Shown here: in pieces, positions 1-64,000 of the stretch
How the letters are laid out: the number at the start of each line of letters is the position of its first letter
How positions within the stretch are numbered: position 1 is the stretch's first letter
Source of the DNA: Synechococcus sp. RCC307
GTDB lineage: Bacteria > Cyanobacteriota > Cyanobacteriia > PCC-6307 > Cyanobiaceae
Length of the DNA stretch: 64,000 bases
Assembly: GCA_000063525.1 (NCBI GenBank)
Contig: CT978603.1
Location: forward strand, 181,105 to 245,104
Reading direction: 5' to 3'
Made by a program: the position numbers and the translations under genes
The notes under the pieces: model-generated
Databases searched by the model: none
What the model saw: the letters and a program-made list of their open reading frames with translations, nothing else
Told to the model about the DNA's origin: nothing

Positions 1-348
1 CCAGCACACGGCGGCCGTACTCGTTACGTCATATAGGGGGGGTTTTAGATCATCATTTGCAATTAAGATAGCTTGAGAATTAGCTGTCGAATGCTCGATA
101 ACATTCTGGCAGTAATCAATGATGTAATTCAAGGCGCCTCCCCAAAAGTGATATCCTGAAAGCCTATGAACCCTGCAATTTTTGATTTTTTGTTGCGCTG
201 CCTTTGCTGTGCCATCGTTGCTTCCGTCGTCAAGTAGATGAATTTGAAGTTGATGATTAGAGCTTAACTGCATCTCAATTGACTTAAGTGTGCGGAGAGT
301 AACTTCTCTCCTGTTGTGACATGGAATAAAAGCATCAATAATACTCAT
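1..348 (-). CDS. Glycosyltransferase family 2, N-terminal part (runs off the window start)
   Basis: Only the first 116 codons are present; the gene continues past base 1. It starts at ATG 348-346 and reads into a GT2 Rossmann core: MSIIDAFIPCHNR, then LLDDGSNDGT (residues 38-47), then FWGGALNY (residues 68-75) and LIANDD. The nucleotide-sugar pocket and a DD metal-binding pair are therefore visible. The FWGGALNY plus NDD arrangement is typical of rhamnosyl-type GT2 enzymes, but the sugar specificity is a guess. It lies 4 bp downstream of the ABC flippase gene on the same strand and probably belongs to the same operon. It should act at the cytoplasmic face of the membrane on a lipid-linked glycan. 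Confidence 0.85.
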   Translation of the reverse strand, partial: MSIIDAFIPCHNRREVTLRTLKSIEMQLSSNHQLQIHLLDDGSNDGTAKAAQQKIKNCRVHRLSGYHFWGGALNYIIDYCQNVIEHSTANSQAILIANDDLKPPLYDVTSTAAVCW

Positions 349-352
349 GCCG

Positions 353-2197
353 TCAGAGCCCCTTTCTCTCATATTTTTCCTGAGCTGAAATCATTGCTTG
401 AATTTCTGTTGCTCGGCCCTGCTGAATTATAAATCCATCTTTGAGTAAGATAACACGCCTGCAGTGGTCGAGTGTTGACATTTTGTGGGCAACCATGATT
501 ATTGTGGGCTTGTTTTTAAGATTCAAGATTGCCTCAATCACTTTTGCCTCAGTTAGTTGATCAAGAGCGCTGGTTGCCTCATCAAGAACCAATAGAGATC
601 TTTGACGATAGAGAGCCTTTGCAATTCCTAATCGTTGTCGTTGTCCCCCTGATAGACGCGACCCCCTTTCGCCAACGAGACTATTCCAACGATCCGGCAA
701 TGACATGATGAATTCACTTGCCTGTGCTTTCTCGCAGGCCCATTCAAGTTTGTCTTGGTCTATTTTGTCTTCATCGTTTTGATCAGTTATATTTTTAGCT
801 ATTGAGGCGTCTGAGAGAAATATTTGTTGCGGTACATGGCTAATCTGAGAGATCCACCATTGCCTAAATTGCTTACTTGTGTACAGACTTTCTTCGTTGA
901 CAAATAGTTTTCCACTATCTAAGGGAAGAAGACCCATGATTACATCTAATAGTGTGCTTTTACCGCTTCCAGTCTTACCTGCAATTCCAATCACATCTTG
1001 TGTGTGTATTTCTAAGTTGACGTTGTAAATTCCTTTCGATGACAGCTCTATAATGTTTTTGCTGACAAGTTTATGGTTGAAGCAAGCATTTTCTAGTTTA
1101 ATATTTCCAGCGAATATTTGTCTTTTGTTGGTGCTGCTGCTATTTGCTTCGTATTTATGATTGCCAGGCCAGGTTATATCTACATCATCAATGGTCCCGG
1201 TAGAGTGCAAAAGTTTGAGTGCTACATCTAAAGTAGGTTGGCTGCTTGTAAAGGTGGACCAGCATGAAAATGCCTGCTGCATGCTGGGAAGAAGGTTTTG
1301 TATGGCCAGGGCTAATGTCCCAATAGTTGCTATATTGAGTTCTGTATTTTGTCCGGATATTACAACTATAAACCCAAATCCTGCCAACAGTAGATAGCCA
1401 CTGGTTTCAAGTAAATACCGGGGTGTCGCCTGAATCAAGCCTGCTCGCACTGATGTTTGTAGAATTTGTGCAGATATTCTTTCTTGGATAGCCAATATTT
1501 CCTTCTGTTTATTGTCAAGCAAGAGATCACGAATGCCACTAAACGCTTCTCTTAATGTAGTCGCAAGTATCCTTCCGTTTTCAACAAGAATAATTCCATC
1601 ACGATTCAATATTTTCTTAGTCCTAGCCACTGCTAGCAAATAAATGCCTCCCCCAAGGAGGATTGACACTAATGTTGCCCTCCAATTCACCAGACAGGCC
1701 ACAGTTATTGTGCTTAAGATTGTTAATGATGCCCCAATAAGCTGAATGACTGGAGCAAAAACAAGTGTGCTCAATGACTGAATTCGATTTACGTCATTGA
1801 TTGTGTGATTCCTGTTTTTGCTGGAGTGAATCACGAATGGCTCGTTGAGCGCCGACTCAAGGCAGTACCTCATCAAATCAAGCGATAGGCAGTTGGTATA
1901 GCGTCCAATTGCCCAGCTTGTAAACAATCCTGCTAGTCCTGCTGAAATAGCTGTAGCTGCAAATAGTAAGCAAGCAAGAATTGGATGATTTGTTAAAGGT
2001 TCGAGAACCTGCTGAAGCTTATCCGTATTATCTCCCGTTTCTACTCTGCTACCAGTAAGTACAAGTAAGAATGGGCCTACACCTAAAACCAATAGTGCCT
2101 TATTGGCTGATGAGATGATTAATCCTAAAGACACCAGCACCATTTGCGCTCGGCGTTTTGAGGGCAAATACGTTAGTAGGGTAAATAGTTTTCCCAC
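353..2197 (-). CDS. ABC transporter with fused permease and ATPase, PglK/MsbA-like glycan flippase
   Basis: This 614-residue half-transporter has an N-terminal six-helix membrane domain (about residues 1-340) and a C-terminal ATPase. Walker A reads GKTGSGKST (near residue 412), the signature is LSGGQRQRLG (near 517), Walker B is LLVLDEATSALD, and the switch histidine lies in VAHKMST. Length and architecture match exporters such as PglK, which flip lipid-linked oligosaccharides across the inner membrane. Its neighbours are glycosyltransferases and a methyltransferase, which supports a glycan substrate. A second protein of the same type lies at 11334-13121 and the two share N-terminal features, so they are paralogs. 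No Wzx-type flippase is seen in the window, so these may fill that role. Confidence 0.85.
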   Translation of the reverse strand: MGKLFTLLTYLPSKRRAQMVLVSLGLIISSANKALLVLGVGPFLLVLTGSRVETGDNTDKLQQVLEPLTNHPILACLLFAATAISAGLAGLFTSWAIGRYTNCLSLDLMRYCLESALNEPFVIHSSKNRNHTINDVNRIQSLSTLVFAPVIQLIGASLTILSTITVACLVNWRATLVSILLGGGIYLLAVARTKKILNRDGIILVENGRILATTLREAFSGIRDLLLDNKQKEILAIQERISAQILQTSVRAGLIQATPRYLLETSGYLLLAGFGFIVVISGQNTELNIATIGTLALAIQNLLPSMQQAFSCWSTFTSSQPTLDVALKLLHSTGTIDDVDITWPGNHKYEANSSSTNKRQIFAGNIKLENACFNHKLVSKNIIELSSKGIYNVNLEIHTQDVIGIAGKTGSGKSTLLDVIMGLLPLDSGKLFVNEESLYTSKQFRQWWISQISHVPQQIFLSDASIAKNITDQNDEDKIDQDKLEWACEKAQASEFIMSLPDRWNSLVGERGSRLSGGQRQRLGIAKALYRQRSLLVLDEATSALDQLTEAKVIEAILNLKNKPTIIMVAHKMSTLDHCRRVILLKDGFIIQQGRATEIQAMISAQEKYERKGL

Positions 2198-2209
2198 AGA
2201 TCTGCCTGG

Positions 2210-2869
2210 TTAGGTATGATTATGGAAGATAAATATGCTACCTTGGCTCCATACTTGATCTTGCCTCAGCTTTGTTATAATTTGAGCTATTGGCCCCAAT
2301 AGCTGCCTTTTGGGCTTGAGTGGGCGAACCACTTCTTCAATCAGCAGAAAACTATGTTCACGTGCTTTTTTTATTAGCAATGACCGTGCTTTATTAATAT
2401 TGACGATGAATTGGTGCTTAAATCCCTCCGTTAGTCCAACCAGATCTAAACTATGAGCATTCAGCTCCCTGCCTCTTAGCATTCGTAGCCGGTCTAAGAA
2501 AAATAATTCGTTTGGCAAGCTCACAATTACATATTTCTCGGATGAGAGCATTGCTTGCTCAAATAACCCTGTAAAATCTCTAGTATGTTCAAGTACATCA
2601 AGTAACAAAATCATATCCCATGGTCCTTCTTCCTGAGTGATTTTAGCGATTGCCTCTGGTTGCACATAATTTACAATCGGGTTGTCGTGCTCTTGCTCAT
2701 AAATGCAGGCTTCATTGATATCAAGTCCTCGATAATTGGTTTGTCCGGTTAAGTGTTTGCTCACAACTCCATCTCCGCAACCGATATCAAGGATGCTTGT
2801 GACTGGATACCGTGGCAAAACCTCGGTTGCAATCCTCTGAGCTAAGCGCTCATCTGAGCGCATGGGCAT
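2210..2869 (-). CDS. Class I SAM-dependent methyltransferase
   Basis: The protein has methyltransferase motif I, ILDIGCGDG (about residues 26-34), an acidic end of strand 2 at YRGLDIN, and the post-motif MILLLDVLEHTRDF. This places it in the Methyltransf_11/UbiE-like fold. An upstream ATG at 2917 is possible, but the ATG at 2869 overlaps the preceding gene's stop as TGATG, the pattern used elsewhere in this operon, so I prefer it (219 aa). It lies between an ABC flippase and glycosyltransferases and probably methylates a sugar of the exported glycan, but nothing in the sequence fixes the substrate. Confidence 0.75.
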   Translation of the reverse strand: MPMRSDERLAQRIATEVLPRYPVTSILDIGCGDGVVSKHLTGQTNYRGLDINEACIYEQEHDNPIVNYVQPEAIAKITQEEGPWDMILLLDVLEHTRDFTGLFEQAMLSSEKYVIVSLPNELFFLDRLRMLRGRELNAHSLDLVGLTEGFKHQFIVNINKARSLLIKKAREHSFLLIEEVVRPLKPKRQLLGPIAQIITKLRQDQVWSQGSIFIFHNHT

Positions 2870-3831
2870 CACCGTGCGTTTTGGCCTATCCAACGCTTCC
2901 ATCTGGCTGGCATCCATCGCAATAGGGATCTTCCAGTTTGCCTCAGACCTGCGCTGTTGTGGATAGCTTTCAGGCCATCAGATAATTGGCTCCACTCCCC
3001 TTGACTTGATGCCTTGATTAAATTCCAGAGTTGGAATTGCATCACATGTCCAGCCCACCGTTCTCTTTCAGTTGCTCCTTGAAGAAGTGGGTGCCGTTTC
3101 AAGGCCGCGATCACATCAGCGATCTCCTTGCATTCATGCCCGCTCTGACGATTCCGTACAGATAGTTGCCCCCCATGCGTGCGTACTGAGGCGATTGGGT
3201 TTCGGTTCAGCAATACTGCTTTGGTTTCGCTCGCCCTGATTAGCCATTCCCAGTCTGCTGCATGTCGCCAGTCCTCTCTAAATGGGCCTGAATTCTGCCA
3301 GTGTTCTTTGCTGAACGCCATACCGGTGAGATTGCCATTAAGGCTACCTAGGCGAAGCAACCCAGGCACCATCTTTTCTGGTGCTACTAGTCCTGTATTC
3401 ACCCGAAGTTGATCATGGTGTTGACTGCTGTCAGGTTCTCTAGGGCTTCCATTGGCATTAATGGAATCAAAGCTTGACAGGATTAATCCAACTTGTGGCC
3501 AGCTCTGCTGCAGAAGTTCTAAGGATGTGATGGCATTTGGGTGAAGTTTGTCATCACTACACAGTAGAAGAACCCAGTCTGTTATCGACTCCTTGATTGC
3601 CTGATTTAGGTTTCTAAATAAACCAAGATTTTTGGGCCTTAGGATCCATTGAATCCTTGCATCTTGTAATTTATTTAGCTTTGATCGCAGCCATCTTCTG
3701 GTTATTTCGTCGGACCCGTCATCAGCAATTAAAAGCTTCCAGCTATTGCTATTTTGGTTTACTACACTTTCAACTGCCTCTTTTAGCCAGGGTGAGTTGC
3801 CGTAGACTGGCAAAATTATGGTTATATTCAT
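2869..3831 (-). CDS. Glycosyltransferase family 2
   Basis: The 320-residue protein starts with a standard GT-A nucleotide-binding segment (MNITIILPVYGNSPWLKEA). LLIADDGSDE follows near residue 35 and LLCSDDKLHP near residue 90, the latter being the DxD-like metal site. HAADWEWLIRA downstream contains the acidic residue expected for the catalytic base region. The start is close to the upstream GT4 gene's stop (4-bp overlap), so translation is probably coupled. Donor and acceptor cannot be told from sequence. Confidence 0.85.
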   Translation of the reverse strand: MNITIILPVYGNSPWLKEAVESVVNQNSNSWKLLIADDGSDEITRRWLRSKLNKLQDARIQWILRPKNLGLFRNLNQAIKESITDWVLLLCSDDKLHPNAITSLELLQQSWPQVGLILSSFDSINANGSPREPDSSQHHDQLRVNTGLVAPEKMVPGLLRLGSLNGNLTGMAFSKEHWQNSGPFREDWRHAADWEWLIRASETKAVLLNRNPIASVRTHGGQLSVRNRQSGHECKEIADVIAALKRHPLLQGATERERWAGHVMQFQLWNLIKASSQGEWSQLSDGLKAIHNSAGLRQTGRSLLRWMPARWKRWIGQNAR

Positions 3832-5033
3832 TTTCTTGCTTCTATCAGATCTTTGTAGTGCTCAATGGCCCTTTGGCCATAGCTCTCCCAGCTCAGCTGG
3901 TTCGACGCAAGGTTAATGGCTTCATTATGCATTGATATCCACAGAGTTTCTTCATTGGCTATCTTCCTTAAGCAAGAACTGATAGCCGCAGGGCTATGAA
4001 TGGGAACTAAAAAGCCTGCTGGGAACTGCTTGATGCCTAGTTCAAGTGGTTTGCCTTCGCTGCCAGTCATCCTCAACAAGTCTTCTCCGCCTGTATTGGT
4101 TGTGCAAATCAGTGGCAGGCCACATGCTAGTGCCTGCATTTGCACCATGGCCATCCCCTCTTCGACTGAGGCCAGCACAAAGCAATGGCTTTGTTGGTAG
4201 TGACCTACCAAGGCTTCTTGGGGAATGTGACCTAATATTTTCACCTGAGGTGGTTGCTCTCTAAGTAATAGTTTCAGCTCAGGTGTTTCCCCTCCAAGTA
4301 ACTTTAGCGTTGCTTTTGGCAGTGATGCTAATGCAAATGCCTCTAAGAGATCGGCTAAACCTTTGCGTACCGAGAGAGAGCCTGCATAGATAATTCTCAA
4401 TCCATCATCTGATGGTGCTGGCGGTGCTTTGGTGGCAGGTTTAAAGGAGCTGAGATTCACACCCAAGGCATTGCGGAACAGCTTTTCCCTACGAAAGTGC
4501 CGTTTTATGAAACTTCGTTCGACAAATAGACTTGGCACTGCCACTGAATCACATAACTCGTATTCCCTCAGCTCCATCTTCTCAATTTTGGCGTGTGTTT
4601 CAGTCCACTTCAGCCCCAGCCTTTGGTGTTCTTCATGGAGCAAACGGCTTTGCTCAAGGATGTGTGCTGAGGATCGCTCCAGCACTATTGGAATTCCCCT
4701 TGTTTTGGCCCATTGAAAGCTTGGCTCGCTCCATTGCGACCACCCGTGGATGCATTCACTTCCTGATAAGTATTTTGCTGCGCGCTTAGCAAACCATTGG
4801 TGGACTCTCCACTGACAATGCATCATTAAGCTTTCCCCTCCCAGCTTATAAATCGCTTTGACTACCCAAAAAGTCAGGGGAAGACTGACAATTTTTTCGT
4901 GCGGAATTCCCCATTTCTTGACAAACCATGTTGGGTAGTTCGTGATGAGCCTAAAGAGATGACCTTGCTTATTCAATTCATGGGCGAGATCAAATGCGTG
5001 CCAGCGTCCGCCTACAACAATGGTGATTCTCAT
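3828..5033 (-). CDS. Glycosyltransferase family 4 (GT-B fold)
   Basis: This 401-residue protein has the GT-B C-terminal domain: GSLSVRKGLADLLEAF (sugar-nucleotide loop) followed by the glutamate motif EEGMAMVQMQALACGLP. The N-terminal half (MRITIVVGGRWHAFDLAHEL) fits an acceptor-binding domain. The reading frame continues four codons further, to 5045. However, the ATG at 5033 forms an ATGA overlap with the stop of the preceding gene, so I take it as the start. It probably adds one sugar of the repeat unit; specificity is unknown. Confidence 0.85.
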   Translation of the reverse strand: MRITIVVGGRWHAFDLAHELNKQGHLFRLITNYPTWFVKKWGIPHEKIVSLPLTFWVVKAIYKLGGESLMMHCQWRVHQWFAKRAAKYLSGSECIHGWSQWSEPSFQWAKTRGIPIVLERSSAHILEQSRLLHEEHQRLGLKWTETHAKIEKMELREYELCDSVAVPSLFVERSFIKRHFRREKLFRNALGVNLSSFKPATKAPPAPSDDGLRIIYAGSLSVRKGLADLLEAFALASLPKATLKLLGGETPELKLLLREQPPQVKILGHIPQEALVGHYQQSHCFVLASVEEGMAMVQMQALACGLPLICTTNTGGEDLLRMTGSEGKPLELGIKQFPAGFLVPIHSPAAISSCLRKIANEETLWISMHNEAINLASNQLSWESYGQRAIEHYKDLIEARK

Positions 5034-6052
5034 TGTGCCTGCCATCCGAGAATGGTTTGTAAACGTGCGGCGTAAGTGTTTTCTGGTTTTCTGATTGCAC
5101 TAGCGCCCACTCTTCTTAAGCACTGCTGTAGAGCTGGACTGCTGAGTACAGTCTTGACCCTCTGAGCCAGCTCTATTGGATCCTTAAAGAACCCCTCTTC
5201 TGGGTATTCTGGCAGTAGCTTGCGATGCTCGTCTGTGTCCTGATATATACCGCAGCCCCCAATGGCACCGATTTCATAGGAGCGATCGGTAGACTGATCT
5301 CCGTTAGCTGCCCTCAACAGGCCAAGCACCACTTTGGCTCCATTGATGGTTTGGCAGTACTGAACACCAGTTGCAGCTGGTTGTTGTTCCCATCCTGGGG
5401 TGTTTATGCCATGCCAGCTGTTCCCATGGATGCGTCGTTGGATTTCAGGTAGTTCTGCAACTGCTTTCAACCAAGGCAAACGTTCCTGAGCCCCTGTTCC
5501 AATAAAGACAACATCAGGTCCTGCTACTCCAGGTACTGGATGGTGCAATTCTGGATCATAAGCAAACGGCAACCAACTGGTACTTGGTGTTCCAGCTTGT
5601 TTAAGCCGAGCTTGGAGTGCTTGTTTGGTTGAAAATATATGGTTATAGTCTGGAAGATTTTCAAGAAAACTCCGCCGCTGATGAATTGGGTTCCAGGGAT
5701 CATCAGTGAGGTAATTCACTATGCATCCTCCCTGGCTTTTGACTGTTGCAAAGATTTTTTTATCTAATGGCAGCACACCCGTGACGAGCAATAGATCTGG
5801 TTTCAACTCTTCTATTTGTTTGTGCAATAACTTTTGATAACCCCACCACTCCCAGCTGCGCTTGCCCGCTAGTCGATAGAATAATTTTCCGCGTTTTCGA
5901 TTCATGCTTCGCGAGTAGCTGGGTGCCGGGGAGTGGTAGCTCACACTCACTTCCCATTGACTGCGGACATCTAATGTCTTGGCCCCCCGTAGTAATTTGC
6001 TACCCAAAGCCTCCGGTAAGCTTGTATCGCCAATGAGCAGTAGCTTTTTCAC
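5030..6052 (-). CDS. CgeB-like glycosyltransferase
   Basis: A 340-residue protein starting at GTG 6052, which overlaps the preceding stop as GTGA. Features include NYLTDDPWNP near residue 110 and a C-terminal SYEIGAIGGCGIYQDTDEH segment. Both resemble the CgeB/Glyco_trans_1_2 group of GT-B enzymes, in which a conserved E(I/L)xAxG stretch binds the donor sugar. It is embedded in an operon of sugar-nucleotide enzymes and glycosyltransferases. I am fairly sure of the superfamily and not of the reaction. Confidence 0.7.
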   Translation of the reverse strand: MKKLLLIGDTSLPEALGSKLLRGAKTLDVRSQWEVSVSYHSPAPSYSRSMNRKRGKLFYRLAGKRSWEWWGYQKLLHKQIEELKPDLLLVTGVLPLDKKIFATVKSQGGCIVNYLTDDPWNPIHQRRSFLENLPDYNHIFSTKQALQARLKQAGTPSTSWLPFAYDPELHHPVPGVAGPDVVFIGTGAQERLPWLKAVAELPEIQRRIHGNSWHGINTPGWEQQPAATGVQYCQTINGAKVVLGLLRAANGDQSTDRSYEIGAIGGCGIYQDTDEHRKLLPEYPEEGFFKDPIELAQRVKTVLSSPALQQCLRRVGASAIRKPENTYAARLQTILGWQAQ

Positions 6053-7062
6053 GCGAGCTGGTAATAATTGCGGTACCAGCGTGCAAAAGCCTTCACACCT
6101 TCCTCAATCGATGTTGATGGTTTGAATCCCACCCATTCGTGTAATGCTGCTGTATCAGCAGCAGTCGCCTCTACATCTCCTGGTTGTATCGGCTCAAACT
6201 GCTTAATGGCTTCAATGCCTAGCGCATCTTCCATACAGTTGATGAACTCCATTAACGGAATGGGGTTGCTATTGCCGATATTGAACAGACGATGGGGTGC
6301 CCAGCTAGTGGCCGGATCGGGTTTCATTTTGTCAAATTTTGGGTTTGCTGCAGCAGGCTTTCGCAATACCCGCACAATCCCCTCAACGATGTCATCAATA
6401 TAGGTGAAATCACGCTGCATTAGGCCATTGTTAAAGATTCGGATTGGTTGCCCGCTCAAGATTGCCTTCGCAAACAGCATCGGTGCCATATCTGGTCTTC
6501 CCCAAGGCCCATAGACGGTAAAAAAACGAAGCCCAGTAGCTGGTAAACCGTAAAGATGACTGTAGGTATGAGCCATCAGCTCATTGCTTTTTTTTGTAGC
6601 TGCATAGAGGCTTATCGGGTGATTCACAGCCTGCGACTCTTGAAATGGCAAGTTGGTGTTGCCGCCGTAAACTGAACTGCTGGATGCGTAAACAAGATGT
6701 TTGACATCATGATGTCTGCAGCCTTCTAAGATATTTCCAAATCCCACAAGATTGCTCTGAATGTAAGCGCTTGGGTTTTCGATTGAGTAACGCACACCTG
6801 CCTGAGCCGCAAGGTGGATAACTCTGCAAGGCTTGTGTTTTGCAAAGAGTTCTTTCATGGAGGATTGGTTGCTTATGTCTAGCTTCTCGAACTGCCAGTT
6901 CCCATGTTCGATCGTCTTGAGCCTAGAGATTTTCAGTCCGGGATCGTAGTAGTCATTGATGTTGTCGATGCCAATGATTGATTCTCCATCAGCAAGTATT
7001 CGTTTGCAGACAGCGGCGCCAATAAAGCCGGCTGCCCCTGTTACCAAAATTGGATGTTTCAA
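6049..7062 (-). CDS. UDP-glucuronate 4-epimerase (UDP-GalA synthesis)
   Basis: This 337-residue short-chain dehydrogenase/reductase has [10 protein letters not shown] at the N terminus for NAD binding, and the catalytic YAATK (YxxxK) with an upstream SSSVYGG serine. The segment [14 protein letters not shown] near residue 40 is characteristic of bacterial UDP-glucuronate 4-epimerases, which make UDP-galacturonate. The start is TTG at 7062, giving a TTGA overlap with the upstream UDP-xylose synthase gene. With Ugd and UXS upstream it completes a three-enzyme module supplying UDP-GlcA, UDP-Xyl and UDP-GalA. Confidence 0.85.
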
Positions 7063-8000
7063 ATTTTATCCTCCACCCGACGTCGGAAGTCGGCGATTGT
7101 TTTTTTCAGTCCTTCATCTAATTCAATGGATGGCTGCCACCTCAGTTCTTCTTGAGCCAGGCTGATTACCGGCTGGCGTTGCAAAGGATCATCCTGCGGC
7201 AGTGGTTCACCAACAAAGGCAAGCGATGGATTAATTTGATCTCTTACTTTCTCAGCTAGCTGACGAATCGTGAATTCGTTGGGATTTCCCAAGTTAATTG
7301 GACCCGTGTGATCACCTTCCATCAATCGCAGTAGTCCTTCAACTAAATCATCCACGTAACAGAAGGAGCGGGTCTGTTGACCACCCCCATAGAGGGTTAA
7401 TGGGATGCCCTGAAGTGCCTGAACAATGAAGTTGCTCACAACACGTCCATCATTTTCCAGCATCCTTGGACCATAGGTGTTGAAAATTCGGGCAATCCGG
7501 ATTTCTGTGCCGTGCATGCGTTTGTAGTCAAAGCAGAGCGTCTCAGCAATCCGTTTGCCTTCGTCGTAACAGCTGCGGATCCCGATGGTGTTCACACAAC
7601 CCCGGTACCCCTCTGGCTGTGGGTGCACTTCAGGGTCTCCATAGACCTCACTGGTGCTAGCGAGCAGCAGTCGCGCACCTACACGCCTAGCTAAGCCCAG
7701 CATGTTGTAAGTACCTAAGAAGCTCGTTTTGGCTGTTTTGATCGGATTGAACTGGTAGTGCACTGGCGAGGCTGGGCATGCCAAGTGCCAAATTCGATCG
7801 ACTTCCAGCTTGATCGGCTCAGTCACGTCATGGCGAATCAGCTCAAAGCTCGGATGGCCGATCCATTGACGAATGTTCTCTTTGCGGCCCGTGAAGTAGT
7901 TGTCGAGGCAGAGGACCTCCTCTCCTGCTTCCATCAACCTGTCGACCAAGTGAGAACCGACAAAGCCAGCCCCGCCTGTGACCAAGTGCCTCCGTGTCAT
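7059..8000 (-). CDS. UDP-glucuronate decarboxylase (UDP-xylose synthase)
   Basis: A 313-residue extended [16 protein letters not shown] for NAD binding, [16 protein letters not shown] with the catalytic serine region, and RSCYDEGKR carrying the YxxxK pair. The [11 protein letters not shown] stretch is a hallmark of UXS enzymes, which oxidise and decarboxylate UDP-glucuronate to UDP-xylose. ATG 8000 overlaps the ugd stop as TGATG. Being directly downstream of ugd, its substrate is supplied by the preceding gene product. It should act in the cytosol. Confidence 0.92.
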
Positions 8001-9373
8001 CAGCCTTCACCCACGCGCCACACCTGCAGGCCCGCAGTGCGTGCTGCATCGGCATCAGCAATGGCTCGTGCATCGAATAGCCAGGCTGGTCGACGCATCC
8101 CAGATGCGATGGCTTGCCAGTCCAATTGCTTGTATTGCCCCCACTCCGTCAGGATCAAACAGGCATCCGCGCCTCCGCAAGCTGATTGTGGATCGCTGGC
8201 TATGTGCCAACTGCCTTCTCCCACTCCTGCTTCTCGTCCCAGGTCTAGGCTGATCTGCTCCAGGCTCACTTTGGGGTCATGAATGGCCAGCTGAGCGCCT
8301 TCTTCCAGTAGCTCTTGGGCTATTCGAATCGCTGGCGACTCGCGTGTGTCGTTCGTATCCGCTTTAAAGGCAAAACCAAGAATTGCGATCGACTTGCCGG
8401 CCACGGTGTTGAAGAGCCTTTGCACCACAAGGCGAGCGATGCGTTGCTGCTGCCAGGTGTTGAGTTCAACCACCTGCTCCCAGTAGTCAGCCACCTCCGC
8501 TAGTCCGTAATGGCGGCATAGGTAGACCAAGTTGAGGATGTCTTTCTGGAAACAGCTGCCTCCAAAGCCAGGACCGCTTTGCAAGAACCGTGGACCAATG
8601 CGGGAATCAGTGCCAATCGCTTTGGCCACCTCGCGGACATCAGCTCCTGTGCTCTCACAAAGCGCTGCAATGGAGTTAATTGATGAGACCCGCTGGGCCA
8701 AAAAGGCATTCGCAGTGAGCTTGCTGAGCTCACTGCTCCAAAGATTTGTTCGCAAGATTTTCTCTTCTGGCACCCAGTGCGCGTAGACCCAAGCCAGTGC
8801 GTCAAGGGCCTCAGCGTTATTTCCCCCGATGAGTACACGGTCCGGGGCTTCTAAATCGCTGATGGCCGTGCCTTCGGCGAGGAACTCGGGGTTGGACAGC
8901 ACCGAAAAACTTTTCCCTTCTCCCTGGGCAGCGCTGAGGATGGTTTGGATTGCCTCTGCTGTTCGTACTGGCAGCGTGCTCTTCTCAACAACAATCGTGT
9001 GGCCTTGCGCTGCAGCGGCTACTTGACGCGTGCAAGCTTCAATCCAGCGCAGATCGGAGGCCTGACCGGCTCCAATTCCCCGAGTTTTGGTGGGAGTGTT
9101 GACAGATAGGAACACCATGTCAGCACTGGCGATGGCTTCATTAACTTTTGTGCTGAAGAAAAGGTTGCGGCCTCGCGCTCTAGCCACAACGGCATCGAGT
9201 CCGGGCTCATAGACGGGAAGTCTGCTTAAGTCGGGGTCATTCCAAGCGGCCACCCGCTGGCTGTTGAGATCGACGACGTGGACTTGTATCCCGGGGCAAC
9301 GGTCAGCAACAACGGCCATTGTTGGCCCGCCTACGTATCCAGCGCCGATGCAGCAAATGCTTTTGATAGGCAT
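8000..9373 (-). CDS. ugd: UDP-glucose 6-dehydrogenase
   Basis: The 457-residue protein oxidises UDP-glucose to UDP-glucuronate. It begins with a dinucleotide fold ([15 protein letters not shown]), contains [11 protein letters not shown], and has the catalytic cysteine in [13 protein letters not shown]. The length and this active-site sequence match the larger, eukaryote-like class of UGDHs found in cyanobacteria. It is the first gene of the minus-strand glycan operon, transcribed away from the decayed zone at 9.4-11.3 kb, so the operon promoter should lie just above 9373. Base composition is closer to the backbone than that of the downstream glycosyltransferases. Confidence 0.93.
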
Positions 9374-10169
9374 CGGTTTTCAATCCATTCAAAGATTATC
9401 CGCCATAAAATTGCCCATTTTCATCAGCCCATGACGGCCCTCATTCTGGTGGCGACCGCTGGTGCCCCCAGGAGAGGGCTTGACGCATGGGATGTGGTGG
9501 AAGTGGCCAGGATCCTGGGACTCAAAGCCAATGCTTGGATCTACTCACATTGTCTGTATCCGTTTGTCCGCTCACACCTGTAAGTGACCCGAAGCTCTTC
9601 GTTCGCCTTAAGCGGTTGTCGTAGCCATTAGAGACTTTTCAGGAGGTTGCTGGTGCAAATCATGGCCCGCCTCCCGATGCACTGGGTGCTGCGCTTTATG
9701 CGGCGGCTCAGCAGCTCAACCGCTGCCGCCCCGATTTGATTCGTCACGCGATCGAGTACTTCTCAGGCGATATTGAGGATCTGCATTGCGGAATTGCCGC
9801 TTTGAAGGATTCAGCAGATCCGATTTTGGTCTTATTTTATGTGGGGGCTTTGCAGCTCGCTGCGGATTAAGCTTTCGGCACCCAAATCGCTCACAGCCAT
9901 TCCCAATGTCGACCGGCAACGTATCGCTGCTGCGAATGATCTCTAGTGCGATTCACCTGTTGCCGGTTCCGTCAAACACGCTGAGCCACTCAACGGCAAA
10001 CGGCAAGCCTGAGGAAGGCAAACCGCATTTGCACTTCCGTGGCCCCTGTCGAGTCTCGTTGCTGCTGTGCTTGGTGGGTTTGTAAGGCTGCATTCAATGC
10101 GCTGCGGGCTCCTGGGTGGGGCGATTACATGCTTGTTTGCTGGTATTCCTTGGCTAAGCAGACCAAAAG
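9374..10169. other. Intergenic stretch with no supportable gene
   Basis: This stretch of almost 800 bp separates the divergent glycan operons. Short open frames exist, but none has recognisable motifs. One stop-free plus-strand frame runs from about 9632 to 9870 (starting ETFQEVAGANHG, ending at TAA) and has no plausible start, so it may be the remnant of a lost gene. Since it adjoins the broken gmd and fcl copies, the most likely reading is decaying sequence plus the promoter region of ugd. Confidence 0.5.
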
Positions 10170-10888
10170 CCAGCTCTCTTATGATCTCAGTGCCCAAGCC
10201 CATGTGGCTGTGAGTTTTGAAAGCGCGGAGTACATCGCCAATTATGATGCCTTAGGAAGCCTACGGATTCTCGGATCGGTACGGATCCTGTGCCTTACAG
10301 AAAAGACTCGGATCTTTCAGGCCAGCACGAGTTGACTTTTCAACCATGAGAGTCTGCGCAGTGGAGAAACGTTTGTAACCCGCAAGGTCCGCGCGGTTTA
10401 GATCGTGTGGATTCTGGTTTGGAAGACGCCTACATATGGGCAATCTCGACTCCCTGCGCGAATGGGGCCATGCCCGCGATTACGTGGAAATCCAATGACT
10501 GATGTTTCAACTGGAAGTTCTGGAGGATTGCTTCATATCCACCGCTCAGTAGGAGAGTGCCCGCTGCCTCCCTGATCTAACGGCTCTGTAGTTGGGCTGG
10601 GGAAACCACGAATGTGGGGGGAGAAGGTATCGCTTAAGTTGGTCGGTGTAGGTACACGGGCGCCGCATTGATCCCTCTTATTTCCTACCGGTGGAAGCTC
10701 AAACTCTTCTTGGTGATCCAAGCAAAGCTCGTGAAAAGCTAGCCTGGACGCCCACCCCAACGCTTGAAGAGCTGGTCGCAGAAATGGTGGCAGCTGACGG
10801 TGAGGAAGTAAAAAAGGAAGCCTTTCTTAAGCGAAAGAGCTTTTCAGTGGTTGGTTTGATGGAGACAGAATCGACTAACGAATTCTGA
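10170..10888 (+). pseudogene. Broken GDP-mannose 4,6-dehydratase (gmd) copy
   Basis: Fragments align with the intact gmd at 34819-35925. Bases from about 10175 encode [15 protein letters not shown], matching residues from about 90 of the intact protein; the N-terminal part is missing. Around 10333 the copy is 144 bp shorter than the intact gene and runs into TGA (10333-10335). Next come FNHES and GETFVTRK, then an in-frame TAG and shifts through the region matching [16 protein letters not shown]. The C-terminal 60 or so residues are readable again from 10691 (QTLLGDPSKAREKLAWTP) to the stop at 10888. With no start, several stops and a deletion it cannot make a working enzyme. Confidence 0.92.
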
Positions 10889-10912
10889 TAGTTTGAAGAT
10901 TTGAGGTGAGGC

Positions 10913-11143
10913 ATGAGCACATTGACCAAAGCCGATGACCATTTTTTTGTTGCTGGAGCCAGGGGGATGGTTGGAAGCAGTATTTTTCGGGCATTAGAGC
11001 AAAAAGGCTATGGTGACGAAGTCTGTAGTGATGCTTTGTTAAAGCCCACACGTCAAACCCTTGACCGTTTTGATCGCGAAGCTGTTAAGATTTGGTTTAG
11101 AGACAAAAAGCTAACTGTTGGCGTTGGTTATGGTGAGGATTGA
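10913..11143 (+). pseudogene. Truncated GDP-L-fucose synthase (fcl) remnant
   Basis: A 76-codon frame starts at ATG 10913. Its first 60 or so residues match the N terminus of the intact fcl at 35922-36920: FFVAGARGMVGSSIFRALEQ here against [19 protein letters not shown] there. The similarity ends near 11110 and the frame closes at 11143, so the catalytic YxxxK region and the rest of the protein are lost. It sits 24 bp behind the gmd remnant, keeping the gmd-fcl order of the intact pair, and is read in the same direction. Confidence 0.88.
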
Positions 11144-11333
11144 TTGGGATTGTAGTAAGGCGGACGGGCGCCTTAGAAACAACTTGATGTTAGTCGCTTA
11201 CCCGGTATAGGCTGGAAATCTCGAATTTAGCTTTCCAAGGTTGTCCCTGATGCCTATAATGATTATTTAAGCGGCTGAATTCAGAGCTTAGTAGTCAATT
11301 GCCCCCTCCTTGTTATCTCATTTTTCTTGATTC

Positions 11334-13121
11334 GTGACTAGATCTCCTGCCTATGATATTCCTCCAGTTAGGGCTTTACTTCTATCTCTATGGAGCCATT
11401 TAAGCAGAAAGCGCCGTCGCCAAGTCATTGCTCTTGTGGGCGTGATGATAATTAGTGGCTTCGCTGAGCTCATTTCACTAGGCGCAGTCATTCCATTCCT
11501 GGCTGTTTTGACTAATCCAGGTAGCGCCTTTGATCTGCCAATCGTTAGCGCAATCGCCAGCTACTTTGGCTTGACAAGTTCATCCCAGATCATCATCCCA
11601 TTTACTATTTTATTCGCTTTTACCGCAGTCGTCGTTTCGTTAGTTAGATCAGTCAACTTATGGCTAAATGGCCGTTTAGTGGCAGCAGTTGCTACTGACT
11701 TGAGTTGCGAGTCATACAAGAGAACTTTGTTTCAACCTTATAAAGTTCATCTGTTGCGGAATAGTGGTAATGTTATAACAAAAACCACTACTCAGGTCAC
11801 ATATACACTGCAAGCTCTCAGCGCCATGCTGAATATGGGCACCTCTGCAATCGTTGCTGCTTCATTGACTGTTGGGTTGTTGTTGATAAATTTTAAAGTC
11901 GCAATATCAGCATCTCTACTTTTCTCATCGCTTTATTTGATAATTGCTCGTAGAATTCGGCCAATTCTAAGGAAAAATAGTAAAAGAATATCCTCCGCCA
12001 ATGCATCCCAGCTAATTGCTCTACAGGAGGGTTTAGGTGCGATAAGAGACGTTTTGTTGGACGGCTCACAGCCATTTTATCTTAATATTTATACTAAAGC
12101 AGACAAGCCTTTACGCCGTTTGCAGGCACAAAATTTATTCCTAACAAATGTTCCTAAATATTTGCTGGAAGCTTTTGGCTTGGTGATCATTTCTTTATTA
12201 GGTGGGGTATTGGTGATTTATAACGGAAGTCAGTCATCGGTTATTCCATTACTCGGTGCGATGGCCTTAGGTGCTCAGCGTTTACTACCATCCTTGCAAC
12301 AGATTTTTAGAGGTTGGTCTTCTCTTAAAAGTAATCAAGCTGCTATTGCTGCGGTTGTTGAATTGCTAGAGCAGCCACTTCCATCGATATTCGAGGTAAA
12401 CAAAGTACAAAAGCTTAATAAATTTATATGCTGCAAAAATGTAAGTTTTAAATATAATGAAAATCAAAAATTTGTCCTTGAAAATTTAAATCTAGAAATT
12501 CATGCTGGTCAAAAAATCGGACTTATTGGCTCCACCGGCAGCGGCAAATCTACACTAGCCGATTTATTGATGGGCCTTCTGGAACCGTATATGGGTTGCA
12601 TTTTAGTAGATGATATTGATATCAATGATTCTCTGACTCCTGATATATCCCAAGTATGGCGCAATTCTATTGCACATGTACCTCAAGCCATCTACTTGGC
12701 AGATTGCACGATAGCCGAAAATATCGCTTTCGGTATAAGTAGAGAAAATATTGAGATGAGCAGGGTTAAACTAGCTGCCCAAAAGGCCCAGCTATCATCA
12801 TTTATTGATTCATTGCCTGATGGCTACAATACTTTTGTGGGAGAACGAGGAGTCTTGCTGAGTGGAGGTCAAAGGCAAAGGTTGGGTCTAGCAAGAGCTT
12901 TATATAAAAACTCTTCTTTTTTGGTGCTTGATGAAGCTACGAGCGCATTAGATAATACTACTGAGGAAGAGGTCATGAAGTCGATCGATTCTTTGGGTAG
13001 AGATTTAACTGTTTTGATAGTGGCTCATAGAATTAGTACTCTGAAAAATTGTGATCGTGTAATTAAAATTGAAAACGGTAAAATCTGTGCAGACGGTCCT
13101 CCTTCTTTGATTTTAAATTAG
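11334..13121 (+). CDS. ABC transporter with fused permease and ATPase, PglK-like glycan flippase
   Basis: A 595-residue half-exporter starting at GTG 11334. The N-terminal membrane domain (about 1-340) begins with several long hydrophobic helices. The ATPase has Walker A GSTGSGKST, signature LSGGQRQRLG, Walker B FLVLDEATSALD and switch VAHRIST. It is a paralog of the transporter at 353-2197, including the matching RRxQ-VAL entry into helix 1. It heads the plus-strand glycan genes and probably flips a lipid-linked intermediate. It is the first gene of the AT-rich block on this side of the decayed zone. Confidence 0.85.
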   Translation: MTRSPAYDIPPVRALLLSLWSHLSRKRRRQVIALVGVMIISGFAELISLGAVIPFLAVLTNPGSAFDLPIVSAIASYFGLTSSSQIIIPFTILFAFTAVVVSLVRSVNLWLNGRLVAAVATDLSCESYKRTLFQPYKVHLLRNSGNVITKTTTQVTYTLQALSAMLNMGTSAIVAASLTVGLLLINFKVAISASLLFSSLYLIIARRIRPILRKNSKRISSANASQLIALQEGLGAIRDVLLDGSQPFYLNIYTKADKPLRRLQAQNLFLTNVPKYLLEAFGLVIISLLGGVLVIYNGSQSSVIPLLGAMALGAQRLLPSLQQIFRGWSSLKSNQAAIAAVVELLEQPLPSIFEVNKVQKLNKFICCKNVSFKYNENQKFVLENLNLEIHAGQKIGLIGSTGSGKSTLADLLMGLLEPYMGCILVDDIDINDSLTPDISQVWRNSIAHVPQAIYLADCTIAENIAFGISRENIEMSRVKLAAQKAQLSSFIDSLPDGYNTFVGERGVLLSGGQRQRLGLARALYKNSSFLVLDEATSALDNTTEEEVMKSIDSLGRDLTVLIVAHRISTLKNCDRVIKIENGKICADGPPSLILN

Positions 13122-13169
13122 TATTGAAATTTGCCAATTTTAATCTGCTCTTTCCAAATTCTGATTAAA

Positions 13170-13190
13170 TGCCTCCTCTTTTGGGAGGCA
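13170..13190 (+). terminator. Small hairpin after the ABC flippase, possible terminator
   Basis: TGCCTCC and GGAGGCA form a perfect 7-bp stem around a 7-base loop, 49 bases past the stop of the ABC transporter gene. The stem is GC-rich in an AT-rich gap, which fits a transcription stop. The following bases are ATTTCG rather than a clear T run, so an intrinsic terminator is not proved. Confidence 0.4.
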
Positions 13191-13242
13191 ATTTCGCTAA
13201 CATAACTTGTCTGCCCTATTATGATCGTCCCTTAGGCATGCT

Positions 13243-14352
13243 ATGAGCAACTTAGATCCTATCTACGTCACTAAGCCTCATCTGCCACCACTAGAGGACT
13301 TCATTCCACTCTTGCAGCAGATCTGGGAGAGACGTATTTTAACTAACAATGGACCCTTTCATCAAGAGCTCGAGGATGCTTTGTGCAAGTACCTAGGTGT
13401 CAAGCATTTATCCCTTTTTTCTAATGGCACAATCGCCCTTGTTACTGCTTTAAAAGCGCTAGGTGTAAGCGGAGAGGTCATCACCACCCCATACTCTTTT
13501 GTCGCTACCGCTCATTCCTTGCTCTGGAATAACATAACACCTGTTTTTGTAGACATTGATCCAGTTACATTTAACCTTGATCCTTCAAAGATTGAGGCGG
13601 CAATTACTGACAAAACAACTGCAATTCTCCCGGTCCATTGTTATGGATTTCCGTGTGATGTTGATGCGATTCAAGAGATAGCAGACAGAAATGGTCTAAA
13701 GGTTATCTATGATGCTGCGCATGCTTTTGGTGTAAACTGTCACTGTGGAAGTGTTTTAAATCATGGGGACCTATCTATACTGAGCTTTCATGCGACAAAG
13801 GTTTTTAATACTTTTGAAGGAGGAGCTATTATATGCCATGACAAAGATACAAAACAAAAAATTGATAAACTAAAAAACTTTGGGTTCGTGGGCGAAACCG
13901 AGGTAGAGGCTACCGGCATCAACGGCAAAATGAATGAATTGCAGGCAGCGATTGGGCTTTTGCAACTACAATCAATAGATGTCGCTATAGATCAGCGCTC
14001 TGTTATTTCTTCCACCTATCGCGAACAGATTGAGAAGATTGAGGGGCTGAGCTGTCCTCCGCCCTCATCTGCTCTCCATTACAACGAAGCATACTTCCCG
14101 ATCTTGGTAAAGCCAGAATATCGTCTTTCCAGAGATGGCCTCTACGAGAAGCTAAGGCAGGCCAACATCTATGCCCGCCGTTATTTCTACCCTTTAATAA
14201 CTGATTTTTCGATGTATCGGCATCTTTTTTCATCATCGCCTGAAAAGTTGCCGATAGCTAATCTTGTCGCGAGCCAGGTGATTTGCCTCCCTATTTATTC
14301 AACCCTTAGTACGGAAGATTTGGATCGAGTCCTGGCAATACTTGCTTATTAA
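13243..14352 (+). CDS. DegT/DnrJ/EryC1/StrS sugar aminotransferase
   Basis: This 369-residue PLP enzyme should transaminate a nucleotide-linked keto sugar. FSNGTIALVTAL binds the cofactor phosphate, D157 in YDAAHAFG contacts the pyridine nitrogen, and K186 in SFHATKVFNTFEGG is the Schiff-base lysine. The overall pattern is closest to my recollection of VioA-type enzymes that make dTDP-4-amino-4,6-dideoxyglucose, but the regiochemistry is not certain. It starts the cassette that continues with an unknown protein, KAS III, ACP and a beta-helix acyltransferase, so the amino group formed here is probably acylated by them. No dTDP-glucose dehydratase is in the window. Confidence 0.88.
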   Translation: MSNLDPIYVTKPHLPPLEDFIPLLQQIWERRILTNNGPFHQELEDALCKYLGVKHLSLFSNGTIALVTALKALGVSGEVITTPYSFVATAHSLLWNNITPVFVDIDPVTFNLDPSKIEAAITDKTTAILPVHCYGFPCDVDAIQEIADRNGLKVIYDAAHAFGVNCHCGSVLNHGDLSILSFHATKVFNTFEGGAIICHDKDTKQKIDKLKNFGFVGETEVEATGINGKMNELQAAIGLLQLQSIDVAIDQRSVISSTYREQIEKIEGLSCPPPSSALHYNEAYFPILVKPEYRLSRDGLYEKLRQANIYARRYFYPLITDFSMYRHLFSSSPEKLPIANLVASQVICLPIYSTLSTEDLDRVLAILAY

Positions 14353-14409
14353 TGCCTGACACTATTCTTTACTTAGAACTCTTCCACATTGTCTTCCGAT
14401 CATCCTTAA

Positions 14410-15021
14410 ATGATTTCTACTTTTACGACAGATTTGCCTTTTAAAGGCAATCGCACTTATTTACAAGGGCCAGACATTGTAAATGCTACTAGTAAGTTCG
14501 CGAAAAAAGTACTTGACGGTAAACTTACACTTATTACATTCAAAAAGCTATGTTTGACCCAGCTTACTTTTTACGTCGCCACTGACAAAAAAAACCTACC
14601 AGAGATTGATTTCAATCTCAATGGAACTATAGTAAGCAAGCTGGGACAAACGTATCATTTTAGCGCCATTGAAAATGGAACGAATACTTATGCTCGTTCC
14701 GTCCCATATGATGAGGCAAAAATTTTACGTAATTCAATCATTGACATAACCTCTCAATCTATAACTCTAGTCGATAGTGACACATCATTCACTTCAATTG
14801 AAAAGATTGTATCGCTTAATAAGCACTTGTGTAATAAGTGTGTTTCAAGTGAGGTAAAATGGCTTTTTTCTCGTTTAAAGTTGGAAAAAACCACATCAGA
14901 TGAGCCTAGCGCAAATCAAATTAGTGTTTCCGTAACACAAGTATTGGCAAAAAGATTTGTCAAATCTGAAATTATTTTGAATGACATAAAATATGGAACC
15001 ATAGAGTTTATCGCTTATTAA
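14410..15021 (+). CDS. Unknown protein of the amino-sugar acylation cassette
   Basis: A 203-residue protein that I do not recognise. It has no signal peptide or membrane helix and contains two Cys in HLCNKCVSSE near residues 140-148. It begins with DLPFKGNRTYLQGPDIVNAT. It lies 57 bp after the aminotransferase and 19 bp before the KAS III gene, so it is likely co-expressed with them and may handle the acyl group or the sugar substrate. A hotdog-type acyl-thioester enzyme is one possibility suggested only by size and context. Composition is AT-rich like its neighbours. Confidence 0.7.
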   Translation: MISTFTTDLPFKGNRTYLQGPDIVNATSKFAKKVLDGKLTLITFKKLCLTQLTFYVATDKKNLPEIDFNLNGTIVSKLGQTYHFSAIENGTNTYARSVPYDEAKILRNSIIDITSQSITLVDSDTSFTSIEKIVSLNKHLCNKCVSSEVKWLFSRLKLEKTTSDEPSANQISVSVTQVLAKRFVKSEIILNDIKYGTIEFIAY

Positions 15022-15040
15022 TTTCCGACTCTTTGACATA

Positions 15041-15997
15041 ATGTTTATTACGGACATCCACTCTTTTATCCCTGGCAATCAAATTGACAATGTTCAATTA
15101 GCCAGTACTTACGGAAAATCAGAAGATTTTGTTCTTTCAAAAATTGGAGCTTTGCGATTGCCTCGCAAGATGCCAAATCAAACTTCTTTATTCTTTGCTA
15201 TAGAGGCAGCACAAAAACTTTTCAAATGCAATTCTTCTATCAAGCCTGAGAATATTGACTGTATTTTAGTTGTTACTCAAAACCCTGGGAATGGAGGCGT
15301 TCCTCATATTTCTCCTCAAATCCAATCAGCACTAAGTATTAGTAATAAATGCCATACCTTTGATATCAGCCTTGCTTGTTCAGGATATCCCTATGCTCTT
15401 AGTATAATTTCCAGTTATATGGCGGCTAACAATCTTTGCAATGGCTTGTTAATTACATCGGACCAATATTCCGATATCTTAGATTCTGATGACAAAAATA
15501 CTTCATTGCTGTTTGGTGATGCATCTGCTGTGACTTTAGTCCAGTCTGAGCCAACAAGTTATTATTCACTCAAGATTAATGATATTTCGGCTTATACCGA
15601 CGGGAACTCACATGACGCAATAGAAATGAGGAACGGCTTATTGTATATGAATGGTAGAAATGTGTTTAACTTTGCCCTTCAGACTGTTCCTCTAGCCATA
15701 AAGAATCATTTGGCAGATCGGGATTTATCGCTTTTAGATATTGATTATGTCATTTGTCATCAAGGAAGTAAAGCTATTGTTGAATCAATAAGAAAAAAAC
15801 TTGAACTATCTGTGGATAAGGTGCCAATTTGCATTGAACAAATTGGCAATACTGTATCATCGTCAATACCGTTAGTTCTTAAAGATAAATTTTTCACGCC
15901 CACTCGTGAGAAGAATTGCAACAGAATTCTTATTTGTGGATTTGGTGTTGGGCTATCAATAGCTACAATGATATTAACAAAAATTTCAAAATGTTAG
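15041..15997 (+). CDS. 3-oxoacyl-ACP synthase III (FabH/KAS III-like)
   Basis: A 318-residue thiolase-fold condensing enzyme with the full KAS III triad by position: C113 in ISLACSGYPYAL, H240 in VICHQGS and N270 in QIGNTVSS. E. coli FabH uses C112, H244 and N274, so spacing is well kept. It would condense a short acyl-CoA with malonyl-ACP to give a 3-oxoacyl-ACP. Its stop overlaps the start of a dedicated ACP gene, and an aminotransferase and an acyltransferase flank the pair. This points to a specialised acyl group for a sugar rather than membrane fatty acid synthesis. No ketoreductase is seen nearby. Confidence 0.88.
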   Translation: MFITDIHSFIPGNQIDNVQLASTYGKSEDFVLSKIGALRLPRKMPNQTSLFFAIEAAQKLFKCNSSIKPENIDCILVVTQNPGNGGVPHISPQIQSALSISNKCHTFDISLACSGYPYALSIISSYMAANNLCNGLLITSDQYSDILDSDDKNTSLLFGDASAVTLVQSEPTSYYSLKINDISAYTDGNSHDAIEMRNGLLYMNGRNVFNFALQTVPLAIKNHLADRDLSLLDIDYVICHQGSKAIVESIRKKLELSVDKVPICIEQIGNTVSSSIPLVLKDKFFTPTREKNCNRILICGFGVGLSIATMILTKISKC

Positions 15998-16215
15998 ATT
16001 CACAACTGTTAGATTGTTTGCGCAATTCCGGTTATGACGAAATTGTTGATATCGATTTTTCAAAAAGTTTCTCTGATAATGGTTTAGATAGCCTTGATGT
16101 ATTTAGTTGGATCTCAGAAGTTGAGTCTGAAACAGGAATATCCATTGAGGATGATGAGCTTCAAGAATTAAAAACTCCTGCTCAACTGCTACATCTCATA
16201 ACTTCTAAACAATAA
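15991..16215 (+). CDS. Dedicated acyl carrier protein
   Basis: A 74-residue acidic helical protein starting at ATG 15991, which overlaps the last codons of the KAS III gene by 7 bp. The phosphopantetheine attachment serine is S34 in NGLDSLDVFSWI. Length and the hydrophobic pattern after the DSL motif fit a stand-alone ACP. It overlaps the following acyltransferase start by one base (TAATG). Translational coupling on both sides suggests it carries the acyl chain from the KAS III enzyme to the acyltransferase. It is distinct from the housekeeping acpP, which is not in this window. Confidence 0.9.
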   Translation: MLDSQLLDCLRNSGYDEIVDIDFSKSFSDNGLDSLDVFSWISEVESETGISIEDDELQELKTPAQLLHLITSKQ

Positions 16216-17159
16216 TGATTCCTTTTAGAGAAAAACGACAGTTCATCAGTGCCGAAAGCAAGACTTTGGACGTGAGGGGAGTTTGTCTCCCATCAGACCT
16301 TTCACCTGGATGCCTTGCTTTTACTAATTCATTTGAGTCGTACCCAATCAAATTTAAAGATACTTATAAAGCTTCTGCTGTTTCATCTATTACTAAGATT
16401 CTAACTACATATATCTTTATTTCAGATAGAGATTTTTCGGAAAATCCAAGCGTCAAAGAAGATTTAAAAGAAAAATGCATAGAGTTAATACCTGTAACCA
16501 ATCCAAGAGATCACTTTATTTTTGCCATTAATTCTAATTCGTATGCAATAGATTTTAAAAGTTTATTAGGTAAAAATCCTTCGATTCACTCGTCTGCACA
16601 CATCCATCCTTCAGCTTTTATTTCAGAAAATGTATATATCGATTCTGGCGTCACCGTTGGCCCAGGCTGTGTCATTGGTGAAGGAACTTATATTGGTAAG
16701 AATACAATTATCCAATCTAATTGTACGATTGGCTGTGATGGGATTAATGCATATAATTCCTCGATAACAAATAAACTGACCATGATGCCTCATTTCTCTG
16801 GTGTGTTTATTGGTGAAAATGTTTATATTGGCTCAGGCTCGACAATCAATCGTGGCGTTTTTAATATGACTATGATTTCAAATCATTGCATTCTTGGATC
16901 TAATGTACTTATTGGCCATAATGCTTCCCTTGATAATAAAGTATGGTTGTCTTCAGGAGTTCTCGTTGGAGGTGGCTCGCATTTATCTGAATGTACAAAG
17001 ATAGGATTAGGTGCAATCATTAGGGATAATCTAAGTATTGGCTCAAATGTAAATGTAGGAATGGGATCAGTAGTATATAAAAATGTACTTGCGAATAGAT
17101 CATTGATCGGAAACCCGGCACGGATCACTCCAAAACTGAGTGCAGGGCCAGATTTTTAA
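16215..17159 (+). CDS. Left-handed beta-helix (hexapeptide) acyltransferase, LpxD-like
   Basis: A 314-residue protein. The first 125 or so residues form an N-terminal domain of unclear type, and the rest is hexapeptide repeats such as IHPSAFISENVYI, VTVGPGCVIGEGTYIG and HCILGSNVLIGHNASL, ending in GNPARI. This is the left-handed parallel beta-helix of LpxA/LpxD/PglD-type transferases; IGHNAS supplies the usual catalytic histidine. The N-terminal extension plus helix layout resembles LpxD, which uses acyl-ACP to N-acylate an amino sugar. Directly following an ACP gene, it is likely to transfer the ACP-bound acyl group onto the amino sugar made by the aminotransferase. Confidence 0.85.
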   Translation: MIPFREKRQFISAESKTLDVRGVCLPSDLSPGCLAFTNSFESYPIKFKDTYKASAVSSITKILTTYIFISDRDFSENPSVKEDLKEKCIELIPVTNPRDHFIFAINSNSYAIDFKSLLGKNPSIHSSAHIHPSAFISENVYIDSGVTVGPGCVIGEGTYIGKNTIIQSNCTIGCDGINAYNSSITNKLTMMPHFSGVFIGENVYIGSGSTINRGVFNMTMISNHCILGSNVLIGHNASLDNKVWLSSGVLVGGGSHLSECTKIGLGAIIRDNLSIGSNVNVGMGSVVYKNVLANRSLIGNPARITPKLSAGPDF

Positions 17160-17181
17160 TATATATAGAAAATTTTATAGA

Positions 17182-17199
17182 GTAAGCCTCTCAGCTTAC
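17182..17199 (+). terminator. Short hairpin after the acyltransferase, possible terminator
   Basis: GTAAGC and GCTTAC form a perfect 6-bp stem with a 6-base loop (CTCTCA), 23 bases past the end of the acyltransferase gene and before the next gene at 17267. No T run follows. It may mark the end of the acylation cassette transcript, but a stem this short can occur by chance. Confidence 0.3.
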
Positions 17200-17266
17200 C
17201 ATTGGTCGGTAAAATATCTTCGCCGATAGTTCACTGCTTCATTTTCTTTCTAGCTCACTAATTTAA

Positions 17267-18175
17267 ATGCTCTACTCCCCAGTTTCAATTACTGTATATA
17301 ATAGATTTTTCCATTTTAAAAAGTGTATTGAGAATTTAAAAAAAAATGTTCTTGCCGATAAGACAACTCTATTTATTTTCTCCGATGCACCTCGTTTAGG
17401 TGATGAAGAAAATGTTCAAAAAGTTAGAGATTATGCTAAAAATATTGATGGATTTAAAGATGTACGACTACATTTTCAAACAACTAATAATTTTGCAAAA
17501 AATGGATACGAATCACGACGAATACCTATTTCTGAATTCGGTTCAGTAATCAGAATGGAGGATGATATTTTAACTGCACCGGGTTTTTTAACTTTTCTCA
17601 ATCATGCCTACCAGTTTTATCAGAATAATCCTTCTATTGTAAATATAACTGGCTATTGTCCGCCTCTTAGAATAAACTCTGACTATAGCAAAGATTACTT
17701 TATTTTAAAAAGACCTTGTGCTTGGGGTTGGTTGTACGATCAAGAAATATTAGATATTGTTGAGTCACAAATAGATATTGGCGAACTCAACTCATTTATT
17801 AAAAATAGTAGGCATAAAATAACGGAGTGTGGAGAAGATGTTTTGCGTATGGCATTTAAAGATGCAACTAAGCAAATTCAAGCAGGTGATGTTAGATCGA
17901 TGTTTTATCAAATAAAGTATAATAAATATACTATATATCCTCGTTATTCTCTTGTCCAAAATATCGGCCATGATGGATCAGGCCTCCATTGTGGTAGTAC
18001 TAAGAAATTTATGCATGATATTCTATGGGATAAGGTGGACAACTTCGACTTTGAGCTTTTGCCCAAGCCAGATCCTGAGATTGTCAGGGCAAATTATCAG
18101 TTTCGATCCAGGCCTTTATCTACAGCTATTAAGATTAAGTTGAAAGATACAATTCGGGCATGGCTTCAATCTTGA
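17267..18175 (+). CDS. Glycosyltransferase-like protein (GT2/HlpA type)
   Basis: A 302-residue protein with a GT-A style start (YSPVSITVYNRFFHFKKC), a mid-region SEFGSVIRMEDDILTAPG in which EDD is a likely metal site, and later CAWGWLYDQE and NIGHDGSGLHCG. It resembles the group often annotated as HlpA-like or GNT-I-like sugar transferases. Strongly AT-rich. It is the first gene of the plus-strand block that also holds the sulfotransferases. Donor and acceptor are unknown. Confidence 0.7.
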   Translation: MLYSPVSITVYNRFFHFKKCIENLKKNVLADKTTLFIFSDAPRLGDEENVQKVRDYAKNIDGFKDVRLHFQTTNNFAKNGYESRRIPISEFGSVIRMEDDILTAPGFLTFLNHAYQFYQNNPSIVNITGYCPPLRINSDYSKDYFILKRPCAWGWLYDQEILDIVESQIDIGELNSFIKNSRHKITECGEDVLRMAFKDATKQIQAGDVRSMFYQIKYNKYTIYPRYSLVQNIGHDGSGLHCGSTKKFMHDILWDKVDNFDFELLPKPDPEIVRANYQFRSRPLSTAIKIKLKDTIRAWLQS

Positions 18176-18240
18176 TTCTCATGCTAACTACTTTGTCGCC
18201 AATTTAGAAGTTCACGATCTTTTATCCCTAGCGCTTACTC

Positions 18241-18999
18241 ATGTTTAAAAAAATTTCTAGCCGGGTTTTCCGCAATCGTAATTCCCATTCTGCATTTCTA
18301 GACGTAAGGCTCAAGCACTGTCAATATTTGACCCATTCAAAAATATTTGTAGTTGGAAATAACAAAACTGGAACAACTTCGCTTGAGCACTTTTTTAAGA
18401 AGCTTGGTTTTTTATGTCTACCCCAACAAATCCCCGAATCTTTATATTTTGAGAATAGACACAATACAAGTGCATTACTTGGCAAATTGAATCCCTATAT
18501 CCGCTCGTTTGAAGTCTTTCAAGATTTACCCTTCTCAGAGACCTCTATTCTTGATGAACTAGTTCGTAGCTGGCCGCATGAAAAATATATTTATACGATG
18601 CGATCGAAAGTATCTTGGTACAATTCTCTCCTCAATCACCATTCCCAAACCGCTGGTTTCCAAATTGACAAATCAAAAAAAATATTCTCAATCGTCGACA
18701 CTCAGTCTGCTGTTAAATCCTTGAAGAAGTGGTCATATGGAGGACAAAATATGTATGAACATATTATAGACAGGTATTCAATTCCTTCAAGTCTGTCGGT
18801 TTATGACTTTGAATGTCTAATAAGTTATCATATGAAGCATGAGCATACTTCCCAACGTCTTCTGGCTGGTAGAGATACCCTTTTTGTAGATATCACAACA
18901 GACCCGAATGCATCTAAAAAGATTTGTGAATATATAGGTCTTCCTTTTGTTGTAGAACTGCCTATAAAAAATAAGCGCAATAATAAATCCTTGCCTTGA
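18241..18999 (+). CDS. Sulfotransferase-like protein (1 of 5)
   Basis: A 252-residue protein with the phosphosulfate-binding loop in FVVGNNKTGTTSLEHFF (about residues 36-52), the P-loop-like signature of PAPS-dependent sulfotransferases. YTMRSKVSWYNSLLNHH near residue 120 is placed where the 3'-phosphate binding RxxxxxxS motif is expected. No signal peptide is seen. It would move sulfate from PAPS to a hydroxyl or amino group of a glycan. Four other sulfotransferase-like genes follow within 8 kb, each with a different sequence. Confidence 0.8.
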   Translation: MFKKISSRVFRNRNSHSAFLDVRLKHCQYLTHSKIFVVGNNKTGTTSLEHFFKKLGFLCLPQQIPESLYFENRHNTSALLGKLNPYIRSFEVFQDLPFSETSILDELVRSWPHEKYIYTMRSKVSWYNSLLNHHSQTAGFQIDKSKKIFSIVDTQSAVKSLKKWSYGGQNMYEHIIDRYSIPSSLSVYDFECLISYHMKHEHTSQRLLAGRDTLFVDITTDPNASKKICEYIGLPFVVELPIKNKRNNKSLP

Positions 19000-19280
19000 C
19001 TCACTTACCGTATTTTCTTGTTTGTAATCTGAGTACATTACCACGTGACAACCCTAGCTTACATTAAAATCACGTTGTCAAGCTTGGAGGCTATTATTTA
19101 TCTTTGCTTACCCTGATTATTCCTATCCGATTTAAATCCCCCTCGCTGCCGCTAATGTTCGATCTTGTCTCAATAAAAGATCAGATCATTCAGTTCAGCA
19201 ATGTTTTTACATGTTCGCCTGGATGTACGTGCTATAATAATTTGCTAAATATTTCACATCCTTTACAGAAAGTTTATTAA
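19000..19280. other. 281-bp AT-rich gap with no gene; likely promoter region
   Basis: No coding frame with support is seen. The gap precedes the tightly overlapping run of genes from 19281 onward, so it may hold their promoter. A weak inverted repeat, TGACAAC at 19046-19052 and GTTGTCA at 19074-19080, lies in the left part. Confidence 0.35.
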
Positions 19281-19982
19281 ATGGCTGGCATTCGCTTAAA
19301 GCTAAAGCGCTTATTTCTTGACGAAATTAATTCACATTTAAATCCTCAAATACCACCTATTCTTATAGCTTCTATGGGGAGATCTGGTTCTACTTTGTTA
19401 TTCGATGCAGTCGCAGAAGCTCTTATAAGTACAAGAAATCTACTCATACCTCGCGCATTTGCTAAAGCACTCATTCGTCGTGGAGGAGCATGGAATCTTC
19501 GCACAATCAGATTCTTTCCAGGTGTCGTCTACAAGACCCATGGTTTTCCTGATCATTTACCAGAAAATTTCACCGGTAAAATTATTTTTATTTATGGTGA
19601 TCCAATCGACGCTGCCTTGTCTATTATTAACTGTAGAGATAAGCTTGGTGAGATGTGGTTTTCCTCTCATTTAACTCATTTATTTGCCAAGGAATCTTTT
19701 TTGTCTGATGATAATGATCCATTTCAGTTTTCCCGTCAAATACAAAGTTGGATGAATTATCAAGGTAGTCCTGTATTGGTCCTGCGTTATGAAACATTAT
19801 GGGATTACACAAATAAAATTTCCGAATTCTTAGGTTTTAATATTAGTCTTCCCCCACGCAAGGCGCGTTCAAATATCTCAGAGTCAGAGCTAGATGTTGC
19901 CAGATATATTGATGCATATACACCTCTTCGAGCGCAAATGCTTGACCTTCCAGACGTTTATATTTATACGCCCTTGCAATGA
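19281..19982 (+). CDS. Sulfotransferase-like protein (2 of 5)
   Basis: A 233-residue protein. LIASMGRSGSTLLFDAVAEAL (near residues 29-49) carries the 5'-phosphosulfate loop. IYGDPIDAALSIINCRDK near residue 100 replaces the usual RDP with GDP in the 3'-phosphate region, which may weaken PAPS binding or indicate a divergent family. LVLRYETLWD near residue 165 is a common sulfotransferase C-terminal element. Its stop overlaps the next gene's ATG (ATGA). Probably cytosolic and acting on the polysaccharide precursor. Confidence 0.75.
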   Translation: MAGIRLKLKRLFLDEINSHLNPQIPPILIASMGRSGSTLLFDAVAEALISTRNLLIPRAFAKALIRRGGAWNLRTIRFFPGVVYKTHGFPDHLPENFTGKIIFIYGDPIDAALSIINCRDKLGEMWFSSHLTHLFAKESFLSDDNDPFQFSRQIQSWMNYQGSPVLVLRYETLWDYTNKISEFLGFNISLPPRKARSNISESELDVARYIDAYTPLRAQMLDLPDVYIYTPLQ

Positions 19983-20812
19983 ATATATTTTCATCACTGT
20001 TGCTTTTTGCTTATTTATTTCTTCCGAACTCACCTACACAATCGGTTTCCTCAACTCCTCCAGTAAAGTTTGGGATATGGGGTGTAGATAAGATTAGCCC
20101 CTCTAAAGAAAAGGATTTATTTTGTCAATTGAAAAAAGATAATTTTGACTTTATTCAGTCATACTCTTCTTTCAAGACTCATAGCTTTAAACGTTTAGAG
20201 GGTTTATTGGAAAATATTCAAGAATGTCGTATTAATGCCATCTTAGCCATCCAACCTTTTAGGAAGAATATTTTAGTGAACCCTGTTTTTAATTCAAAAC
20301 TGCAATTACTATCGCTCTATTCTCGCAATGTCCTTGTTCAAATTGCAGATGAACCTCGCAGCAAAAATCAAGTGAGATTCCTTCCGAAAATCTGTCGGCA
20401 TATAGAGAAATTTTCCCTTGATGCTCATTTGCAAGAAGGTGTCAATCCGACAATTCTACAGTGTGTTACTCAAAATGGCTTGCATTCACACCGCAAGCGG
20501 CCCAATATTAACCCTAGTCTCAAACAAATAGCTCTAAATTCACACAAACTGAGAAGGAGCCGAAAAGATATTGTTTACACGATGCGAATGTTTAATTCTG
20601 AGAATCAAAACAACTTCGTTAATGTTACTTATGAGGACGCAAAGAACGAGCTTTGCTATGTTCTTCAAAACATCAAGCCTAATAAGATTGCTTTTTATAC
20701 CTATAATAAGCGCTATAAAGGTGCAGGCATGATGCAAGATCCAGGCCTTTATAAAATAGCCACTCAGCTTGTGCTAAAATATAAAAATAACAAACTTATT
20801 TGCCAGAAATGA
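19979..20812 (+). CDS. Secreted protein of unknown function, possible TIM-barrel hydrolase-like fold
   Basis: A 277-residue protein with a signal-peptide-like N terminus (short start, hydrophobic LLLFAYLFLP, then polar residues). The mature part opens with VKFGIWGVDKISPSKEKD. It contains FDFIQSYSSF, INAILAIQPF and VLVQIADEPRS, an alternation of short hydrophobic strands and helices reminiscent of glycoside-hydrolase barrels in which a strand-end acid follows such an ADEP segment. I do not recognise the family. It overlaps sulfotransferases on both sides (ATGA junctions), so it is translated with them and may process or bind the sulfated glycan outside the membrane. Confidence 0.65.
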   Translation: MNIFSSLLLFAYLFLPNSPTQSVSSTPPVKFGIWGVDKISPSKEKDLFCQLKKDNFDFIQSYSSFKTHSFKRLEGLLENIQECRINAILAIQPFRKNILVNPVFNSKLQLLSLYSRNVLVQIADEPRSKNQVRFLPKICRHIEKFSLDAHLQEGVNPTILQCVTQNGLHSHRKRPNINPSLKQIALNSHKLRRSRKDIVYTMRMFNSENQNNFVNVTYEDAKNELCYVLQNIKPNKIAFYTYNKRYKGAGMMQDPGLYKIATQLVLKYKNNKLICQK

Positions 20813-21513
20813 TTGTTTTACAGCATTTAAGTATTGTTTTTGTTCATATACCAAAAAACGCTGGTTCTTACGTCAAGAGATCCCTTAAGTCAAATAATAA
20901 TGTTCTACGTAACCAGTTCTTTTTGGGTTTATGTTCCTCTTCTTTATCTCGCATTCAGGCGAACATCTTCAATACGCCCTCCTCGTTCACGCTGATCCAA
21001 AAGAAGGATCCCTATTCGCAGCTTAGAGCTGTTAACAGAGCTAAAAATGGACACGCGTCTTCTTCAGATTTCATACTTTATACACCTATTGTGAAACCCC
21101 AAACCTATTTGTTTGTATGGCGTGACCCGATTGCCCGCCTAGTTTCCTTTTATAATTTTGTACGTTCAAAGCCCCGGCACTATTTGTATCAATACTCGAT
21201 TCAAAGTAAAAACATATTTACCTTTTATAATCAAATGTACTCTTGTTTTGGGAGAATTAAACTCGAGTCACAATATTCAATGATCAAAGGTGCACTTAAT
21301 TCTCCTTCTTCGAAGCTTATTGCGTTGCGTCAACATTCGCTTTCCACTGATTTGTATAAGCTTCATCTTTTATACCCTGACCTACAAGTAAACTTACCTA
21401 CCAATGAAGTTAATCAGTCGCCAGTGAATACTCCTTACACGTCTGACATAGGCAATATAGGGGACTTTTGCCCAGAAGATATGCTTTTTGATCCTTCTCC
21501 CTATTATATTTAA
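20809..21513 (+). CDS. Sulfotransferase-like protein (3 of 5)
   Basis: A 234-residue protein. SIVFVHIPKNAGSYVKRSL near the N terminus is the Sulfotransfer_2-type loop (FVHIPKxAG). FVWRDPIARLVSFYNFVRS near residue 105 is a clean 3'-phosphate motif with Arg and Ser in place. The frame stays open to a TTG at 20800, but ATG 20809 makes an ATGA overlap with the previous stop and puts the loop at the usual distance from the start. Short for the family, lacking a long C-terminal tail. Of the five, this is among the most convincing by motif. Confidence 0.85.
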   Translation: MIVLQHLSIVFVHIPKNAGSYVKRSLKSNNNVLRNQFFLGLCSSSLSRIQANIFNTPSSFTLIQKKDPYSQLRAVNRAKNGHASSSDFILYTPIVKPQTYLFVWRDPIARLVSFYNFVRSKPRHYLYQYSIQSKNIFTFYNQMYSCFGRIKLESQYSMIKGALNSPSSKLIALRQHSLSTDLYKLHLLYPDLQVNLPTNEVNQSPVNTPYTSDIGNIGDFCPEDMLFDPSPYYI

Positions 21514-21515
21514 AT

Positions 21516-22784
21516 ATGTTAGTTCTATTTACTTTGTGCCTGTTTCAAGCTACTAGGTGGTTTGGCATTGAGAGAAGTATATTCTACATTTTAACATGCA
21601 TTCTTTTAGCACTTTTGATCGGCTTAATAGGTAAATATTCCATCACCAAACAGTCTACCCTGGCATTCTTATTAATTGCAACCTTTTCTTTGCCTGCAAT
21701 TATTAATTTTGCTCTTATACCAACTGTAAGTCTTTCACAGGCCCTTTTACCCTTTGTCGGCTTTCTTAAAGTCTTTCTACTTCTTCTTCTTCTTTCTAGC
21801 TTGCCTTTAACTACATCAATAAATTTTATCCACAGATTCATGCTATTCGCAACCTCATATGGATTTTTGCAGTGGATTATTTCATCACTTGGTTTCGCAC
21901 AAAGGGCGAGTTTGATCGATTCGCATTATGAAATAGTTGGGTTTTTCCCTATCTGGCGAGTGAATTCACTGTGGGGTGAAAGTCAGCATTTTTCCCAAGT
22001 ACTCGTCTTTTATCTTTTATTTTGCTTCGTCGAGAGTTCTCTTTTAAACCCCACCGAAAATATATCAAGAAAATTTGGCATTTATCTCTCCCTTTTTATG
22101 TTGGCAACAAGTGGCAGTACAACAGGTTATTTCTTAAGTCTTTTTGTCATTACTTCTCATCTTATCTTGTCTTTGACTAAACCTTTTTTGAGCAACTTAC
22201 CCTTAAGTTACTCTTCACTCCACTCCCCACTGACATCATTAAAAAAGATTTTCCATTTCATCCTTCGAAAGCAATATTTCTTTTTGTTATTGACAGTTTT
22301 TTTTGCTTTTACTGTATTTGTGTCCACTTCTGATGCTCTTCTTCGTCAGTTTGCAAAGCAATCTAGTAGAGCGAGTCTAGTTGCTTCTTTTATATTGGAT
22401 ACAAATAATCTATCAACTGGTTCTAGTGGCTGGGACTCTGGTACTCGTGCTCAATCTTTAATTCGCGCCAAAGATTATTTATCGAATCCTTCTAAGCTTC
22501 CACAATATTCTCCTGAGCTTGCCACAAAATCCAAAGATGGGTTTTTACTTAACTTTGTCAGGTTTGGATTTATTGGTTCTTTCATGGTTACTATCTCACT
22601 TTTAATAGTATGTTATATATATAATTTTGACCCTTTAATGTCGTTGGGATTCCTCGCTTTAGTCTTAATATTTTGGTTTCGCGGTGAAACAATTAATGCT
22701 ACATCTTTTCAATTTGGCTTGGTTCTCTCTCTTTTCATGCTCTCATTCAAATATGGCAATTCTCGTGTTCCAGCTAGAAACTAA
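21516..22784 (+). CDS. Wzy-like polysaccharide polymerase / O-antigen ligase family membrane protein
   Basis: A 422-residue, very hydrophobic protein with about ten predicted membrane helices and a larger loop between about residues 275 and 345 (containing SSGWDSGTRAQSLIRA). That layout, many helices plus one large late periplasmic loop, fits Wzy/WaaL-type proteins, whose sequence is otherwise poorly conserved. The SxxxDSGTRxxSxxxA pattern in the loop resembles the Arg-bearing loop of O-antigen polymerases. It would join lipid-linked repeat units on the periplasmic side. It starts 2 bases after the preceding sulfotransferase stop. Confidence 0.78.
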   Translation: MLVLFTLCLFQATRWFGIERSIFYILTCILLALLIGLIGKYSITKQSTLAFLLIATFSLPAIINFALIPTVSLSQALLPFVGFLKVFLLLLLLSSLPLTTSINFIHRFMLFATSYGFLQWIISSLGFAQRASLIDSHYEIVGFFPIWRVNSLWGESQHFSQVLVFYLLFCFVESSLLNPTENISRKFGIYLSLFMLATSGSTTGYFLSLFVITSHLILSLTKPFLSNLPLSYSSLHSPLTSLKKIFHFILRKQYFFLLLTVFFAFTVFVSTSDALLRQFAKQSSRASLVASFILDTNNLSTGSSGWDSGTRAQSLIRAKDYLSNPSKLPQYSPELATKSKDGFLLNFVRFGFIGSFMVTISLLIVCYIYNFDPLMSLGFLALVLIFWFRGETINATSFQFGLVLSLFMLSFKYGNSRVPARN

Positions 22785-22787
22785 TTT

Positions 22788-23735
22788 ATGACCGTTTCAT
22801 TAATCACTGGCTGTCATCGTTCTGGGTCCACATGGCTTGGTAAAACTATTTGTTATGCTTCAAACTCTATCTACTTTTGGGAGCCTTTCAATTTAAACTC
22901 GCCTCAATTGTATAAATCTTTAATCTCTAGTTCCTTGAACAATAACAAATATTGGTATCCTTTCCTTCCATCTACTCATCAATTTTGGCCTGATTTGATT
23001 CGTGTTTGCAGCAAGCGTCGTCTTTTGTATTCTAATATCTCCTTTTCTGATTTTTTTGCTGATAGTCCAAAGCGTACTCTTTTTGCGCTTAAAAAAGCTG
23101 TGGCGCTGCAGTTTTCTTTGCTCACTGGTGGAAATATTGTTATTAAAGATCCTTTGATGCTATTTTCAGTTGAACCTGCGCTTGAGTCATCTGCTGTAGA
23201 TAACGTTGTAATTTTAACTCGAGACCCTAGAGCCTTCTACACCAGCGTGAAAAAAGCAAATTGGGCTTTTGATTTTTCACACCTTCTTCCTGTTACAAGC
23301 ACTTATCCACATTTATTTAAGTATCACAACTTAGTGACTCACAAGTCAATTCAGGGTTCGTTACTTGATCTCGAATCTGTCTCCCTGCTTTGGAACATCT
23401 TGCATGAGCATATTTTGTATCTCTCCAATTTATCCCTAGTGACATTATTTAAATACGAAGACATTTGTGCTGATCCCGAATCTTTTTTCCCTTCTATCGC
23501 ACAGTCGCTTTTTGGAAACGATTTCACTTTTAATCAAGAAGCATTCTCAGCGTATCTTCTAGGCTTGAAGGATCAGCCCTCCACTCCTGAAGATAAAAAG
23601 GGAGTGCAAATGGTTAGACGTGGTGAGTCCAAGGCTATTTCTAAGCTTTGGCTTAATCGTATTTCGGAAACTGAATCACTCTCGATATATAATAGCTGCC
23701 ATAAGTTGATGAACTTTTTTGGCTATAGTCGATGA
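22788..23735 (+). CDS. Sulfotransferase-like protein (4 of 5)
   Basis: A 315-residue protein, the longest of the five. LITGCHRSGSTWLGKTI at residues 5-21 is the 5'-phosphosulfate loop, followed by YFWEPFN, common in glycan sulfotransferases. VILTRDPRAFYTSVKKA near residue 145 is the 3'-phosphate motif with RDP and Ser. LVTLFKYEDICADPESFFP is the usual C-terminal RYEDL-like element. All the landmark motifs of a PAPS-dependent carbohydrate sulfotransferase are present. ATGA overlap with the next gene. Confidence 0.88.
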   Translation: MTVSLITGCHRSGSTWLGKTICYASNSIYFWEPFNLNSPQLYKSLISSSLNNNKYWYPFLPSTHQFWPDLIRVCSKRRLLYSNISFSDFFADSPKRTLFALKKAVALQFSLLTGGNIVIKDPLMLFSVEPALESSAVDNVVILTRDPRAFYTSVKKANWAFDFSHLLPVTSTYPHLFKYHNLVTHKSIQGSLLDLESVSLLWNILHEHILYLSNLSLVTLFKYEDICADPESFFPSIAQSLFGNDFTFNQEAFSAYLLGLKDQPSTPEDKKGVQMVRRGESKAISKLWLNRISETESLSIYNSCHKLMNFFGYSR

Positions 23736-24499
23736 CAGCTACCCTTTTTCTTTGTTGTCCATCTTTGAGCTTCTCAGGGAGCACAGCTCGTACAGCTAAT
23801 TCATTTAACCGTCTAAAAAACCTTCTTAGTGTGTTTGATATTTCAGTCAAAACACTCTTTCTTTCTTCTGATCAGAATGATCTTGCTTCTGCTGAGGCGC
23901 ACTCATACTTCGACTATATATTTTTTTCTCCATGTGAAGGAGTTTATGCAGCTTTCAATGCAGCCATCAAAAAATCCCTCAGTCTTTCTGCTGATTGGAT
24001 ATGGCTTTTGGGAGAAGGAGATACAATTTTATGTGAACGTCTAGACTTGTCTATTTTGTCCCAAAATCTTTCCTTGGGATCGCATATATTGATGATGAAC
24101 ATGTTCGTGGGTGATAGAAAACTAAGGTGCAAACTAAAAGAAGCTTTCCCATCTCCGTTGTTTAGTCTTGATACAATGAGATTTAACCATCCTGCATCTA
24201 TTATTTCTGCAAATGCTTATTCTATCAATGGCTTGTACTCACTTGATTATAAGGTTGTCTCTGACTATTATTGGTTGCACAAGGCTTGTGCTGCCAATCT
24301 ATCGATTACCCATTTGCCTTTTGTATCCGTCTACCATGAATTAGGTGGCATTTCTACCTCCTCAGGTAAATCGCGTTTTTTCGAGCATTATCAATGTTTG
24401 CTTGCTTTAAACAGAGTATATGGTTTTTCCTTTTCTGTTTTCTTTGCGCTCATTTTTCGTTTAACAAGGTGTCTTGTTTCTAGTTTTTTCGCTAAATGA
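23732..24499 (+). CDS. Glycosyltransferase family 2, WcaE-like
   Basis: A 255-residue protein. SPCEGVYAAFNAAIKKSLS near residue 70 followed by WIWLLGEGD parallels the (K/E)G(I/V)YDAMNKGI...LNAGD signature of WcaE/colanic-type GT2 enzymes; GEGD would be the metal-binding position. The N-terminal strand is atypical (MTATLFLCCPSLSFSGS), with no obvious VxxPxYN start. The gene overlaps both neighbours by 4 bp. Rich in Ser, Phe and Leu like the rest of this T-rich sub-block. Confidence 0.75.
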   Translation: MTATLFLCCPSLSFSGSTARTANSFNRLKNLLSVFDISVKTLFLSSDQNDLASAEAHSYFDYIFFSPCEGVYAAFNAAIKKSLSLSADWIWLLGEGDTILCERLDLSILSQNLSLGSHILMMNMFVGDRKLRCKLKEAFPSPLFSLDTMRFNHPASIISANAYSINGLYSLDYKVVSDYYWLHKACAANLSITHLPFVSVYHELGGISTSSGKSRFFEHYQCLLALNRVYGFSFSVFFALIFRLTRCLVSSFFAK

Positions 24500-25566
24500 C
24501 TAAATATTCATTTGTTATCCTGACATGTTCTTCCCCATGGCATGGGCGAGGTGGCGCCTCACGTGTCATATCTTCTTATATAGATTTTTATACTCGAAAA
24601 AAAGTGCCTCTGAAGATATGTTTGTTCCATTTTATGCATAAATATCGCCTTTTTCGCGTACTACCTTCTCTCAAATCATTATTTTATGCCTTAACCCTGC
24701 TATTTTGTAGGCAGCCCTATGCCATACATCATCATCATACTTCTTTGTATGATCTAGGATTTTTGTTCTTATTTAAACTATTTTCCTTTTCTGGCCGCGA
24801 CCGTATTGCTATAACCTTACACAATCCTAAACATTTTGTTGAATCGTCTTCCTTGTTTAGAACTTTTCATTTTTCTCTTGTTAGGTTTTGTGCCAAGCAC
24901 TTACATTTTTTAAATTCTCAAGATCAGTCAACCTTTACCCGTAATCACTTCCTTTGTCTTCCCATTTTCGATTGTGTTTCAGTTGTAAGCTCCAATCCTC
25001 TTTCTAATCGCTCTTTAATTGAGCTTCGTCTGTTACTGGATTCCGACACATATTGTTTGACGGATGCTGACATTTATCTCGGTGTCATGGCTGTTTTGAG
25101 GCCTGGCAAGAGAATTGACTTGTGTATTAAAGCTCTAGTCCAATTGCCACCAACCTTTAAACTCTTGATTGCGGGAGAAGGCTCCGACATGCAAATTCTT
25201 ATTAAATTAGTCCAATCGTTAAATCTCAGCGATAGAGTTCAATTTTTGGGGTGGCTTGACGACGACCAAAAGCCTTGCTTTTTTAGTCAAGTTGATCTTT
25301 TCCTTAATGCTTCTCAATTTGACACTCAATCACTTGTTTTTCTTGAGTCATTGACTCACTCGACTCCTGTCATATCCGTGCCAAATCCCATTTTCTTGGA
25401 AATATATCCTCCTTCCCCGTGTATTTATTACTCCTCTGCTTTTACCGTTGAGGCTTTTTCTAAGGCTGTCCAATCTGCGGCTCATTCGGTCTTTAGTTTT
25501 TCGCAAACAGCAAATACACTTCTGGAGCGAGATTCTGTTAAGGTTTTCCCATTTCCTTGTCGTTAG
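24496..25566 (+). CDS. Glycosyltransferase family 4
   Basis: A 356-residue GT-B protein. The N terminus has HGRGGASRVISSYIDFY, a glycine-rich acceptor loop. The C-terminal domain has VMAVLRPGKRIDLCIKAL, then LLIAGEGSDMQILIKLV, FLGWLDD and a final FDTQSLVFLESLTHSTPVIS segment in which FDTQSLVFLE stands for the E-x7-E motif with one Glu replaced. That change leaves some doubt about the catalytic details. It likely extends the glycan repeat unit. Confidence 0.82.
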   Translation: MTKYSFVILTCSSPWHGRGGASRVISSYIDFYTRKKVPLKICLFHFMHKYRLFRVLPSLKSLFYALTLLFCRQPYAIHHHHTSLYDLGFLFLFKLFSFSGRDRIAITLHNPKHFVESSSLFRTFHFSLVRFCAKHLHFLNSQDQSTFTRNHFLCLPIFDCVSVVSSNPLSNRSLIELRLLLDSDTYCLTDADIYLGVMAVLRPGKRIDLCIKALVQLPPTFKLLIAGEGSDMQILIKLVQSLNLSDRVQFLGWLDDDQKPCFFSQVDLFLNASQFDTQSLVFLESLTHSTPVISVPNPIFLEIYPPSPCIYYSSAFTVEAFSKAVQSAAHSVFSFSQTANTLLERDSVKVFPFPCR

Positions 25567-25569
25567 GTT

Positions 25570-26268
25570 GTGGCTTTTGCTAGGCGTTCATCTCTGATCA
25601 CCTCTGTCAAGCTTCTGGATAGAATTAATGCGTCTATTTCTTATCCTAATCTTCTGAAGCTTGATGAGTCCAGGGCGATTGTGGATATCCCCAAGTCTGG
25701 TTCAAGTTTTCTGAAATCATTTCTCATATCCTCGGGTCAAGCTCGCATTTCCATATCACCTGATCTCCCACATACTGCTGTCTTCTCCAGAATACCTCGA
25801 CTGACATTTTTGAGTGCTTTTTCAATTCATGCTTTTTTGAGAGACCCTATCGAAAGATTTTGTTCTGTTGTGCGCGAGAAAATTGTCTTTAACTCCCATT
25901 ATCGTTCTGGTTGGTCTCCTTACCTTCTGTCTTTTGGTAAAAATGTTTACTCTTTGAATGACGTTGACAAAATGATATCGGACTTTGTGAATGCCCCCCT
26001 TTCAGTACTTGATAAGCACATCCGACCCCAATCATTTTTTCTTGCACCCTATTTTTCTTCCTCTCGATTTTCTCTAGCCAATTCCTCCTCTATTCGTCCA
26101 TTTTTGATTGACTGCGGCTTCAAGCCTGACACCTTTGCTTCTGAGGCAGTTTCTCTGGTCACTGATCGTACATTATTTCAACCTACTGATTTGTCTTTAA
26201 AGTCCCTTGACCTGTTAAGGCTTTTTTACCGTTCTGATTACGAACTTATGGATATAATCGGTTTTTAG
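25570..26268 (+). CDS. Sulfotransferase-like protein (5 of 5)
   Basis: A 232-residue protein starting at GTG 25570, 3 bases after the previous stop. AIVDIPKSGSSFLKSFLIS (about residues 36-54) is the phosphosulfate loop (PKSGSS), and AFLRDPIERFCSVVREK near residue 95 is the 3'-phosphate motif with RDP and Ser. IRPQSFFLAPY near residue 155 matches the HxxPQ region of Sulfotransfer_2 proteins. Start choice is uncertain because no ATG lies near; TTG 25568 is out of frame. Confidence 0.8.
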   Translation: MAFARRSSLITSVKLLDRINASISYPNLLKLDESRAIVDIPKSGSSFLKSFLISSGQARISISPDLPHTAVFSRIPRLTFLSAFSIHAFLRDPIERFCSVVREKIVFNSHYRSGWSPYLLSFGKNVYSLNDVDKMISDFVNAPLSVLDKHIRPQSFFLAPYFSSSRFSLANSSSIRPFLIDCGFKPDTFASEAVSLVTDRTLFQPTDLSLKSLDLLRLFYRSDYELMDIIGF

Positions 26269-26278
26269 CCAAATTTTG

Positions 26279-27475
26279 ATGAAGGTCCTGGTCCTTGGTG
26301 GTGACGGCTTTTGCGGCTGGCCATGCGCCGTGAATTTGGCCGATCAGGGCCACGACGTTCTGATCGTTGACAACCTCAGCCGCCGCAAGATCGACATCGA
26401 TCTGGAGGTGGAATCCCTAACCCCAATCACCAACATTGGTGAGCGCCTCAAGGCCTGGAGTGAGATCGGCGGCAAACCGATGCGCTTTGTCCACCTGGAC
26501 ATCGCCCATGAGTACCAGCGGCTCCTGGATCTGCTTCTCGAGGAGAAGCCCGACTCGGTGGTGCATTTCGCCGAGCAACGCGCTGCCCCCTATTCGATGA
26601 AGAGCAGCGCCACCAAGCGCTACACCGTCGATAACAACGTCAACGGCACCCACAACCTGCTGGCCGCCATCGTTGAAAGTGGCCTCGATATTCACGTGGT
26701 GCACCTCGGCACCATGGGGGTCTACGGCTATGGCTCCCACCGCGGCGCCACCATCCCCGAGGGCTACCTGAAGGTGGAAGTGCCACAGCCCGATGGCAGC
26801 CGTTTTGAGGAGGAGATCCTCCACCCCGCCAGCCCGGGCAGCGTCTATCACATGACCAAGACGCTGGATCAGCTGCTCTTCCTCTACTACAACAAAAACG
26901 ATCAGGTCCGCATCACCGATCTGCACCAGGGCATCGTTTGGGGCACCAACACTGAAGCCACCGACCGCGATCCACGCTTGACCAATCGCTTTGATTACGA
27001 CGGCGACTACGGCACGGTCTTGAACCGCTTCTTGATGCAGGCGGCCATTGGCTACCCCCTGACCGTGCATGGCACCGGCGGCCAGACCCGCGCCTTCATC
27101 CACATCCGCGACTCGGTGCGCTGCGTGCAGCTGGCCTTGGACAACCCTCCGGTCAAAGGCGAGCGGGTCAAGATCTTCAACCAGATGACCGAAAGCCATC
27201 AGGTGGGAGAACTGGCCAAGAAGGTGGCCGCACTTACCGGCGCGCAGGTCAACAACCTGCCCAATCCCCGCAATGAAGCGGTGGAAAACGATCTGATCGT
27301 GGACAACCGCTGCTTCATTGAGCTGGGCCTCAATCCCACAACCCTCGATGATGGGTTGCTGAAGGAAGTGGTGGAGATCGCCACCCGTTATGCCGACCGC
27401 TGCGACCGCAACCGGATCCTCTGCACGTCTGCCTGGACCAAAACCCAAGAACAGGCCATTCGTGCAGGCTCATGA
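26279..27475 (+). CDS. sqdB: UDP-sulfoquinovose synthase
   Basis: A 398-residue enzyme that combines UDP-glucose and sulfite into UDP-sulfoquinovose, the head-group donor of the thylakoid lipid SQDG. Diagnostic parts are VLGGDGFCGWPCAVNL (NAD fold), GTMGVYGYG, YHMTKTLDQLLF (the YxxxK pair) and TDLHQGIVWG. ATG 26279 starts the protein at the family's usual MKVLVLGGDG. The gene is clearly GC-rich while both neighbours are AT-rich, so its codon use belongs to the chromosome backbone. The usual partner sqdX is not found in this window. A long open frame on the opposite strand is a by-product of its GC3 bias. Confidence 0.96.
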   Translation: MKVLVLGGDGFCGWPCAVNLADQGHDVLIVDNLSRRKIDIDLEVESLTPITNIGERLKAWSEIGGKPMRFVHLDIAHEYQRLLDLLLEEKPDSVVHFAEQRAAPYSMKSSATKRYTVDNNVNGTHNLLAAIVESGLDIHVVHLGTMGVYGYGSHRGATIPEGYLKVEVPQPDGSRFEEEILHPASPGSVYHMTKTLDQLLFLYYNKNDQVRITDLHQGIVWGTNTEATDRDPRLTNRFDYDGDYGTVLNRFLMQAAIGYPLTVHGTGGQTRAFIHIRDSVRCVQLALDNPPVKGERVKIFNQMTESHQVGELAKKVAALTGAQVNNLPNPRNEAVENDLIVDNRCFIELGLNPTTLDDGLLKEVVEIATRYADRCDRNRILCTSAWTKTQEQAIRAGS

Positions 27476-27515
27476 CCTTGACTTCTTAAATCTCTGATAA
27501 TTCCCCCTTCGTTTT

Positions 27516-28343
27516 GTGACCAGTTCTAATCAACCTCTGGTAAGCATAATTATTCCCTGCTTTAATTGTGCTTCCACTGTTCTTGAAAGCCTCCAAAGCG
27601 TTCAAAGTCAAACTTTTTCAAACTTTCAGTGCATAATTGTTGATGATTGCTCGACCGATCAGACTCAAGCATTGGTTATGAGCTTTATAGAAGGCGATTC
27701 TCGTTTTAGGTATTTAATTACGCAATCAAATCAGGGTGTTTCTTCTGCTAGGAATCTTGCTCTTGATAACTGTTCTTCTCAATACATTGCCTTCCTAGAC
27801 TCTGATGATCTTTGGCATCCAGAATTCTTGACCCTTGCACTTGATTATATGTCTACCAATTCCGCAAGATTCGTGTATTCACCAGTTTTGAGATTTATTG
27901 ATAATGCAAAGAGAACCGGCTTTGTTAAAGTGCCTCCGTTCCGTGTTTCTCTGAGTTCGCTTCTCACTAATAATCATATACCATTAGTCACGGCAGTCTT
28001 CGATGCGTCTTTACTTTCCCCAAGTTTAAGATTTACTCCTCAACGCCCCGAAGACTATATTTTTTGGATTCAACTATTTACTCTTAATCCTAGCCTTGAG
28101 GGTTTCCGTTTCTCTAACTTACCACTTGGTTTTTATCGCGTCTCTCCTAAGCAAAGGTCTTCTAATAAGATTATAAATATTAAAAGAGCCTATTATGTTT
28201 ACCGATCCGTTTGGCACTTTGGGTATGTAAAGTCTCTTTTTATGACCTTGGTTTATGTAGCTAATAGTTTGCTTGACTATATTTTCCAGTTTTCTGCTCC
28301 TCGTAATTTCCCATCTTCAGTTTTTCTTGGCCCGAACTCGTGA
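27516..28343 (+). CDS. Glycosyltransferase family 2
   Basis: A 275-residue GT2 starting at GTG 27516. It has a canonical GT-A start (VSIIIPCFNCASTVLESLQS), IVDDCSTDQT near residue 40, FLDSDDLWHPEFL near residue 93 (DxD-type metal site), and RPEDYIFWIQLF near residue 185 (catalytic ED). It is AT- and T-rich like the genes before sqdB, so the glycan block resumes here. Its last codons overlap the next gene's GTG by 4 bp. Confidence 0.88.
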   Translation: MTSSNQPLVSIIIPCFNCASTVLESLQSVQSQTFSNFQCIIVDDCSTDQTQALVMSFIEGDSRFRYLITQSNQGVSSARNLALDNCSSQYIAFLDSDDLWHPEFLTLALDYMSTNSARFVYSPVLRFIDNAKRTGFVKVPPFRVSLSSLLTNNHIPLVTAVFDASLLSPSLRFTPQRPEDYIFWIQLFTLNPSLEGFRFSNLPLGFYRVSPKQRSSNKIINIKRAYYVYRSVWHFGYVKSLFMTLVYVANSLLDYIFQFSAPRNFPSSVFLGPNS

Positions 28344-29302
28344 AAGTTGCAATTACAGGCTCGTCAGGATTTGTTGGGTCTAACCTTGTTTCCTCTTTTA
28401 TTGCCAATTCAATAGACTTTATTTGTATTGATCGTTTCCCCTTAGATCCACTTGTTGTTTCTCGCCCTTGTCAGTTCTTCGTTGACTATGCTGATATAAC
28501 CCGCTTAGTCAATCTCCTTAAAGATGTTGACTGTGTTGTGCACCTTGCTGGTCGTGCTCATAAGCCTGTGCAAAATGATGAGTCTGCTTTCCAGGAATTC
28601 AAGCAGGCTAATGTTGAAGTACTTGCATGCGTTGTCAAAGCATCTCAAGCCGTCAGTGTTAAGCGTATTATTTATGTTAGTTCCATTGGCGTTCTTGGGT
28701 CCAATACTCCGAATACACCTTTCACAGATTTCACTTCGCCTTCCCCTTCTGCTTTGTATGGTCATTCTAAATTAGAAGCAGAAAGATTTTTAGTTTCTTA
28801 TCTTTCTAATGATTTTTCTATTGATTGGGTCATTTTGCGTCCCCCTTTGATTTACGGGCCGAATTGTCCCGGCAATATGTCAAGGCTTTTACGAATTTTG
28901 CCATACCTTCCTTTGATTCCTTTTGCTAGTTTAAGTTCTCAAAAGTCTTTCATGTCTATAGATAATTTCATTGACATACTGAATCTCTGCCTGTCTTCCT
29001 CAGTTGTTTCGAGAAAAACCTTTGTTGTTTCAGATAATGATGACATTTCTGTGGGCGATCTGTTTGCTGTGCTTCTTAGTGGGTTGCGTATTTCCTCCCG
29101 CAGATTAGTTCCCTTTCCCCCTGCCATACTTGCGCTTGTTATGCGTATTTTTGGACTTAGCGCGCTCTGGCAACAAATTAGTTCCCCGCTAGTCATTGAT
29201 TCTTCAAATTTCTCTTCGTCAACAGGATGGTTTCCGAGATTTTCCTCTCGAAATCAGCTCTATGTAACAGCCCGCTCATTCTTGCGCAACAAGAAATATT
29301 AA
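28340..29302 (+). CDS. WbpV/TviC-like NAD-dependent sugar-nucleotide epimerase/reductase
   Basis: A 320-residue extended SDR with GSSGFVGSNLVSSF (NAD binding), HLAGRAHKP, YVSSIGVLGS (catalytic Ser) and YGHSKLEAERFL (YxxxK). ILRPPLIYGPNCPGNMSRLL and the SDNDDISV segment match the WbpV/FnlA-related group. Members of that group act on UDP-4-keto or UDP-HexNAc sugars just before the initiating sugar-phosphate transferase (QuiNAc or FucNAc type). A WbpL-like transferase is indeed present at 51032-51973, though not adjacent. It is the last gene of the plus-strand glycan block, with a GTGA overlap at its start. Confidence 0.8.
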   Translation: MKVAITGSSGFVGSNLVSSFIANSIDFICIDRFPLDPLVVSRPCQFFVDYADITRLVNLLKDVDCVVHLAGRAHKPVQNDESAFQEFKQANVEVLACVVKASQAVSVKRIIYVSSIGVLGSNTPNTPFTDFTSPSPSALYGHSKLEAERFLVSYLSNDFSIDWVILRPPLIYGPNCPGNMSRLLRILPYLPLIPFASLSSQKSFMSIDNFIDILNLCLSSSVVSRKTFVVSDNDDISVGDLFAVLLSGLRISSRRLVPFPPAILALVMRIFGLSALWQQISSPLVIDSSNFSSSTGWFPRFSSRNQLYVTARSFLRNKKY

Positions 29303-29313
29303 ATTCTGCAGGT

Positions 29314-29343
29314 AAATAAAGCCTAGGTATCTTAACTTTATTT
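29314..29343. terminator. AT-rich inverted repeat between convergent glycan and psbEFLJ operons
   Basis: AAATAAAG (29314-29321) pairs perfectly with CTTTATTT (29336-29343) around a 14-base loop, 12 bases beyond the epimerase stop. The gap lies between convergent transcription units, so a two-way terminator is plausible. The 8-base palindrome TTGCGCAA occurs at 29282-29289 and again at 29342-29349. The stem is weak because it is AT-rich. Confidence 0.35.
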
Positions 29344-29408
29344 GCGCAATATATTTATTCGTTTGTTTGTTTTGGTGTTCGATTGGTGTTGCCTTCAATT
29401 ATATCTGC

Positions 29409-29609
29409 TTAAGCTGAACCAACACCAACGTAAGACCCATAGAAGAAGAGACCCACAACAAACATCACGGCCATTCCACCTGCTGTAGCGACCAGCCAGA
29501 GGGGTAGAGGGCCTTCAGTCCAACGGCTTTTCCAGGGCACGGCCGGCGTGCCATCAGGATTGCGATCCGGTACCCGTCCGTCGGGAAGACCTGATTTCTT
29601 TCCACTCAT
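29409..29609 (-). CDS. psbJ: Photosystem II protein J
   Basis: A 66-residue single-helix membrane protein of the PSII core, ending [14 protein letters not shown], the conserved PsbJ C terminus. The N-terminal soluble part ([20 protein letters not shown]) is longer than in plant PsbJ, as in other picocyanobacteria. It is the last gene of psbEFLJ. It helps electron flow at the QA/QB side and PSII assembly. Confidence 0.97.
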
Positions 29610-29620
29610 GTCTTAAAGCC

Positions 29621-29740
29621 TCAGTTGAAGAAGTAGCTCGAGAAGAGCACGCCAGTGACAAAGACCAGCAACAAGCCCAGATACAGGCTGGTGCGGTTGA
29701 GTTCAACCGGCAGGTTGTTGGGGTTGGGGTTGCGGTCCAT
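29621..29740 (-). CDS. psbL: Photosystem II protein L
   Basis: A 39-residue single-helix protein read directly from the minus strand: [20 protein letters not shown] at the start, then a hydrophobic helix ending [10 protein letters not shown]. This is a near-invariant PsbL. It lies between psbF and psbJ with 11-bp gaps on both sides. PsbL sits at the PSII dimer interface near QA. Confidence 0.97.
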
Positions 29741-29751
29741 GGTTCAGAGAA

Positions 29752-29889
29752 TTAGCGACGAACGAACTGCATGGCCGCCAGAGCGCCCAAGAAAAACACC
29801 GTTGGAATGCCGAGGGCGTGAAGCGATAGCCACCGCACCGTGAAGATCGGATAGTTGCGGGGTGTTGCGGGTGAAGGAGTGGAAGTCAT
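29752..29889 (-). CDS. psbF: Cytochrome b559 subunit beta
   Basis: A 45-residue single-helix protein: a polar N terminus ([20 protein letters not shown]), the heme-ligand histidine in [12 protein letters not shown], and the C terminus AAMQFVRR. All match PsbF. It pairs with PsbE to bind the b559 heme in the PSII core. It lies 6 bp downstream of psbE. Confidence 0.97.
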
Positions 29890-29895
29890 AACGGA

Positions 29896-30147
29896 TCAGT
29901 TTTTAAGACGGGTGTCCAGTTGCGACTTGCCCTCATAACGCTGGCTCACCACAGGCGCCTTGACGTCAGCGGCTTGGAAGTAGCTGTCAGGACGCGGAGT
30001 CCCGAAGGCGTCGTAAGCCAGCCCAGTGCTGACGAAGAGGAACCCAGCCAGGAAGATCGCAGGCAAGGTCACTGCATGGATCACCCAATAGCGGATGCTC
30101 GTAATGATTTCGAAGAACGGACGTTCCCCGGTTGAGCCGGCGGCCAT
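29896..30147 (-). CDS. psbE: Cytochrome b559 subunit alpha
   Basis: An 83-residue protein. [17 protein letters not shown] carries the axial heme histidine within the single membrane helix, and GTPRPDSYF follows on the lumenal side. First gene of psbEFLJ on the minus strand, 72 bp downstream of ycf48, so the two may share a transcript started upstream of rubA. PsbE is essential for PSII assembly. Confidence 0.97.
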
Positions 30148-30219
30148 CGCAACTCCCAGTTCAGCTCGGTGATCCTAAGGGGTCAGCCCCACTGCTTGAG
30201 GCTTCAGTTACAGAGAATG

Positions 30220-31215
30220 TCAGCCCACCCAACGCAGAATCGCGCCGCGCTCTCCCAAGGCAAAGGCTTTATTGCCGCCCAAGAACACAAACCGAGTGAA
30301 ATTGCTCGGCGTGGCTGTCCCCACAGGATCTTTTTCCCACTCCTTGCCGCCATCGCTGCTGACCAGCAGGGTTCCATTGCCGCCGCCAGCCCAGATGTTG
30401 CCTTGGGGATCCCAAGCCATATCCAGGTATCCATAGCCATTGGTGATGGGGATCACTGGCTTGCTCCACTCCTCGTAGTCGCCGCCTTCAGGGTTGAAGC
30501 GCAGTTGGGCCCCGCGAGTCACCATCCACATTTGTCCATCGGGCTGGTATCCCATGCTCTGCAGCCGCTGGCTGCTCACCCGTTGGTGCACCTGCCAATT
30601 GGATTGGCCTGGATCCCAGGTGGAGAAGAAGTTGCCAAGGCTGCTGACGCTCACGTAGCGCCCGTCATCCCCGCGCCTTAGATCACGAACGGAACCAGCT
30701 GCATCAACCACTTCCGCTTGCCAGCTCTTGCCGGCATCGCTGCTTTGGTAAATAGCGCCGACGTTGGTTGCCAGTTCAGCTTTCTTGGAGCCGAGCGCAG
30801 TGATTAGGTAGGGATCTCCGGGCAGCTTGGTGTCTAGCAGCAAGCGGCTCCAGCTTTGGCCAGCGTCATCGCTGTGCAGGAGGAGGCCAGGCTGACCGGC
30901 AATCCAGCCTTCATCACCGTTGAAATCGATGCTGATCAAACGAAAGTTTTCATCAGCCGGCAGGTCAATCTCCCGTTCCTCCCAGGTCTCGCCACCGTCG
31001 CTCGTTTCCATCACCAATCGGTTGCTCCCCACCAAAAATCCGTGGGACTCATTGGTAAAGGCCACATCCAATGGATTGGATTCAATTCCTAGCTTTTGGG
31101 AGTTCCAGGGGCTGGCTGCTGCCATCGGCAGGCTGGTGGTGACACAACCGCCAAGGCCAAACGTCAGGCCGACACACAGCAGCAGAGAGAGGAAAGAGCG
31201 AATCACAGGTATCAA
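30220..31215 (-). CDS. ycf48: Photosystem II assembly factor Ycf48 (HCF136 homolog)
   Basis: A 331-residue lipoprotein. The N-terminal hydrophobic segment ends in the lipobox LGGC, followed by a seven-bladed propeller of BNR-like repeats seen as SDGGETWEER, SDDAGQSWSR, SDAGKSWQAE and SDGGKEWEKD. Ycf48 binds newly made D1 in the lumen during PSII assembly and repair. The start is either TTG 31215, overlapping the rubA stop as TTGA, or GTG 31206; no ATG is near. Sits in the conserved rubA-ycf48-psbEFLJ order. Confidence 0.95.
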   Translation of the reverse strand: MIPVIRSFLSLLLCVGLTFGLGGCVTTSLPMAAASPWNSQKLGIESNPLDVAFTNESHGFLVGSNRLVMETSDGGETWEEREIDLPADENFRLISIDFNGDEGWIAGQPGLLLHSDDAGQSWSRLLLDTKLPGDPYLITALGSKKAELATNVGAIYQSSDAGKSWQAEVVDAAGSVRDLRRGDDGRYVSVSSLGNFFSTWDPGQSNWQVHQRVSSQRLQSMGYQPDGQMWMVTRGAQLRFNPEGGDYEEWSKPVIPITNGYGYLDMAWDPQGNIWAGGGNGTLLVSSDGGKEWEKDPVGTATPSNFTRFVFLGGNKAFALGERGAILRWVG

Positions 31216-31601
31216 CGCAGGGAGTACAAGGACAGGAAGAAGGCGAAGGCCAACGCAAAGCCACCAAAGATCAGGACATTTTTCTGGCCCGGAGTCAGCA
31301 CATTCACGCCCAGGCCAAATTTGAGGTTTTCCTCAAAGCCACTGGGCTTATCGCGCGGGCCAATATCGCGGAACGCCGCCACTGGGCTGCGGCAGACCGG
31401 GCAGCGAAAGCTGGCCACATCCAATGAGCTAAACGGTGTTCCTGGCTCAATGCCCACCTTTTTCACCCCTTCGGCGGGGTCGTAGACATAGCCGCAGCTG
31501 CGGCACTCAAAGCGGTGAGTGTCGGGATTCTCCGCTGGTTCGGCTTCTTCAACGGGTGCTTCGATCAGCACCTCCTCCGGCGTTGACGGTTCCTGCTCCA
31601 T
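31212..31601 (-). CDS. rubA: Membrane-anchored rubredoxin for photosystem assembly
   Basis: A 129-residue protein: an acidic N terminus, a rubredoxin domain with two CxxC iron-binding pairs (ECRSCGYVYDP and FRCPVCRSP), a linker, and a C-terminal membrane helix (FGGFALAFAFFLSLYSL). The tail anchor distinguishes RubA from soluble rubredoxins. It takes part in photosystem biogenesis, early PSII assembly included. First gene of the rubA-ycf48-psbEFLJ cluster and divergent from ndhC over a 95-bp gap that should hold both promoters. Confidence 0.95.
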   Translation of the reverse strand: MEQEPSTPEEVLIEAPVEEAEPAENPDTHRFECRSCGYVYDPAEGVKKVGIEPGTPFSSLDVASFRCPVCRSPVAAFRDIGPRDKPSGFEENLKFGLGVNVLTPGQKNVLIFGGFALAFAFFLSLYSLR

Positions 31602-31696
31602 CGATGCAATCCCGTTGCGACGCCGAACTCTATCGAGCTTGAGCAGCTGGCAGTGCCAGACTGCCGCAAGTGATTTGAGTGGAGCACCGCTCTCGC

Positions 31697-32059
31697 ATGT
31701 TTGTCCTCCCCGGGTACGACGCCTTCCTGGGCTTTTTATTGATCGCTGCCGCCGTGCCGGTGTTGGCGTTGATCACCAATGCTGTGCTGGCGCCGCGCTC
31801 GCGTCAGGGTGAGCGCCGCCTCACCTACGAGTCAGGCATGGAGCCTGTGGGCGGAGCCTGGATTCAGTTCAATATCCGCTATTACATGTTTGCTCTGGTC
31901 TTCGTGATTTTCGACGTGGAGACCGTTTTCCTCTACCCATGGGCTGTGGCGTTCCATCGCCTTGGCCTGTTGGCGTTCATCGAAGCCTTGGTGTTTATCG
32001 CCATCTTGGTGGTGGCGCTTGCCTATGCCTGGCGCAAAGGCGCCCTGGAGTGGAGCTGA
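31697..32059 (+). CDS. ndhC: NDH-1 subunit 3 (NdhC)
   Basis: A 120-residue membrane protein with three helices. [18 protein letters not shown] at the start and [16 protein letters not shown] in helix 2 are family signatures; ESGMEPVG in the loop is the conserved quinone-site segment. The frame is open to ATG 31679, but ATG 31697 gives the standard N terminus. First gene of ndhC-K-J. Part of the NDH-1 complex for respiration and cyclic electron flow in the thylakoid. Confidence 0.97.
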
Positions 32060-32065
32060 ACTGTT

Positions 32066-32794
32066 ATGTCAGACACCTCACTTGATTCGATGCGCGATTT
32101 GCGCGCAGCCAGTTGCGGGCCTGTTGGCTCACCAGAGGTCACCACTGATCTCTCTGAGAACGTCATCCTCACCAGCCTGGATGACCTGCACAACTGGGCT
32201 CGCCTGAGCAGCCTTTGGCCCCTGCTCTACGGCACGGCTTGCTGCTTCATTGAATTTGCTGCGCTGATTGGCTCGCGGTTTGATTTCGATCGTTTTGGCT
32301 TGGTCCCCAGATCCAGCCCGCGGCAAGCCGATCTTCTGATCGTGGCTGGCACGGTCACCATGAAGATGGCTCCTGCTCTGGTCAGGCTGTATGAGCAGAT
32401 GCCTGAGCCGAAATACGTCATCGCCATGGGGGCCTGCACCATCACTGGTGGCATGTTCAGCGCCGATTCCACGACGGCCGTTCGTGGTGTCGACAAACTC
32501 ATCCCAGTTGATCTGTATTTGCCTGGCTGCCCGCCGCGTCCAGAGGCCATCTTTGATGCAGTGATCAAGTTGCGCAAAAAGGTTGGTGATGAGGCCATCG
32601 CCGAGCGGGGCAAACTTGAGCAAACCCACCGCTACAGCACGGTTGAACACCGCATGACGGCCGTTGATCCGATTGTGGATGGCCGTTATCTGCGCGCTGA
32701 AACCCAACAAAAGGCACTGGCTGCAGCGGAAGCCGTCTCTCCTCTCAACTTGGCTCCAGCGGAGCAACCCGAAACAATCCCCGCCAAATCATGA
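32066..32794 (+). CDS. ndhK: NDH-1 subunit K, 4Fe-4S protein
   Basis: A 242-residue peripheral-arm subunit. Cluster N2 ligands are visible in GTACCFIEF (adjacent Cys pair), MGACTITGG and [11 protein letters not shown]. The C-terminal extension after YLRAET is poorly conserved in the family. Lies 6 bp after ndhC and overlaps ndhJ by 4 bp (ATGA), which suits fixed stoichiometry. It passes electrons to plastoquinone. Confidence 0.97.
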
Positions 32795-33321
32795 GCGAGA
32801 CCCCCACCTCACCCAACCAGGATTTGCCGGAAGCTCCCCAGGCTGGTCCTCTCTCCCAATGGCTTACGAGCCAAGGTTTTGATCACCAAATTCTAGGCAA
32901 CGACCACCTGGGGATTGAGCGCCTGGGGGTTGAGCCCTTGGCATTGCCCCTGGTGGCTACTGCTTTGAAGTCCAAGGGGTTTGACTACCTGCAAGTTCAA
33001 GGGGGCTTTGACCAAGGCCCCGGCGAACCATTGGTGAGCTTTTACCACCTGGTTCAGGTGGGAGGTAGTGACGGTGCCTCGACAGCTGAAGTCCGTCTTG
33101 AGGTGAGTCTTGCCCGTGATGGGGATCTCACCGTTCCATCCCTCTATCCACTGTTTCGCGGTGCTGATTGGCAGGAGCGCGAAACGTTTGACCTATTTGG
33201 GATCAACTACAGCGGCCATCCCCACCCCAAGCGTCTGCTGATGCCTGAAGACTGGGTTGGTTACCCCTTGCGGAAGGACTACGTCCAGCCTGATTTTTAC
33301 GAGCTTCAGGACGCCTACTGA
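32791..33321 (+). CDS. ndhJ: NDH-1 subunit J
   Basis: A 176-residue subunit of the NDH-1 peripheral arm, homologous to the NuoC 30-kDa subunit. [20 protein letters not shown] is the family signature, followed by PLRKDYV near the C terminus. The first 30 residues are low-complexity and proline-rich. Last gene of ndhC-K-J; its stop directly adjoins the stop of the convergent yvcK-like gene, leaving no room for a terminator. Confidence 0.96.
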
Positions 33322-34713
33322 TCAGTTGATCTGGCGTTTTTGTTTGGCCCGGTAGAAACGCATCACCGCCAAAGCAAGGCTGCGAGAATCGTGGCGCAGG
33401 GTGCCTTTGAAGGCACGTCCTTCACTGCGTTGTTGAGGCCCCTGCATGGAAGCCAGCATCACCCGATAGCCCTCTTGCTTGAGGCCATCGAGATCGCAAT
33501 CCACGGGTTCAGCGCCGCGCGCCCGGTAGTAGTCCAGTTCCGGCCCTGAAGGAAGGGTGTCTTGGGCCAGTACCGCATCAAAGAGGCGTTGTTGCACCCC
33601 GATGCTGGCCAGCTGGGATTCGATCGCACGTAGATGTCCGCTCACATCCAGGCCATCGGTTTCCCCTGGCTGGGTCATCAGGTTGCAGATGTAAAGCCGT
33701 GGAGCCTGTGAGCGGGAAATCGCTTCCACCAACTCTGGAACCAAGAGGTTGGGAAGCAAGGAGGTGTAAAGGCTTCCGGGGCCCAGCACGATCATGTCGG
33801 CGTGGGCGATGGCTTCCAGCGCCCGAGGCAACGCAGCCGGGCGGGAGGGTGTGCAGCCCAGACGCACGATCGGGCTGTTGGCTTGGCCAATGCAGGACTC
33901 CCCCTCCAGCCTCTCGCCGTTTTCGAGTTCAGCCCAGAGGCGAACATCAGCGCTGGTGGCAGGTACCACTTGCCCTTGCACCGCCAAGACTTTGCTGCTG
34001 GCGGTGATCGCTGTTTCGAGGTTGCCGGTGATCGCTGTTAGGGCCGAGAGAAAAAGGTTCCCGAAGCTGTGGCCTTCCAAGCCGCCTCCAGCGGTGAAGC
34101 GATATTGGAACAACCGCGTCAGCAGAGGTTCTTCTCTAGCGAGTGCCGCCAGGCAGTTGCGGATATCGCCCGGGGGTTGCACTCCAAGCTCGCGGCGCAG
34201 CACGCCGCTGCTGCCGCCGTCATCGGCCACCGTGACGATGGCGGTGAGATTGCCGCTGTAGCGCTTAAGCCCGCTGAGCAGGGTGGAGAGTCCGGTGCCA
34301 CCACCGATGGCCACGATGTTGGGGCCGCGATTCAGGCGGCGTTGGGCCAAGAGGGCATCAACGAGGGCTGTGTCTTTTTGAGGAGCTAGCGCACGTTGGA
34401 TCGAGCCAAAGCTGCGGCTTTGGCCAAGAAGCACCAAACCAATTCCCACTAGCAGCACCAGAGGGCCTGTGAATTCCCTGCCGGCGCCGGCCAAGACCCG
34501 CAGCAGGTCGTCGACTGTTGTGAGGATCCAGTAGATGGGTTTGAGATCAGCCCAAATGGCAGCCCCCAGCAGGGCCAACACAAATCCCAGAGCTGAGGTG
34601 AGAACCCAGCGTTTGACCACCAATCCGGGCTGCAGCCACTGCACCGCCCGGCGAGAGCGATCCACCAGCTCGCCGCGGCGGGACTGCTCTCCAGCTCTTG
34701 GCAAACGGGTCAT
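33322..34713 (-). CDS. YvcK/CofD-like protein with N-terminal membrane helices
   Basis: The C-terminal 320 or so residues are the YvcK fold: VAIGGGTGLSTLLSGLKR, VTVADDGGSSGVLRREL and PPGDIRNCL form the nucleotide-sugar binding site. YvcK proteins affect cell-wall precursor supply and carbon use in Bacillus. Here two hydrophobic segments (about residues 35-60 and 85-105) precede the domain, so the protein is probably membrane-anchored. The frame is open to TTG 34773, but ATG 34713 is the better start (463 aa). Divergent from gmd. Confidence 0.88.
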   Translation of the reverse strand: MTRLPRAGEQSRRGELVDRSRRAVQWLQPGLVVKRWVLTSALGFVLALLGAAIWADLKPIYWILTTVDDLLRVLAGAGREFTGPLVLLVGIGLVLLGQSRSFGSIQRALAPQKDTALVDALLAQRRLNRGPNIVAIGGGTGLSTLLSGLKRYSGNLTAIVTVADDGGSSGVLRRELGVQPPGDIRNCLAALAREEPLLTRLFQYRFTAGGGLEGHSFGNLFLSALTAITGNLETAITASSKVLAVQGQVVPATSADVRLWAELENGERLEGESCIGQANSPIVRLGCTPSRPAALPRALEAIAHADMIVLGPGSLYTSLLPNLLVPELVEAISRSQAPRLYICNLMTQPGETDGLDVSGHLRAIESQLASIGVQQRLFDAVLAQDTLPSGPELDYYRARGAEPVDCDLDGLKQEGYRVMLASMQGPQQRSEGRAFKGTLRHDSRSLALAVMRFYRAKQKRQIN

Positions 34714-34818
34714 GGCCTGCACTGTAAGGAGCCTGTCTGTGGCTGGCTTGGAGCCTCTGGCAAGCCGTGACAAACTCCTGGACTTACCAGCTCTTCAACC
34801 GAGCTCTCGCCGTAGCCC

Positions 34819-35925
34819 ATGAGTTCTGATCAGTCCCGCAAGACCGCCCTGATTACGGGGATCACTGGCCAAGACGGCAGCTATTTGGCGGAGCTGCTGT
34901 TGGAGAAGGGCTATGAGGTGCATGGCATCAAGCGACGGGCTAGCAGCTTCAACACCGACCGCATTGATCACCTCTATCAGGATCCCCATGAGAATGATCC
35001 GCGTTTGGTGCTGCATTACGGCGATCTCACCGACAGCACGAATCTGATTCGGATTGTCCAGCAGGTGCAGCCCGATGAGATTTACAACCTGGGCGCTCAA
35101 AGTCACGTGGCCGTGAGCTTTGAAAGCCCCGAATACACCGCCAATAGCGATGCACTGGGAACCCTTCGGATCTTGGAAGCTGTGCGGATCCTGGGGCTAA
35201 CAAACAAGACGCGCATCTATCAGGCCAGCACCAGTGAGTTGTATGGCTTGGTGCAGGAGATCCCGCAGAAAGAGAGCACACCATTCTATCCCCGCAGTCC
35301 TTATGGCGTCGCCAAGCTCTACGCCTACTGGATCACGGTCAATTACCGCGAGAGCTATGGCATGTATGCCTGCAATGGGGTGTTGTTCAACCATGAAAGC
35401 CCCAGGCGTGGTGAAACGTTCGTGACCCGCAAGATCACGCGTGGACTTGCCCGGATTGATGCGGGATTGGACGACTGCTTGTACATGGGCAATCTCGATT
35501 CGCTGCGCGATTGGGGCCATGCCCGCGACTATGTGGAGATGCAATGGCGCATGCTTCAGCAGGACAAGCCTGAGGACTTTGTGATTGCCACAGGCCGCCA
35601 GGAAAGTGTTCGCTGCTTTATTGAGCTCACCGCTTTGGAGTTGGGCTGGGGAGCCATGCAGTGGGAAGGCAAAGGGATTGACGAGGTTGGTTGCCGCGCG
35701 GATACCGGAGATGTGGTGGTGAAAATTGATCCGCGCTATTTCCGTCCTGCCGAAGTGGAAACCCTGCTCGGTGACCCCACCAAAGCCAAAGAGAAATTGG
35801 GGTGGACGCCAACCACCACCTTGGAAGAACTGGTGGCTGAGATGGTGGCAACAGACAAAGAAGAAGCTCAGAAAGAGGCTTACCTCAAGCGCAAGGGCTT
35901 CAACGTCGTTGGAGCGCGCGAGTGA
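34819..35925 (+). CDS. gmd: GDP-mannose 4,6-dehydratase
   Basis: A 368-residue SDR converting GDP-mannose to GDP-4-keto-6-deoxymannose, the first step to GDP-L-fucose. [16 protein letters not shown] binds NADP; STSELYG and [12 protein letters not shown] hold the catalytic Thr/Ser, Tyr and Lys; [17 protein letters not shown] is a family signature. The GTGA overlap with fcl couples the two. A broken second copy lies at 10170-10888 in the same orientation. Composition is like the backbone. Confidence 0.96.
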
Positions 35926-36920
35926 CGTTGATTCAACCCACAGATCGCTTTGCGATTTTTGGTGCCCGCGGAATGGCCGGTAGTGCCATCAGCAGAGCTT
36001 TAGGGCGGCAGGGTTACCAAGACCAACTCCTGCCCTCACGCCAACAGCTTGATCTCCTCGATGGAGGCTCTGTTGATCAATGGATGGCAACCAACAAACC
36101 CGATGTGGTTGTTTTGGCGGCGGCTAAAGTTGGGGGAATTCTTGCGAATAACACCTACCCAGCCGACTTCTTGCTGGAGAACCTCAAAATTCAGACCCAC
36201 GTGATTGAGAGTGCCTGGAGGCATGGTGTGCGGCGGCTTTTGTTTCTCGGCAGTAGCTGCATTTATCCCAAACTTGCAAAACAGCCCATTCGTGAAGAGT
36301 CTCTCTTAAAAGGAGATTTAGAGCCCACCAATGAGTGGTATGCCATCGCCAAAATTGCGGGTATCAAGCTGTGTGAATCACTGCGCAAGCAATATGGATT
36401 TGATGCCATCAGCTTGATGCCAACCAACCTCTATGGCCCTGGGGATAACTACCACCCGCAGAACAGCCATGTGTTGCCGGCGCTGATACGCCGCTTTCAT
36501 GAGGCAGTCCAGGCGGATGCCACGAGCGTGACCTGTTGGGGGTCGGGCTCACCCTTGCGGGAGTTTCTGCATGTGGATGATTTGGGTGATGCCTGTGTGT
36601 TCGCGTTGGAGCGCTGGAGTGCCTTGGCAGCCAATGCCCCCAAAGATCAGTCCGGTGACGCGCTGGCCTTTTTGAATGTGGGTACCGGCGTGGATTGCAC
36701 GATCAAACAGCTGGCTGAACAAGTAGCTGCGGCAACCGGTTTTGTTGGGGAGATCCAATGGGACACCAGTAAGCCGGATGGCACACCCAAAAAGCAGCTT
36801 GATGTGTCCAGGCTGCAAGCGATGGGGTGGTCAGCGCGCATCCCGCTGAATCAAGGCATCCCGATGGCGTTTCAGGATTTCAAACAGGCTGAGGCCGCTC
36901 AGTTGGTGCGCTCTAAGTAA
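35922..36920 (+). CDS. fcl: GDP-L-fucose synthase
   Basis: A 332-residue epimerase/reductase that finishes GDP-L-fucose. [11 protein letters not shown] binds [15 protein letters not shown] carries the catalytic Ser, and [13 protein letters not shown] the YxxxK pair; [18 protein letters not shown] is characteristic. Starts at GTG 35922 inside the end of gmd. A truncated remnant of a second copy lies at 10913-11143. GDP-fucose probably feeds the surface glycan encoded to the left. Confidence 0.95.
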
Positions 36921-37022
36921 CGATTGCGCCTTGATGGGATACGAGGGGATTGCAATTTTGCACACCCAGAACGCTGACGGGCGGCGCTTTTCCAGGCAGC
37001 ATCAGTTCGGCTCGAGCCAGCG

Positions 37023-37808
37023 ATGACCCAGGCTTCTTCTGCTGTTGTTGAAATGCGCGGCCTCAGCTTGCTGCGCGGAAACCGCGTCATTCTTGATGAC
37101 ATCGATCTGCGCCTAGAAGCCGGCCAGAGCTTGGCGGTCGTGGGTCCATCGGGTGCTGGCAAAACCACCATCCTGCGCTTGCTTGCTGGCTTGGAAATGC
37201 CAAGCGCTGGAGAGCTGCATTTGTTCGGCCGCCGCCAGGACTACTTGCGCCTGGATCAGCACCTTCCCCCCGATGTGCGTTTGGTGTCGCAGAACCCAGC
37301 GCTGCTGGGCTCGTTATCGGTGTTGCACAACGTTGGCTTTTTGCTCTACCGCGGCGGCCTGCTGAGCGACAAAGAGATTAAAGAGCGCGTAGCGCGCTGT
37401 TTGGAAGCGGTTGGTTTGGCGGGTACTGAGGATTTGATGCCGGCTGAACTTTCTGGCGGCATGCAAAAGCGGGTGAGCTTTGCCAGAGCGATGATCGACG
37501 ACCCTGCTGCCGATTCGGCGAATCCTCTGCTGCTCTTCGACGAGCCCACGGCAGGTTTGGATCCAGTGGCGTCGACCCGCATTGAGGACTTGATGGTCAC
37601 AACGACGCGCCTGAGTCGAGGCACGTCCGTTGTCGTCAGTCATGTGCTGAGCACGATTGAGCGCTCTGCAGAGCAGGTCGTTTTGCTGTACGACGGCAAG
37701 CTGCGCTGGCAAGGATCGGTGGAGGCTTTTCGCTGTTCCGATAATCCTTATGTCGTTCAGTTCAGAACGGCTAGCCTAACTGGACCCATGCAGCCCCAGG
37801 AGCTGTAA
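37023..37808 (+). CDS. ABC transporter ATPase, MlaF-like lipid transport
   Basis: A 261-residue ATPase: Walker A GPSGAGKTTILR, signature LSGGMQKRVSFARAM, Walker B LLFDEPTAGLDP. The SGGMxKRV form is typical of the Mla/Mkl/TGD3 family that drives lipid movement between membranes. It is followed 7 bp later by an MCE-domain protein, confirming the assignment. The matching permease (MlaE/TGD1 type) is not in the window, which is common in cyanobacteria. Confidence 0.9.
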   Translation: MTQASSAVVEMRGLSLLRGNRVILDDIDLRLEAGQSLAVVGPSGAGKTTILRLLAGLEMPSAGELHLFGRRQDYLRLDQHLPPDVRLVSQNPALLGSLSVLHNVGFLLYRGGLLSDKEIKERVARCLEAVGLAGTEDLMPAELSGGMQKRVSFARAMIDDPAADSANPLLLFDEPTAGLDPVASTRIEDLMVTTTRLSRGTSVVVSHVLSTIERSAEQVVLLYDGKLRWQGSVEAFRCSDNPYVVQFRTASLTGPMQPQEL

Positions 37809-37815
37809 CCAGCTG

Positions 37816-38712
37816 ATGCGCCGCAGTGTTCGCGAGGCCACCATCGGGTTTTCTCTGCTGGCTGCTCTGGTCGGTGGACTTGGTTTGTGGTTTTGGCTCA
37901 CAGGCGTTGTCTTCGGCCAGAAGACCTACTCGATTCGTTTGCGGTTCCAAGATGCTGCTGGCTTAGCTCCTCAAAGCGTCGTCACCTATCAAGGCGTTCC
38001 TGTTGGCTCGGTTCATTCGGTCACCCCAGAGGCGGGTTGGGTTGCTGTGGAAGCCAAGATCAACGATCGCAGCTTGAAGCTTTATCGCCCTATTACGGCT
38101 CAAATTCGTAGTGGTTCTCTTCTGGGTGGTGACCCCCAAGTTGCCTTAGACACCCAAGCCACGATCCCTGCCTCCGATACCTCAGGAGGACCCACCAGCA
38201 GCACTTGCAACCCCACGCGGATTGTTTGTGAAGGTGGATTGATTAAGGGAGAAGTCACCCCCAGCCTCACCACGGTGATGGGTCTGATGGAGCGGATCTT
38301 GACTCAGGCTGATCAAGACAAGCTCATCAGCAAAGGTGCTACGACCCTCACGGCTCTAACGAAGACCTCCGAGGACTTCTCAGCTCTTGCCGAGAAAGCT
38401 GAGGGTTTGGTCGCTGAACTGCAGTCTGCTGTGGAAAATGCAGGCCCTGTGATCGACAACTTGGATTCAGCTACGGCCCATGCCAGCAACGTGTTGGGAG
38501 CTCTGGATAATCCCAAATCATTGAATGAATTGAAAAAGACGGTCAGCAACGCTGAGCAACTCACACGACGCATCGATGTGATTAGTGGCGATATTCAGCA
38601 GCTCACCTCAGATCCCAACGTCATCAATGGCTTCCGCAGTGTCAGCATTGGCTTGGGCAAGTTTTTTGATGAGCTCTATCCCTCGATCAAGCCTGAAACC
38701 ACTGACGATTGA
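37816..38712 (+). CDS. MCE (MlaD-like) substrate-binding protein
   Basis: A 298-residue protein. One N-terminal membrane helix (EATIGFSLLAALVGGLGLWF) is followed by an MCE domain (about residues 40-120, with GLAPQSVVTYQGVPVGSV) and a long helical C-terminal part rich in heptads (ENAGPVIDNLDSATAHASNV). MCE proteins bind lipid in the periplasm for an ABC ATPase, here the preceding gene product. Its stop touches the convergent chlD stop. Confidence 0.9.
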   Translation: MRRSVREATIGFSLLAALVGGLGLWFWLTGVVFGQKTYSIRLRFQDAAGLAPQSVVTYQGVPVGSVHSVTPEAGWVAVEAKINDRSLKLYRPITAQIRSGSLLGGDPQVALDTQATIPASDTSGGPTSSTCNPTRIVCEGGLIKGEVTPSLTTVMGLMERILTQADQDKLISKGATTLTALTKTSEDFSALAEKAEGLVAELQSAVENAGPVIDNLDSATAHASNVLGALDNPKSLNELKKTVSNAEQLTRRIDVISGDIQQLTSDPNVINGFRSVSIGLGKFFDELYPSIKPETTDD

Positions 38713-40674
38713 TCAGCGGTTTAAGGCCTCAAGGGCAACCGCTGCAATCGCCTGATCGCTGGCTTTGGGTAGTTGCACGTAGCGGCCAGCGGCGGCGGCG
38801 GCGAGTTCTTTGCCCATGCCGCTGCCAATGAACTTGCGCTCGGTGTCGATCACCAGCAGCTGCAAGCCCAGTTGCGCGTATCGGCTCGCCACGTCCTTGA
38901 GCTCTTGCTTGAGATCAACAGGCGGCTCACCTTCAAGTTCGGGTTGGCCCAATGAGCGGCCGAGCGGCACATTGCCTCTGCCGTCGGTGATGGCGACCAC
39001 CACCACTTGCGATAACTCACCGGTTTGCAGCGCGTTGTTCCCGACTCGCGCTGCTTGGGCTAGGCCATGGGCGAGAGGACTGCCGCCTCCGCAGGCCATG
39101 GTTTCTAAGCGCCGTTTGGCCGCCGTAATCGACCGGGTGGGAGGAAGCAGCACTTCAGCTTGCTCGCCCCGGAAGGGGATCAGGGCCACCTCATCGCGGT
39201 TTTCATAGGCCTCAGTGAGTAGCCGAAGCACAGCACCCTTGGCGCTTTGCATGCGGTTCAGCGCCATCGAGCCGCTGGCATCCACCAGGAAGATCACCAG
39301 GGCGCCTGCTTTGCGTTGCAGTTGCTTCGCGCGCAGATCGCCGTCTTGAACGATCACCTTCCGGTGGGGTTCGCGCGCGCGCCGAGCTTTTTGATAGGGG
39401 GCAGCTGCGCGCAGGGTGGCGTCGACGGCAATACGGCGAACCGGTCCGCGGGGAAGCACAGGCCGCACATAACGGCCGCGGCTTTCGCTCAGCACAATGC
39501 CGCGCGAGCCACTACTGGCGGCCCGGTTTTTGGCGCTTTGGAACTGCAGCAGTTCTGGGTCGATCGCGGTGGCTTCCGCATCGAGCATGAACTCCTCCGG
39601 CACGCTCGGCGGAGTGTCGTCTTCCGGCTCATCGGGCTCGGGTGGATCGGGCTCTTCCTCTTCGTTGTTGTCCTCGCTTTCAGGCGGATCCGGTTGCTCT
39701 TCGTTATCGCCCGGTGGCGGCGGCGGGGGAGGAGGAGGTTGTTGCTGATCATCCGGCGGAGGCATCAACTTGGCCCGTGGTGCGATCACCAGCCGCACGG
39801 CCAATTGCAGGTCTTCGGCTTCCACTTGATCGCGGCCTTGCAAAGCGGCATGGGCTCGGGCCACGCGCAGGGCATAGAGCTCAGCCCGGTGGCCTTCCAC
39901 ACCGCCGCGCAGCGCTTCATTCACCAAGTAGGCGATCTGTTCGCGGCTGATTTGCACATCGGGTAGCCATTGCCGCGCTAGCAGCAGCTGGGTGGCGAGG
40001 GCATCGGTTTCTTCTTGAAATTGGGCCCGAAATGCCTCAGCGTTTTCGCCGTAGGCAATGGCAGCCTCGGCGATGCTGACGCGGGATGCGCTGTCGATGG
40101 TCTGATCAGCGGAAAGGGCAATCGCGAAGCGATCCAGCAGGTGATCGCGAACAGCACCTTCCTCTGGGTTGTAGGTGGCAATGAGCAGCGGCCGGCAGGG
40201 ATGGGCCACGCTCAGGCCTTCGCGCTCCACCTGGTTGGTGCCTGAGCCCACAGCCGCCAACACCAGGTTCAAGGCATTGGCATCGAGCAGGTTGAGCTCA
40301 TCGATGTAAAGCACCCCTCTGTGGGCTTCAGCGAGGAGTCCGGGTTGAAACACGGTTCGCCCTTCCGAGAGCGAGCGGGTGACATCAACGGAGCCCACCA
40401 GTCGGTCTTCGGTGACCCCAAGTGGGATCTGCACAAACGGTGCAGGGATCACCTTGCTGGGGTTGACCCCATCTGGTTCTTCGTTCCAGCTGCCTTCAAG
40501 AATTTCGATGGCTGGCAGCAAGGCGTGCAGGCCCCTGGCCAGCACTGATTTGCCTGTGCCGCGCCCCCCAGCAATCACCACACCACCCAGGCCTGGGTCA
40601 ATCGCCGCCAGCAGCAGCGCCAGCTTCAGCGTTGGGTGGCCGGTGACGGCAGCGAGGGGAAAAACAGGAAGCAT
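38713..40674 (-). CDS. chlD: Magnesium chelatase subunit D
   Basis: A 653-residue subunit of the enzyme inserting Mg into protoporphyrin IX for chlorophyll. It has an N-terminal AAA+ domain ([14 protein letters not shown]), a central acidic and proline-rich linker (about residues 300-360, with runs of Pro and Glu/Asp) and a C-terminal integrin-I/VWA domain with MIDAS motif VDASGSMAL. The frame extends to TTG 40683, but ATG 40674 is the likely start. Long open frames on the other strand here are compositional shadows. Confidence 0.95.
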
Positions 40675-40692
40675 CGCGGCCAATATTGCAGC

Positions 40693-43047
40693 TCAAGCGG
40701 GTTCGATTGGGGCCAGGCGTGGATCCAGGATCTTGGATCCCATGCCAATGAACTTCACGGCAATCGAGATTTTCTCGCCGCTGCCAAAGGTGTGAGTCAC
40801 CTCGCCTTCACCGAAATTGGCGTGGATCACTTTTTCCCCCACGCTCCAGCTGCGGGCTGCACTGACCCGCGCTTTGGGTTGTGCTTCAGCTCGATCCACG
40901 CGCGTGAGTCGCTCGAGCCGCTGCTCGCGGCGCAGGGCGGCACCACCACTGCGGGGGATATCGCCTTGAACGAGTGCTTCGGGCAGTTCGGCCAAAAAGA
41001 TGGATGGCACTGCTGGCTCGCGCATGCCGCCCCACAACCGCCGTTCGCTGGCATGGGAGAGGAACAATCGCTCCTTGGCCCTAGTGATCCCCACGTAGCA
41101 AAGCCGCCGTTCTTCTTCCAGGGAGGCGGGATCATCCAGTGAGCGGTAGCTGGGGAAGAGTCCTTGCTCAAGGCCTACCAGGCAAACCACGGGGAACTCC
41201 AGCCCCTTGCTGCTGTGCAGGGTCATCAAGGTGACGCGATCAGCCGCGGTGTCTTTGCTGTCGGCGTCGCTGGCTAAGGCCGCAGATGCCAGGAACCCCT
41301 CGAGATCGCCCTCTTCGTTTTCTTCTTGGTATTGCAGAGCTGCATTGACCAACTCCTGCAGGTTGCGCCGGCGCTCCTCGGCTTCATCGGTGGCTTCGGT
41401 GATCAGTTCCCTGAGGTAGCCGCTCTTTTCGAGCACTTGCTGAATCAGTTCCGATGGCGGCGCCACTTGGGCTTGTTCCCTGAGGCCATTGATGAGCTCG
41501 CAGAACTGCAGCAGTCCTTTGGCTGAGCGCCCGCCCAGGGATCGAACGGCTTCACCGTCGCTCACCACATCCCAGAGCGGAATGGCCAGCTGATTGGCGG
41601 CGTCGTTGAGCCGTTGGATGGTGGTTTTGCCGATGCCGCGGCGCGGCACATTGATCACCCGCAGCAGGCTGACGCTGTCAGCAGGGTTGATCAGCAGCCG
41701 CAGGTAGGCGAGTACATCTTTGATTTCGCGCCGGTCGTAAAAGCGCAGGCCCCCCACCACCACGTAGGGAATGCGCCAACGCACCAGGGATTCCTCGATG
41801 GCCCTGGATTGGGCATTGGTGCGATAAAGCACCGCCATGCTTCCCCAGCTCAGCTCTGGGTGCGCGGCATCGAGCATGCGCATCCGGTGCACCACGGCTT
41901 CGGCTTCAGCGATCTCGTCGTCGCAGCGGGTGAGTGAGATCAGCTCACCTTCGCCGCGGGTGGGGCGCAATACCTTGTCGATCCGCTCGCTGTTGTTGGC
42001 GATCAAGGCGTTAGCGGCCTCAAGGATCGTGGCGGTGGAGCGGTAGTTCTCCTCCAACTTCACCATCGTACGTGTGGCGTCATCGGCGGCTTGATCGCCG
42101 AAGTCCTGCTGGAAGCCCATCAGGATTGTGAAGTCAGCGGCGCGGAAGCTGTAGATGCTCTGATCGGCATCACCGACCACAAACACCGAGCGGCCGTTCC
42201 ATTCGTTGTAGAGCTGGGGGTCTTGGCCGCCTGTCACCAGCAGCTTGATTAGGTCGTACTGGGTGCGGTTGGTGTCTTGGTATTCATCCACGAGTACATG
42301 GCGGAAGCGCCGGTGCCAGTAGCTGCGCACCTGTTCGTTCTGCTGCAACAGCTGCACCGGCAGCAGCAGCAGATCATCGAAATCAAGGGCGTTGTTGGCG
42401 GCTAAGGCTTTGCGGTAGCGCCGGTAGACATCGGCGGTGAGCTTGCCGCGCTGGCCTTCGGAGTTGGCTTCGAGTTGATCAGGCAGCCACCCCTGGTTTT
42501 TGGCGTTGCTGATGGCCCAGCGAATCTTTTTGGGTTCAACGCGCTTGGGATCGAGCTGCAGCTCCTGGGTCACGATCTCTTTGACCAGGCTTTGGGCGTC
42601 GGCCTCGTCGTAGATCGAGAACTGCTTGGTCCAGCAGAGGCCCTCGGGATCTTTGAACTTGTCAATGTCGAAGCGCAGCAAGCGCGAGAACAGGGCGTGG
42701 AAGGTGCCGATCCACAGCTCTTTAATCACTTCACGCTCAATGCGGGAGCGCAGTTGCCGCTGCTCCACCGCCGGCAGGGTTCCCCAGGGCTGACCAAATT
42801 GACTTTGGGCCAGCTTTTGGGCCAGCAGCAGTTGCAGCCGCTCTTTCATCTCCCGCGCGGCCTTGTTGGTGAAAGTGACCGCCAGGATCTGGGCTGGATC
42901 AGCCCCGTGCTCGCCAATCAGGTGGGCGATGCGATGGGTGAGTGCGCGCGTCTTGCCGCTACCGGCACCAGCCACCACCAGCAGCGGACCTTCGTGGTGA
43001 TCCACCGCCCGGCGTTGGGCGTCATTGAGGCCGGCGAGGAAGCTCAT
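40693..43047 (-). CDS. pcrA: UvrD/PcrA-type DNA helicase
   Basis: A 784-residue superfamily 1 helicase. Walker A is AGAGSGKTRALTHR near residue 30; DEYQDTNRTQYDLI is motif II, VGDADQSIYSFRAAD motif III, LEENYRSTATIL motif IV, TLMTLHSSKGLEFPVV motif V and YVGITRAKERLFLSHA motif VI. It unwinds DNA 3'-5' in nucleotide-excision and replication repair. The C-terminal tail VIHANFGEGEVTH is the PcrA-type RNAP-binding Tudor-like segment. Ends 18 bp before the chlD ATG. Confidence 0.95.
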   Translation of the reverse strand: MSFLAGLNDAQRRAVDHHEGPLLVVAGAGSGKTRALTHRIAHLIGEHGADPAQILAVTFTNKAAREMKERLQLLLAQKLAQSQFGQPWGTLPAVEQRQLRSRIEREVIKELWIGTFHALFSRLLRFDIDKFKDPEGLCWTKQFSIYDEADAQSLVKEIVTQELQLDPKRVEPKKIRWAISNAKNQGWLPDQLEANSEGQRGKLTADVYRRYRKALAANNALDFDDLLLLPVQLLQQNEQVRSYWHRRFRHVLVDEYQDTNRTQYDLIKLLVTGGQDPQLYNEWNGRSVFVVGDADQSIYSFRAADFTILMGFQQDFGDQAADDATRTMVKLEENYRSTATILEAANALIANNSERIDKVLRPTRGEGELISLTRCDDEIAEAEAVVHRMRMLDAAHPELSWGSMAVLYRTNAQSRAIEESLVRWRIPYVVVGGLRFYDRREIKDVLAYLRLLINPADSVSLLRVINVPRRGIGKTTIQRLNDAANQLAIPLWDVVSDGEAVRSLGGRSAKGLLQFCELINGLREQAQVAPPSELIQQVLEKSGYLRELITEATDEAEERRRNLQELVNAALQYQEENEEGDLEGFLASAALASDADSKDTAADRVTLMTLHSSKGLEFPVVCLVGLEQGLFPSYRSLDDPASLEEERRLCYVGITRAKERLFLSHASERRLWGGMREPAVPSIFLAELPEALVQGDIPRSGGAALRREQRLERLTRVDRAEAQPKARVSAARSWSVGEKVIHANFGEGEVTHTFGSGEKISIAVKFIGMGSKILDPRLAPIEPA

Positions 43048-43082
43048 GCAGCGAGACTATCGATCTCTCGCAGCTGCCAGTG

Positions 43083-43613
43083 ATGCCGTTGTGCCGCAAA
43101 ACCAGTGCGGTGGCGTTGGGCAGCAACCTGGGTGATTCGTTGGAGCTGCTGAGCACAGCGGCCCAGGCCCTGCAGCAGTTGGCCGCGGCAGGTTCGTTTC
43201 GCTGCTCGCCGCTGTTCCGCACCGCTCCAGTGGGCGGGCCGGTGGACCAGCCTGACTTCATCAATGCGGTGGTGCTGCTGGATTGGCAGGACACTCCTGA
43301 GCAATTGCTTCAGCAGCTGCAGCAGCTGGAGGCCGCTGCTGGCCGGCAGCGCTTGATCGCCAATGGCCCGCGCTCATTGGATCTCGATTTGCTCTGGTGC
43401 GGCATGGAGCAACGCTGCAGCGCTTTCCTCGAGCTGCCCCATCCGCGCTTGGCCCAGCGCCGTTTTGTGCTGCAGCCCTTGGCGGCGCTGGATCCAACGT
43501 TGGTGCCGCCAGGGCAGGGTCTCAGTGTTTCAGCTTTGCTGGCGCGGGTTGAGCAACTGGGCGAGGAGCCGCCGCCAGAGCAGCTTCAATTCCCCCACAG
43601 CTGGCCCGGTTGA
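43083..43613 (+). CDS. folK: 6-hydroxymethyl-7,8-dihydropterin pyrophosphokinase
   Basis: A 176-residue enzyme transferring pyrophosphate from ATP in folate synthesis. VALGSNLGDSLELL near the start and GPRSLDLDLLWCG near residue 95 are the HPPK signatures; RTAPVGGPVDQPDFINAVV lies between them, and LPHPRLAQRRFVL follows. ATG 43083 is chosen over the GTG one codon upstream. Divergent from pcrA with only 35 bp between starts. Confidence 0.95.
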   Translation: MPLCRKTSAVALGSNLGDSLELLSTAAQALQQLAAAGSFRCSPLFRTAPVGGPVDQPDFINAVVLLDWQDTPEQLLQQLQQLEAAAGRQRLIANGPRSLDLDLLWCGMEQRCSAFLELPHPRLAQRRFVLQPLAALDPTLVPPGQGLSVSALLARVEQLGEEPPPEQLQFPHSWPG

Positions 43614-43647
43614 GCCGGCAGACTGAGCTCCGCCTTTTGGAGCAGCC

Positions 43648-44211
43648 GTGTCTCCTTTGCCTGCGCCAGAGCCTTCTGAACTGCTCGACACCGTGGCCAC
43701 CCTGGCAGTGCGCAAGCTGCGCATGGAGATTCAGCACCTGCGGCTGCCCACTGGAGTGGAAGGCAACTACGGCTGCATTCGCCACCCGGGAGCGTCTTTG
43801 GCTGTGCCGGTATTGGCCGATGGACGGGTGGTGGTCTTGCGTCAGTACCGCTTCGCCGTGCAGCGCCGCATCTTGGAATTTCCAGCGGGCACGTTGGAGC
43901 CCAATGAGCAGCCCCAGCCAGCGATGGAGCGGGAGCTGCAGGAAGAAGCTGGCTACAGCGCTAGCCAATGGGATTCCCTCGGCTTGCTACTCCCTTGCCC
44001 TGGGTATTCCGATGAGGTGATTCACCTGTTTTTGGCCCGTCAGCTCACACCTGTTCCAGCGCCGGTGGCCGGTGATGACGATGAAGACATTGAGGTGGTG
44101 GTGATGCAGCCCGAAGAGCTCGATGCAGCCCTCGCCAGTGGCGATGAGGCCCTTGATGGCAAATCCGTCACGGCTTGGTACCGGGCCAAACAGGTGCTGG
44201 GGCTCGGTTAA
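43648..44211 (+). CDS. NUDIX hydrolase, ADP-ribose pyrophosphatase-like
   Basis: A 187-residue protein starting at GTG 43648. The Nudix box reads GTLEPNEQPQPAMERELQEE followed by AGY, with all metal-binding Glu present. QYRFAVQRRILEFPAG just before it is typical of ADP-sugar hydrolases. It likely clears ADP-ribose or related nucleotide sugars. Overlaps the photolyase ATG by one base (TAATG). Confidence 0.9.
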   Translation: MSPLPAPEPSELLDTVATLAVRKLRMEIQHLRLPTGVEGNYGCIRHPGASLAVPVLADGRVVVLRQYRFAVQRRILEFPAGTLEPNEQPQPAMERELQEEAGYSASQWDSLGLLLPCPGYSDEVIHLFLARQLTPVPAPVAGDDDEDIEVVVMQPEELDAALASGDEALDGKSVTAWYRAKQVLGLG

Positions 44212-45614
44212 TGGGCCCCTGGCTGTTCTGGCATCGCCGTGATCTGCGCTTGGCCGACAACCTCGGCTTGGCGGCGGTGAGCGCGATCACGCCTGAGGTG
44301 ATGGGCGTGTTTGTGTTGGATCCAGCCGAACTGGAGCACCCGACCATGGCTCCGGCGCGCCGCTGGTTTTTGCTGGAAAGCCTGCGGGAGCTGCAGCAGC
44401 GCTGGCGGCAGGCCGGCAGCCAACTGCTGCTGCTAGAGGGCAATCCTGTTGAGCTGTTGCCCCGCCTGGCTCAGCAACTCGGAGCTGCTGGTGTGGCGTG
44501 GAACCGGGATGTGGAGCCCTTGGTGCGCCAGCGCGACCGTGAGCTGGCCGCGGCGCTGAAGGCCATCGGTGTGCGAGTTGCAGCGGATTGGGATCAGTTG
44601 CTGGTGCCACCAGAGCAGCTCAAAACCGGCGGCGGGGATCCCTACCGGGTGTATGGGCCCTATTGGCGCAGTTGGGAGAAGCAGCCCAAGGCCAAGCCTG
44701 TGCCGGCGCCATCAGAGCTAAAGGCTTTGCTCAAGCCAGATCTCAGCGGCTTGCCTGTGCTGAATGAGGTGCCCGTCGAGCCTTGGGAAGGGGCTGACCT
44801 GTGTCCATGTCGCCCAGGCGAAACAGCAGCTCTGGAGCAATTGGAGCACTTTGCAGCCCGCGCCATGGAGCACTACTGCGAAGGCCGCAACTTGCCTGGG
44901 GATGAAGGCACCTCGACTCTCAGTGCGGCTCTGCGGGCTGGCAGCCTCAGCCCGCGCACGGCGTGGGCCGCCAGCTTGGATGTGTGGTCGCACTGCCGCA
45001 GTGATGAACAGCGGCAGTCGGTAACGGTGTGGCAGCAGGAATTGGCATGGCGGGAGTTCTATCAGCAGGCTCTGTTCCATTTCCCGGAATTGGCGGATGG
45101 CCCCTACCGGCCGCAATGGCGCCAGTTCCCCTGGGAAGACGACCCCGTGCGCCTAAAGGCTTGGCAAGACGGGCTGACGGGTGTGCCGATTGTGGATGCC
45201 GCCATGCGGCAGTTGGTGCAAACCGGCTTCATGCACAACCGTTGCCGCATGATCGTGGCTTCGTTTTTGGTTAAAGATCTGATCTGTGATTGGCGCCATG
45301 GGGAGGCCTTCTTCATGGCCCATGAAGTGGATGGCGATCTGGCAGCCAACAATGGCGGCTGGCAGTGGAGCGCCAGCAGTGGCATGGATCCCAAACCGCT
45401 GCGGATCTTCAATCCCTTCACTCAAGCCAGCAAATTTGATCCAGAGGCGACCTACATCCGCCGCTGGTTGCCGGAGCTCGCCCACATCAACACCAAGGAC
45501 CTCATTAGCGGGGATATCGGAGCACTTGAGCGACGCGGTTACCCCGAGCCGATCGTGAACCACAAGCAACAGCAGGCCCGCTTTAAGGCGTTGTATGCGG
45601 CACTGCCGCGCTGA
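44211..45614 (+). CDS. phrA: Deoxyribodipyrimidine photolyase
   Basis: A 467-residue cryptochrome/photolyase protein. The N-terminal antenna domain begins WLFWHRRDLRLADN; the C-terminal FAD domain has DEGTSTLSAALRAGSLSPRT, WRQFPWEDDPVRLKAW, GFMHNRCRMIVASF and DLAANNGGWQWSASSG. These are CPD photolyase class I features; the long N-terminal domain fits a deazaflavin or folate antenna. It repairs UV-made pyrimidine dimers using blue light. Convergent with the LuxR-type regulator, with no gap. Confidence 0.93.
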   Translation: MGPWLFWHRRDLRLADNLGLAAVSAITPEVMGVFVLDPAELEHPTMAPARRWFLLESLRELQQRWRQAGSQLLLLEGNPVELLPRLAQQLGAAGVAWNRDVEPLVRQRDRELAAALKAIGVRVAADWDQLLVPPEQLKTGGGDPYRVYGPYWRSWEKQPKAKPVPAPSELKALLKPDLSGLPVLNEVPVEPWEGADLCPCRPGETAALEQLEHFAARAMEHYCEGRNLPGDEGTSTLSAALRAGSLSPRTAWAASLDVWSHCRSDEQRQSVTVWQQELAWREFYQQALFHFPELADGPYRPQWRQFPWEDDPVRLKAWQDGLTGVPIVDAAMRQLVQTGFMHNRCRMIVASFLVKDLICDWRHGEAFFMAHEVDGDLAANNGGWQWSASSGMDPKPLRIFNPFTQASKFDPEATYIRRWLPELAHINTKDLISGDIGALERRGYPEPIVNHKQQQARFKALYAALPR

Positions 45615-45893
45615 TTAACCCTCGTCGGGAAGGTTGCAGCAGTTGAAGCCGTCTTTGCAGATCTTGCCGTTGGAGAGCGCCCAGTTCACCAGGGCAACCC
45701 GGTTGCGGGAGCCGGTTTTGGTGAAGATGTTGCTGACGTGGTTATCAACCGTGCGCTTGCTGATCGAGAGGCGCAACGCAATTTCTTGGTTGGTGAGCTC
45801 AGCGGCCACTAATTCAATGATTTCAAGTTCGCGCTCAGAGAGATGGATCTTGGCTTGGTAACTTCCGCTGTTCCTCGGGCCCGGAAGCACCAT
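45615..45893 (-). CDS. Small LuxR-type HTH regulator, PedR-like
   Basis: A 92-residue protein that is almost only a LuxR/GerE DNA-binding domain: LSERELEIIELVAAELTNQE, IALRLSISKRTVDNHVSNIF and a final helix to ALSNGK. There is no receiver domain. The C-terminal tail CKDGFNCCNLPDEG holds three Cys. Synechocystis PedR is a similarly small stand-alone LuxR regulator whose activity depends on photosynthetic electron flow through thioredoxin and a cysteine, so this is a good candidate for its counterpart; that link is inferred from family knowledge. Confidence 0.82.
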   Translation of the reverse strand: MVLPGPRNSGSYQAKIHLSERELEIIELVAAELTNQEIALRLSISKRTVDNHVSNIFTKTGSRNRVALVNWALSNGKICKDGFNCCNLPDEG

Positions 45894-45935
45894 GTCGCAG
45901 CCCGCCCTTAATCCTTTCGCCAGTGTAGGCAGCCT

Positions 45936-45941
45936 GGGAGG
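45936..45941 (+). promoter_or_regulatory. Ribosome binding site that decides the metF start
   Basis: GGGAGG ends 9 bases before ATG 45951 but directly abuts ATG 45942. The spacing favours 45951 as the metF start. Confidence 0.6.
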
Positions 45942-45950
45942 ATGAGCCCC

Positions 45951-46862
45951 ATGTCGAACCTGTTGGCTTCATCCCTCGAAAAGGCTTTGGCTAGCGGCCA
46001 GCCGGTGATCACCGCTGAGATCACCCCTCCAGTGGGTGCTGATCCCAGTCATGCACTGGAGATGGCTGAGGGGTTGCGCGGCCAGGTGCAGGCCTTCAAC
46101 GTCACCGATGGCAGCCGCGCGGTGATGGGCATGAGCAGCTTGGCGCTGTGCCGTTTGCTGCTGGAGCGGGGGCTTGAGCCGATTCTTCAGTTGGGCTGCC
46201 GTGATCGCAACCGCATTGCCTTGCAGGCTGATTTGCTGGGAGCCCACGCCTTGGGCATTCGCAATGTGCTGTGCCTCACTGGTGATCCGGTGAAAGCGGG
46301 CAATCAGCCGGAGGCCAGGGCGGTGTTTGATTTGGAGTCGGTGCGGTTGCTGCGTCAGGTGCAGCAGCTCAATGGGGGGGTCGGTCCTGCTGGCAAGCCC
46401 TTAGCTGATGGTGCGCCGGCTTTGTTCCCTGGAGCGGCGGCTGATCCGCAATCCGCCAGTTGGAGCGGATTGAAAAGCCGCATGCGCCGCAAAGCTGAAG
46501 CCGGCGCTCGCTTTGTGCAGACGCAGATGGTGATGGATGCCTCGGCTCTGCGGCGCTTTTGCACAGAGATTGCGGCCCCTTTGAATGTGCCCGTGCTGGC
46601 TGGGGTGTTTTTGCTCAAATCAGCCAAGAACGCTGCTTTTATCAATCGCGTGGTGCCGGGTGCTCAGATCCCGCTGCCGCTGATTGATCGGCTCGCTGCT
46701 GCTGAGAATCCCCGGCTGGAAGGCATTCGCATTGCAGCTGAGCAAGTGCAGAGCTACAGCGCCATTGCTGCTGGGGTGCACCTGATGGCCGTGAAAGCAG
46801 AAGAGAGCTTGCCCCAGGTGCTGGAGCTAGCTGGCCTCCCCAAGGTTGTTGCCCAGGTCTGA
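45951..46862 (+). CDS. metF: Methylenetetrahydrofolate reductase
   Basis: A 303-residue TIM-barrel flavoprotein making 5-methyl-THF for methionine synthesis. ITAEITPPVGADP (substrate loop), LQLGCRDRNRIALQADLLGA and VLCLTGDP are MTHFR landmarks, and GARFVQTQMVMD is the catalytic-site segment. Divergent from the LuxR-type regulator gene, with a 57-bp gap. Its last 36 bases overlap the convergent nucleotidyltransferase gene. Confidence 0.94.
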   Translation: MSNLLASSLEKALASGQPVITAEITPPVGADPSHALEMAEGLRGQVQAFNVTDGSRAVMGMSSLALCRLLLERGLEPILQLGCRDRNRIALQADLLGAHALGIRNVLCLTGDPVKAGNQPEARAVFDLESVRLLRQVQQLNGGVGPAGKPLADGAPALFPGAAADPQSASWSGLKSRMRRKAEAGARFVQTQMVMDASALRRFCTEIAAPLNVPVLAGVFLLKSAKNAAFINRVVPGAQIPLPLIDRLAAAENPRLEGIRIAAEQVQSYSAIAAGVHLMAVKAEESLPQVLELAGLPKVVAQV

Positions 46863-48014
46863 GCCCAGGAGTTCGGCCAAGGCCTTCTGCTCCGGCGATG
46901 GTTCCACCAGATCTAACCGGCGCGCATCGGTGATCAGCCAGTCGAGGGAGGCTTCCTGCACATCGAGGTGATCACCGGTCTTGTCGACGCAGTAGCGACC
47001 AAACACCAGCTTCTCGGCCAGGGTCACACCCGCACCGATGCGGGAATAGTCAAAGATGATCGAGTTATCGATCGTGGCGCCTGCGCAGATGTGGCAGCTC
47101 GGGCCAATCATGGCTGGGCCGATGATCCTGGCTCCATCCTCAATTTTGGTCATCCCGCCCACGTAGACGGGGCCCTCCACCTCGATCTTGTCCCAGTTGG
47201 CAGCCACGTTCAGGCCTGTGTAGATGCCAGGACGCACTTGCTTGCCGGGAATGGAAACCTGGCGAATATCGCCCTGCAGCACCGAGCGAATCGCATGCCA
47301 ATAGTCGGGCACTTTGCCGATGTCCACCCACTCGAAATCCATCGGTAGGGCATAGAAGGGAAGCCCCTTCTCCACCAGCTTGGGGAAGAGTTGAGAGCCG
47401 ATGTCGTAGGAGACTCCATCGGGGATGTGCTCAAAGATCTCCGGTTCAAACAGGTAAATGCCGGTGTTGATCTCATCGCTGAGCGCCTCTTCCACTCCCG
47501 GCTTTTCTTGGAAGGCTTTGACCCGGCCATCGTCATCGGTCACCACCACGCCGTAACTGCTGACCTTCTCTTTCGGCACTCGTTTGGTGATGATCGTTGC
47601 CAGCGCGCCGCTCTGGCGGTGCTTGCGAACGGCTTCACTGAGGTTGAGGTCGATCAGCGCATCGCCGCAAAGCACCACGAAGGTGTCATCAAAGAACTTC
47701 TGGAAGTTCTGAATTTTCTTGAGTCCACCAGCTGAGCCGAGGGCATCACCAATCAGCTCGCCATCTTCAATGCGACCTTCGAAGCTGTAAGCGATCTCAA
47801 CGCCAAAGCGCTGGCCGTCGCGGAAGTAGTTCTCAATCTCTTCAGCGAGGTGGGACACGTTCACCATCACCTCGGTGAAGCCGTGCTGGCGCAAAAGCTC
47901 AAGCAGAAACTCCATCACTGGCTTCTGCAGGATGGGGATCATCGGTTTGGGAATGGTGTGGGTGATCGGCTGCACCCGGGTTCCCTTGCCTGCCGCCAGG
48001 ATCATGGCCTTCAT
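46827..48014 (-). CDS. Sugar-1-phosphate nucleotidyltransferase with beta-helix C terminus
   Basis: A 395-residue protein: an N-terminal nucleotidyltransferase domain (MILAAGKGTRVQPITHTIPK, VVLCGDALIDLNL) and a C-terminal left-handed beta-helix (IGPAMIGPSCHICAGATI). This is the layout of bacterial GDP-mannose/NDP-glucose pyrophosphorylase-like proteins, which join a sugar-1-phosphate to an NTP. The nucleotide used is uncertain; a mannose-1-phosphate guanylyltransferase role would fit the gmd-fcl genes. Ends inside metF by 36 bp. Confidence 0.88.
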   Translation of the reverse strand: MKAMILAAGKGTRVQPITHTIPKPMIPILQKPVMEFLLELLRQHGFTEVMVNVSHLAEEIENYFRDGQRFGVEIAYSFEGRIEDGELIGDALGSAGGLKKIQNFQKFFDDTFVVLCGDALIDLNLSEAVRKHRQSGALATIITKRVPKEKVSSYGVVVTDDDGRVKAFQEKPGVEEALSDEINTGIYLFEPEIFEHIPDGVSYDIGSQLFPKLVEKGLPFYALPMDFEWVDIGKVPDYWHAIRSVLQGDIRQVSIPGKQVRPGIYTGLNVAANWDKIEVEGPVYVGGMTKIEDGARIIGPAMIGPSCHICAGATIDNSIIFDYSRIGAGVTLAEKLVFGRYCVDKTGDHLDVQEASLDWLITDARRLDLVEPSPEQKALAELLGSDLGNNLGEAS

Positions 48015-48055
48015 GCAGGTCCCCTACTGAACTGGGCAAGCGTATCAAGGGTTTT

Positions 48056-48949
48056 TTAGGCCGCTTTCAATTCGCTAGCCGGCAGGGCAGCTGACCCAGG
48101 TGGAACAAAGTGCAGCACGCCTTGCCGCTGTTGATCTTCTTCGCTGGGCCGCACCCGTAGTTGCAGGGGGCCAAACAGATCTCGCTCGTCCTGCTGCAGA
48201 TCCACCCGTCCCTGACTGCAGAGAAACAGCAGCGCCCAGAACACCCCAACCCTGTCTTGATCGAGATCCTCTGGAGCCACGGCGGCCCAGGCGGCCACCA
48301 GACCATCGAACTGCTGCCACTCCCAGCCCACATCCCAGCGGCTGAGGAATTGGCTGAGGGCGGCCGTGGTTTCCGGCAGTTTTTCGCGGTGAGCCAATGA
48401 GGCCACCTGGGCAATGGCCTCGCGGTCGCTATAGCGCTTGCGCCGCTGCTTGGGTTGGCGGCCGCCCTCTTGCTCGAGCCTTTCGCCAATGTCTTCCAGT
48501 TGGCGGATCAATTCCCCCAAGGTGACGGGGCGCTGCAGTGGCGGCGGGGCCACGGTGCGGCGCTGCAGCAGTTTTTCCGGCCTGGAGGGCAGGGCGCGCA
48601 ACGCCGGCCAGTCGCCATCGTCTTCAGCAAGCTGCTCGAGCAACAGATCGACGTCATCGTCATCGACTTCCGCCGCCTGGAAGGTGCTGGCTTCCAAGTG
48701 CTCTGCTTTCAGCGACACCAAGACTGAAGCGGCCAAAAAGGCTTCGCTGCTTTCGGCAAGGTCTTGTTCGTAGCTGCCGCCAGCTGAGGCGATCAGACGC
48801 GGCAGTTCCAGTTTTTGGCGCAGTTGATCAAGAAAACCGTCAACAACTGCGATCACATCCACATCCCAGGGCTCGATCTCGCCCCGCTCGGCCGCGTCTT
48901 GGAGTAGCCGGATGGCTAAGCGTGTCCCACTGTCCCCGGCCTGGATCAC
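48056..48949 (-). CDS. scpA: Segregation and condensation protein A
   Basis: A 297-residue kleisin of the SMC-ScpAB complex. IEPWDVDVIAVVDGFLDQL near residue 22 is the N-terminal domain signature, followed by FLAASVLVSLKAEHL. A charged linker separates this from the C-terminal winged helix region. Starts at GTG 48949. Bridges SMC heads in chromosome segregation. scpB is not in the window. Confidence 0.9.
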   Translation of the reverse strand: MIQAGDSGTRLAIRLLQDAAERGEIEPWDVDVIAVVDGFLDQLRQKLELPRLIASAGGSYEQDLAESSEAFLAASVLVSLKAEHLEASTFQAAEVDDDDVDLLLEQLAEDDGDWPALRALPSRPEKLLQRRTVAPPPLQRPVTLGELIRQLEDIGERLEQEGGRQPKQRRKRYSDREAIAQVASLAHREKLPETTAALSQFLSRWDVGWEWQQFDGLVAAWAAVAPEDLDQDRVGVFWALLFLCSQGRVDLQQDERDLFGPLQLRVRPSEEDQQRQGVLHFVPPGSAALPASELKAA

Positions 48950-48987
48950 AAGCTTTGCGGGCGTGCAGTGGGCTGAAGGTAACGGGG

Positions 48988-49341
48988 TTAACTCGCTTCA
49001 GCCACCCCTGAGCTGCTCTGCCCAGACGCGGGCAGCATGCTGAGCTGGGCATCCATGGCAGCCCGGTAGCGCTCGACGTCCTGCTGAAGTTCTTGGATTT
49101 GAACCTGTTGCGCCTGGTTCTGCTCGCCTGCCGTGATGTTGCGGGTGACCCCAGTCCAAACCGCAAACACCCAGGCTGCTGTGGCCCCTACTCCGCCAAC
49201 GATCAATAGCAGCACCGCCAGAGGCATCGTGGTGCTCATCCCAGGCAGGAAGCGCACGGTGGTGGCTGCGGTGTTCTCGAGCGTGAACATCACCATTGCC
49301 AGGCCGAACACGAAGATCAGCACAAAATTGATCTGGGGCAT
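48988..49341 (-). CDS. LapA-domain (DUF1049) membrane protein
   Basis: A 117-residue protein with two membrane helices (INFVLIFVFGLAMVMFTLEN and the segment around LAVLLLIVGGVGATAAWVFA) and a coiled-coil-prone, Gln-rich C-terminal part (QNQAQQVQIQELQQDVER). The N-terminal helix plus ENTAATTVRFLPG is typical of DUF1049/LapA proteins. Function in cyanobacteria is unknown. Lies 54 bp upstream of the ndhD end on the same strand. Confidence 0.8.
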   Translation of the reverse strand: MPQINFVLIFVFGLAMVMFTLENTAATTVRFLPGMSTTMPLAVLLLIVGGVGATAAWVFAVWTGVTRNITAGEQNQAQQVQIQELQQDVERYRAAMDAQLSMLPASGQSSSGVAEAS

Positions 49342-49395
49342 GGTTCTGACGAGAGGTGGCCGAACGAGGCGGAGATTAAATCGACCCGCCCATGT

Positions 49396-50859
49396 TCAGC
49401 TCAGCTTCGGTGCAGAACGCAACGGCAAGTAAGGAGCCGTCAGAGCCTTCATCGATGACTCATCCCGTGCCACCACCTGCTCAATCGTCGCCCGGTAGCT
49501 GTCGGTGACCAGCTTCGGGTAGAGGCCAATGCCAATGATCGGCACCAGCAGGCAGGAAATGATGTAGATCTCCCGTGGCTCAGCGTCCACCAAATTTGCG
49601 TCGGAAAGCTCGGGTTTCTCCTGGCCAAAGAAGATCTCCCTGAGCATCGAGAGCAGATAGATCGGCGTGAGGATCACTCCGATGGCCGCAGCGCCATCAA
49701 TCACGATGCGGAAGGGCAGGGTATAGGCGTCGTCGGTGGCGAAGCCCACAAACACCATCAGCTCCGAGACAAAGCCGCTCATGCCAGGCAGAGCCAGCGA
49801 GGCCAGCGAGCAGGCGGTCCACATGGCAAACATCTTGCGCATGCGTTGACCGACCCCGCCCATCTCATCGAGCTGCAGGGTGTGGGTGCGGTCGTAGGTG
49901 GCCCCCACCAGGAAAAACAGACTGGCTCCGATTAAGCCATGGCTGATCATCTGCAACATGGCGCCACTGGCGGCCAAGGGCGAGAAGCTGCCGATGCCGA
50001 TCAGCACAAAGCCCATGTGGCTGATGGAGCTGTAGGCGATTTTGCGTTTGAGGTTGCGCTGCGCAAACGAGGTGAGCGCCGCATAAATGATGTTCACAAC
50101 CCCCAGCACCACCAGAAGCGGTGCGAACTGCACATGGGCGTCGGGGAACATCGACGCGTTGAAGCGGAACAAGGCGTAGCCGCCCATCTTCAGCAAGATG
50201 CCGGCCAGCAACATGTGCACTGGTGCTGTGGCTTCCCCGTGGGCATCGGGGAGCCACGTGTGCAGCGGCACGATCGGCAACTTCACGCCGAAAGCAATCA
50301 GCAAGCCCGCATAACAAAGGGCCTGGAACCCTGCTCCGAGATGCTTAGCCGCTAAATCGGAGTACTCAAAGCTGACAGGTCCGCCGCCGCTGAAGGCCAT
50401 GGCGAGGGCCACCAGCAGGATGAACAGGGAGCTGACGGCTGTGTAGAGGATGAATTTGGTGGCCGCATATTGGCGCTTTTTGCCGCCCCAAATGGCCAGT
50501 AAGAGATAGACGGGGATCAGCTCCAGTTCCCAGGCCAGGAAGAACAGCAGCATGTCCTGCACGGCGAACACGGCGATCTGACCGCCGTCCATGGCCAAGA
50601 GCAGGAAAAAAAACAGCCGTGGCTTGAACGTCACTGGCCATGCCGCTAAGCAGGCCAACGTGGTGATGAAGCTGGTGAGCAGGATCAGAGGCATCGAGAG
50701 GCCATCGGCTCCCACCGACCAGCCCAAACCCAGATCGGGCACCCAGGGAATCACCTGCCGCAATTGCAGCCCAGCGATATCAGGGTCGTAGCCATTGAGA
50801 TAGGCGCCAACCGTGATCAGAAAGGTGGTTAGCGAAACGCCGAGGGCGTACCAGCGCAC
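49396..50859 (-). CDS. ndhD: NDH-1 subunit 4 (NdhD1-type); true start further upstream
   Basis: The antiporter-like subunit of NDH-1, about 14 helices in full. [20 protein letters not shown] carries the key Glu, and [20 protein letters not shown] is the family signature. The listed start, GTG 50859, is the first conventional start codon, but the reading frame continues upstream through an obvious helix ([20 protein letters not shown]). That helix is the expected first one of NdhD. From 50860 back to the in-frame TAG near 51071 there is no in-frame ATG, GTG or TTG; CTG 50955 or ATT 50988 are the candidates. Confidence 0.93.
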
Positions 50860-51031
50860 CCCTTTGCCGTTTCCAGGATCTGGAACCAGAGGGATGGCCA
50901 GGGAGGCGGCGATCGGCAGCAGGATGGCCGTCGTCAGCCAGGGAAAGGAATCCAGTTCCTTTGCGGCATCTGGCTGGAGTGTAGAAATTTCAGCCGCAGC
51001 TGCCAGCTGTGCGTCGCCTTTGACACACAGT

Positions 51032-51973
51032 TCAGGCGAAAGGAACGGCTTCCTTCTGATCGAGCCAGAGCCCTAGGCCGATCACGGCCACGGCACCGAC
51101 CAGGACCCCGCCCAGTCCTATTGATAACTGCAAGACAGCCAGAACTGCTGTGGCGCCCACATACAGCCCGGCAACGTTTTGATGAGGCCAACCGGCTTGA
51201 TGCAGCCGTTGAAACAGATGCAGTCGGTGGGCCTGAAAAATCCGTTGCCCAGCCGCTGCCCTGCGAATTACGCAAAGGCAGGCATCAGCCAGCAGTGGTG
51301 TTGCCAAAAGGAGCAGCGCGAGGGCTTGTGGCCAAGTGCCGGCTTGCAACACCATCCCAGCGAAAACAGCGCCAAGAAACGTGCTGCCTACATCGCCCAT
51401 GAACACCTTGGCTGGGGCCCAGTTCCAAATCAGGAATCCGGCCAGAGCGCCCACCAGTGGCCAGAGGCCAGTCGCCCCATTGATGGCGATTGCACCAAGG
51501 CTGATGGTCATACAGCCAGCTACAAGCCCATCCAGCCCATCGGTGAAATTCACGAAGTTGATGACCGCGGTCACGGCAATCACCACTAGTGGCCCACAAA
51601 GCCATGGCCATAGCGGGGTGGGTAGGGCTGTTGGCAGCAGCAGGGCGATGGCGGTGAGGATCTGGATGCCGTAGCGCAGCAGTGCTGGCAGGTTGAGTCG
51701 GTCATCCAGCAAGCCCACCACCGCTAAAGGCGCGCAAATCCAGGGGATCCATAACGCCGGTGAGGGCCCTGCGAGCAGCAGCAAGCTGTTGAACAGCAAG
51801 GTGATCAGCACAAACGCCATGCCACCACCACGTGGTGTGGGCTTGCTATGTGCGCTGCGTTCGTTGGGTTGATCCAGTAGCCGCTGTTGCAGTTGCGGGA
51901 TCAGCACACCCAGCAACTTCCAGCAGGCAGCACAGGCTGCAGCCGCAGCAAGAAGATTCAGCAGCCCGTTCAC
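51032..51973 (-). CDS. WbpL/WecA-like polyprenyl-phosphate sugar-1-phosphate transferase
   Basis: A 313-residue membrane enzyme of the MraY/WecA family with about ten helices. [20 protein letters not shown] near residue 35 is the WbpL-type cytoplasmic loop 1, [15 protein letters not shown] holds the catalytic Asp, [13 protein letters not shown] is the magnesium site and [13 protein letters not shown] the substrate loop. It would load GlcNAc, QuiNAc or FucNAc phosphate onto a lipid carrier to start a glycan. It lies between ndhF and ndhD, one base after the ndhF stop on the same strand. Confidence 0.9.
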
Positions 51974-51974
51974 C

Positions 51975-53972
51975 TCACCCCAACGCGCCGAAGATCACCA
52001 CAAGGCCAATCACCCCGCCAAACACGATCAAGGCATAGAACTGCGCGCGGCCGGTCTCGAAGTATTTGAGACCTTCGCCGCTGCCCAGGGTCACAAGGCC
52101 CGTCAGGTTGACCACCCCATCCACCACCTTGGAATCCACCTGCAAGACCTGACGCGCCAGCTTGCGGCTGCCTTGCACGAACAGCTTGTCGTTCAGAGCA
52201 TCGAGGTACCACTTGTTGGCAAAGAAGGCGTTGATCGCAGGGAAGCGTCCGGCCACGGCAGTGCCGAGATCCACCTTGCGCAAGGCGTAGGCCGCGGTGG
52301 CCAGGCCAATGCCGGCAACCGAAATCGCCACCGAAGCACCAGCGAGGGGCAGGAATTCCTCCCAGCTGAAGTGTTCGGCCATCTCCAGCGCTTCGGCTGG
52401 ATTGAGCAAACCGGCAAACCGGTTGTTCCAGGGGGTGCCCAACAGACCGATCAGAACTGATGGCACCGCCAGCAACATCAATGGCACCGTCATCGGCCAG
52501 GCCGATTCATGGGGGCTACTGGCATGGCCATGGACCGTCTCATCGCCTTTGCCGGCCGCGGCGAGCAGTTGCTGCTGCACAGCACTGTCGGTACCCCGGA
52601 ACTCGCCTTCAAAGGTGAGGAAGTAGAGCCGGAACATATAGAAGGCGGTCATGCCGGCGGTGAGAAAGCCCACGGCCCACAGCAGCGGGAAGCTGCCAAA
52701 GGCTTGCCCCAGGATCTCGTCCTTGCTCCAAAAACCGGCCAATGGCGGGATGCCGCTGATGGCCACACAACCGATGAAGAAGGTGCTGGCGGTGATGGGC
52801 ATCTTTTTGCGCAAGCCCCCCATCAAGCGCATGTCTTGCGCCAAGACCGGTTCGTGCCCCACCACCTCTTCCATGGCGTGGATCACGGAGCCGGAATCCA
52901 GGAACAGCATCGCCTTGAAGAAGGCATGGGTGACCAGGTGGAACATGCCGGCCACCGGTGCTCCGCAGCCCATGGCCAGCATCATGTAACCCAGCTGAGA
53001 CACGGTGCTGTAGGCAAGCCCTTTCTTGAGATCCATCTGCGTCAGCGCGATGGAGGCACCCAAGAAGCAGGTGATGGTGCCCACCACGGCAATCACGGTG
53101 AGCACTTGCGGGAAAAGGTTGTAGAGCGGCTCAAGTCGCGCCACCAAGAACACGCCAGCAGCCACCATCGTGGCGGCGTGGATCAGCGCTGAAATCGGAG
53201 TGGGACCCTCCATGGCATCGGGAAGCCACACGTGCAGAGGGAACTGCGCTGATTTGGCCATCGGGCCCATAAACACAAACAGGCAGAGAGCCACAGCGGC
53301 CCAGCCCGCTACTTGGCCATCAGCCATGGCGGTGCTGAGGCCTGTGGCCATGCCTTCGAAATCAAAGGTTCCGGTGGCCCAGAACAAACCAAGGATTCCC
53401 AGGAGCAAACCGAAGTCACCAACGCGGTTCACCACAAACGCTTTTTGGGCGGCATGGGCGGCACCATCGCGGTCGTACCAGAAGCCCACCAGCAGGTAGG
53501 AGCACATGCCCACCAGCTCCCAGAAGACATAGATCTCCAGCAGGTTGGGGCTCACAATCAGCCCCAGCATTGAGCTGCTGAACAGAGCCAGGTAGGTGAA
53601 AAAGCGCACATAGCCCTTGTCGTGGGCCATGTAGCCGTGGGAATACACCATCACCAGCAGGGCGATGGTGGTGACGAGCGCCAGCATCACCGCCCCAAGC
53701 GGGTCAACGCAGAAGCCCATCTGCAGGTTGAACGTGCCAGCGCTGGCCCAGGTGAACAGCTGCTCGTAGGGCGCGGCCCCATTGAGTTGCTCCAGCAGCA
53801 CCCCATAGCTCAGGACTGCTGAGCCGCCCACGCAGCTAATCAGCAACGCCGCAACGGGTGTTCGCAGCCGGTTCAGCGTGCGGTTGAAGCTGATCAGCCC
53901 CAAGCCCACCAGGGTTGCCCCCACCAAGGGGAGCAACGGGATCAGCCAGGCAACCTCGGCCGCTGAAGGCAT
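51975..53972 (-). CDS. ndhF: NDH-1 subunit 5 (NdhF1-type)
   Basis: A 665-residue membrane subunit, the distal antiporter-like part of NDH-1. ATG 53972 gives MPSAAEVAWLIPLLPLVGA; the frame is open to TTG 53981. MVYSHGYMAHDKGYVRFFTY and FWELVGMCSYLLVGFWYDRD are family signatures, and WLPDAMEGPTPISALIHAAT is the conserved core. The C-terminal lateral helix is present. Divergent from the rbcR-like gene with the Z-ISO candidate between. Upstream of a glycan gene rather than directly of ndhD. Confidence 0.96.
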   Translation of the reverse strand: MPSAAEVAWLIPLLPLVGATLVGLGLISFNRTLNRLRTPVAALLISCVGGSAVLSYGVLLEQLNGAAPYEQLFTWASAGTFNLQMGFCVDPLGAVMLALVTTIALLVMVYSHGYMAHDKGYVRFFTYLALFSSSMLGLIVSPNLLEIYVFWELVGMCSYLLVGFWYDRDGAAHAAQKAFVVNRVGDFGLLLGILGLFWATGTFDFEGMATGLSTAMADGQVAGWAAVALCLFVFMGPMAKSAQFPLHVWLPDAMEGPTPISALIHAATMVAAGVFLVARLEPLYNLFPQVLTVIAVVGTITCFLGASIALTQMDLKKGLAYSTVSQLGYMMLAMGCGAPVAGMFHLVTHAFFKAMLFLDSGSVIHAMEEVVGHEPVLAQDMRLMGGLRKKMPITASTFFIGCVAISGIPPLAGFWSKDEILGQAFGSFPLLWAVGFLTAGMTAFYMFRLYFLTFEGEFRGTDSAVQQQLLAAAGKGDETVHGHASSPHESAWPMTVPLMLLAVPSVLIGLLGTPWNNRFAGLLNPAEALEMAEHFSWEEFLPLAGASVAISVAGIGLATAAYALRKVDLGTAVAGRFPAINAFFANKWYLDALNDKLFVQGSRKLARQVLQVDSKVVDGVVNLTGLVTLGSGEGLKYFETGRAQFYALIVFGGVIGLVVIFGALG

Positions 53973-54006
53973 GGAAAACAATTCGATTTCTGGAGTGTAG
54001 GCAGCG

Positions 54007-54756
54007 TCAAGCCATCAGCCCGTACGCGCCATCAAGCCAGTGTGCAAAACCTGTTCGAGCAAAGCTGGTGGCTGCCACCCCAATCCATTGGTGGGCCCAC
54101 CAAAAAACGCCAACGGCAATGGCAATGCCCAGCTGGGCTGGCCTCACAAATTCACGCCAGGGCAGTGGTTGGCGGCCATCGAGCACGGCCACAAAAGGAA
54201 TGAGTGAGGTGTTGGCCTTGAGCTCATCAAAGGCTTCGCCAAACCGGTTGTGCTGTCGCCGATCACCATTCCAGACCGCAAATAGGTGATGGCCAATCAG
54301 CCCGACGCAGGTCACCACCATGAAGCTGCTGCCGATCCAGAGCAGATGGGTGGCGCACCACAGGATTTGACCCACCGCTTGGGGGTGACGGCTGACGCGA
54401 ATGATGCCGGTGGCATACATCCGCACTTGCGGCTTCAGCACCGCCGGGATCTCCAGCAGGTTGTAGGTGGCCGGGTAGAGGAACAGAAAGCTGACGGCTG
54501 TTCCGATCCACACCAGCGGAATGATCCAGGGCTGATCCTGCAGATTCCAGAGCCGCAGCCCGTCGTAGCGGTGTTCCAGGAAATAGGCGATCACCACCAC
54601 GGCGGCGGGGATGCTCACCGCGGCAAAGAGCAGCCGCCAGGCTCGCTCGCCAATCTTTTCGGCTCCCCAAGCCCGCAGTGAGGCCCCACCGCTGTGCAGC
54701 ACGGCAAAGCCGATCAGCAGGATCAGCATCACGACACTGCTGTGGTGCATCTGCAT
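54007..54756 (-). CDS. 15-cis-zeta-carotene isomerase candidate (NnrU/Z-ISO family)
   Basis: A 249-residue membrane protein with about six helices, NnrU superfamily. The segments RVSRHPQAVGQILWCATHLL and LFAVWNGDRRQHNRFGEAFD, then SLIPFVAVLDGRQPLP, match my recollection of plant Z-ISO. The histidines in HPQ and GHHLF would bind its heme. Z-ISO isomerises the 15-cis bond of zeta-carotene between the two desaturases. The nearby crtP and crtB support a carotenoid role. Identification is by motif memory, so some doubt remains; the general name NnrU-domain protein is safe. Confidence 0.72.
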   Translation of the reverse strand: MQMHHSSVVMLILLIGFAVLHSGGASLRAWGAEKIGERAWRLLFAAVSIPAAVVVIAYFLEHRYDGLRLWNLQDQPWIIPLVWIGTAVSFLFLYPATYNLLEIPAVLKPQVRMYATGIIRVSRHPQAVGQILWCATHLLWIGSSFMVVTCVGLIGHHLFAVWNGDRRQHNRFGEAFDELKANTSLIPFVAVLDGRQPLPWREFVRPAQLGIAIAVGVFWWAHQWIGVAATSFARTGFAHWLDGAYGLMA

Positions 54757-54809
54757 CAGGGATGAATAGCAGCCTTAGAGTTTGATGCCGCCGGGAGCCG
54801 GGCCGCAGC

Positions 54810-55793
54810 ATGGCGGACCTTCCTTTCACCCTTGATCAGCTGCGCATCCTGCGGGCGATCGCCAGCGAGGGCAGCTTTAAGAAGGCCGCCGACAGCTTGT
54901 ATGTCACCCAGCCTGCGGTGAGTCTGCAGATCCAGAACCTGGAGAAGCAGCTGGATGTCTCCCTATTCGATCGCGGTGGCCGCAAGGCGCAGCTGACCGA
55001 AGCCGGCCATCTGCTGCTCAGCTATTCCGAGCGGATACTCAGTCAATGCCAGGAGGCCTGCCGGGCCCTGGATGATTTGCACAACCTCAAAGGCGGCTCG
55101 CTGATCGTGGGTGCGAGCCAGACCACGGGCACCTATCTGATGCCGCGGATGATTGGCCTGTTCCGCCAGAAATATCCGGATGTGTCGGTGCAGTTGCAGG
55201 TGCACAGCACCCGCCGCACCGGTTGGAGCGTGGCCAATGGCCAGATCGATCTGGCGATCATTGGCGGTGAGCTGCCGCCGGAGTTGATGGAGCAGCTTCA
55301 GGTGGTGCCTTACGCCAGTGAGGAGCTGGCTTTGGTGCTGCCGGTCAAACACCCGATGGCTCGGCTGCAGGAACTGCAGAAAGACGATCTCTACCGGCTC
55401 TCTTTTATTTGCCTTGATGCCCAATCCACCACCCGCAAGGTGGTGGACCAGTTGCTCTCGCGCGGTGGCTTGGATGTGCAGCGGCTGCGCATCGAAATGG
55501 AGCTCAATTCGTTGGAGGCCATCAAGAACGCCGTTCAGAGCGGCCTTGGTGCTGCCTTCCTGCCCGTGGTGTCGATTGAGCGGGAGTTGGCTAGCGGCAC
55601 CTTGCACCGGGGCGTGATGGCTGATCTGAGCGTGCGCAGGCAACTGCGCCTAATCACCCACCCCGCCCGCTATTGCTCACGGGCATCAGCAGCCTTCCGC
55701 CGCGAAATCCTGCCGGTGTTTGCTAGCCCCGACAGCCCACTAAGGCGCGCTCAGCCCTCCGCTGAATCAGCTCAGGCCCCTGATGCGGCCTAG
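54810..55793 (+). CDS. rbcR: LysR-family regulator, RbcR (Ycf30)-like
   Basis: A 327-residue LysR-type regulator. The N-terminal HTH reads [20 protein letters not shown] followed by [19 protein letters not shown]; the effector domain spans about residues 95-305. The close match of the HTH to CbbR/RbcR/NdhR proteins points to control of carbon-fixation or NDH-1 genes. It is divergent from the Z-ISO candidate and near ndhF, the type of target NdhR controls elsewhere. The C-terminal 20 residues are low complexity. Confidence 0.9.
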
Positions 55794-55796
55794 GGG

Positions 55797-56413
55797 TCAG
55801 AACTGATCCGCTTCTGGGGTGATGCCCACGGTGTCATCAGCAGCGCCAGCGATGCCGGGGTTCTGGAATTTGTTCTCACCCGCGTCGGTTTGATAGACGC
55901 AGCGCACGATTGGCTTATCGCGAATCGAACCGATGTAGGCAAAGGTGTTCATCCGTTGCTTGCAATCGCGCATCTGATCGGTGGTAACCGCACCGGCTTT
56001 TTGCAGCACGGCCCAGTTTTCCCGGCGGATCACGCAGCCCGGCTGCAACTTGGGCTGGGTTACAAAGCTGGTGGAGGGGTTCATGGTCGTGTACATCTCC
56101 ACGTCCATCACAAACGCGCTAGCCCCCCACTGCTTACAGAACTCGGGGTCAGGCACGGCCAGATCGAGCTGCTCACTGCTGGCGATGTTGCCCTGGGAGC
56201 CCGATGTGTTGCTGGTTAGGGATGTTCCGATACCGATGCCAATGATCAAGATGCCGGCCAAAACGGCGATCGTGGCGGTGTTGAAGGTGAGCCCAGCTCC
56301 ACCACCACCTTTATTACCGCCACTGCCACCGCGTTGGGGCGGCCGGCGTTCATAGCGATCGCGTTCGTCGTAGCGATCGTCGTCGTAGCGGGACGGGGGA
56401 CGGCGGGGGGCCA

Positions 56414-56414
<1 letters not shown>
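55797..56414 (-). CDS. DUF3172-type membrane-anchored protein
   Basis: A 205-residue protein: an N-terminal Arg/Asp/Tyr-rich tail (RYDDDRYDERDRYERRPP), a Gly-rich stretch, one membrane helix (TIAVLAGILIIGIGIGTSL) and a C-terminal soluble domain with three Cys (FCKQWGASAF, GCVIRRENW, DCKQRMNTF). This matches DUF3172, a family I know from cyanobacteria, function unknown. Overlaps the ndhM stop by one base (the ATG lies in TGATG), so it is probably translated with NdhM. Confidence 0.75.
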
Positions 56415-58197
<1,783 letters not shown>

Positions 58198-58200
58198 AGC

Positions 58201-59130
58201 ATGGTCTTAAGCCCGCCTGCTCCTGCGCTTGGGGTTCCTGCCCTTGAGCAGGCCTATGAGGACTGCCGGGTTGAAACCGAGCGCTGGGCCAAGACGTTTT
58301 ATCTAGGCACCTTGCTGATGCCGCCGGCCAAGCGGCGGGCGATTTGGGCGATCTACGTGTGGTGCCGGCGCACCGATGAGCTGATGGACAGCCCCGAGGC
58401 CCAGGCCTTGCCGGTGGCTGAACTCAGCGCCCGTTTGGATGCCTGGGAGCAGCGCACCCGCGAGTTGTTCGCAGGCCAGGTGCGTGATGGCCTCGATCGG
58501 GTGATGGCCGATGTGATCGAGCACTACCCCCAGCCTCTCGAGGCCTACCTCGAGATGATCGAGGGCCAGCGCATGGATCTGGCCAAGCACCGTTATTCCG
58601 ATTTCGCCGAGCTCAAGCAGTACTGCTTCCGGGTGGCCGGCACCGTTGGCCTGATGACCCAAGAGGTGATGGGCCTCGATCCGGCTTACACCACAGCCCC
58701 TTGGAGCGAACGCCCGGATACCAGCGAAGCGGCTGTGGCCTTGGGTATCGCCAACCAGCTCACCAACATCTTGCGGGATGTGGGTGAAGACCGCGGCCGC
58801 GGCCGTATCTACTTGCCCCAGGAAGACCTGCAGCGCTTTGGCTATTCCGAAGCCGAGCTGATGGCCGGCACCCTCAATGAGAATTGGCGCGCCTTGATGG
58901 CCTTCCAGCTGGAGCGGGCTCGCGACTGGTTTGCCCGCTCTGAGGCTGGGGTGCGCTGGCTGGCGCCAGATGCCCGTTGGCCGGTGTGGACCTCGTTGCG
59001 GCTCTACCGCGGCATCCTCGATGCCATCGAGCGCCTCAACTACGACGTGTTCAACCACCGCGCCTATGTGCCGCGGGTGGGGAAGTTGATGGACCTGCCG
59101 CTGTCTTATCTGATCGCGCAGGCCCGCTAG
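58201..59130 (+). CDS. crtB: Phytoene synthase
   Basis: A 309-residue enzyme condensing two GGPP molecules into 15-cis-phytoene. FYLGTLLMPPAKRRAIWAIY precedes the first Asp-rich motif, RRTDELMD, and NQLTNILRDVGEDRGRGRIY is the second. ALGIANQLTNILRDV is the family core. Directly downstream of crtP. It overlaps the convergent alpha/beta hydrolase gene by 4 bp. Confidence 0.96.
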   Translation: MVLSPPAPALGVPALEQAYEDCRVETERWAKTFYLGTLLMPPAKRRAIWAIYVWCRRTDELMDSPEAQALPVAELSARLDAWEQRTRELFAGQVRDGLDRVMADVIEHYPQPLEAYLEMIEGQRMDLAKHRYSDFAELKQYCFRVAGTVGLMTQEVMGLDPAYTTAPWSERPDTSEAAVALGIANQLTNILRDVGEDRGRGRIYLPQEDLQRFGYSEAELMAGTLNENWRALMAFQLERARDWFARSEAGVRWLAPDARWPVWTSLRLYRGILDAIERLNYDVFNHRAYVPRVGKLMDLPLSYLIAQAR

Positions 59131-60056
59131 GCGGCTAGCCAGCGCTGCAGCACTGGGTTGACCTGTTCTGGTGCTTCGTCGTGGGGGCAGTGGCCCACGC
59201 CGGGCAGCTCATGCAGCTCTTGGATGCAGCTGTGGCTCTCTGCCCAGCTGCGCGCCTCAGCGATCGGTTCCCAGGGGTCGGCGGTGCCCCAGAGCAAGCG
59301 CACGGGCAGTTCTAGTTGCGGCAGCAGTTCGGGGGCCATGTGGTCGCGGAACAGGTTCACAAAGCCGCGAAAGCTCTCTACAGCGCCTGCCTGCCGTGCT
59401 GGCCGCAGCAGCAGCTCAATCAGGTCTTGATCAACGTTGGCGCCACTGGGGTAGGCCTGAGCGAGCACCTGGCGCACAAAAAGCGGTCGGGCCACGGTTC
59501 GAAACAGGGGCTGCAGTAACCAGCGCTGCCGCACCAAGCGCTTCACCATCGGGCGGCTCCAGCGCTCCCAGATCGGCAGCAGGGCGGCGCGGCGGTCATC
59601 GAGGGCGCGTTGGGCGCAGTTCAGCAGGATCACTTGGCCAGGAGCCTGGCCGCGCTCACTGAGCAGCTGAGCCGCCCTGAGGGCCACAATTCCGCCAATG
59701 GAATTGCCCACCAGCTGCAGAGGCTTTTGGGGCTGCACCACCTGGCAGGCGAAATCAGCGACCTGCTGGGCCCAAAGGTCGAAGCAGTAGCGCACCGAAC
59801 CAGGCCCTTGGGGCTCATCAACCAGCCTTGAGCGGGGCTTGTCACTGCTGCCAAAACCCAGCAAATCCAGAGCCCAAACGGGTTGCTGCTCGGCGAGTGG
59901 CGCGATGTTGGCGCGCCAGTGGTCGCTGCTGGCGCCAAAGCCATGCACCAACAGCACAGGAGCGCCTGTGCCTTCAGAGCTCTGCTGCCGGAAACCAACC
60001 GCAAAAATCCCCTCCTCCCCCTGCCAAGTCCAGTGCTGCAGGGGAGGGAGGGGCAT
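59127..60056 (-). CDS. Alpha/beta-fold hydrolase
   Basis: A 309-residue hydrolase. VLLVHGFGASSDHWRANI is the oxyanion-hole segment, LVGNSIGGIVALRAA the nucleophile elbow (Ser in GNSIGG), RLLWGTADPWEP the likely Asp and PGVGHCPHDEAPEQV the His. The GNSxGG elbow and the C-terminal PHDE segment resemble plant pheophytinase-like proteins, so a substrate related to chlorophyll or an ester lipid is possible but unproved. Confidence 0.85.
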   Translation of the reverse strand: MPLPPLQHWTWQGEEGIFAVGFRQQSSEGTGAPVLLVHGFGASSDHWRANIAPLAEQQPVWALDLLGFGSSDKPRSRLVDEPQGPGSVRYCFDLWAQQVADFACQVVQPQKPLQLVGNSIGGIVALRAAQLLSERGQAPGQVILLNCAQRALDDRRAALLPIWERWSRPMVKRLVRQRWLLQPLFRTVARPLFVRQVLAQAYPSGANVDQDLIELLLRPARQAGAVESFRGFVNLFRDHMAPELLPQLELPVRLLWGTADPWEPIAEARSWAESHSCIQELHELPGVGHCPHDEAPEQVNPVLQRWLAA

Positions 60057-60068
60057 TGAAGGAGGGTT

Positions 60069-60503
60069 TTAGACCGAGGCCTTCTGGTTGGCCAAGAGGT
60101 CCTTCAGTTTGGAGAGTTCGCCGGCCCAGCGTGGGTCGGGAGCTTCCTTGTCGGCGGGCTCGCTGTGCACCACCTTGTCGACGCTCTTGCGTGCCACGGC
60201 AGGACCGCCACCGGGACCGCGGCGACGATCACCGCCGCGGTCGTTGCCGCGGGATTCACGGCGCTCGGACACTTCAACGCGCAGCTGGTTGCCGCCGTAC
60301 TCGCGGTTGTTGAACTGCTCGATCACCGCATCGGTGAGCTTGGGGTCATCGAGGTTGACGAAGCCAAAGCCGCGGCAGACGCCGGTGTCGCGATCGAGAA
60401 CTGCTTTGAAACGCACACCTGCTCCGACCGCCGCAAACATCCCCTCCAACTCTTTTTGATCGAAGTTCTGGGGCAGATTGCCGACGTAGAGACGAGTGCT
60501 CAT
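60069..60503 (-). CDS. RRM-domain RNA-binding protein (Rbp family)
   Basis: A 144-residue protein with one RRM: RNP2 is LYVGNLP and RNP1 is CRGFGFVNL. A Gly/Arg-rich stretch follows (RGNDRGGDRRRGPGGG), then a C-terminal tail ending LSKLKDLLANQKASV. This is the arrangement of cyanobacterial Rbp proteins, some of which target mRNAs to the thylakoid or respond to cold. A 77-bp gap separates it from the cca gene. Confidence 0.9.
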   Translation of the reverse strand: MSTRLYVGNLPQNFDQKELEGMFAAVGAGVRFKAVLDRDTGVCRGFGFVNLDDPKLTDAVIEQFNNREYGGNQLRVEVSERRESRGNDRGGDRRRGPGGGPAVARKSVDKVVHSEPADKEAPDPRWAGELSKLKDLLANQKASV

Positions 60504-60580
60504 CGGGGATTTAGGCGAAAGAAAGAGAGGCTGCGTTCGGTGTCCTTGAAAGGCAGGGTCACGTGATGGCCAGAGGAAAG

Positions 60581-61741
60581 TTAATCACGGCACAGACCCT
60601 TGGCCGTTTTTATGCAATGCGGACGCCCAAAAGCGCGCTCCAGCATCAGCTGTTCCATCAGCTTCCCTAGCTGCGGCCCAGGAGCTAAGCCCAGCTCCCG
60701 TTGCAGGGTGCGGCCATCGAGTGGGCTGCGTGGGTGAAACAGCGGATCCGAGCGATCGCGCCAGCGTTGTAGCCAACCATCGGTTGCTTTGGGAGCCAGC
60801 AGCACCAGGGCCGGGAGGTCCTCCTCCAGCTCCCGGCAGAGCTGCAGCATCGCGGCTTCCCCCAAGGGCTGGCTGAGCTGCTGGAGCCAGTGGCGCAGCA
60901 TTCCGCAGCGTTGTTGCAGCTTGCGGCTGGCTTTGAGCTGGCCCAAGGCGGCTCCATCAAAGCGCTGGGCCAAGCGCGCCAGGGGCATCGCCGTGCGCAG
61001 CTCTTCGTCGCTGAGGCCAGCCACCTCCAGTGAGCCCGGCTCTCCAGCGGTGAGGGGCCGCTCCCACAGCTGCAGCAGTCCCAAGTCGCTGGCTTGCTTG
61101 AGCCCGGCATCACCGCCTGGGCAGCTGGCCAATTTCTCCAGTTCAGCGAGCACCCGTTCCGCAGCCACCTGGGGCAGGGCCGGGCCATGGCGCCTGATCA
61201 ACGCAGCCGTGTGACTTTCCAGGCTGAAATTCAGCTCGGCTGCGAGCCGCGGTCCCCGTAAGAGCCGCAGTGGATCAGCCAGCAGGTTGGCTTCGCTCAG
61301 GGCCCGCAGCTGGCGCGTGGCGAGATCGCCCAGCCCACCGGTGGGATCCAGCAGTGCCTCACCAGGGGTGAGCGGCAGCGCCAAAGCATTGATGCCGTAA
61401 TCCCGCCGCTGCAGATCACTGATGAGATCCGGCCCCTCTTGGGCTGCCAGATCCAAGCTCCAGGGGCCCAGCACCAGCCGGGCCATGTCCCGCTCGCGAT
61501 CGAGCACCACAGCGGTGCCTCTGTGCTGCTTAGCCAGGCGTTGGCAGAGCTTGATGGCCCCTTGCGGAACCACCAGATCCAAATCCGGATAGGGCCCCAG
61601 CCGCTGCAGCAGCGCGTCGCGAACGGCTCCACCCACCAAGGCGCTGCCGGGCGGAAAACAGCCCGGTTCCAGCGGCCAGCGCTCCGGCTGCAGAGCTTCC
61701 CAGGCCTGCGCGGCAGCTTGCGTAGCGGAGAGGGCGTGCAT
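60581..61741 (-). CDS. cca: CCA tRNA nucleotidyltransferase / poly(A) polymerase family
   Basis: A 386-residue class II nucleotidyltransferase. LVGGAVRDALLQRLGPYPDL leads into DLDLVVPQG with catalytic Asp residues; ERDMARLVLGPWSLDLA and RDYGINALALPL follow, and SEANLLADPLRLLRGPRLAA ends the head domain. ATG 61741 is preferred over TTG 61765. It adds or repairs the CCA end of tRNA. The rest of the protein is a poorly conserved helical tail. Confidence 0.9.
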   Translation of the reverse strand: MHALSATQAAAQAWEALQPERWPLEPGCFPPGSALVGGAVRDALLQRLGPYPDLDLVVPQGAIKLCQRLAKQHRGTAVVLDRERDMARLVLGPWSLDLAAQEGPDLISDLQRRDYGINALALPLTPGEALLDPTGGLGDLATRQLRALSEANLLADPLRLLRGPRLAAELNFSLESHTAALIRRHGPALPQVAAERVLAELEKLASCPGGDAGLKQASDLGLLQLWERPLTAGEPGSLEVAGLSDEELRTAMPLARLAQRFDGAALGQLKASRKLQQRCGMLRHWLQQLSQPLGEAAMLQLCRELEEDLPALVLLAPKATDGWLQRWRDRSDPLFHPRSPLDGRTLQRELGLAPGPQLGKLMEQLMLERAFGRPHCIKTAKGLCRD

Positions 61742-61793
61742 CACCTCATCCTGGCCGCGGCACAATTCCCATCAACAGCGGTCCACCGCGGCG

Positions 61794-62042
61794 ATGTGCA
61801 TCTGTGTTGACTGCCAGTGGGTGGATCGGTGCAAGGCCTACCACCGCGTGGAAACCCAGCACGGTGAACCCCACCTCAACGCTGAGCCCAATTTTGAGCC
61901 TGAGCAGCCCCGCATTCACGTGAGTTTGCGCCCCATCGAGAACAGCTGGGGCATCGAGTGGGATGTGCGCTCCTGCAGCAGTTTTGCCCTCGATCGCGGC
62001 CACTGGCAGCGGTTGCGCCCTGGGGCGCCGGTGCCCACATGA
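61794..62042 (+). CDS. ycf34: Ycf34 iron-sulfur protein
   Basis: An 82-residue protein. MCICVDCQWVDRCKAYHRVE at the start holds Cys residues 2, 4, 7 and 13; VETQHGEPHLNAEPNFEPEQ follows. This matches Ycf34, a conserved Fe-S protein needed for normal photosynthetic electron transport in Synechocystis. Its TGA overlaps the tsaB ATG (ATGA). Confidence 0.93.
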   Translation: MCICVDCQWVDRCKAYHRVETQHGEPHLNAEPNFEPEQPRIHVSLRPIENSWGIEWDVRSCSSFALDRGHWQRLRPGAPVPT

Positions 62043-62635
62043 GCTGCGCCCTTGCCCTGCATAGCTGCAGCCCAGCCCTAGGTTTGGCCTTGCTTGATGG
62101 CGGCCAGAGCCGCTCGATTGCCCATCCCCTGGGACGGCAATTGGCCAATGGTCTGTTTGAAGCGGTGGAGGAGCTGTTGCCGGCAGCCCGTTGGCCCCAG
62201 CTGCAGTGGTTGGCTGTGGCCACGGGCCCTGGCGGCTTCACCGGCACCCGGCTCACGGTGGTGTTGGCGCGCACCTTGGCGCAGCAGGTGGGCTGCCCCT
62301 TGTGGGGTTGGGGCAGCTTTGAGCTGATTGCCAGGCGCCGGCAGCAGGAACTGCAGGGCTTGGAGGCCTGTTGGATCGGCCAGACCTTGCCGCGCCGGGG
62401 CGTGGTGGCCGGCCGCTATTGCTGGCAGAGCCAAGGGGTGGTGGAGCTGGAAGCGCCGCGGCTCTACCGCCAGGGTTGGAGCGAGTTGCCCGGTCCCAGC
62501 TGGGAAGCGGAGATGGATGCGGCGGCTGACGCCTTGCAGCTGTTGCAGCTGGGCCAGGTGGCGGCTGCAGCCAAGCAGCCAGGCCCGTGGCAGCCAGTGC
62601 TGCCGATCTATCCCACCTCGCCGGTGCAGAGCTGA
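62039..62635 (+). CDS. tsaB: tRNA threonylcarbamoyladenosine complex protein TsaB
   Basis: A 198-residue ASKHA-fold protein. LALHSCSPALGLALLDGG at the start and VATGPGGFTGTRLTVVLART near residue 60 are the TsaB signatures. The frame is open to GTG 61958, but ATG 62039 overlaps the ycf34 stop and starts the fold correctly. Works with TsaC/D/E to make t6A37 in tRNA. ATGA-type overlap with the next gene. Confidence 0.9.
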   Translation: MSCALALHSCSPALGLALLDGGQSRSIAHPLGRQLANGLFEAVEELLPAARWPQLQWLAVATGPGGFTGTRLTVVLARTLAQQVGCPLWGWGSFELIARRRQQELQGLEACWIGQTLPRRGVVAGRYCWQSQGVVELEAPRLYRQGWSELPGPSWEAEMDAAADALQLLQLGQVAAAAKQPGPWQPVLPIYPTSPVQS

Positions 62636-63195
62636 TGCGGCGCCTGTTGCGATGGAGCGTGGTGGTGCTGCTGCTCTGGGGTGGTTGGCGTTTGCTGCCG
62701 CGGCTGCTGGAGCCCTGGATGCCGCCGCCGCAAATGATCCTGGTTTTGGGCGGTGATGTGGAGCGGGAAAAGCAGGCTGCTGCCTTGGCGCGCCAGAGCA
62801 ACCTGCCGGTGCTGATCACCGGCGGCAGCAATCCGGAATATGCCCAGTGGGTGTTTGAAGGCCAGGGCGTTGATGCCCAGAAGTTGCAGCTCGATTACGC
62901 CGCCCGCGACACCCTCAGCAACTTCACCACCCTGGTGGACCGGTTGCGCCGCCGCGGCATTCGCCATGTCTTGCTGGTCACTAGCAGCGATCACATGGAC
63001 CGGGCTCTGCTGGTGGGCCGTGTGGTGGCTGGCAGCCGCGGTATCCATCTCACCCCGGTGCCGGTGCCCTGCGGCGACGACTGCCGCCCGGAGCGGCGCA
63101 GCAAGGTTTGGGGTGATGGGGTGCGGGCCTTGGTGTGGGTAGTCAGTGGCCGCGACCTCAAAGAGGAGATGCAGGGTGCTCCAGCAGGGCGTTGA
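62635..63195 (+). CDS. YdcF/SanA-like (DUF218) membrane protein
   Basis: A 186-residue protein: an N-terminal signal-anchor helix (LLRWSVVVLLLWGGWRLLP), then the DUF218 fold with MILVLGGDVEREKQAAALA, VLITGGSNPEY and LLVTSSDHMDRALLV. ATG 62635 lies in the tsaB stop (TGATG). DUF218 members ElyC and SanA affect envelope integrity in E. coli. The C terminus overlaps the convergent plsC-like gene by 38 bp. Confidence 0.85.
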   Translation: MRRLLRWSVVVLLLWGGWRLLPRLLEPWMPPPQMILVLGGDVEREKQAAALARQSNLPVLITGGSNPEYAQWVFEGQGVDAQKLQLDYAARDTLSNFTTLVDRLRRRGIRHVLLVTSSDHMDRALLVGRVVAGSRGIHLTPVPVPCGDDCRPERRSKVWGDGVRALVWVVSGRDLKEEMQGAPAGR

Positions 63196-63811
63196 TCGCC
63201 AGTTGGCATTCCGCCGTGGTGGCGTCCAGATCAGCGCGGCTGCGGCTGGCCGGCGGCTCAATCGGATGGCCGACGCGAATCTCCACAGCCACCGGCCGGG
63301 GCCAGCGCTGCTTGGGGCCAAAAGCCCTATGGGTGTTCACCAGCGCCACAGGCAGCAGCGGCGCGCCGCTGCGGGCGGATAGCAGGGCTGCCCCCAGTTG
63401 GGGGTCTTCCACCCGGCCAGAGGCTTTGCGGGTGCCATCAAGGAACACGCCGGTGGCCCAGCCTTCCTCCAGGCGCCGCAGGGCCGTGCGGATGGCTTCG
63501 CGATCACTGGCGCCGCGGCTCACCGGGTAAGCCCCCATCGCCCGGATCAACGGGCCAAGCACCGGAACCTTGAACAGCTCGGCCTTGGCCATAAAGCTCA
63601 CCGGCCGCGGCAATGCATGGCCCAGCAGCGGTGGATCCAGGTGCGAGCCGTGGTTGGCCACCACCACCAATGGGCCGCTCAGGGGCACCAGCTCCATGCC
63701 GCGGCAGCGGCCGCGTAGGAACAGCCGAAAGAGTGGGGTGACGAAGGCCCACTTCACCACCCGGTAGGTGGGGCTTGGCGGCGGCGATGGAACAAGGGCG
63801 GAGCTGGCCAT
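63158..63811 (-). CDS. plsC: 1-acyl-sn-glycerol-3-phosphate acyltransferase
   Basis: A 217-residue PlsC-family enzyme. VVVANHGSHLDPPLL carries the NHx4D catalytic motif, FLDGTRKASG is the acceptor-binding block (usual FPEGTRS altered), and PVALVNTHRAFGPK follows. ATG 63811 begins just after the fabD stop; ATG 63841 would overlap fabD. Adds the second acyl chain in phospholipid and glycolipid synthesis. Confidence 0.9.
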   Translation of the reverse strand: MASSALVPSPPPSPTYRVVKWAFVTPLFRLFLRGRCRGMELVPLSGPLVVVANHGSHLDPPLLGHALPRPVSFMAKAELFKVPVLGPLIRAMGAYPVSRGASDREAIRTALRRLEEGWATGVFLDGTRKASGRVEDPQLGAALLSARSGAPLLPVALVNTHRAFGPKQRWPRPVAVEIRVGHPIEPPASRSRADLDATTAECQLAINALLEHPASPL

Positions 63812-63812
63812 C

Positions 63813-64000
63813 TCAGGCCTGCCCCAAGCTTTCGATTCCATTGATTTGAGCAGGGGTGACGCCTTTGAGGCTGCGCTTGATCAAACCGCTCAGCACCGCC
63901 CCAGGGCCCACTTCCACGGTGGTGCTGATCCCTTCAGCAGCCAGGGTTTGCATCGTTTCGCGCCAGCGCACACCGGTGGTCATCTGAGCGCGCAGCCGTT
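63813..64000 (-). CDS. fabD: Malonyl-CoA:ACP transacylase, C-terminal end (runs off the window)
   Basis: Only the last 60 or so codons are inside the window. They read QMTTGVRWRETMQTLAAEGI and VEVGPGAVLSGLIKR, the C-terminal landmarks of FabD, and end INGIESLGQA. FabD loads malonyl onto ACP for fatty acid synthesis. Followed by plsC within 2 bp, a common lipid-gene pairing in picocyanobacteria. Confidence 0.92.
   Translation of the reverse strand, partial: RLRAQMTTGVRWRETMQTLAAEGISTTVEVGPGAVLSGLIKRSLKGVTPAQINGIESLGQA

Follow-up and report, generated by a model that had tools for sequence, protein, structure and literature searches.

The Psl cluster of Pseudomonas aeruginosa encodes PslG, a hydrolytic protein with two catalytic Glu (E165 and E276) which we take to be a member of GH39. 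It offers an analogue, already studied, for glycosidases encoded inside polysaccharide operons: less Psl is made when PslG is lost, and the catalytic residues are important (PMC9075953). The reason why polysaccharide clusters carry glycosidase genes at all is called elusive (PMC9075953). Among cyanobacteria, the xss (synechan) cluster of Synechocystis 6803 resembles our locus in combining a sulfated polysaccharide with sulfotransferases, glycosyltransferases and Wzx/Wzy; it differs in that the main text of its description contains no 'glycosidase' and 'hydrolase' only once (PMC8205485). The genetics of sulfated surface polymers in marine cyanobacteria is little explored.

Here we describe a stretch of 64,000 nucleotides (the window), covering positions 181105-245104 of the single-contig genome of Synechococcus sp. 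RCC307 (2,224,914 bases; described as a complete genome of 2.22 Mbp with 60.8% GC, PMC2441476). Between approximately 12 and 26 kb the window contains a low-GC island (about 34-40% GC, against 55-68% past 33 kb). We focus on the gene at 19979-20812 and read its product, with a probability of roughly one half, as an exported (periplasmic or inner-membrane-facing) barrel of the (beta/alpha)8 type, similar to glycoside hydrolases (GH), that probably handles the glycan of a sulfated-polymer cluster in a non-classical manner. The genes relevant to this reading are:

11334-13121, + strand: protein of ABC exporter/flippase type, most similar in NCBIfam to PglK (290 bits, short of the cut-off of 1000)
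18241-18999, + strand: sulfotransferase (PF17784)
19281-19982, + strand: upstream sulfotransferase, 4-bp overlap with 19979-20812 (PF00685, 23.4 bits, cut-off 22)
19979-20812, + strand: the gene studied, putative GH-like barrel protein of 277 aa, presumed exported, orphan by ordinary searches
20809-21513, + strand: downstream sulfotransferase, 4-bp overlap with 19979-20812 (PF03567, 30.7 bits, cut-off 22)
21516-22784, + strand: multi-pass membrane protein that resembles Wzy polymerases in topology and position alone (no Pfam match)
22788-23735, + strand: sulfotransferase-like protein (PF13469/PF00685, below cut-off)
24496-25566, + strand: glycosyltransferase (PF00534)
25570-26268, + strand: sulfotransferase (PF03567)

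Since the island combines five sulfotransferase-like genes (four above a Pfam cut-off) with glycosyltransferases, a PglK-like exporter and a Wzy-type membrane protein, it very probably directs the synthesis of a sulfated glycan for the cell surface, by analogy with the synechan cluster (PMC8205485); in relation to xss, the island is distinguished by its five sulfotransferase-like genes together with the PglK-like ABC exporter. Within the family of the window (Cyanobiaceae), PF03567 sulfotransferase genes are found in 51 of 201 genomes searched. At E 1e-5, the own genome is the sole match for the sulfotransferase at 20809-21513 (300 genomes of the family) and for the sulfotransferase-like gene at 22788-23735 (400 genomes), and these two parts of the island are, judged by sequence at that search depth, private to RCC307. 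Of the island genes in the genomes covered by the paper that describes RCC307, 60-78% have no assignable function, with glycosyltransferases and glycoside hydrolases predominating in the remainder (PMC2441476).

Elsewhere in the island, at 13243-17159, four consecutive genes possibly form a route to an unusual acyl-amino sugar: they encode a DegT aminotransferase, a 203-aa protein without a Pfam match, an enzyme similar to KAS III and an acyltransferase of the left-handed beta-helix type. The NAD-epimerase-type gene at 26276-27475 has 60% GC and is flanked on both sides by low-GC genes; the N-terminus of its product presumably resembles SqdB. Two divergent polysaccharide blocks are separated by about 2 kb (9374-11333) in which no ORF of at least 100 aa is present except the end of 9278-9583. 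Elsewhere in the genome a second sulfotransferase locus (C1:563000-582000) contains a Sulfotransfer_2 match at C1:570487-571164, inside a 1069-aa open frame, and a further sulfotransferase match at 573786-574058.

The ORF at 19979-20812 (35.5% GC) has ATG 19979 as its sole start candidate, given that no ATG, GTG or TTG lies between this codon and the in-frame TGA at 19943-19945. Its start shares the ATGA at 19979-19982 with the end of the upstream sulfotransferase gene, and the downstream sulfotransferase can start either at ATG 20809 (a 4-bp overlap, again ATGA) or at TTG 20800 (a 13-bp overlap). At 288 codons, the frame without stops surpasses those of all 200 island copies simulated with a second-order Markov model (mean 136, maximum 262). 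An earlier note on this DNA had claimed overlaps with sulfotransferase genes on both sides; these are present, at 4 bp each with ATGA, and 19979-20812 is confirmed as a real gene that is tightly linked to its sulfotransferase neighbours.

By ordinary sequence searches, the 277-aa protein is an orphan. No family was matched in Pfam, NCBIfam or PHROGs (best PHROG E 0.018, function unknown), and no relative was obtained among PDB sequences (best E 0.87), viral contigs and phages, plasmids (one match at E 0.3), 300 genomes of the family of the window, or two scans of the genomes of 84,980 species using exact 8-mer seeds. Apart from the protein itself, its own genome yielded one match at E 0.0054, which contains stops, and six genomes of the genus yielded one at E 0.07. 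Matches in 13 other genomes among 386 of the phylum (E 0.001-0.1) are at chance level, 6 of the 13 having internal stops, and no ORF in 40 picocyanobacterial sulfotransferase neighbourhoods (two from the own genome) matches the protein at E 1. Regarding individual chance-level matches, L004 and L006 were rejected on reading frames unlike the 277-aa protein, and the reading frame of L003 looks to us like an M16-type peptidase.

Glycosidase-like barrels show a pattern of D-E-P at strand 4, Q-x-F at strand 7 and YTY at strand 8. A probe sequence was written from this pattern, with the 277-aa protein in view, and recovered real 'hypothetical proteins' encoded on Deinococcus plasmids, of which four matched along 95-99% of the probe. 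Against 194 genomes it gave two matches, namely one cyanobacterial gene (L089) and the 277-aa protein itself (E 1.3e-5); the latter was discarded as evidence because the probe had been designed with that protein in view. Searching with the real gene L089 then identified relatives in 5 further genomes of 99, four close (L093-L096) and one divergent (L097). The resulting family has 12 members: L089 and L093-L096 from filamentous cyanobacteria (a lineage that we infer), six from Deinococcus plasmids (L085-L088, L103 and L104), and L097. The gene of this last, divergent relative (L102 8183-9328) bears a DEP motif.

These genes are placed in polysaccharide clusters. In all five close cyanobacterial loci (L091, L098, L099, L100 and L101) the barrel gene adjoins a gene for a multi-pass membrane protein (7-10 predicted segments), and four of the five neighbourhoods also have a protein of 10-11 segments placed like a flippase, the fifth being a 5.7-kb contig. 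A Pfam scan of 39 of the 53 neighbouring ORFs, five loci pooled, returned Wzy_C (5), Polysacc_synt (flippase; 4) and Glycos_transf_1 (14), with no sulfotransferase among the 25 families listed of 38. The Deinococcus genes lie near genes for glycosyltransferases, LCP proteins, flippases or sugar transferases.

Compared with PDB sequences, the family profile matches the catalytic barrel of GH158 (E 4.5e-6) and the barrels of beta-glucuronidases (GH2, best E 2.5e-4), and its C-terminal part matches sucrose isomerases (E 1.1e-3); the match to GH42 (E 0.29) is below significance. In whole-protein Pfam scans of 10 of the 12 members only L097 exceeded a cut-off (PF02836, GH2 barrel, 21.6 against 21 bits). 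No match was found in viral scans with the members or their alignment, nor with the family profile in 111 genomes of the family of the window. As predicted from these sequences, the barrel family is exported, spread over two phyla and uncatalogued, in that close members have no Pfam match above cut-off.

Whether the 277-aa protein belongs here was assessed by full-length profile alignment in several variants (two profiles; three profiles; five profiles with two gap settings; six profiles), with control 'proteins' that are not annotated genes but open frames of the fetched stretches, chosen as the longest that do not overlap and with a minimum length of 235 aa (270 in the first test). With the five close members (L089, L093-L096), the 277-aa protein outscores all 800 shuffles and all 664 control ORFs (z 4.8 and 4.9). 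Leaving out L089, which had been picked by the probe, strengthens the signal, at 0 of 500 shuffles and 0 of 664 ORFs (1506 windows; z 5.5 and 5.1), and a profile of L094-L096 likewise gives zero for both the shuffles and the 664 ORFs. Single-member profiles let through 0-2 of 664 ORFs and 0-5 of 500 shuffles, and the 12-member profile 2 of 664 ORFs plus 2 of 800 shuffles under the first gap setting (1 and 1 under the second). In the tests with two and with three profiles the counts are as follows: with two profiles, 0 of 400 shuffles, 0 of 312 control ORFs and 1 of 40 rotated copies reach the protein, and with three profiles it is reached among 287 ORFs by 2 (all twelve members), 5 (without L097) or 0 (six cyanobacterial members). 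No signal is obtained with the six Deinococcus members alone (450 of 664 ORFs reach the protein under the first gap setting, 393 under the second) or with L097 alone (171 and 110 of 664).

Local methods do not establish the relationship. A local HMM comparison with the family scores 0.8 bits, which is not significant, as 59 of 849 other reported sequences are higher (1000 shuffles and 35 window genes submitted); hhalign gives p 0.063 against the family and p 0.13 against the first four Deinococcus members, the latter at the IAFYTY strand; BLASTP against L089 returns only short chance pieces, the best being IAFYTY; and the family profile A3 misses the protein in its own genome at E 0.01. Two local HMM alignments are in register near both ends of the barrel. 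Full-length alignment, which exploits colinearity along the entire barrel, does give a signal for the cyanobacterial branch. Identity to the five close cyanobacterial members amounts to 17-22% over 213-218 aligned pairs. Family and protein share an N-terminal hydrophobic segment, a barrel region of about 245 residues aligned along its full length, the YTY of strand 8 and a genomic setting among polysaccharide genes, with a polymerase-like membrane protein encoded nearby. In our locus this membrane protein is the Wzy-like one at 21516-22784, one gene away, which has no Pfam match and gives p 0.17 with hhalign against the five neighbour proteins. Nonetheless, the 277-aa protein differs in being strongly basic, in lying among sulfotransferases and in missing the C-terminal domain (about 100 aa after the barrel in the family), given that it ends 4 residues past the aligned barrel; it also has ADEP in place of the family's ADD and keeps neither of the motifs QSYP and ANLQ. 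Weighing these alignments, we consider it likely, though well short of certain, that the protein is remotely but truly related to the cyanobacterial branch of the family. Its parts are placed on the window as follows:

19979-20053, + strand: residues 1-25, N-terminus resembling a signal peptide, with a hydrophobic core and a polar c-region but no K/R
20054-20797, + strand: residues 26-273, covered by the full-length alignment to the Wzy-adjacent barrel family of cyanobacteria
20345-20356, + strand: residues 123-126, ADEP; alignment by way of the family's ADD suggests that D124-E125 correspond to the N-E pair (acid/base) found in GH158 and GH2
20579-20581, + strand: T201, where a weak alignment (E 0.29) places the nucleophile Glu of GH42; 10 of the 12 family members have Asn here
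20687-20704, + strand: residues 237-242, IAFYTY, comparable to the family's last barrel strand GILYYTY

Structure prediction was uninformative. Two single-sequence AlphaFold models of the 277-aa protein have pLDDT 35.2 and 40.0, both unreliable and too poor to show a fold. In the second, low-confidence model (mature protein) strands and helices alternate; with this model, Foldseek found no match at E <= 0.001 in PDB or BFVD, VIA-align gave no Z of 5 or more, and no TIM-barrel chain was recognised in the 50 matches listed per fold search, which at this model quality does not inform on the fold. The barrel-like rhythm described in the earlier note is weakly visible in the protein alone (strand/helix alternation z 1.84 against 60 shuffles, second highest of 29 window proteins scored). 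A GH-like barrel is supported indirectly, by the full-length alignment to a family that matches GH158, GH2 and, weakly, GH42.

The N-terminus of the protein is signal-like, with a hydrophobic segment (MNIFSSLLLFAYLFL) followed by a polar stretch rich in Ser, Pro and Thr, but a positive n-region is missing, the first K/R being residue 30. Export as proposed in the earlier note is plausible from the hydrophobic core and polar stretch, and is weakened by the lack of K/R before that residue. It might be argued that the hydrophobic N-terminus is not a cleaved signal peptide and that the gene encodes an orphan that stays in the cytoplasm or is anchored in the membrane, such as a modifying enzyme working with the two sulfotransferases. 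The absence of K/R from the first 29 residues, overlapping partners that are presumably cytoplasmic sulfotransferases and the six Cys of the protein would suit this; the order of a hydrophobic core and then a Ser/Pro/Thr-rich stretch before the barrel region, on the other hand, resembles the layout of the exported family, and we regard such an orphan as improbable.

The protein is much more basic than the family barrels. Its mature part contains 41 K/R against 19 D/E (net +22 in 252 residues), compared with -8 to +10 for the 12 family barrels, and in a comparison of 30 window proteins it is the most basic per residue. Among 690 control ORFs, 15 are at least as basic. Together with the five sulfotransferase-like genes of the island, these values could also be explained by a structural or binding protein without barrel homology, which would hold the sulfated polyanion electrostatically. 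In that case the full-length similarity to the barrel family would be due to chance; moreover, low-GC DNA favours Lys codons and so raises the charge without selection. Overall, a binder of this kind is distinctly unlikely.

If the protein is indeed a barrel, its active site would depart from that of the clan GH-A-type enzymes GH158, GH2 (beta-glucuronidase) and GH42. The family's ADD aligns with the N-E pair of GH158 and GH2, and since ADEP takes its place in the 277-aa protein, E125 may be the acid/base. In the family this column is Asp in 11 of 12 members. The residue that we take to be the nucleophile Glu of GH42 falls on the Asn of the family's ANLQ (weakly, at E 0.29), the column being Asn in 10 members, Ser in 1 and Val in 1, and on T201 in the 277-aa protein. 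Given this Thr, the standard retaining pair looks incomplete. Accordingly, likeness to these enzymes consists of the barrel matches of the family profile and the Glu kept at the acid/base place; the nucleophile Glu is found in neither the protein nor the family, and the protein itself has no direct match to them.

The earlier note had suggested that the protein could trim, bind or desulfate the polymer. An active hydrolase could trim or clear periplasmic polymer, serving a housekeeping role like PslG, AlgL or PelA and using E125 and a second carboxylate such as E208, just after strand 7. In its favour, E125 lies in ADEP where clan GH-A enzymes keep their acid/base, and hydrolases inside polysaccharide operons are known, with catalytic residues that matter for Psl production in the case of PslG (PMC9075953). 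However, the Thr at the (weakly aligned) nucleophile column and the Asp that replaces the acid/base Glu in nearly the whole family make the group unlike standard retaining enzymes, so that classical cutting is unlikely; trimming is weakened and binding becomes at least as likely. Desulfation is unsupported: the sulfotransferase neighbourhood alone would suggest a sulfatase, the protein has neither a C/S-x-P-x-R sulfatase motif nor a family match of any kind, and we give that role almost no credence.

Returning to the non-classical glycan handler, the 277-aa protein would be a shortened, very basic, distant relative of a family encoded beside Wzy-like membrane proteins. PAPS-dependent sulfotransferases act inside the cell; those of the island would sulfate the lipid-linked or nascent glycan in the cytoplasm, after which a flippase would move it outward and the Wzy-like polymerase would join the units outside. 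The barrel protein would encounter the chain, by then sulfated, on the outside of the inner membrane and beside the polymerase. With a Glu at the acid/base place, apparently no nucleophile Glu and a net charge of +22, it would more likely bind, guide, release or otherwise process the polyanionic chain non-classically than perform standard retaining cleavage. Tight translational coupling may match its synthesis to that of the sulfotransferases that make the glycan it would handle.

Should membership of the barrel family hold, the protein would be a candidate for the outside half of a sulfated-polymer machine, and an uncatalogued family would be tied to polymerase-like genes in two phyla. As a more tentative and rather doubtful extension, the family might represent an unnamed class of exported pseudo-glycosidase barrels that, rather than cutting the chain, hold or thread it at the polymerase as it grows; the form in RCC307 would then have become strongly basic to deal with a heavily sulfated polymer. 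As a minor observation on the Deinococcus side, plasmid pDEIPR03 of Deinococcus proteolyticus (L104 1-1875) carries two pieces annotated as Cas7 that are separated by a transposase gene of IS982 (382-1167).

Follow-up and report, generated by a model that had tools for sequence, protein, structure and literature searches.

A WbpL-like initiating transferase gene inserted between ndhF and ndhD in Synechococcus sp. RCC307

The transferase and its closest relatives

In the O-antigen cluster of Pseudomonas aeruginosa, the gene of the initiating transferase WbpL stands between two partner genes, in the order wbpV-wbpL-wbpM. Within the 64,000-nucleotide stretch of the Synechococcus sp. RCC307 genome analysed here (the window, to which all positions refer unless otherwise stated), a gene for a wbpL-like polyprenyl-phosphate HexNAc-1-phosphate transferase (PNPT, Glycos_transf_4) of 313 amino acids was found at 51032..51973 on the minus strand. 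Its 942-bp reading frame is intact from a GTG start at 51971-51973, and the predicted protein passed the Pfam gathering cut-off of 27 for Glycos_transf_4 (PF00953; E 6e-29, 101.5 bits). The motifs of PNPT enzymes are complete (DD at 90-91, NFxNFxDGxDGL at 139-150, KxFMGD at 189-194 and HRLHLFQRL at 249-257), and the key residues (D90, D91, NFxNFxDGxDGL, KxFMGD, HxxH) are invariant in an alignment across 10 homologues. Judged by this conservation, a reading frame of such length is not a product of chance.

WecA and MraY belong to the same superfamily, with weak matches to the protein. Both identities were rejected, the scores being far under the curated cut-offs (76.9 bits against 326 for the WecA profile TIGR02380; 64.5 bits against 192 for the MraY profile TIGR00445); indeed, no NCBIfam equivalog cut-off was reached in the profile search. 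The RCC307 genome contains two further PF00953 genes. The likeness to WbpL/WbcO-type O-antigen enzymes lies in the family, the full set of PNPT motifs, the HRLHLFQR loop motif and the place of the gene in relatives, where an SDR gene and a WbpM-like gene flank it; as regards P. aeruginosa, this is a likeness by description only, and the RCC307 gene differs in standing alone between ndhF and ndhD. Orthologues in polysaccharide islands of other Cyanobiaceae (L100, L101, L102) are colinear over the whole length, with 59-62% identity in pairwise BLAST. They differ in their genomic place, and several picocyanobacterial relatives extend a few residues beyond the VPFA that ends the RCC307 protein.

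Homologues at E <= 1e-24 were found in 67 of 251 Cyanobiaceae genomes, and only distant ones in a plasmid search. None was found in five genomes of the same genus; these are incomplete MAGs (74-92% complete), so that the absence of wbpL and wbpM from them is weak evidence. The usual neighbourhood was counted in 28 non-redundant loci with a length of 6 kb or more and an identity of 48% or more. In 21 of them, a WbpM homologue came next downstream, within 700 nt; one of three SDR types came next upstream in 20, and both were present in 15. This context in relatives backs the WbpL-like name given in the initial annotation. The SDR (WbpV-like)-wbpL-wbpM neighbourhood is not found at the RCC307 transferase locus, both partners being elsewhere in the genome. 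Among 84 loci with homologues, with flanks of 1.5 kb in many cases and longer in others, ndhF or ndhD lay within the fetched flanks only at RCC307's own locus (L001, L058). This is a known enzyme family at an unusual address, a one-gene rearrangement and not a new kind of system.

An insertion between ndhF and ndhD

Read along the minus strand, the genes in turn are an NnrU-family gene (54007..54756), ndhF (51975..53981), the transferase gene, ndhD (49396..50955), a LapA-domain gene and a gene that we read as ScpA-like. NdhF (NdhF1, NF005626, 1226 bits) and NdhD (NF002713, 931 bits) are both firmly identified. The ndhF stop codon occupies 51975-51977, and the single base 51974 separates it from the transferase GTG; a start one base past ndhF, on the strand shared by all three genes, had indeed been claimed from the outset and is confirmed by these coordinates. 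The transferase had also been said to end where the ndhD coding region begins. Its end at 51032 is close by, but the likely ndhD start lies near 50955, about 76 nt away. The program-listed ndhD reading frame (487 aa, from 50859) is too short, because the same frame encodes, further upstream, a conserved FPWL N-terminus. Since no ATG, GTG or TTG precedes this N-terminus in frame (50940-51000, minus strand), CTG at 50953-50955 (M-DSFPWLTT...) is the likely start codon of ndhD. The CTG start is common to five other genomes (G003, G001, G122, G141 and G098), and G063 has an ATG two codons earlier.

The NdhF C-terminus and NdhD were searched in the 251 Cyanobiaceae genomes, and the distance between the aligned parts could be taken, among the matches listed, in 129 genomes where the two share a contig and a strand. 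The median distance was 172 nt (quartiles 150-203), against 992 in RCC307. In two genomes of the same genus (G003 and G001), about 65 nt separate the aligned coding regions, on single contigs, and the flanks compared match those of RCC307 (NnrU, LapA, ScpA, nucleotidyltransferase and metF-like genes). Distances in other Cyanobiaceae were 56-428 nt, with few exceptions. G003, G001 and other relatives lack the transferase in this interval, and its position is therefore not conserved across picocyanobacteria. The insertion is real and clean, as the initial annotation had proposed against an ancestral arrangement. A literature search returned no paper describing an ndhF-wbpL-ndhD junction.

The insertion left in place a two-part element, TGTGTG(T/A)CA...ATTTCTACACTCC (50976-51029, minus strand), which lies upstream of ndhD in many Cyanobiaceae, with variants in distant relatives. 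In RCC307 it begins 2 nt after the transferase stop with its distal half, TGTGTGTCAAA (51019..51029, minus strand), and ends upstream of ndhD with its proximal half, TTTCTACACTCC (50976..50987, minus strand), in which TACACT resembles a -10 box. CTGGCA-N17-TACACT can be read by eye in RCC307 and G003, with TACACT at a fixed place; a strict sigma-70 promoter scan made no call at the element. In its sequence, it resembles a promoter with an upstream site for ndhD. Such an element bears on the proposal that the transferase is co-transcribed with NDH-1 genes. For ndhF the proposal is plausible, in line with the 1-nt gap, and the two genes are likely to share a transcript, of which the NnrU-family gene, directly upstream of ndhF, is the probable first gene. 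Co-transcription with ndhD is doubtful, because the promoter-like element past the transferase stop belongs to ndhD in relatives; ndhD would thus have a promoter of its own.

The glycan island and the origin of the gene

A WbpV-like SDR gene (28340..29302, plus strand) stands at the end of an AT-rich glycan island that reaches into the window, about 22 kb from wbpL; to the eye, this end adjoins psb, ycf48 and ndhC-K-J genes. The WbpM homologue lies on the other side of the island (genome positions 170579-172513, 10.5 kb before the window, which itself covers 181105-245104) and is followed by a Bac_transf initiating transferase. The initial annotation had presented the WbpV-like gene as lacking a neighbouring transferase and the ndhF-linked gene as its complement. 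The former statement needs a caveat, as the Bac_transf enzyme is in the same island, beside WbpM. The pairing itself is supported by a near relative (G098, locus L209; NdhD 87% identical), in which a 343-aa SDR, 40% identical to the RCC307 WbpV-like protein, lies about 90 nt before wbpL. Since the transferase gene is also closely preceded by a WbpV-like gene in three further loci (L151, L153 and L219), such a pairing is reasonable for RCC307. The L209 wbpL is 51-67% identical to the RCC307 transferase, in pieces; its middle part, including the NFxNFxDGxDG motif, is missing in the assembly (L209 1163-1879), and this copy may be broken or misassembled.

No decayed wbpL or wbpM was found beside the WbpV-like gene of RCC307 (29303-30220), where small genes and spacer have the look of a psb cluster by eye, and an SDR101-type partner is absent from the genome (best E 0.003). 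In G014, the wbpM-wbpL cluster likewise lies beside a ycf48 homologue, which suggests that it occupies the same island site as the RCC307 genes. The island has other features of its own: an epimerase-family gene, sqdB-like by eye (26276-27475), has a GC3 of 79.5% among measured island genes of 31-34%, and three sulfotransferase-like genes lie at 20800-26268, one of which (22788-23735) matched weakly, below the Pfam cut-off.

As to origin, the transferase gene has a GC of 60.2% and a GC3 of 64%, and the RCC307 WbpM gene 56% and 60%, respectively; GC3 is 78-79% in ndhD and ndhF and 31-34% in young island genes. In the protein tree (54 rows), the transferase falls inside the picocyanobacterial wbpL clade (99% SH-aLRT), with no single sister branch. 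RCC307 WbpM, too, forms a branch standing alone inside a picocyanobacterial clade. GC3 and tree fit an old picocyanobacterial gene that moved; the alternative is an old import straight into the ndhF-ndhD site. As it singles out no nearest relative, the tree is compatible with relocation as well as import.

A probable displaced initiating enzyme and the meaning of its place

We consider it probable, with good though not full confidence, that RCC307 carries a wbpL-type initiating transferase displaced from its glycan unit and read after nnrU-ndhF, the ndhD promoter being kept. The enzyme would load a HexNAc-1-phosphate, the predicted substrate, onto undecaprenyl phosphate. The sugar may be QuiNAc- or FucNAc-like, made via the WbpM-like dehydratase and the WbpV-like reductase, and the loaded carrier would start the repeat unit of an O-antigen or exopolysaccharide. 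From the SDR-wbpL-wbpM unit usual in relatives, wbpL would have been relocated out of the island about 22 kb away, or imported separately, so that it now stands by itself, with ndhF on one side and the ndhD promoter region on the other, as the putative last gene of the nnrU-ndhF transcript.

That the junction occurs in one genome only could point to an assembly artefact. The RCC307 assembly is, however, a single contig of 2,224,914 bp, 99.97% complete, with clean junctions and both flanking genes intact, in line with its description as a complete genome (2.22 Mb, 60.8% G+C, CT978603, subcluster 5.3; PMC2441476), and an artefact is thus extremely improbable. Why the place was kept is a separate matter. 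The interval may simply tolerate insertions past the ndhF stop and ahead of the ndhD promoter, wbpL being there by chance and without regulatory meaning; this seems to us rather likely, and it is compatible with the displaced-transferase explanation, as it concerns only the keeping of the place. Indeed, 6 of the 129 genomes have at least 655 nt between the aligned genes, with varied content. Besides RCC307, these are G257, in which a gene for a group 1 glycosyltransferase is accompanied by a YdjC gene on the same strand (L096 2013-4136), an independent insertion of glycan genes; G081, whose 3.9-kb interval includes a gene resembling Uma2 nuclease alongside other reading frames (L095 1750-5429); G260, with a 185-aa reading frame to which no family was assigned; and G241 and G240, in whose long intervals no convincing gene was seen. 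In RCC307, the insertion damaged neither of the two ndh genes, nor the ndhD element. A chance landing is harder to reconcile with the 1-nt ndhF junction, which looks fitted for coupled translation.

The same junction, on a common strand, would favour selection for the place, expression with ndhF tying the initiation of surface glycan synthesis to NDH-1 or to carbon or redox status. A divergent LysR gene, presumably similar to the carbon-fixation regulator RbcR, adjoins nnrU-ndhF, and the same-strand glycan genes of G257 would also fit. We nevertheless regard such coupling as unlikely: this transferase is in the interval of one genome only, ndhD keeps its own element, and the inserts in G081 and G260 are non-glycan. 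Moreover, ATTARNNNNNYTAAT, which we take to be the RbcR-type site motif, was not found in the ndhF upstream region, and its matches across the window were at chance level. A broader idea, with RCC307 and G257 as independent cases, is that picocyanobacteria park genes of glycan initiation or modification in this interval to let surface glycan output track NDH-1 expression. We regard it as very unlikely, and any link of glycan synthesis with electron transport is a guess.

For annotation purposes, the partner so far missing for the RCC307 WbpV-like and WbpM-like genes is likely to be this transferase, and the stretch from ndhF to the ndhD promoter region appears as a tolerated insertion site. 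From a biological point of view, an initiating transferase uncoupled from the island could keep initiation stable through exchanges of the island and could be expressed in step with a housekeeping ndh gene.
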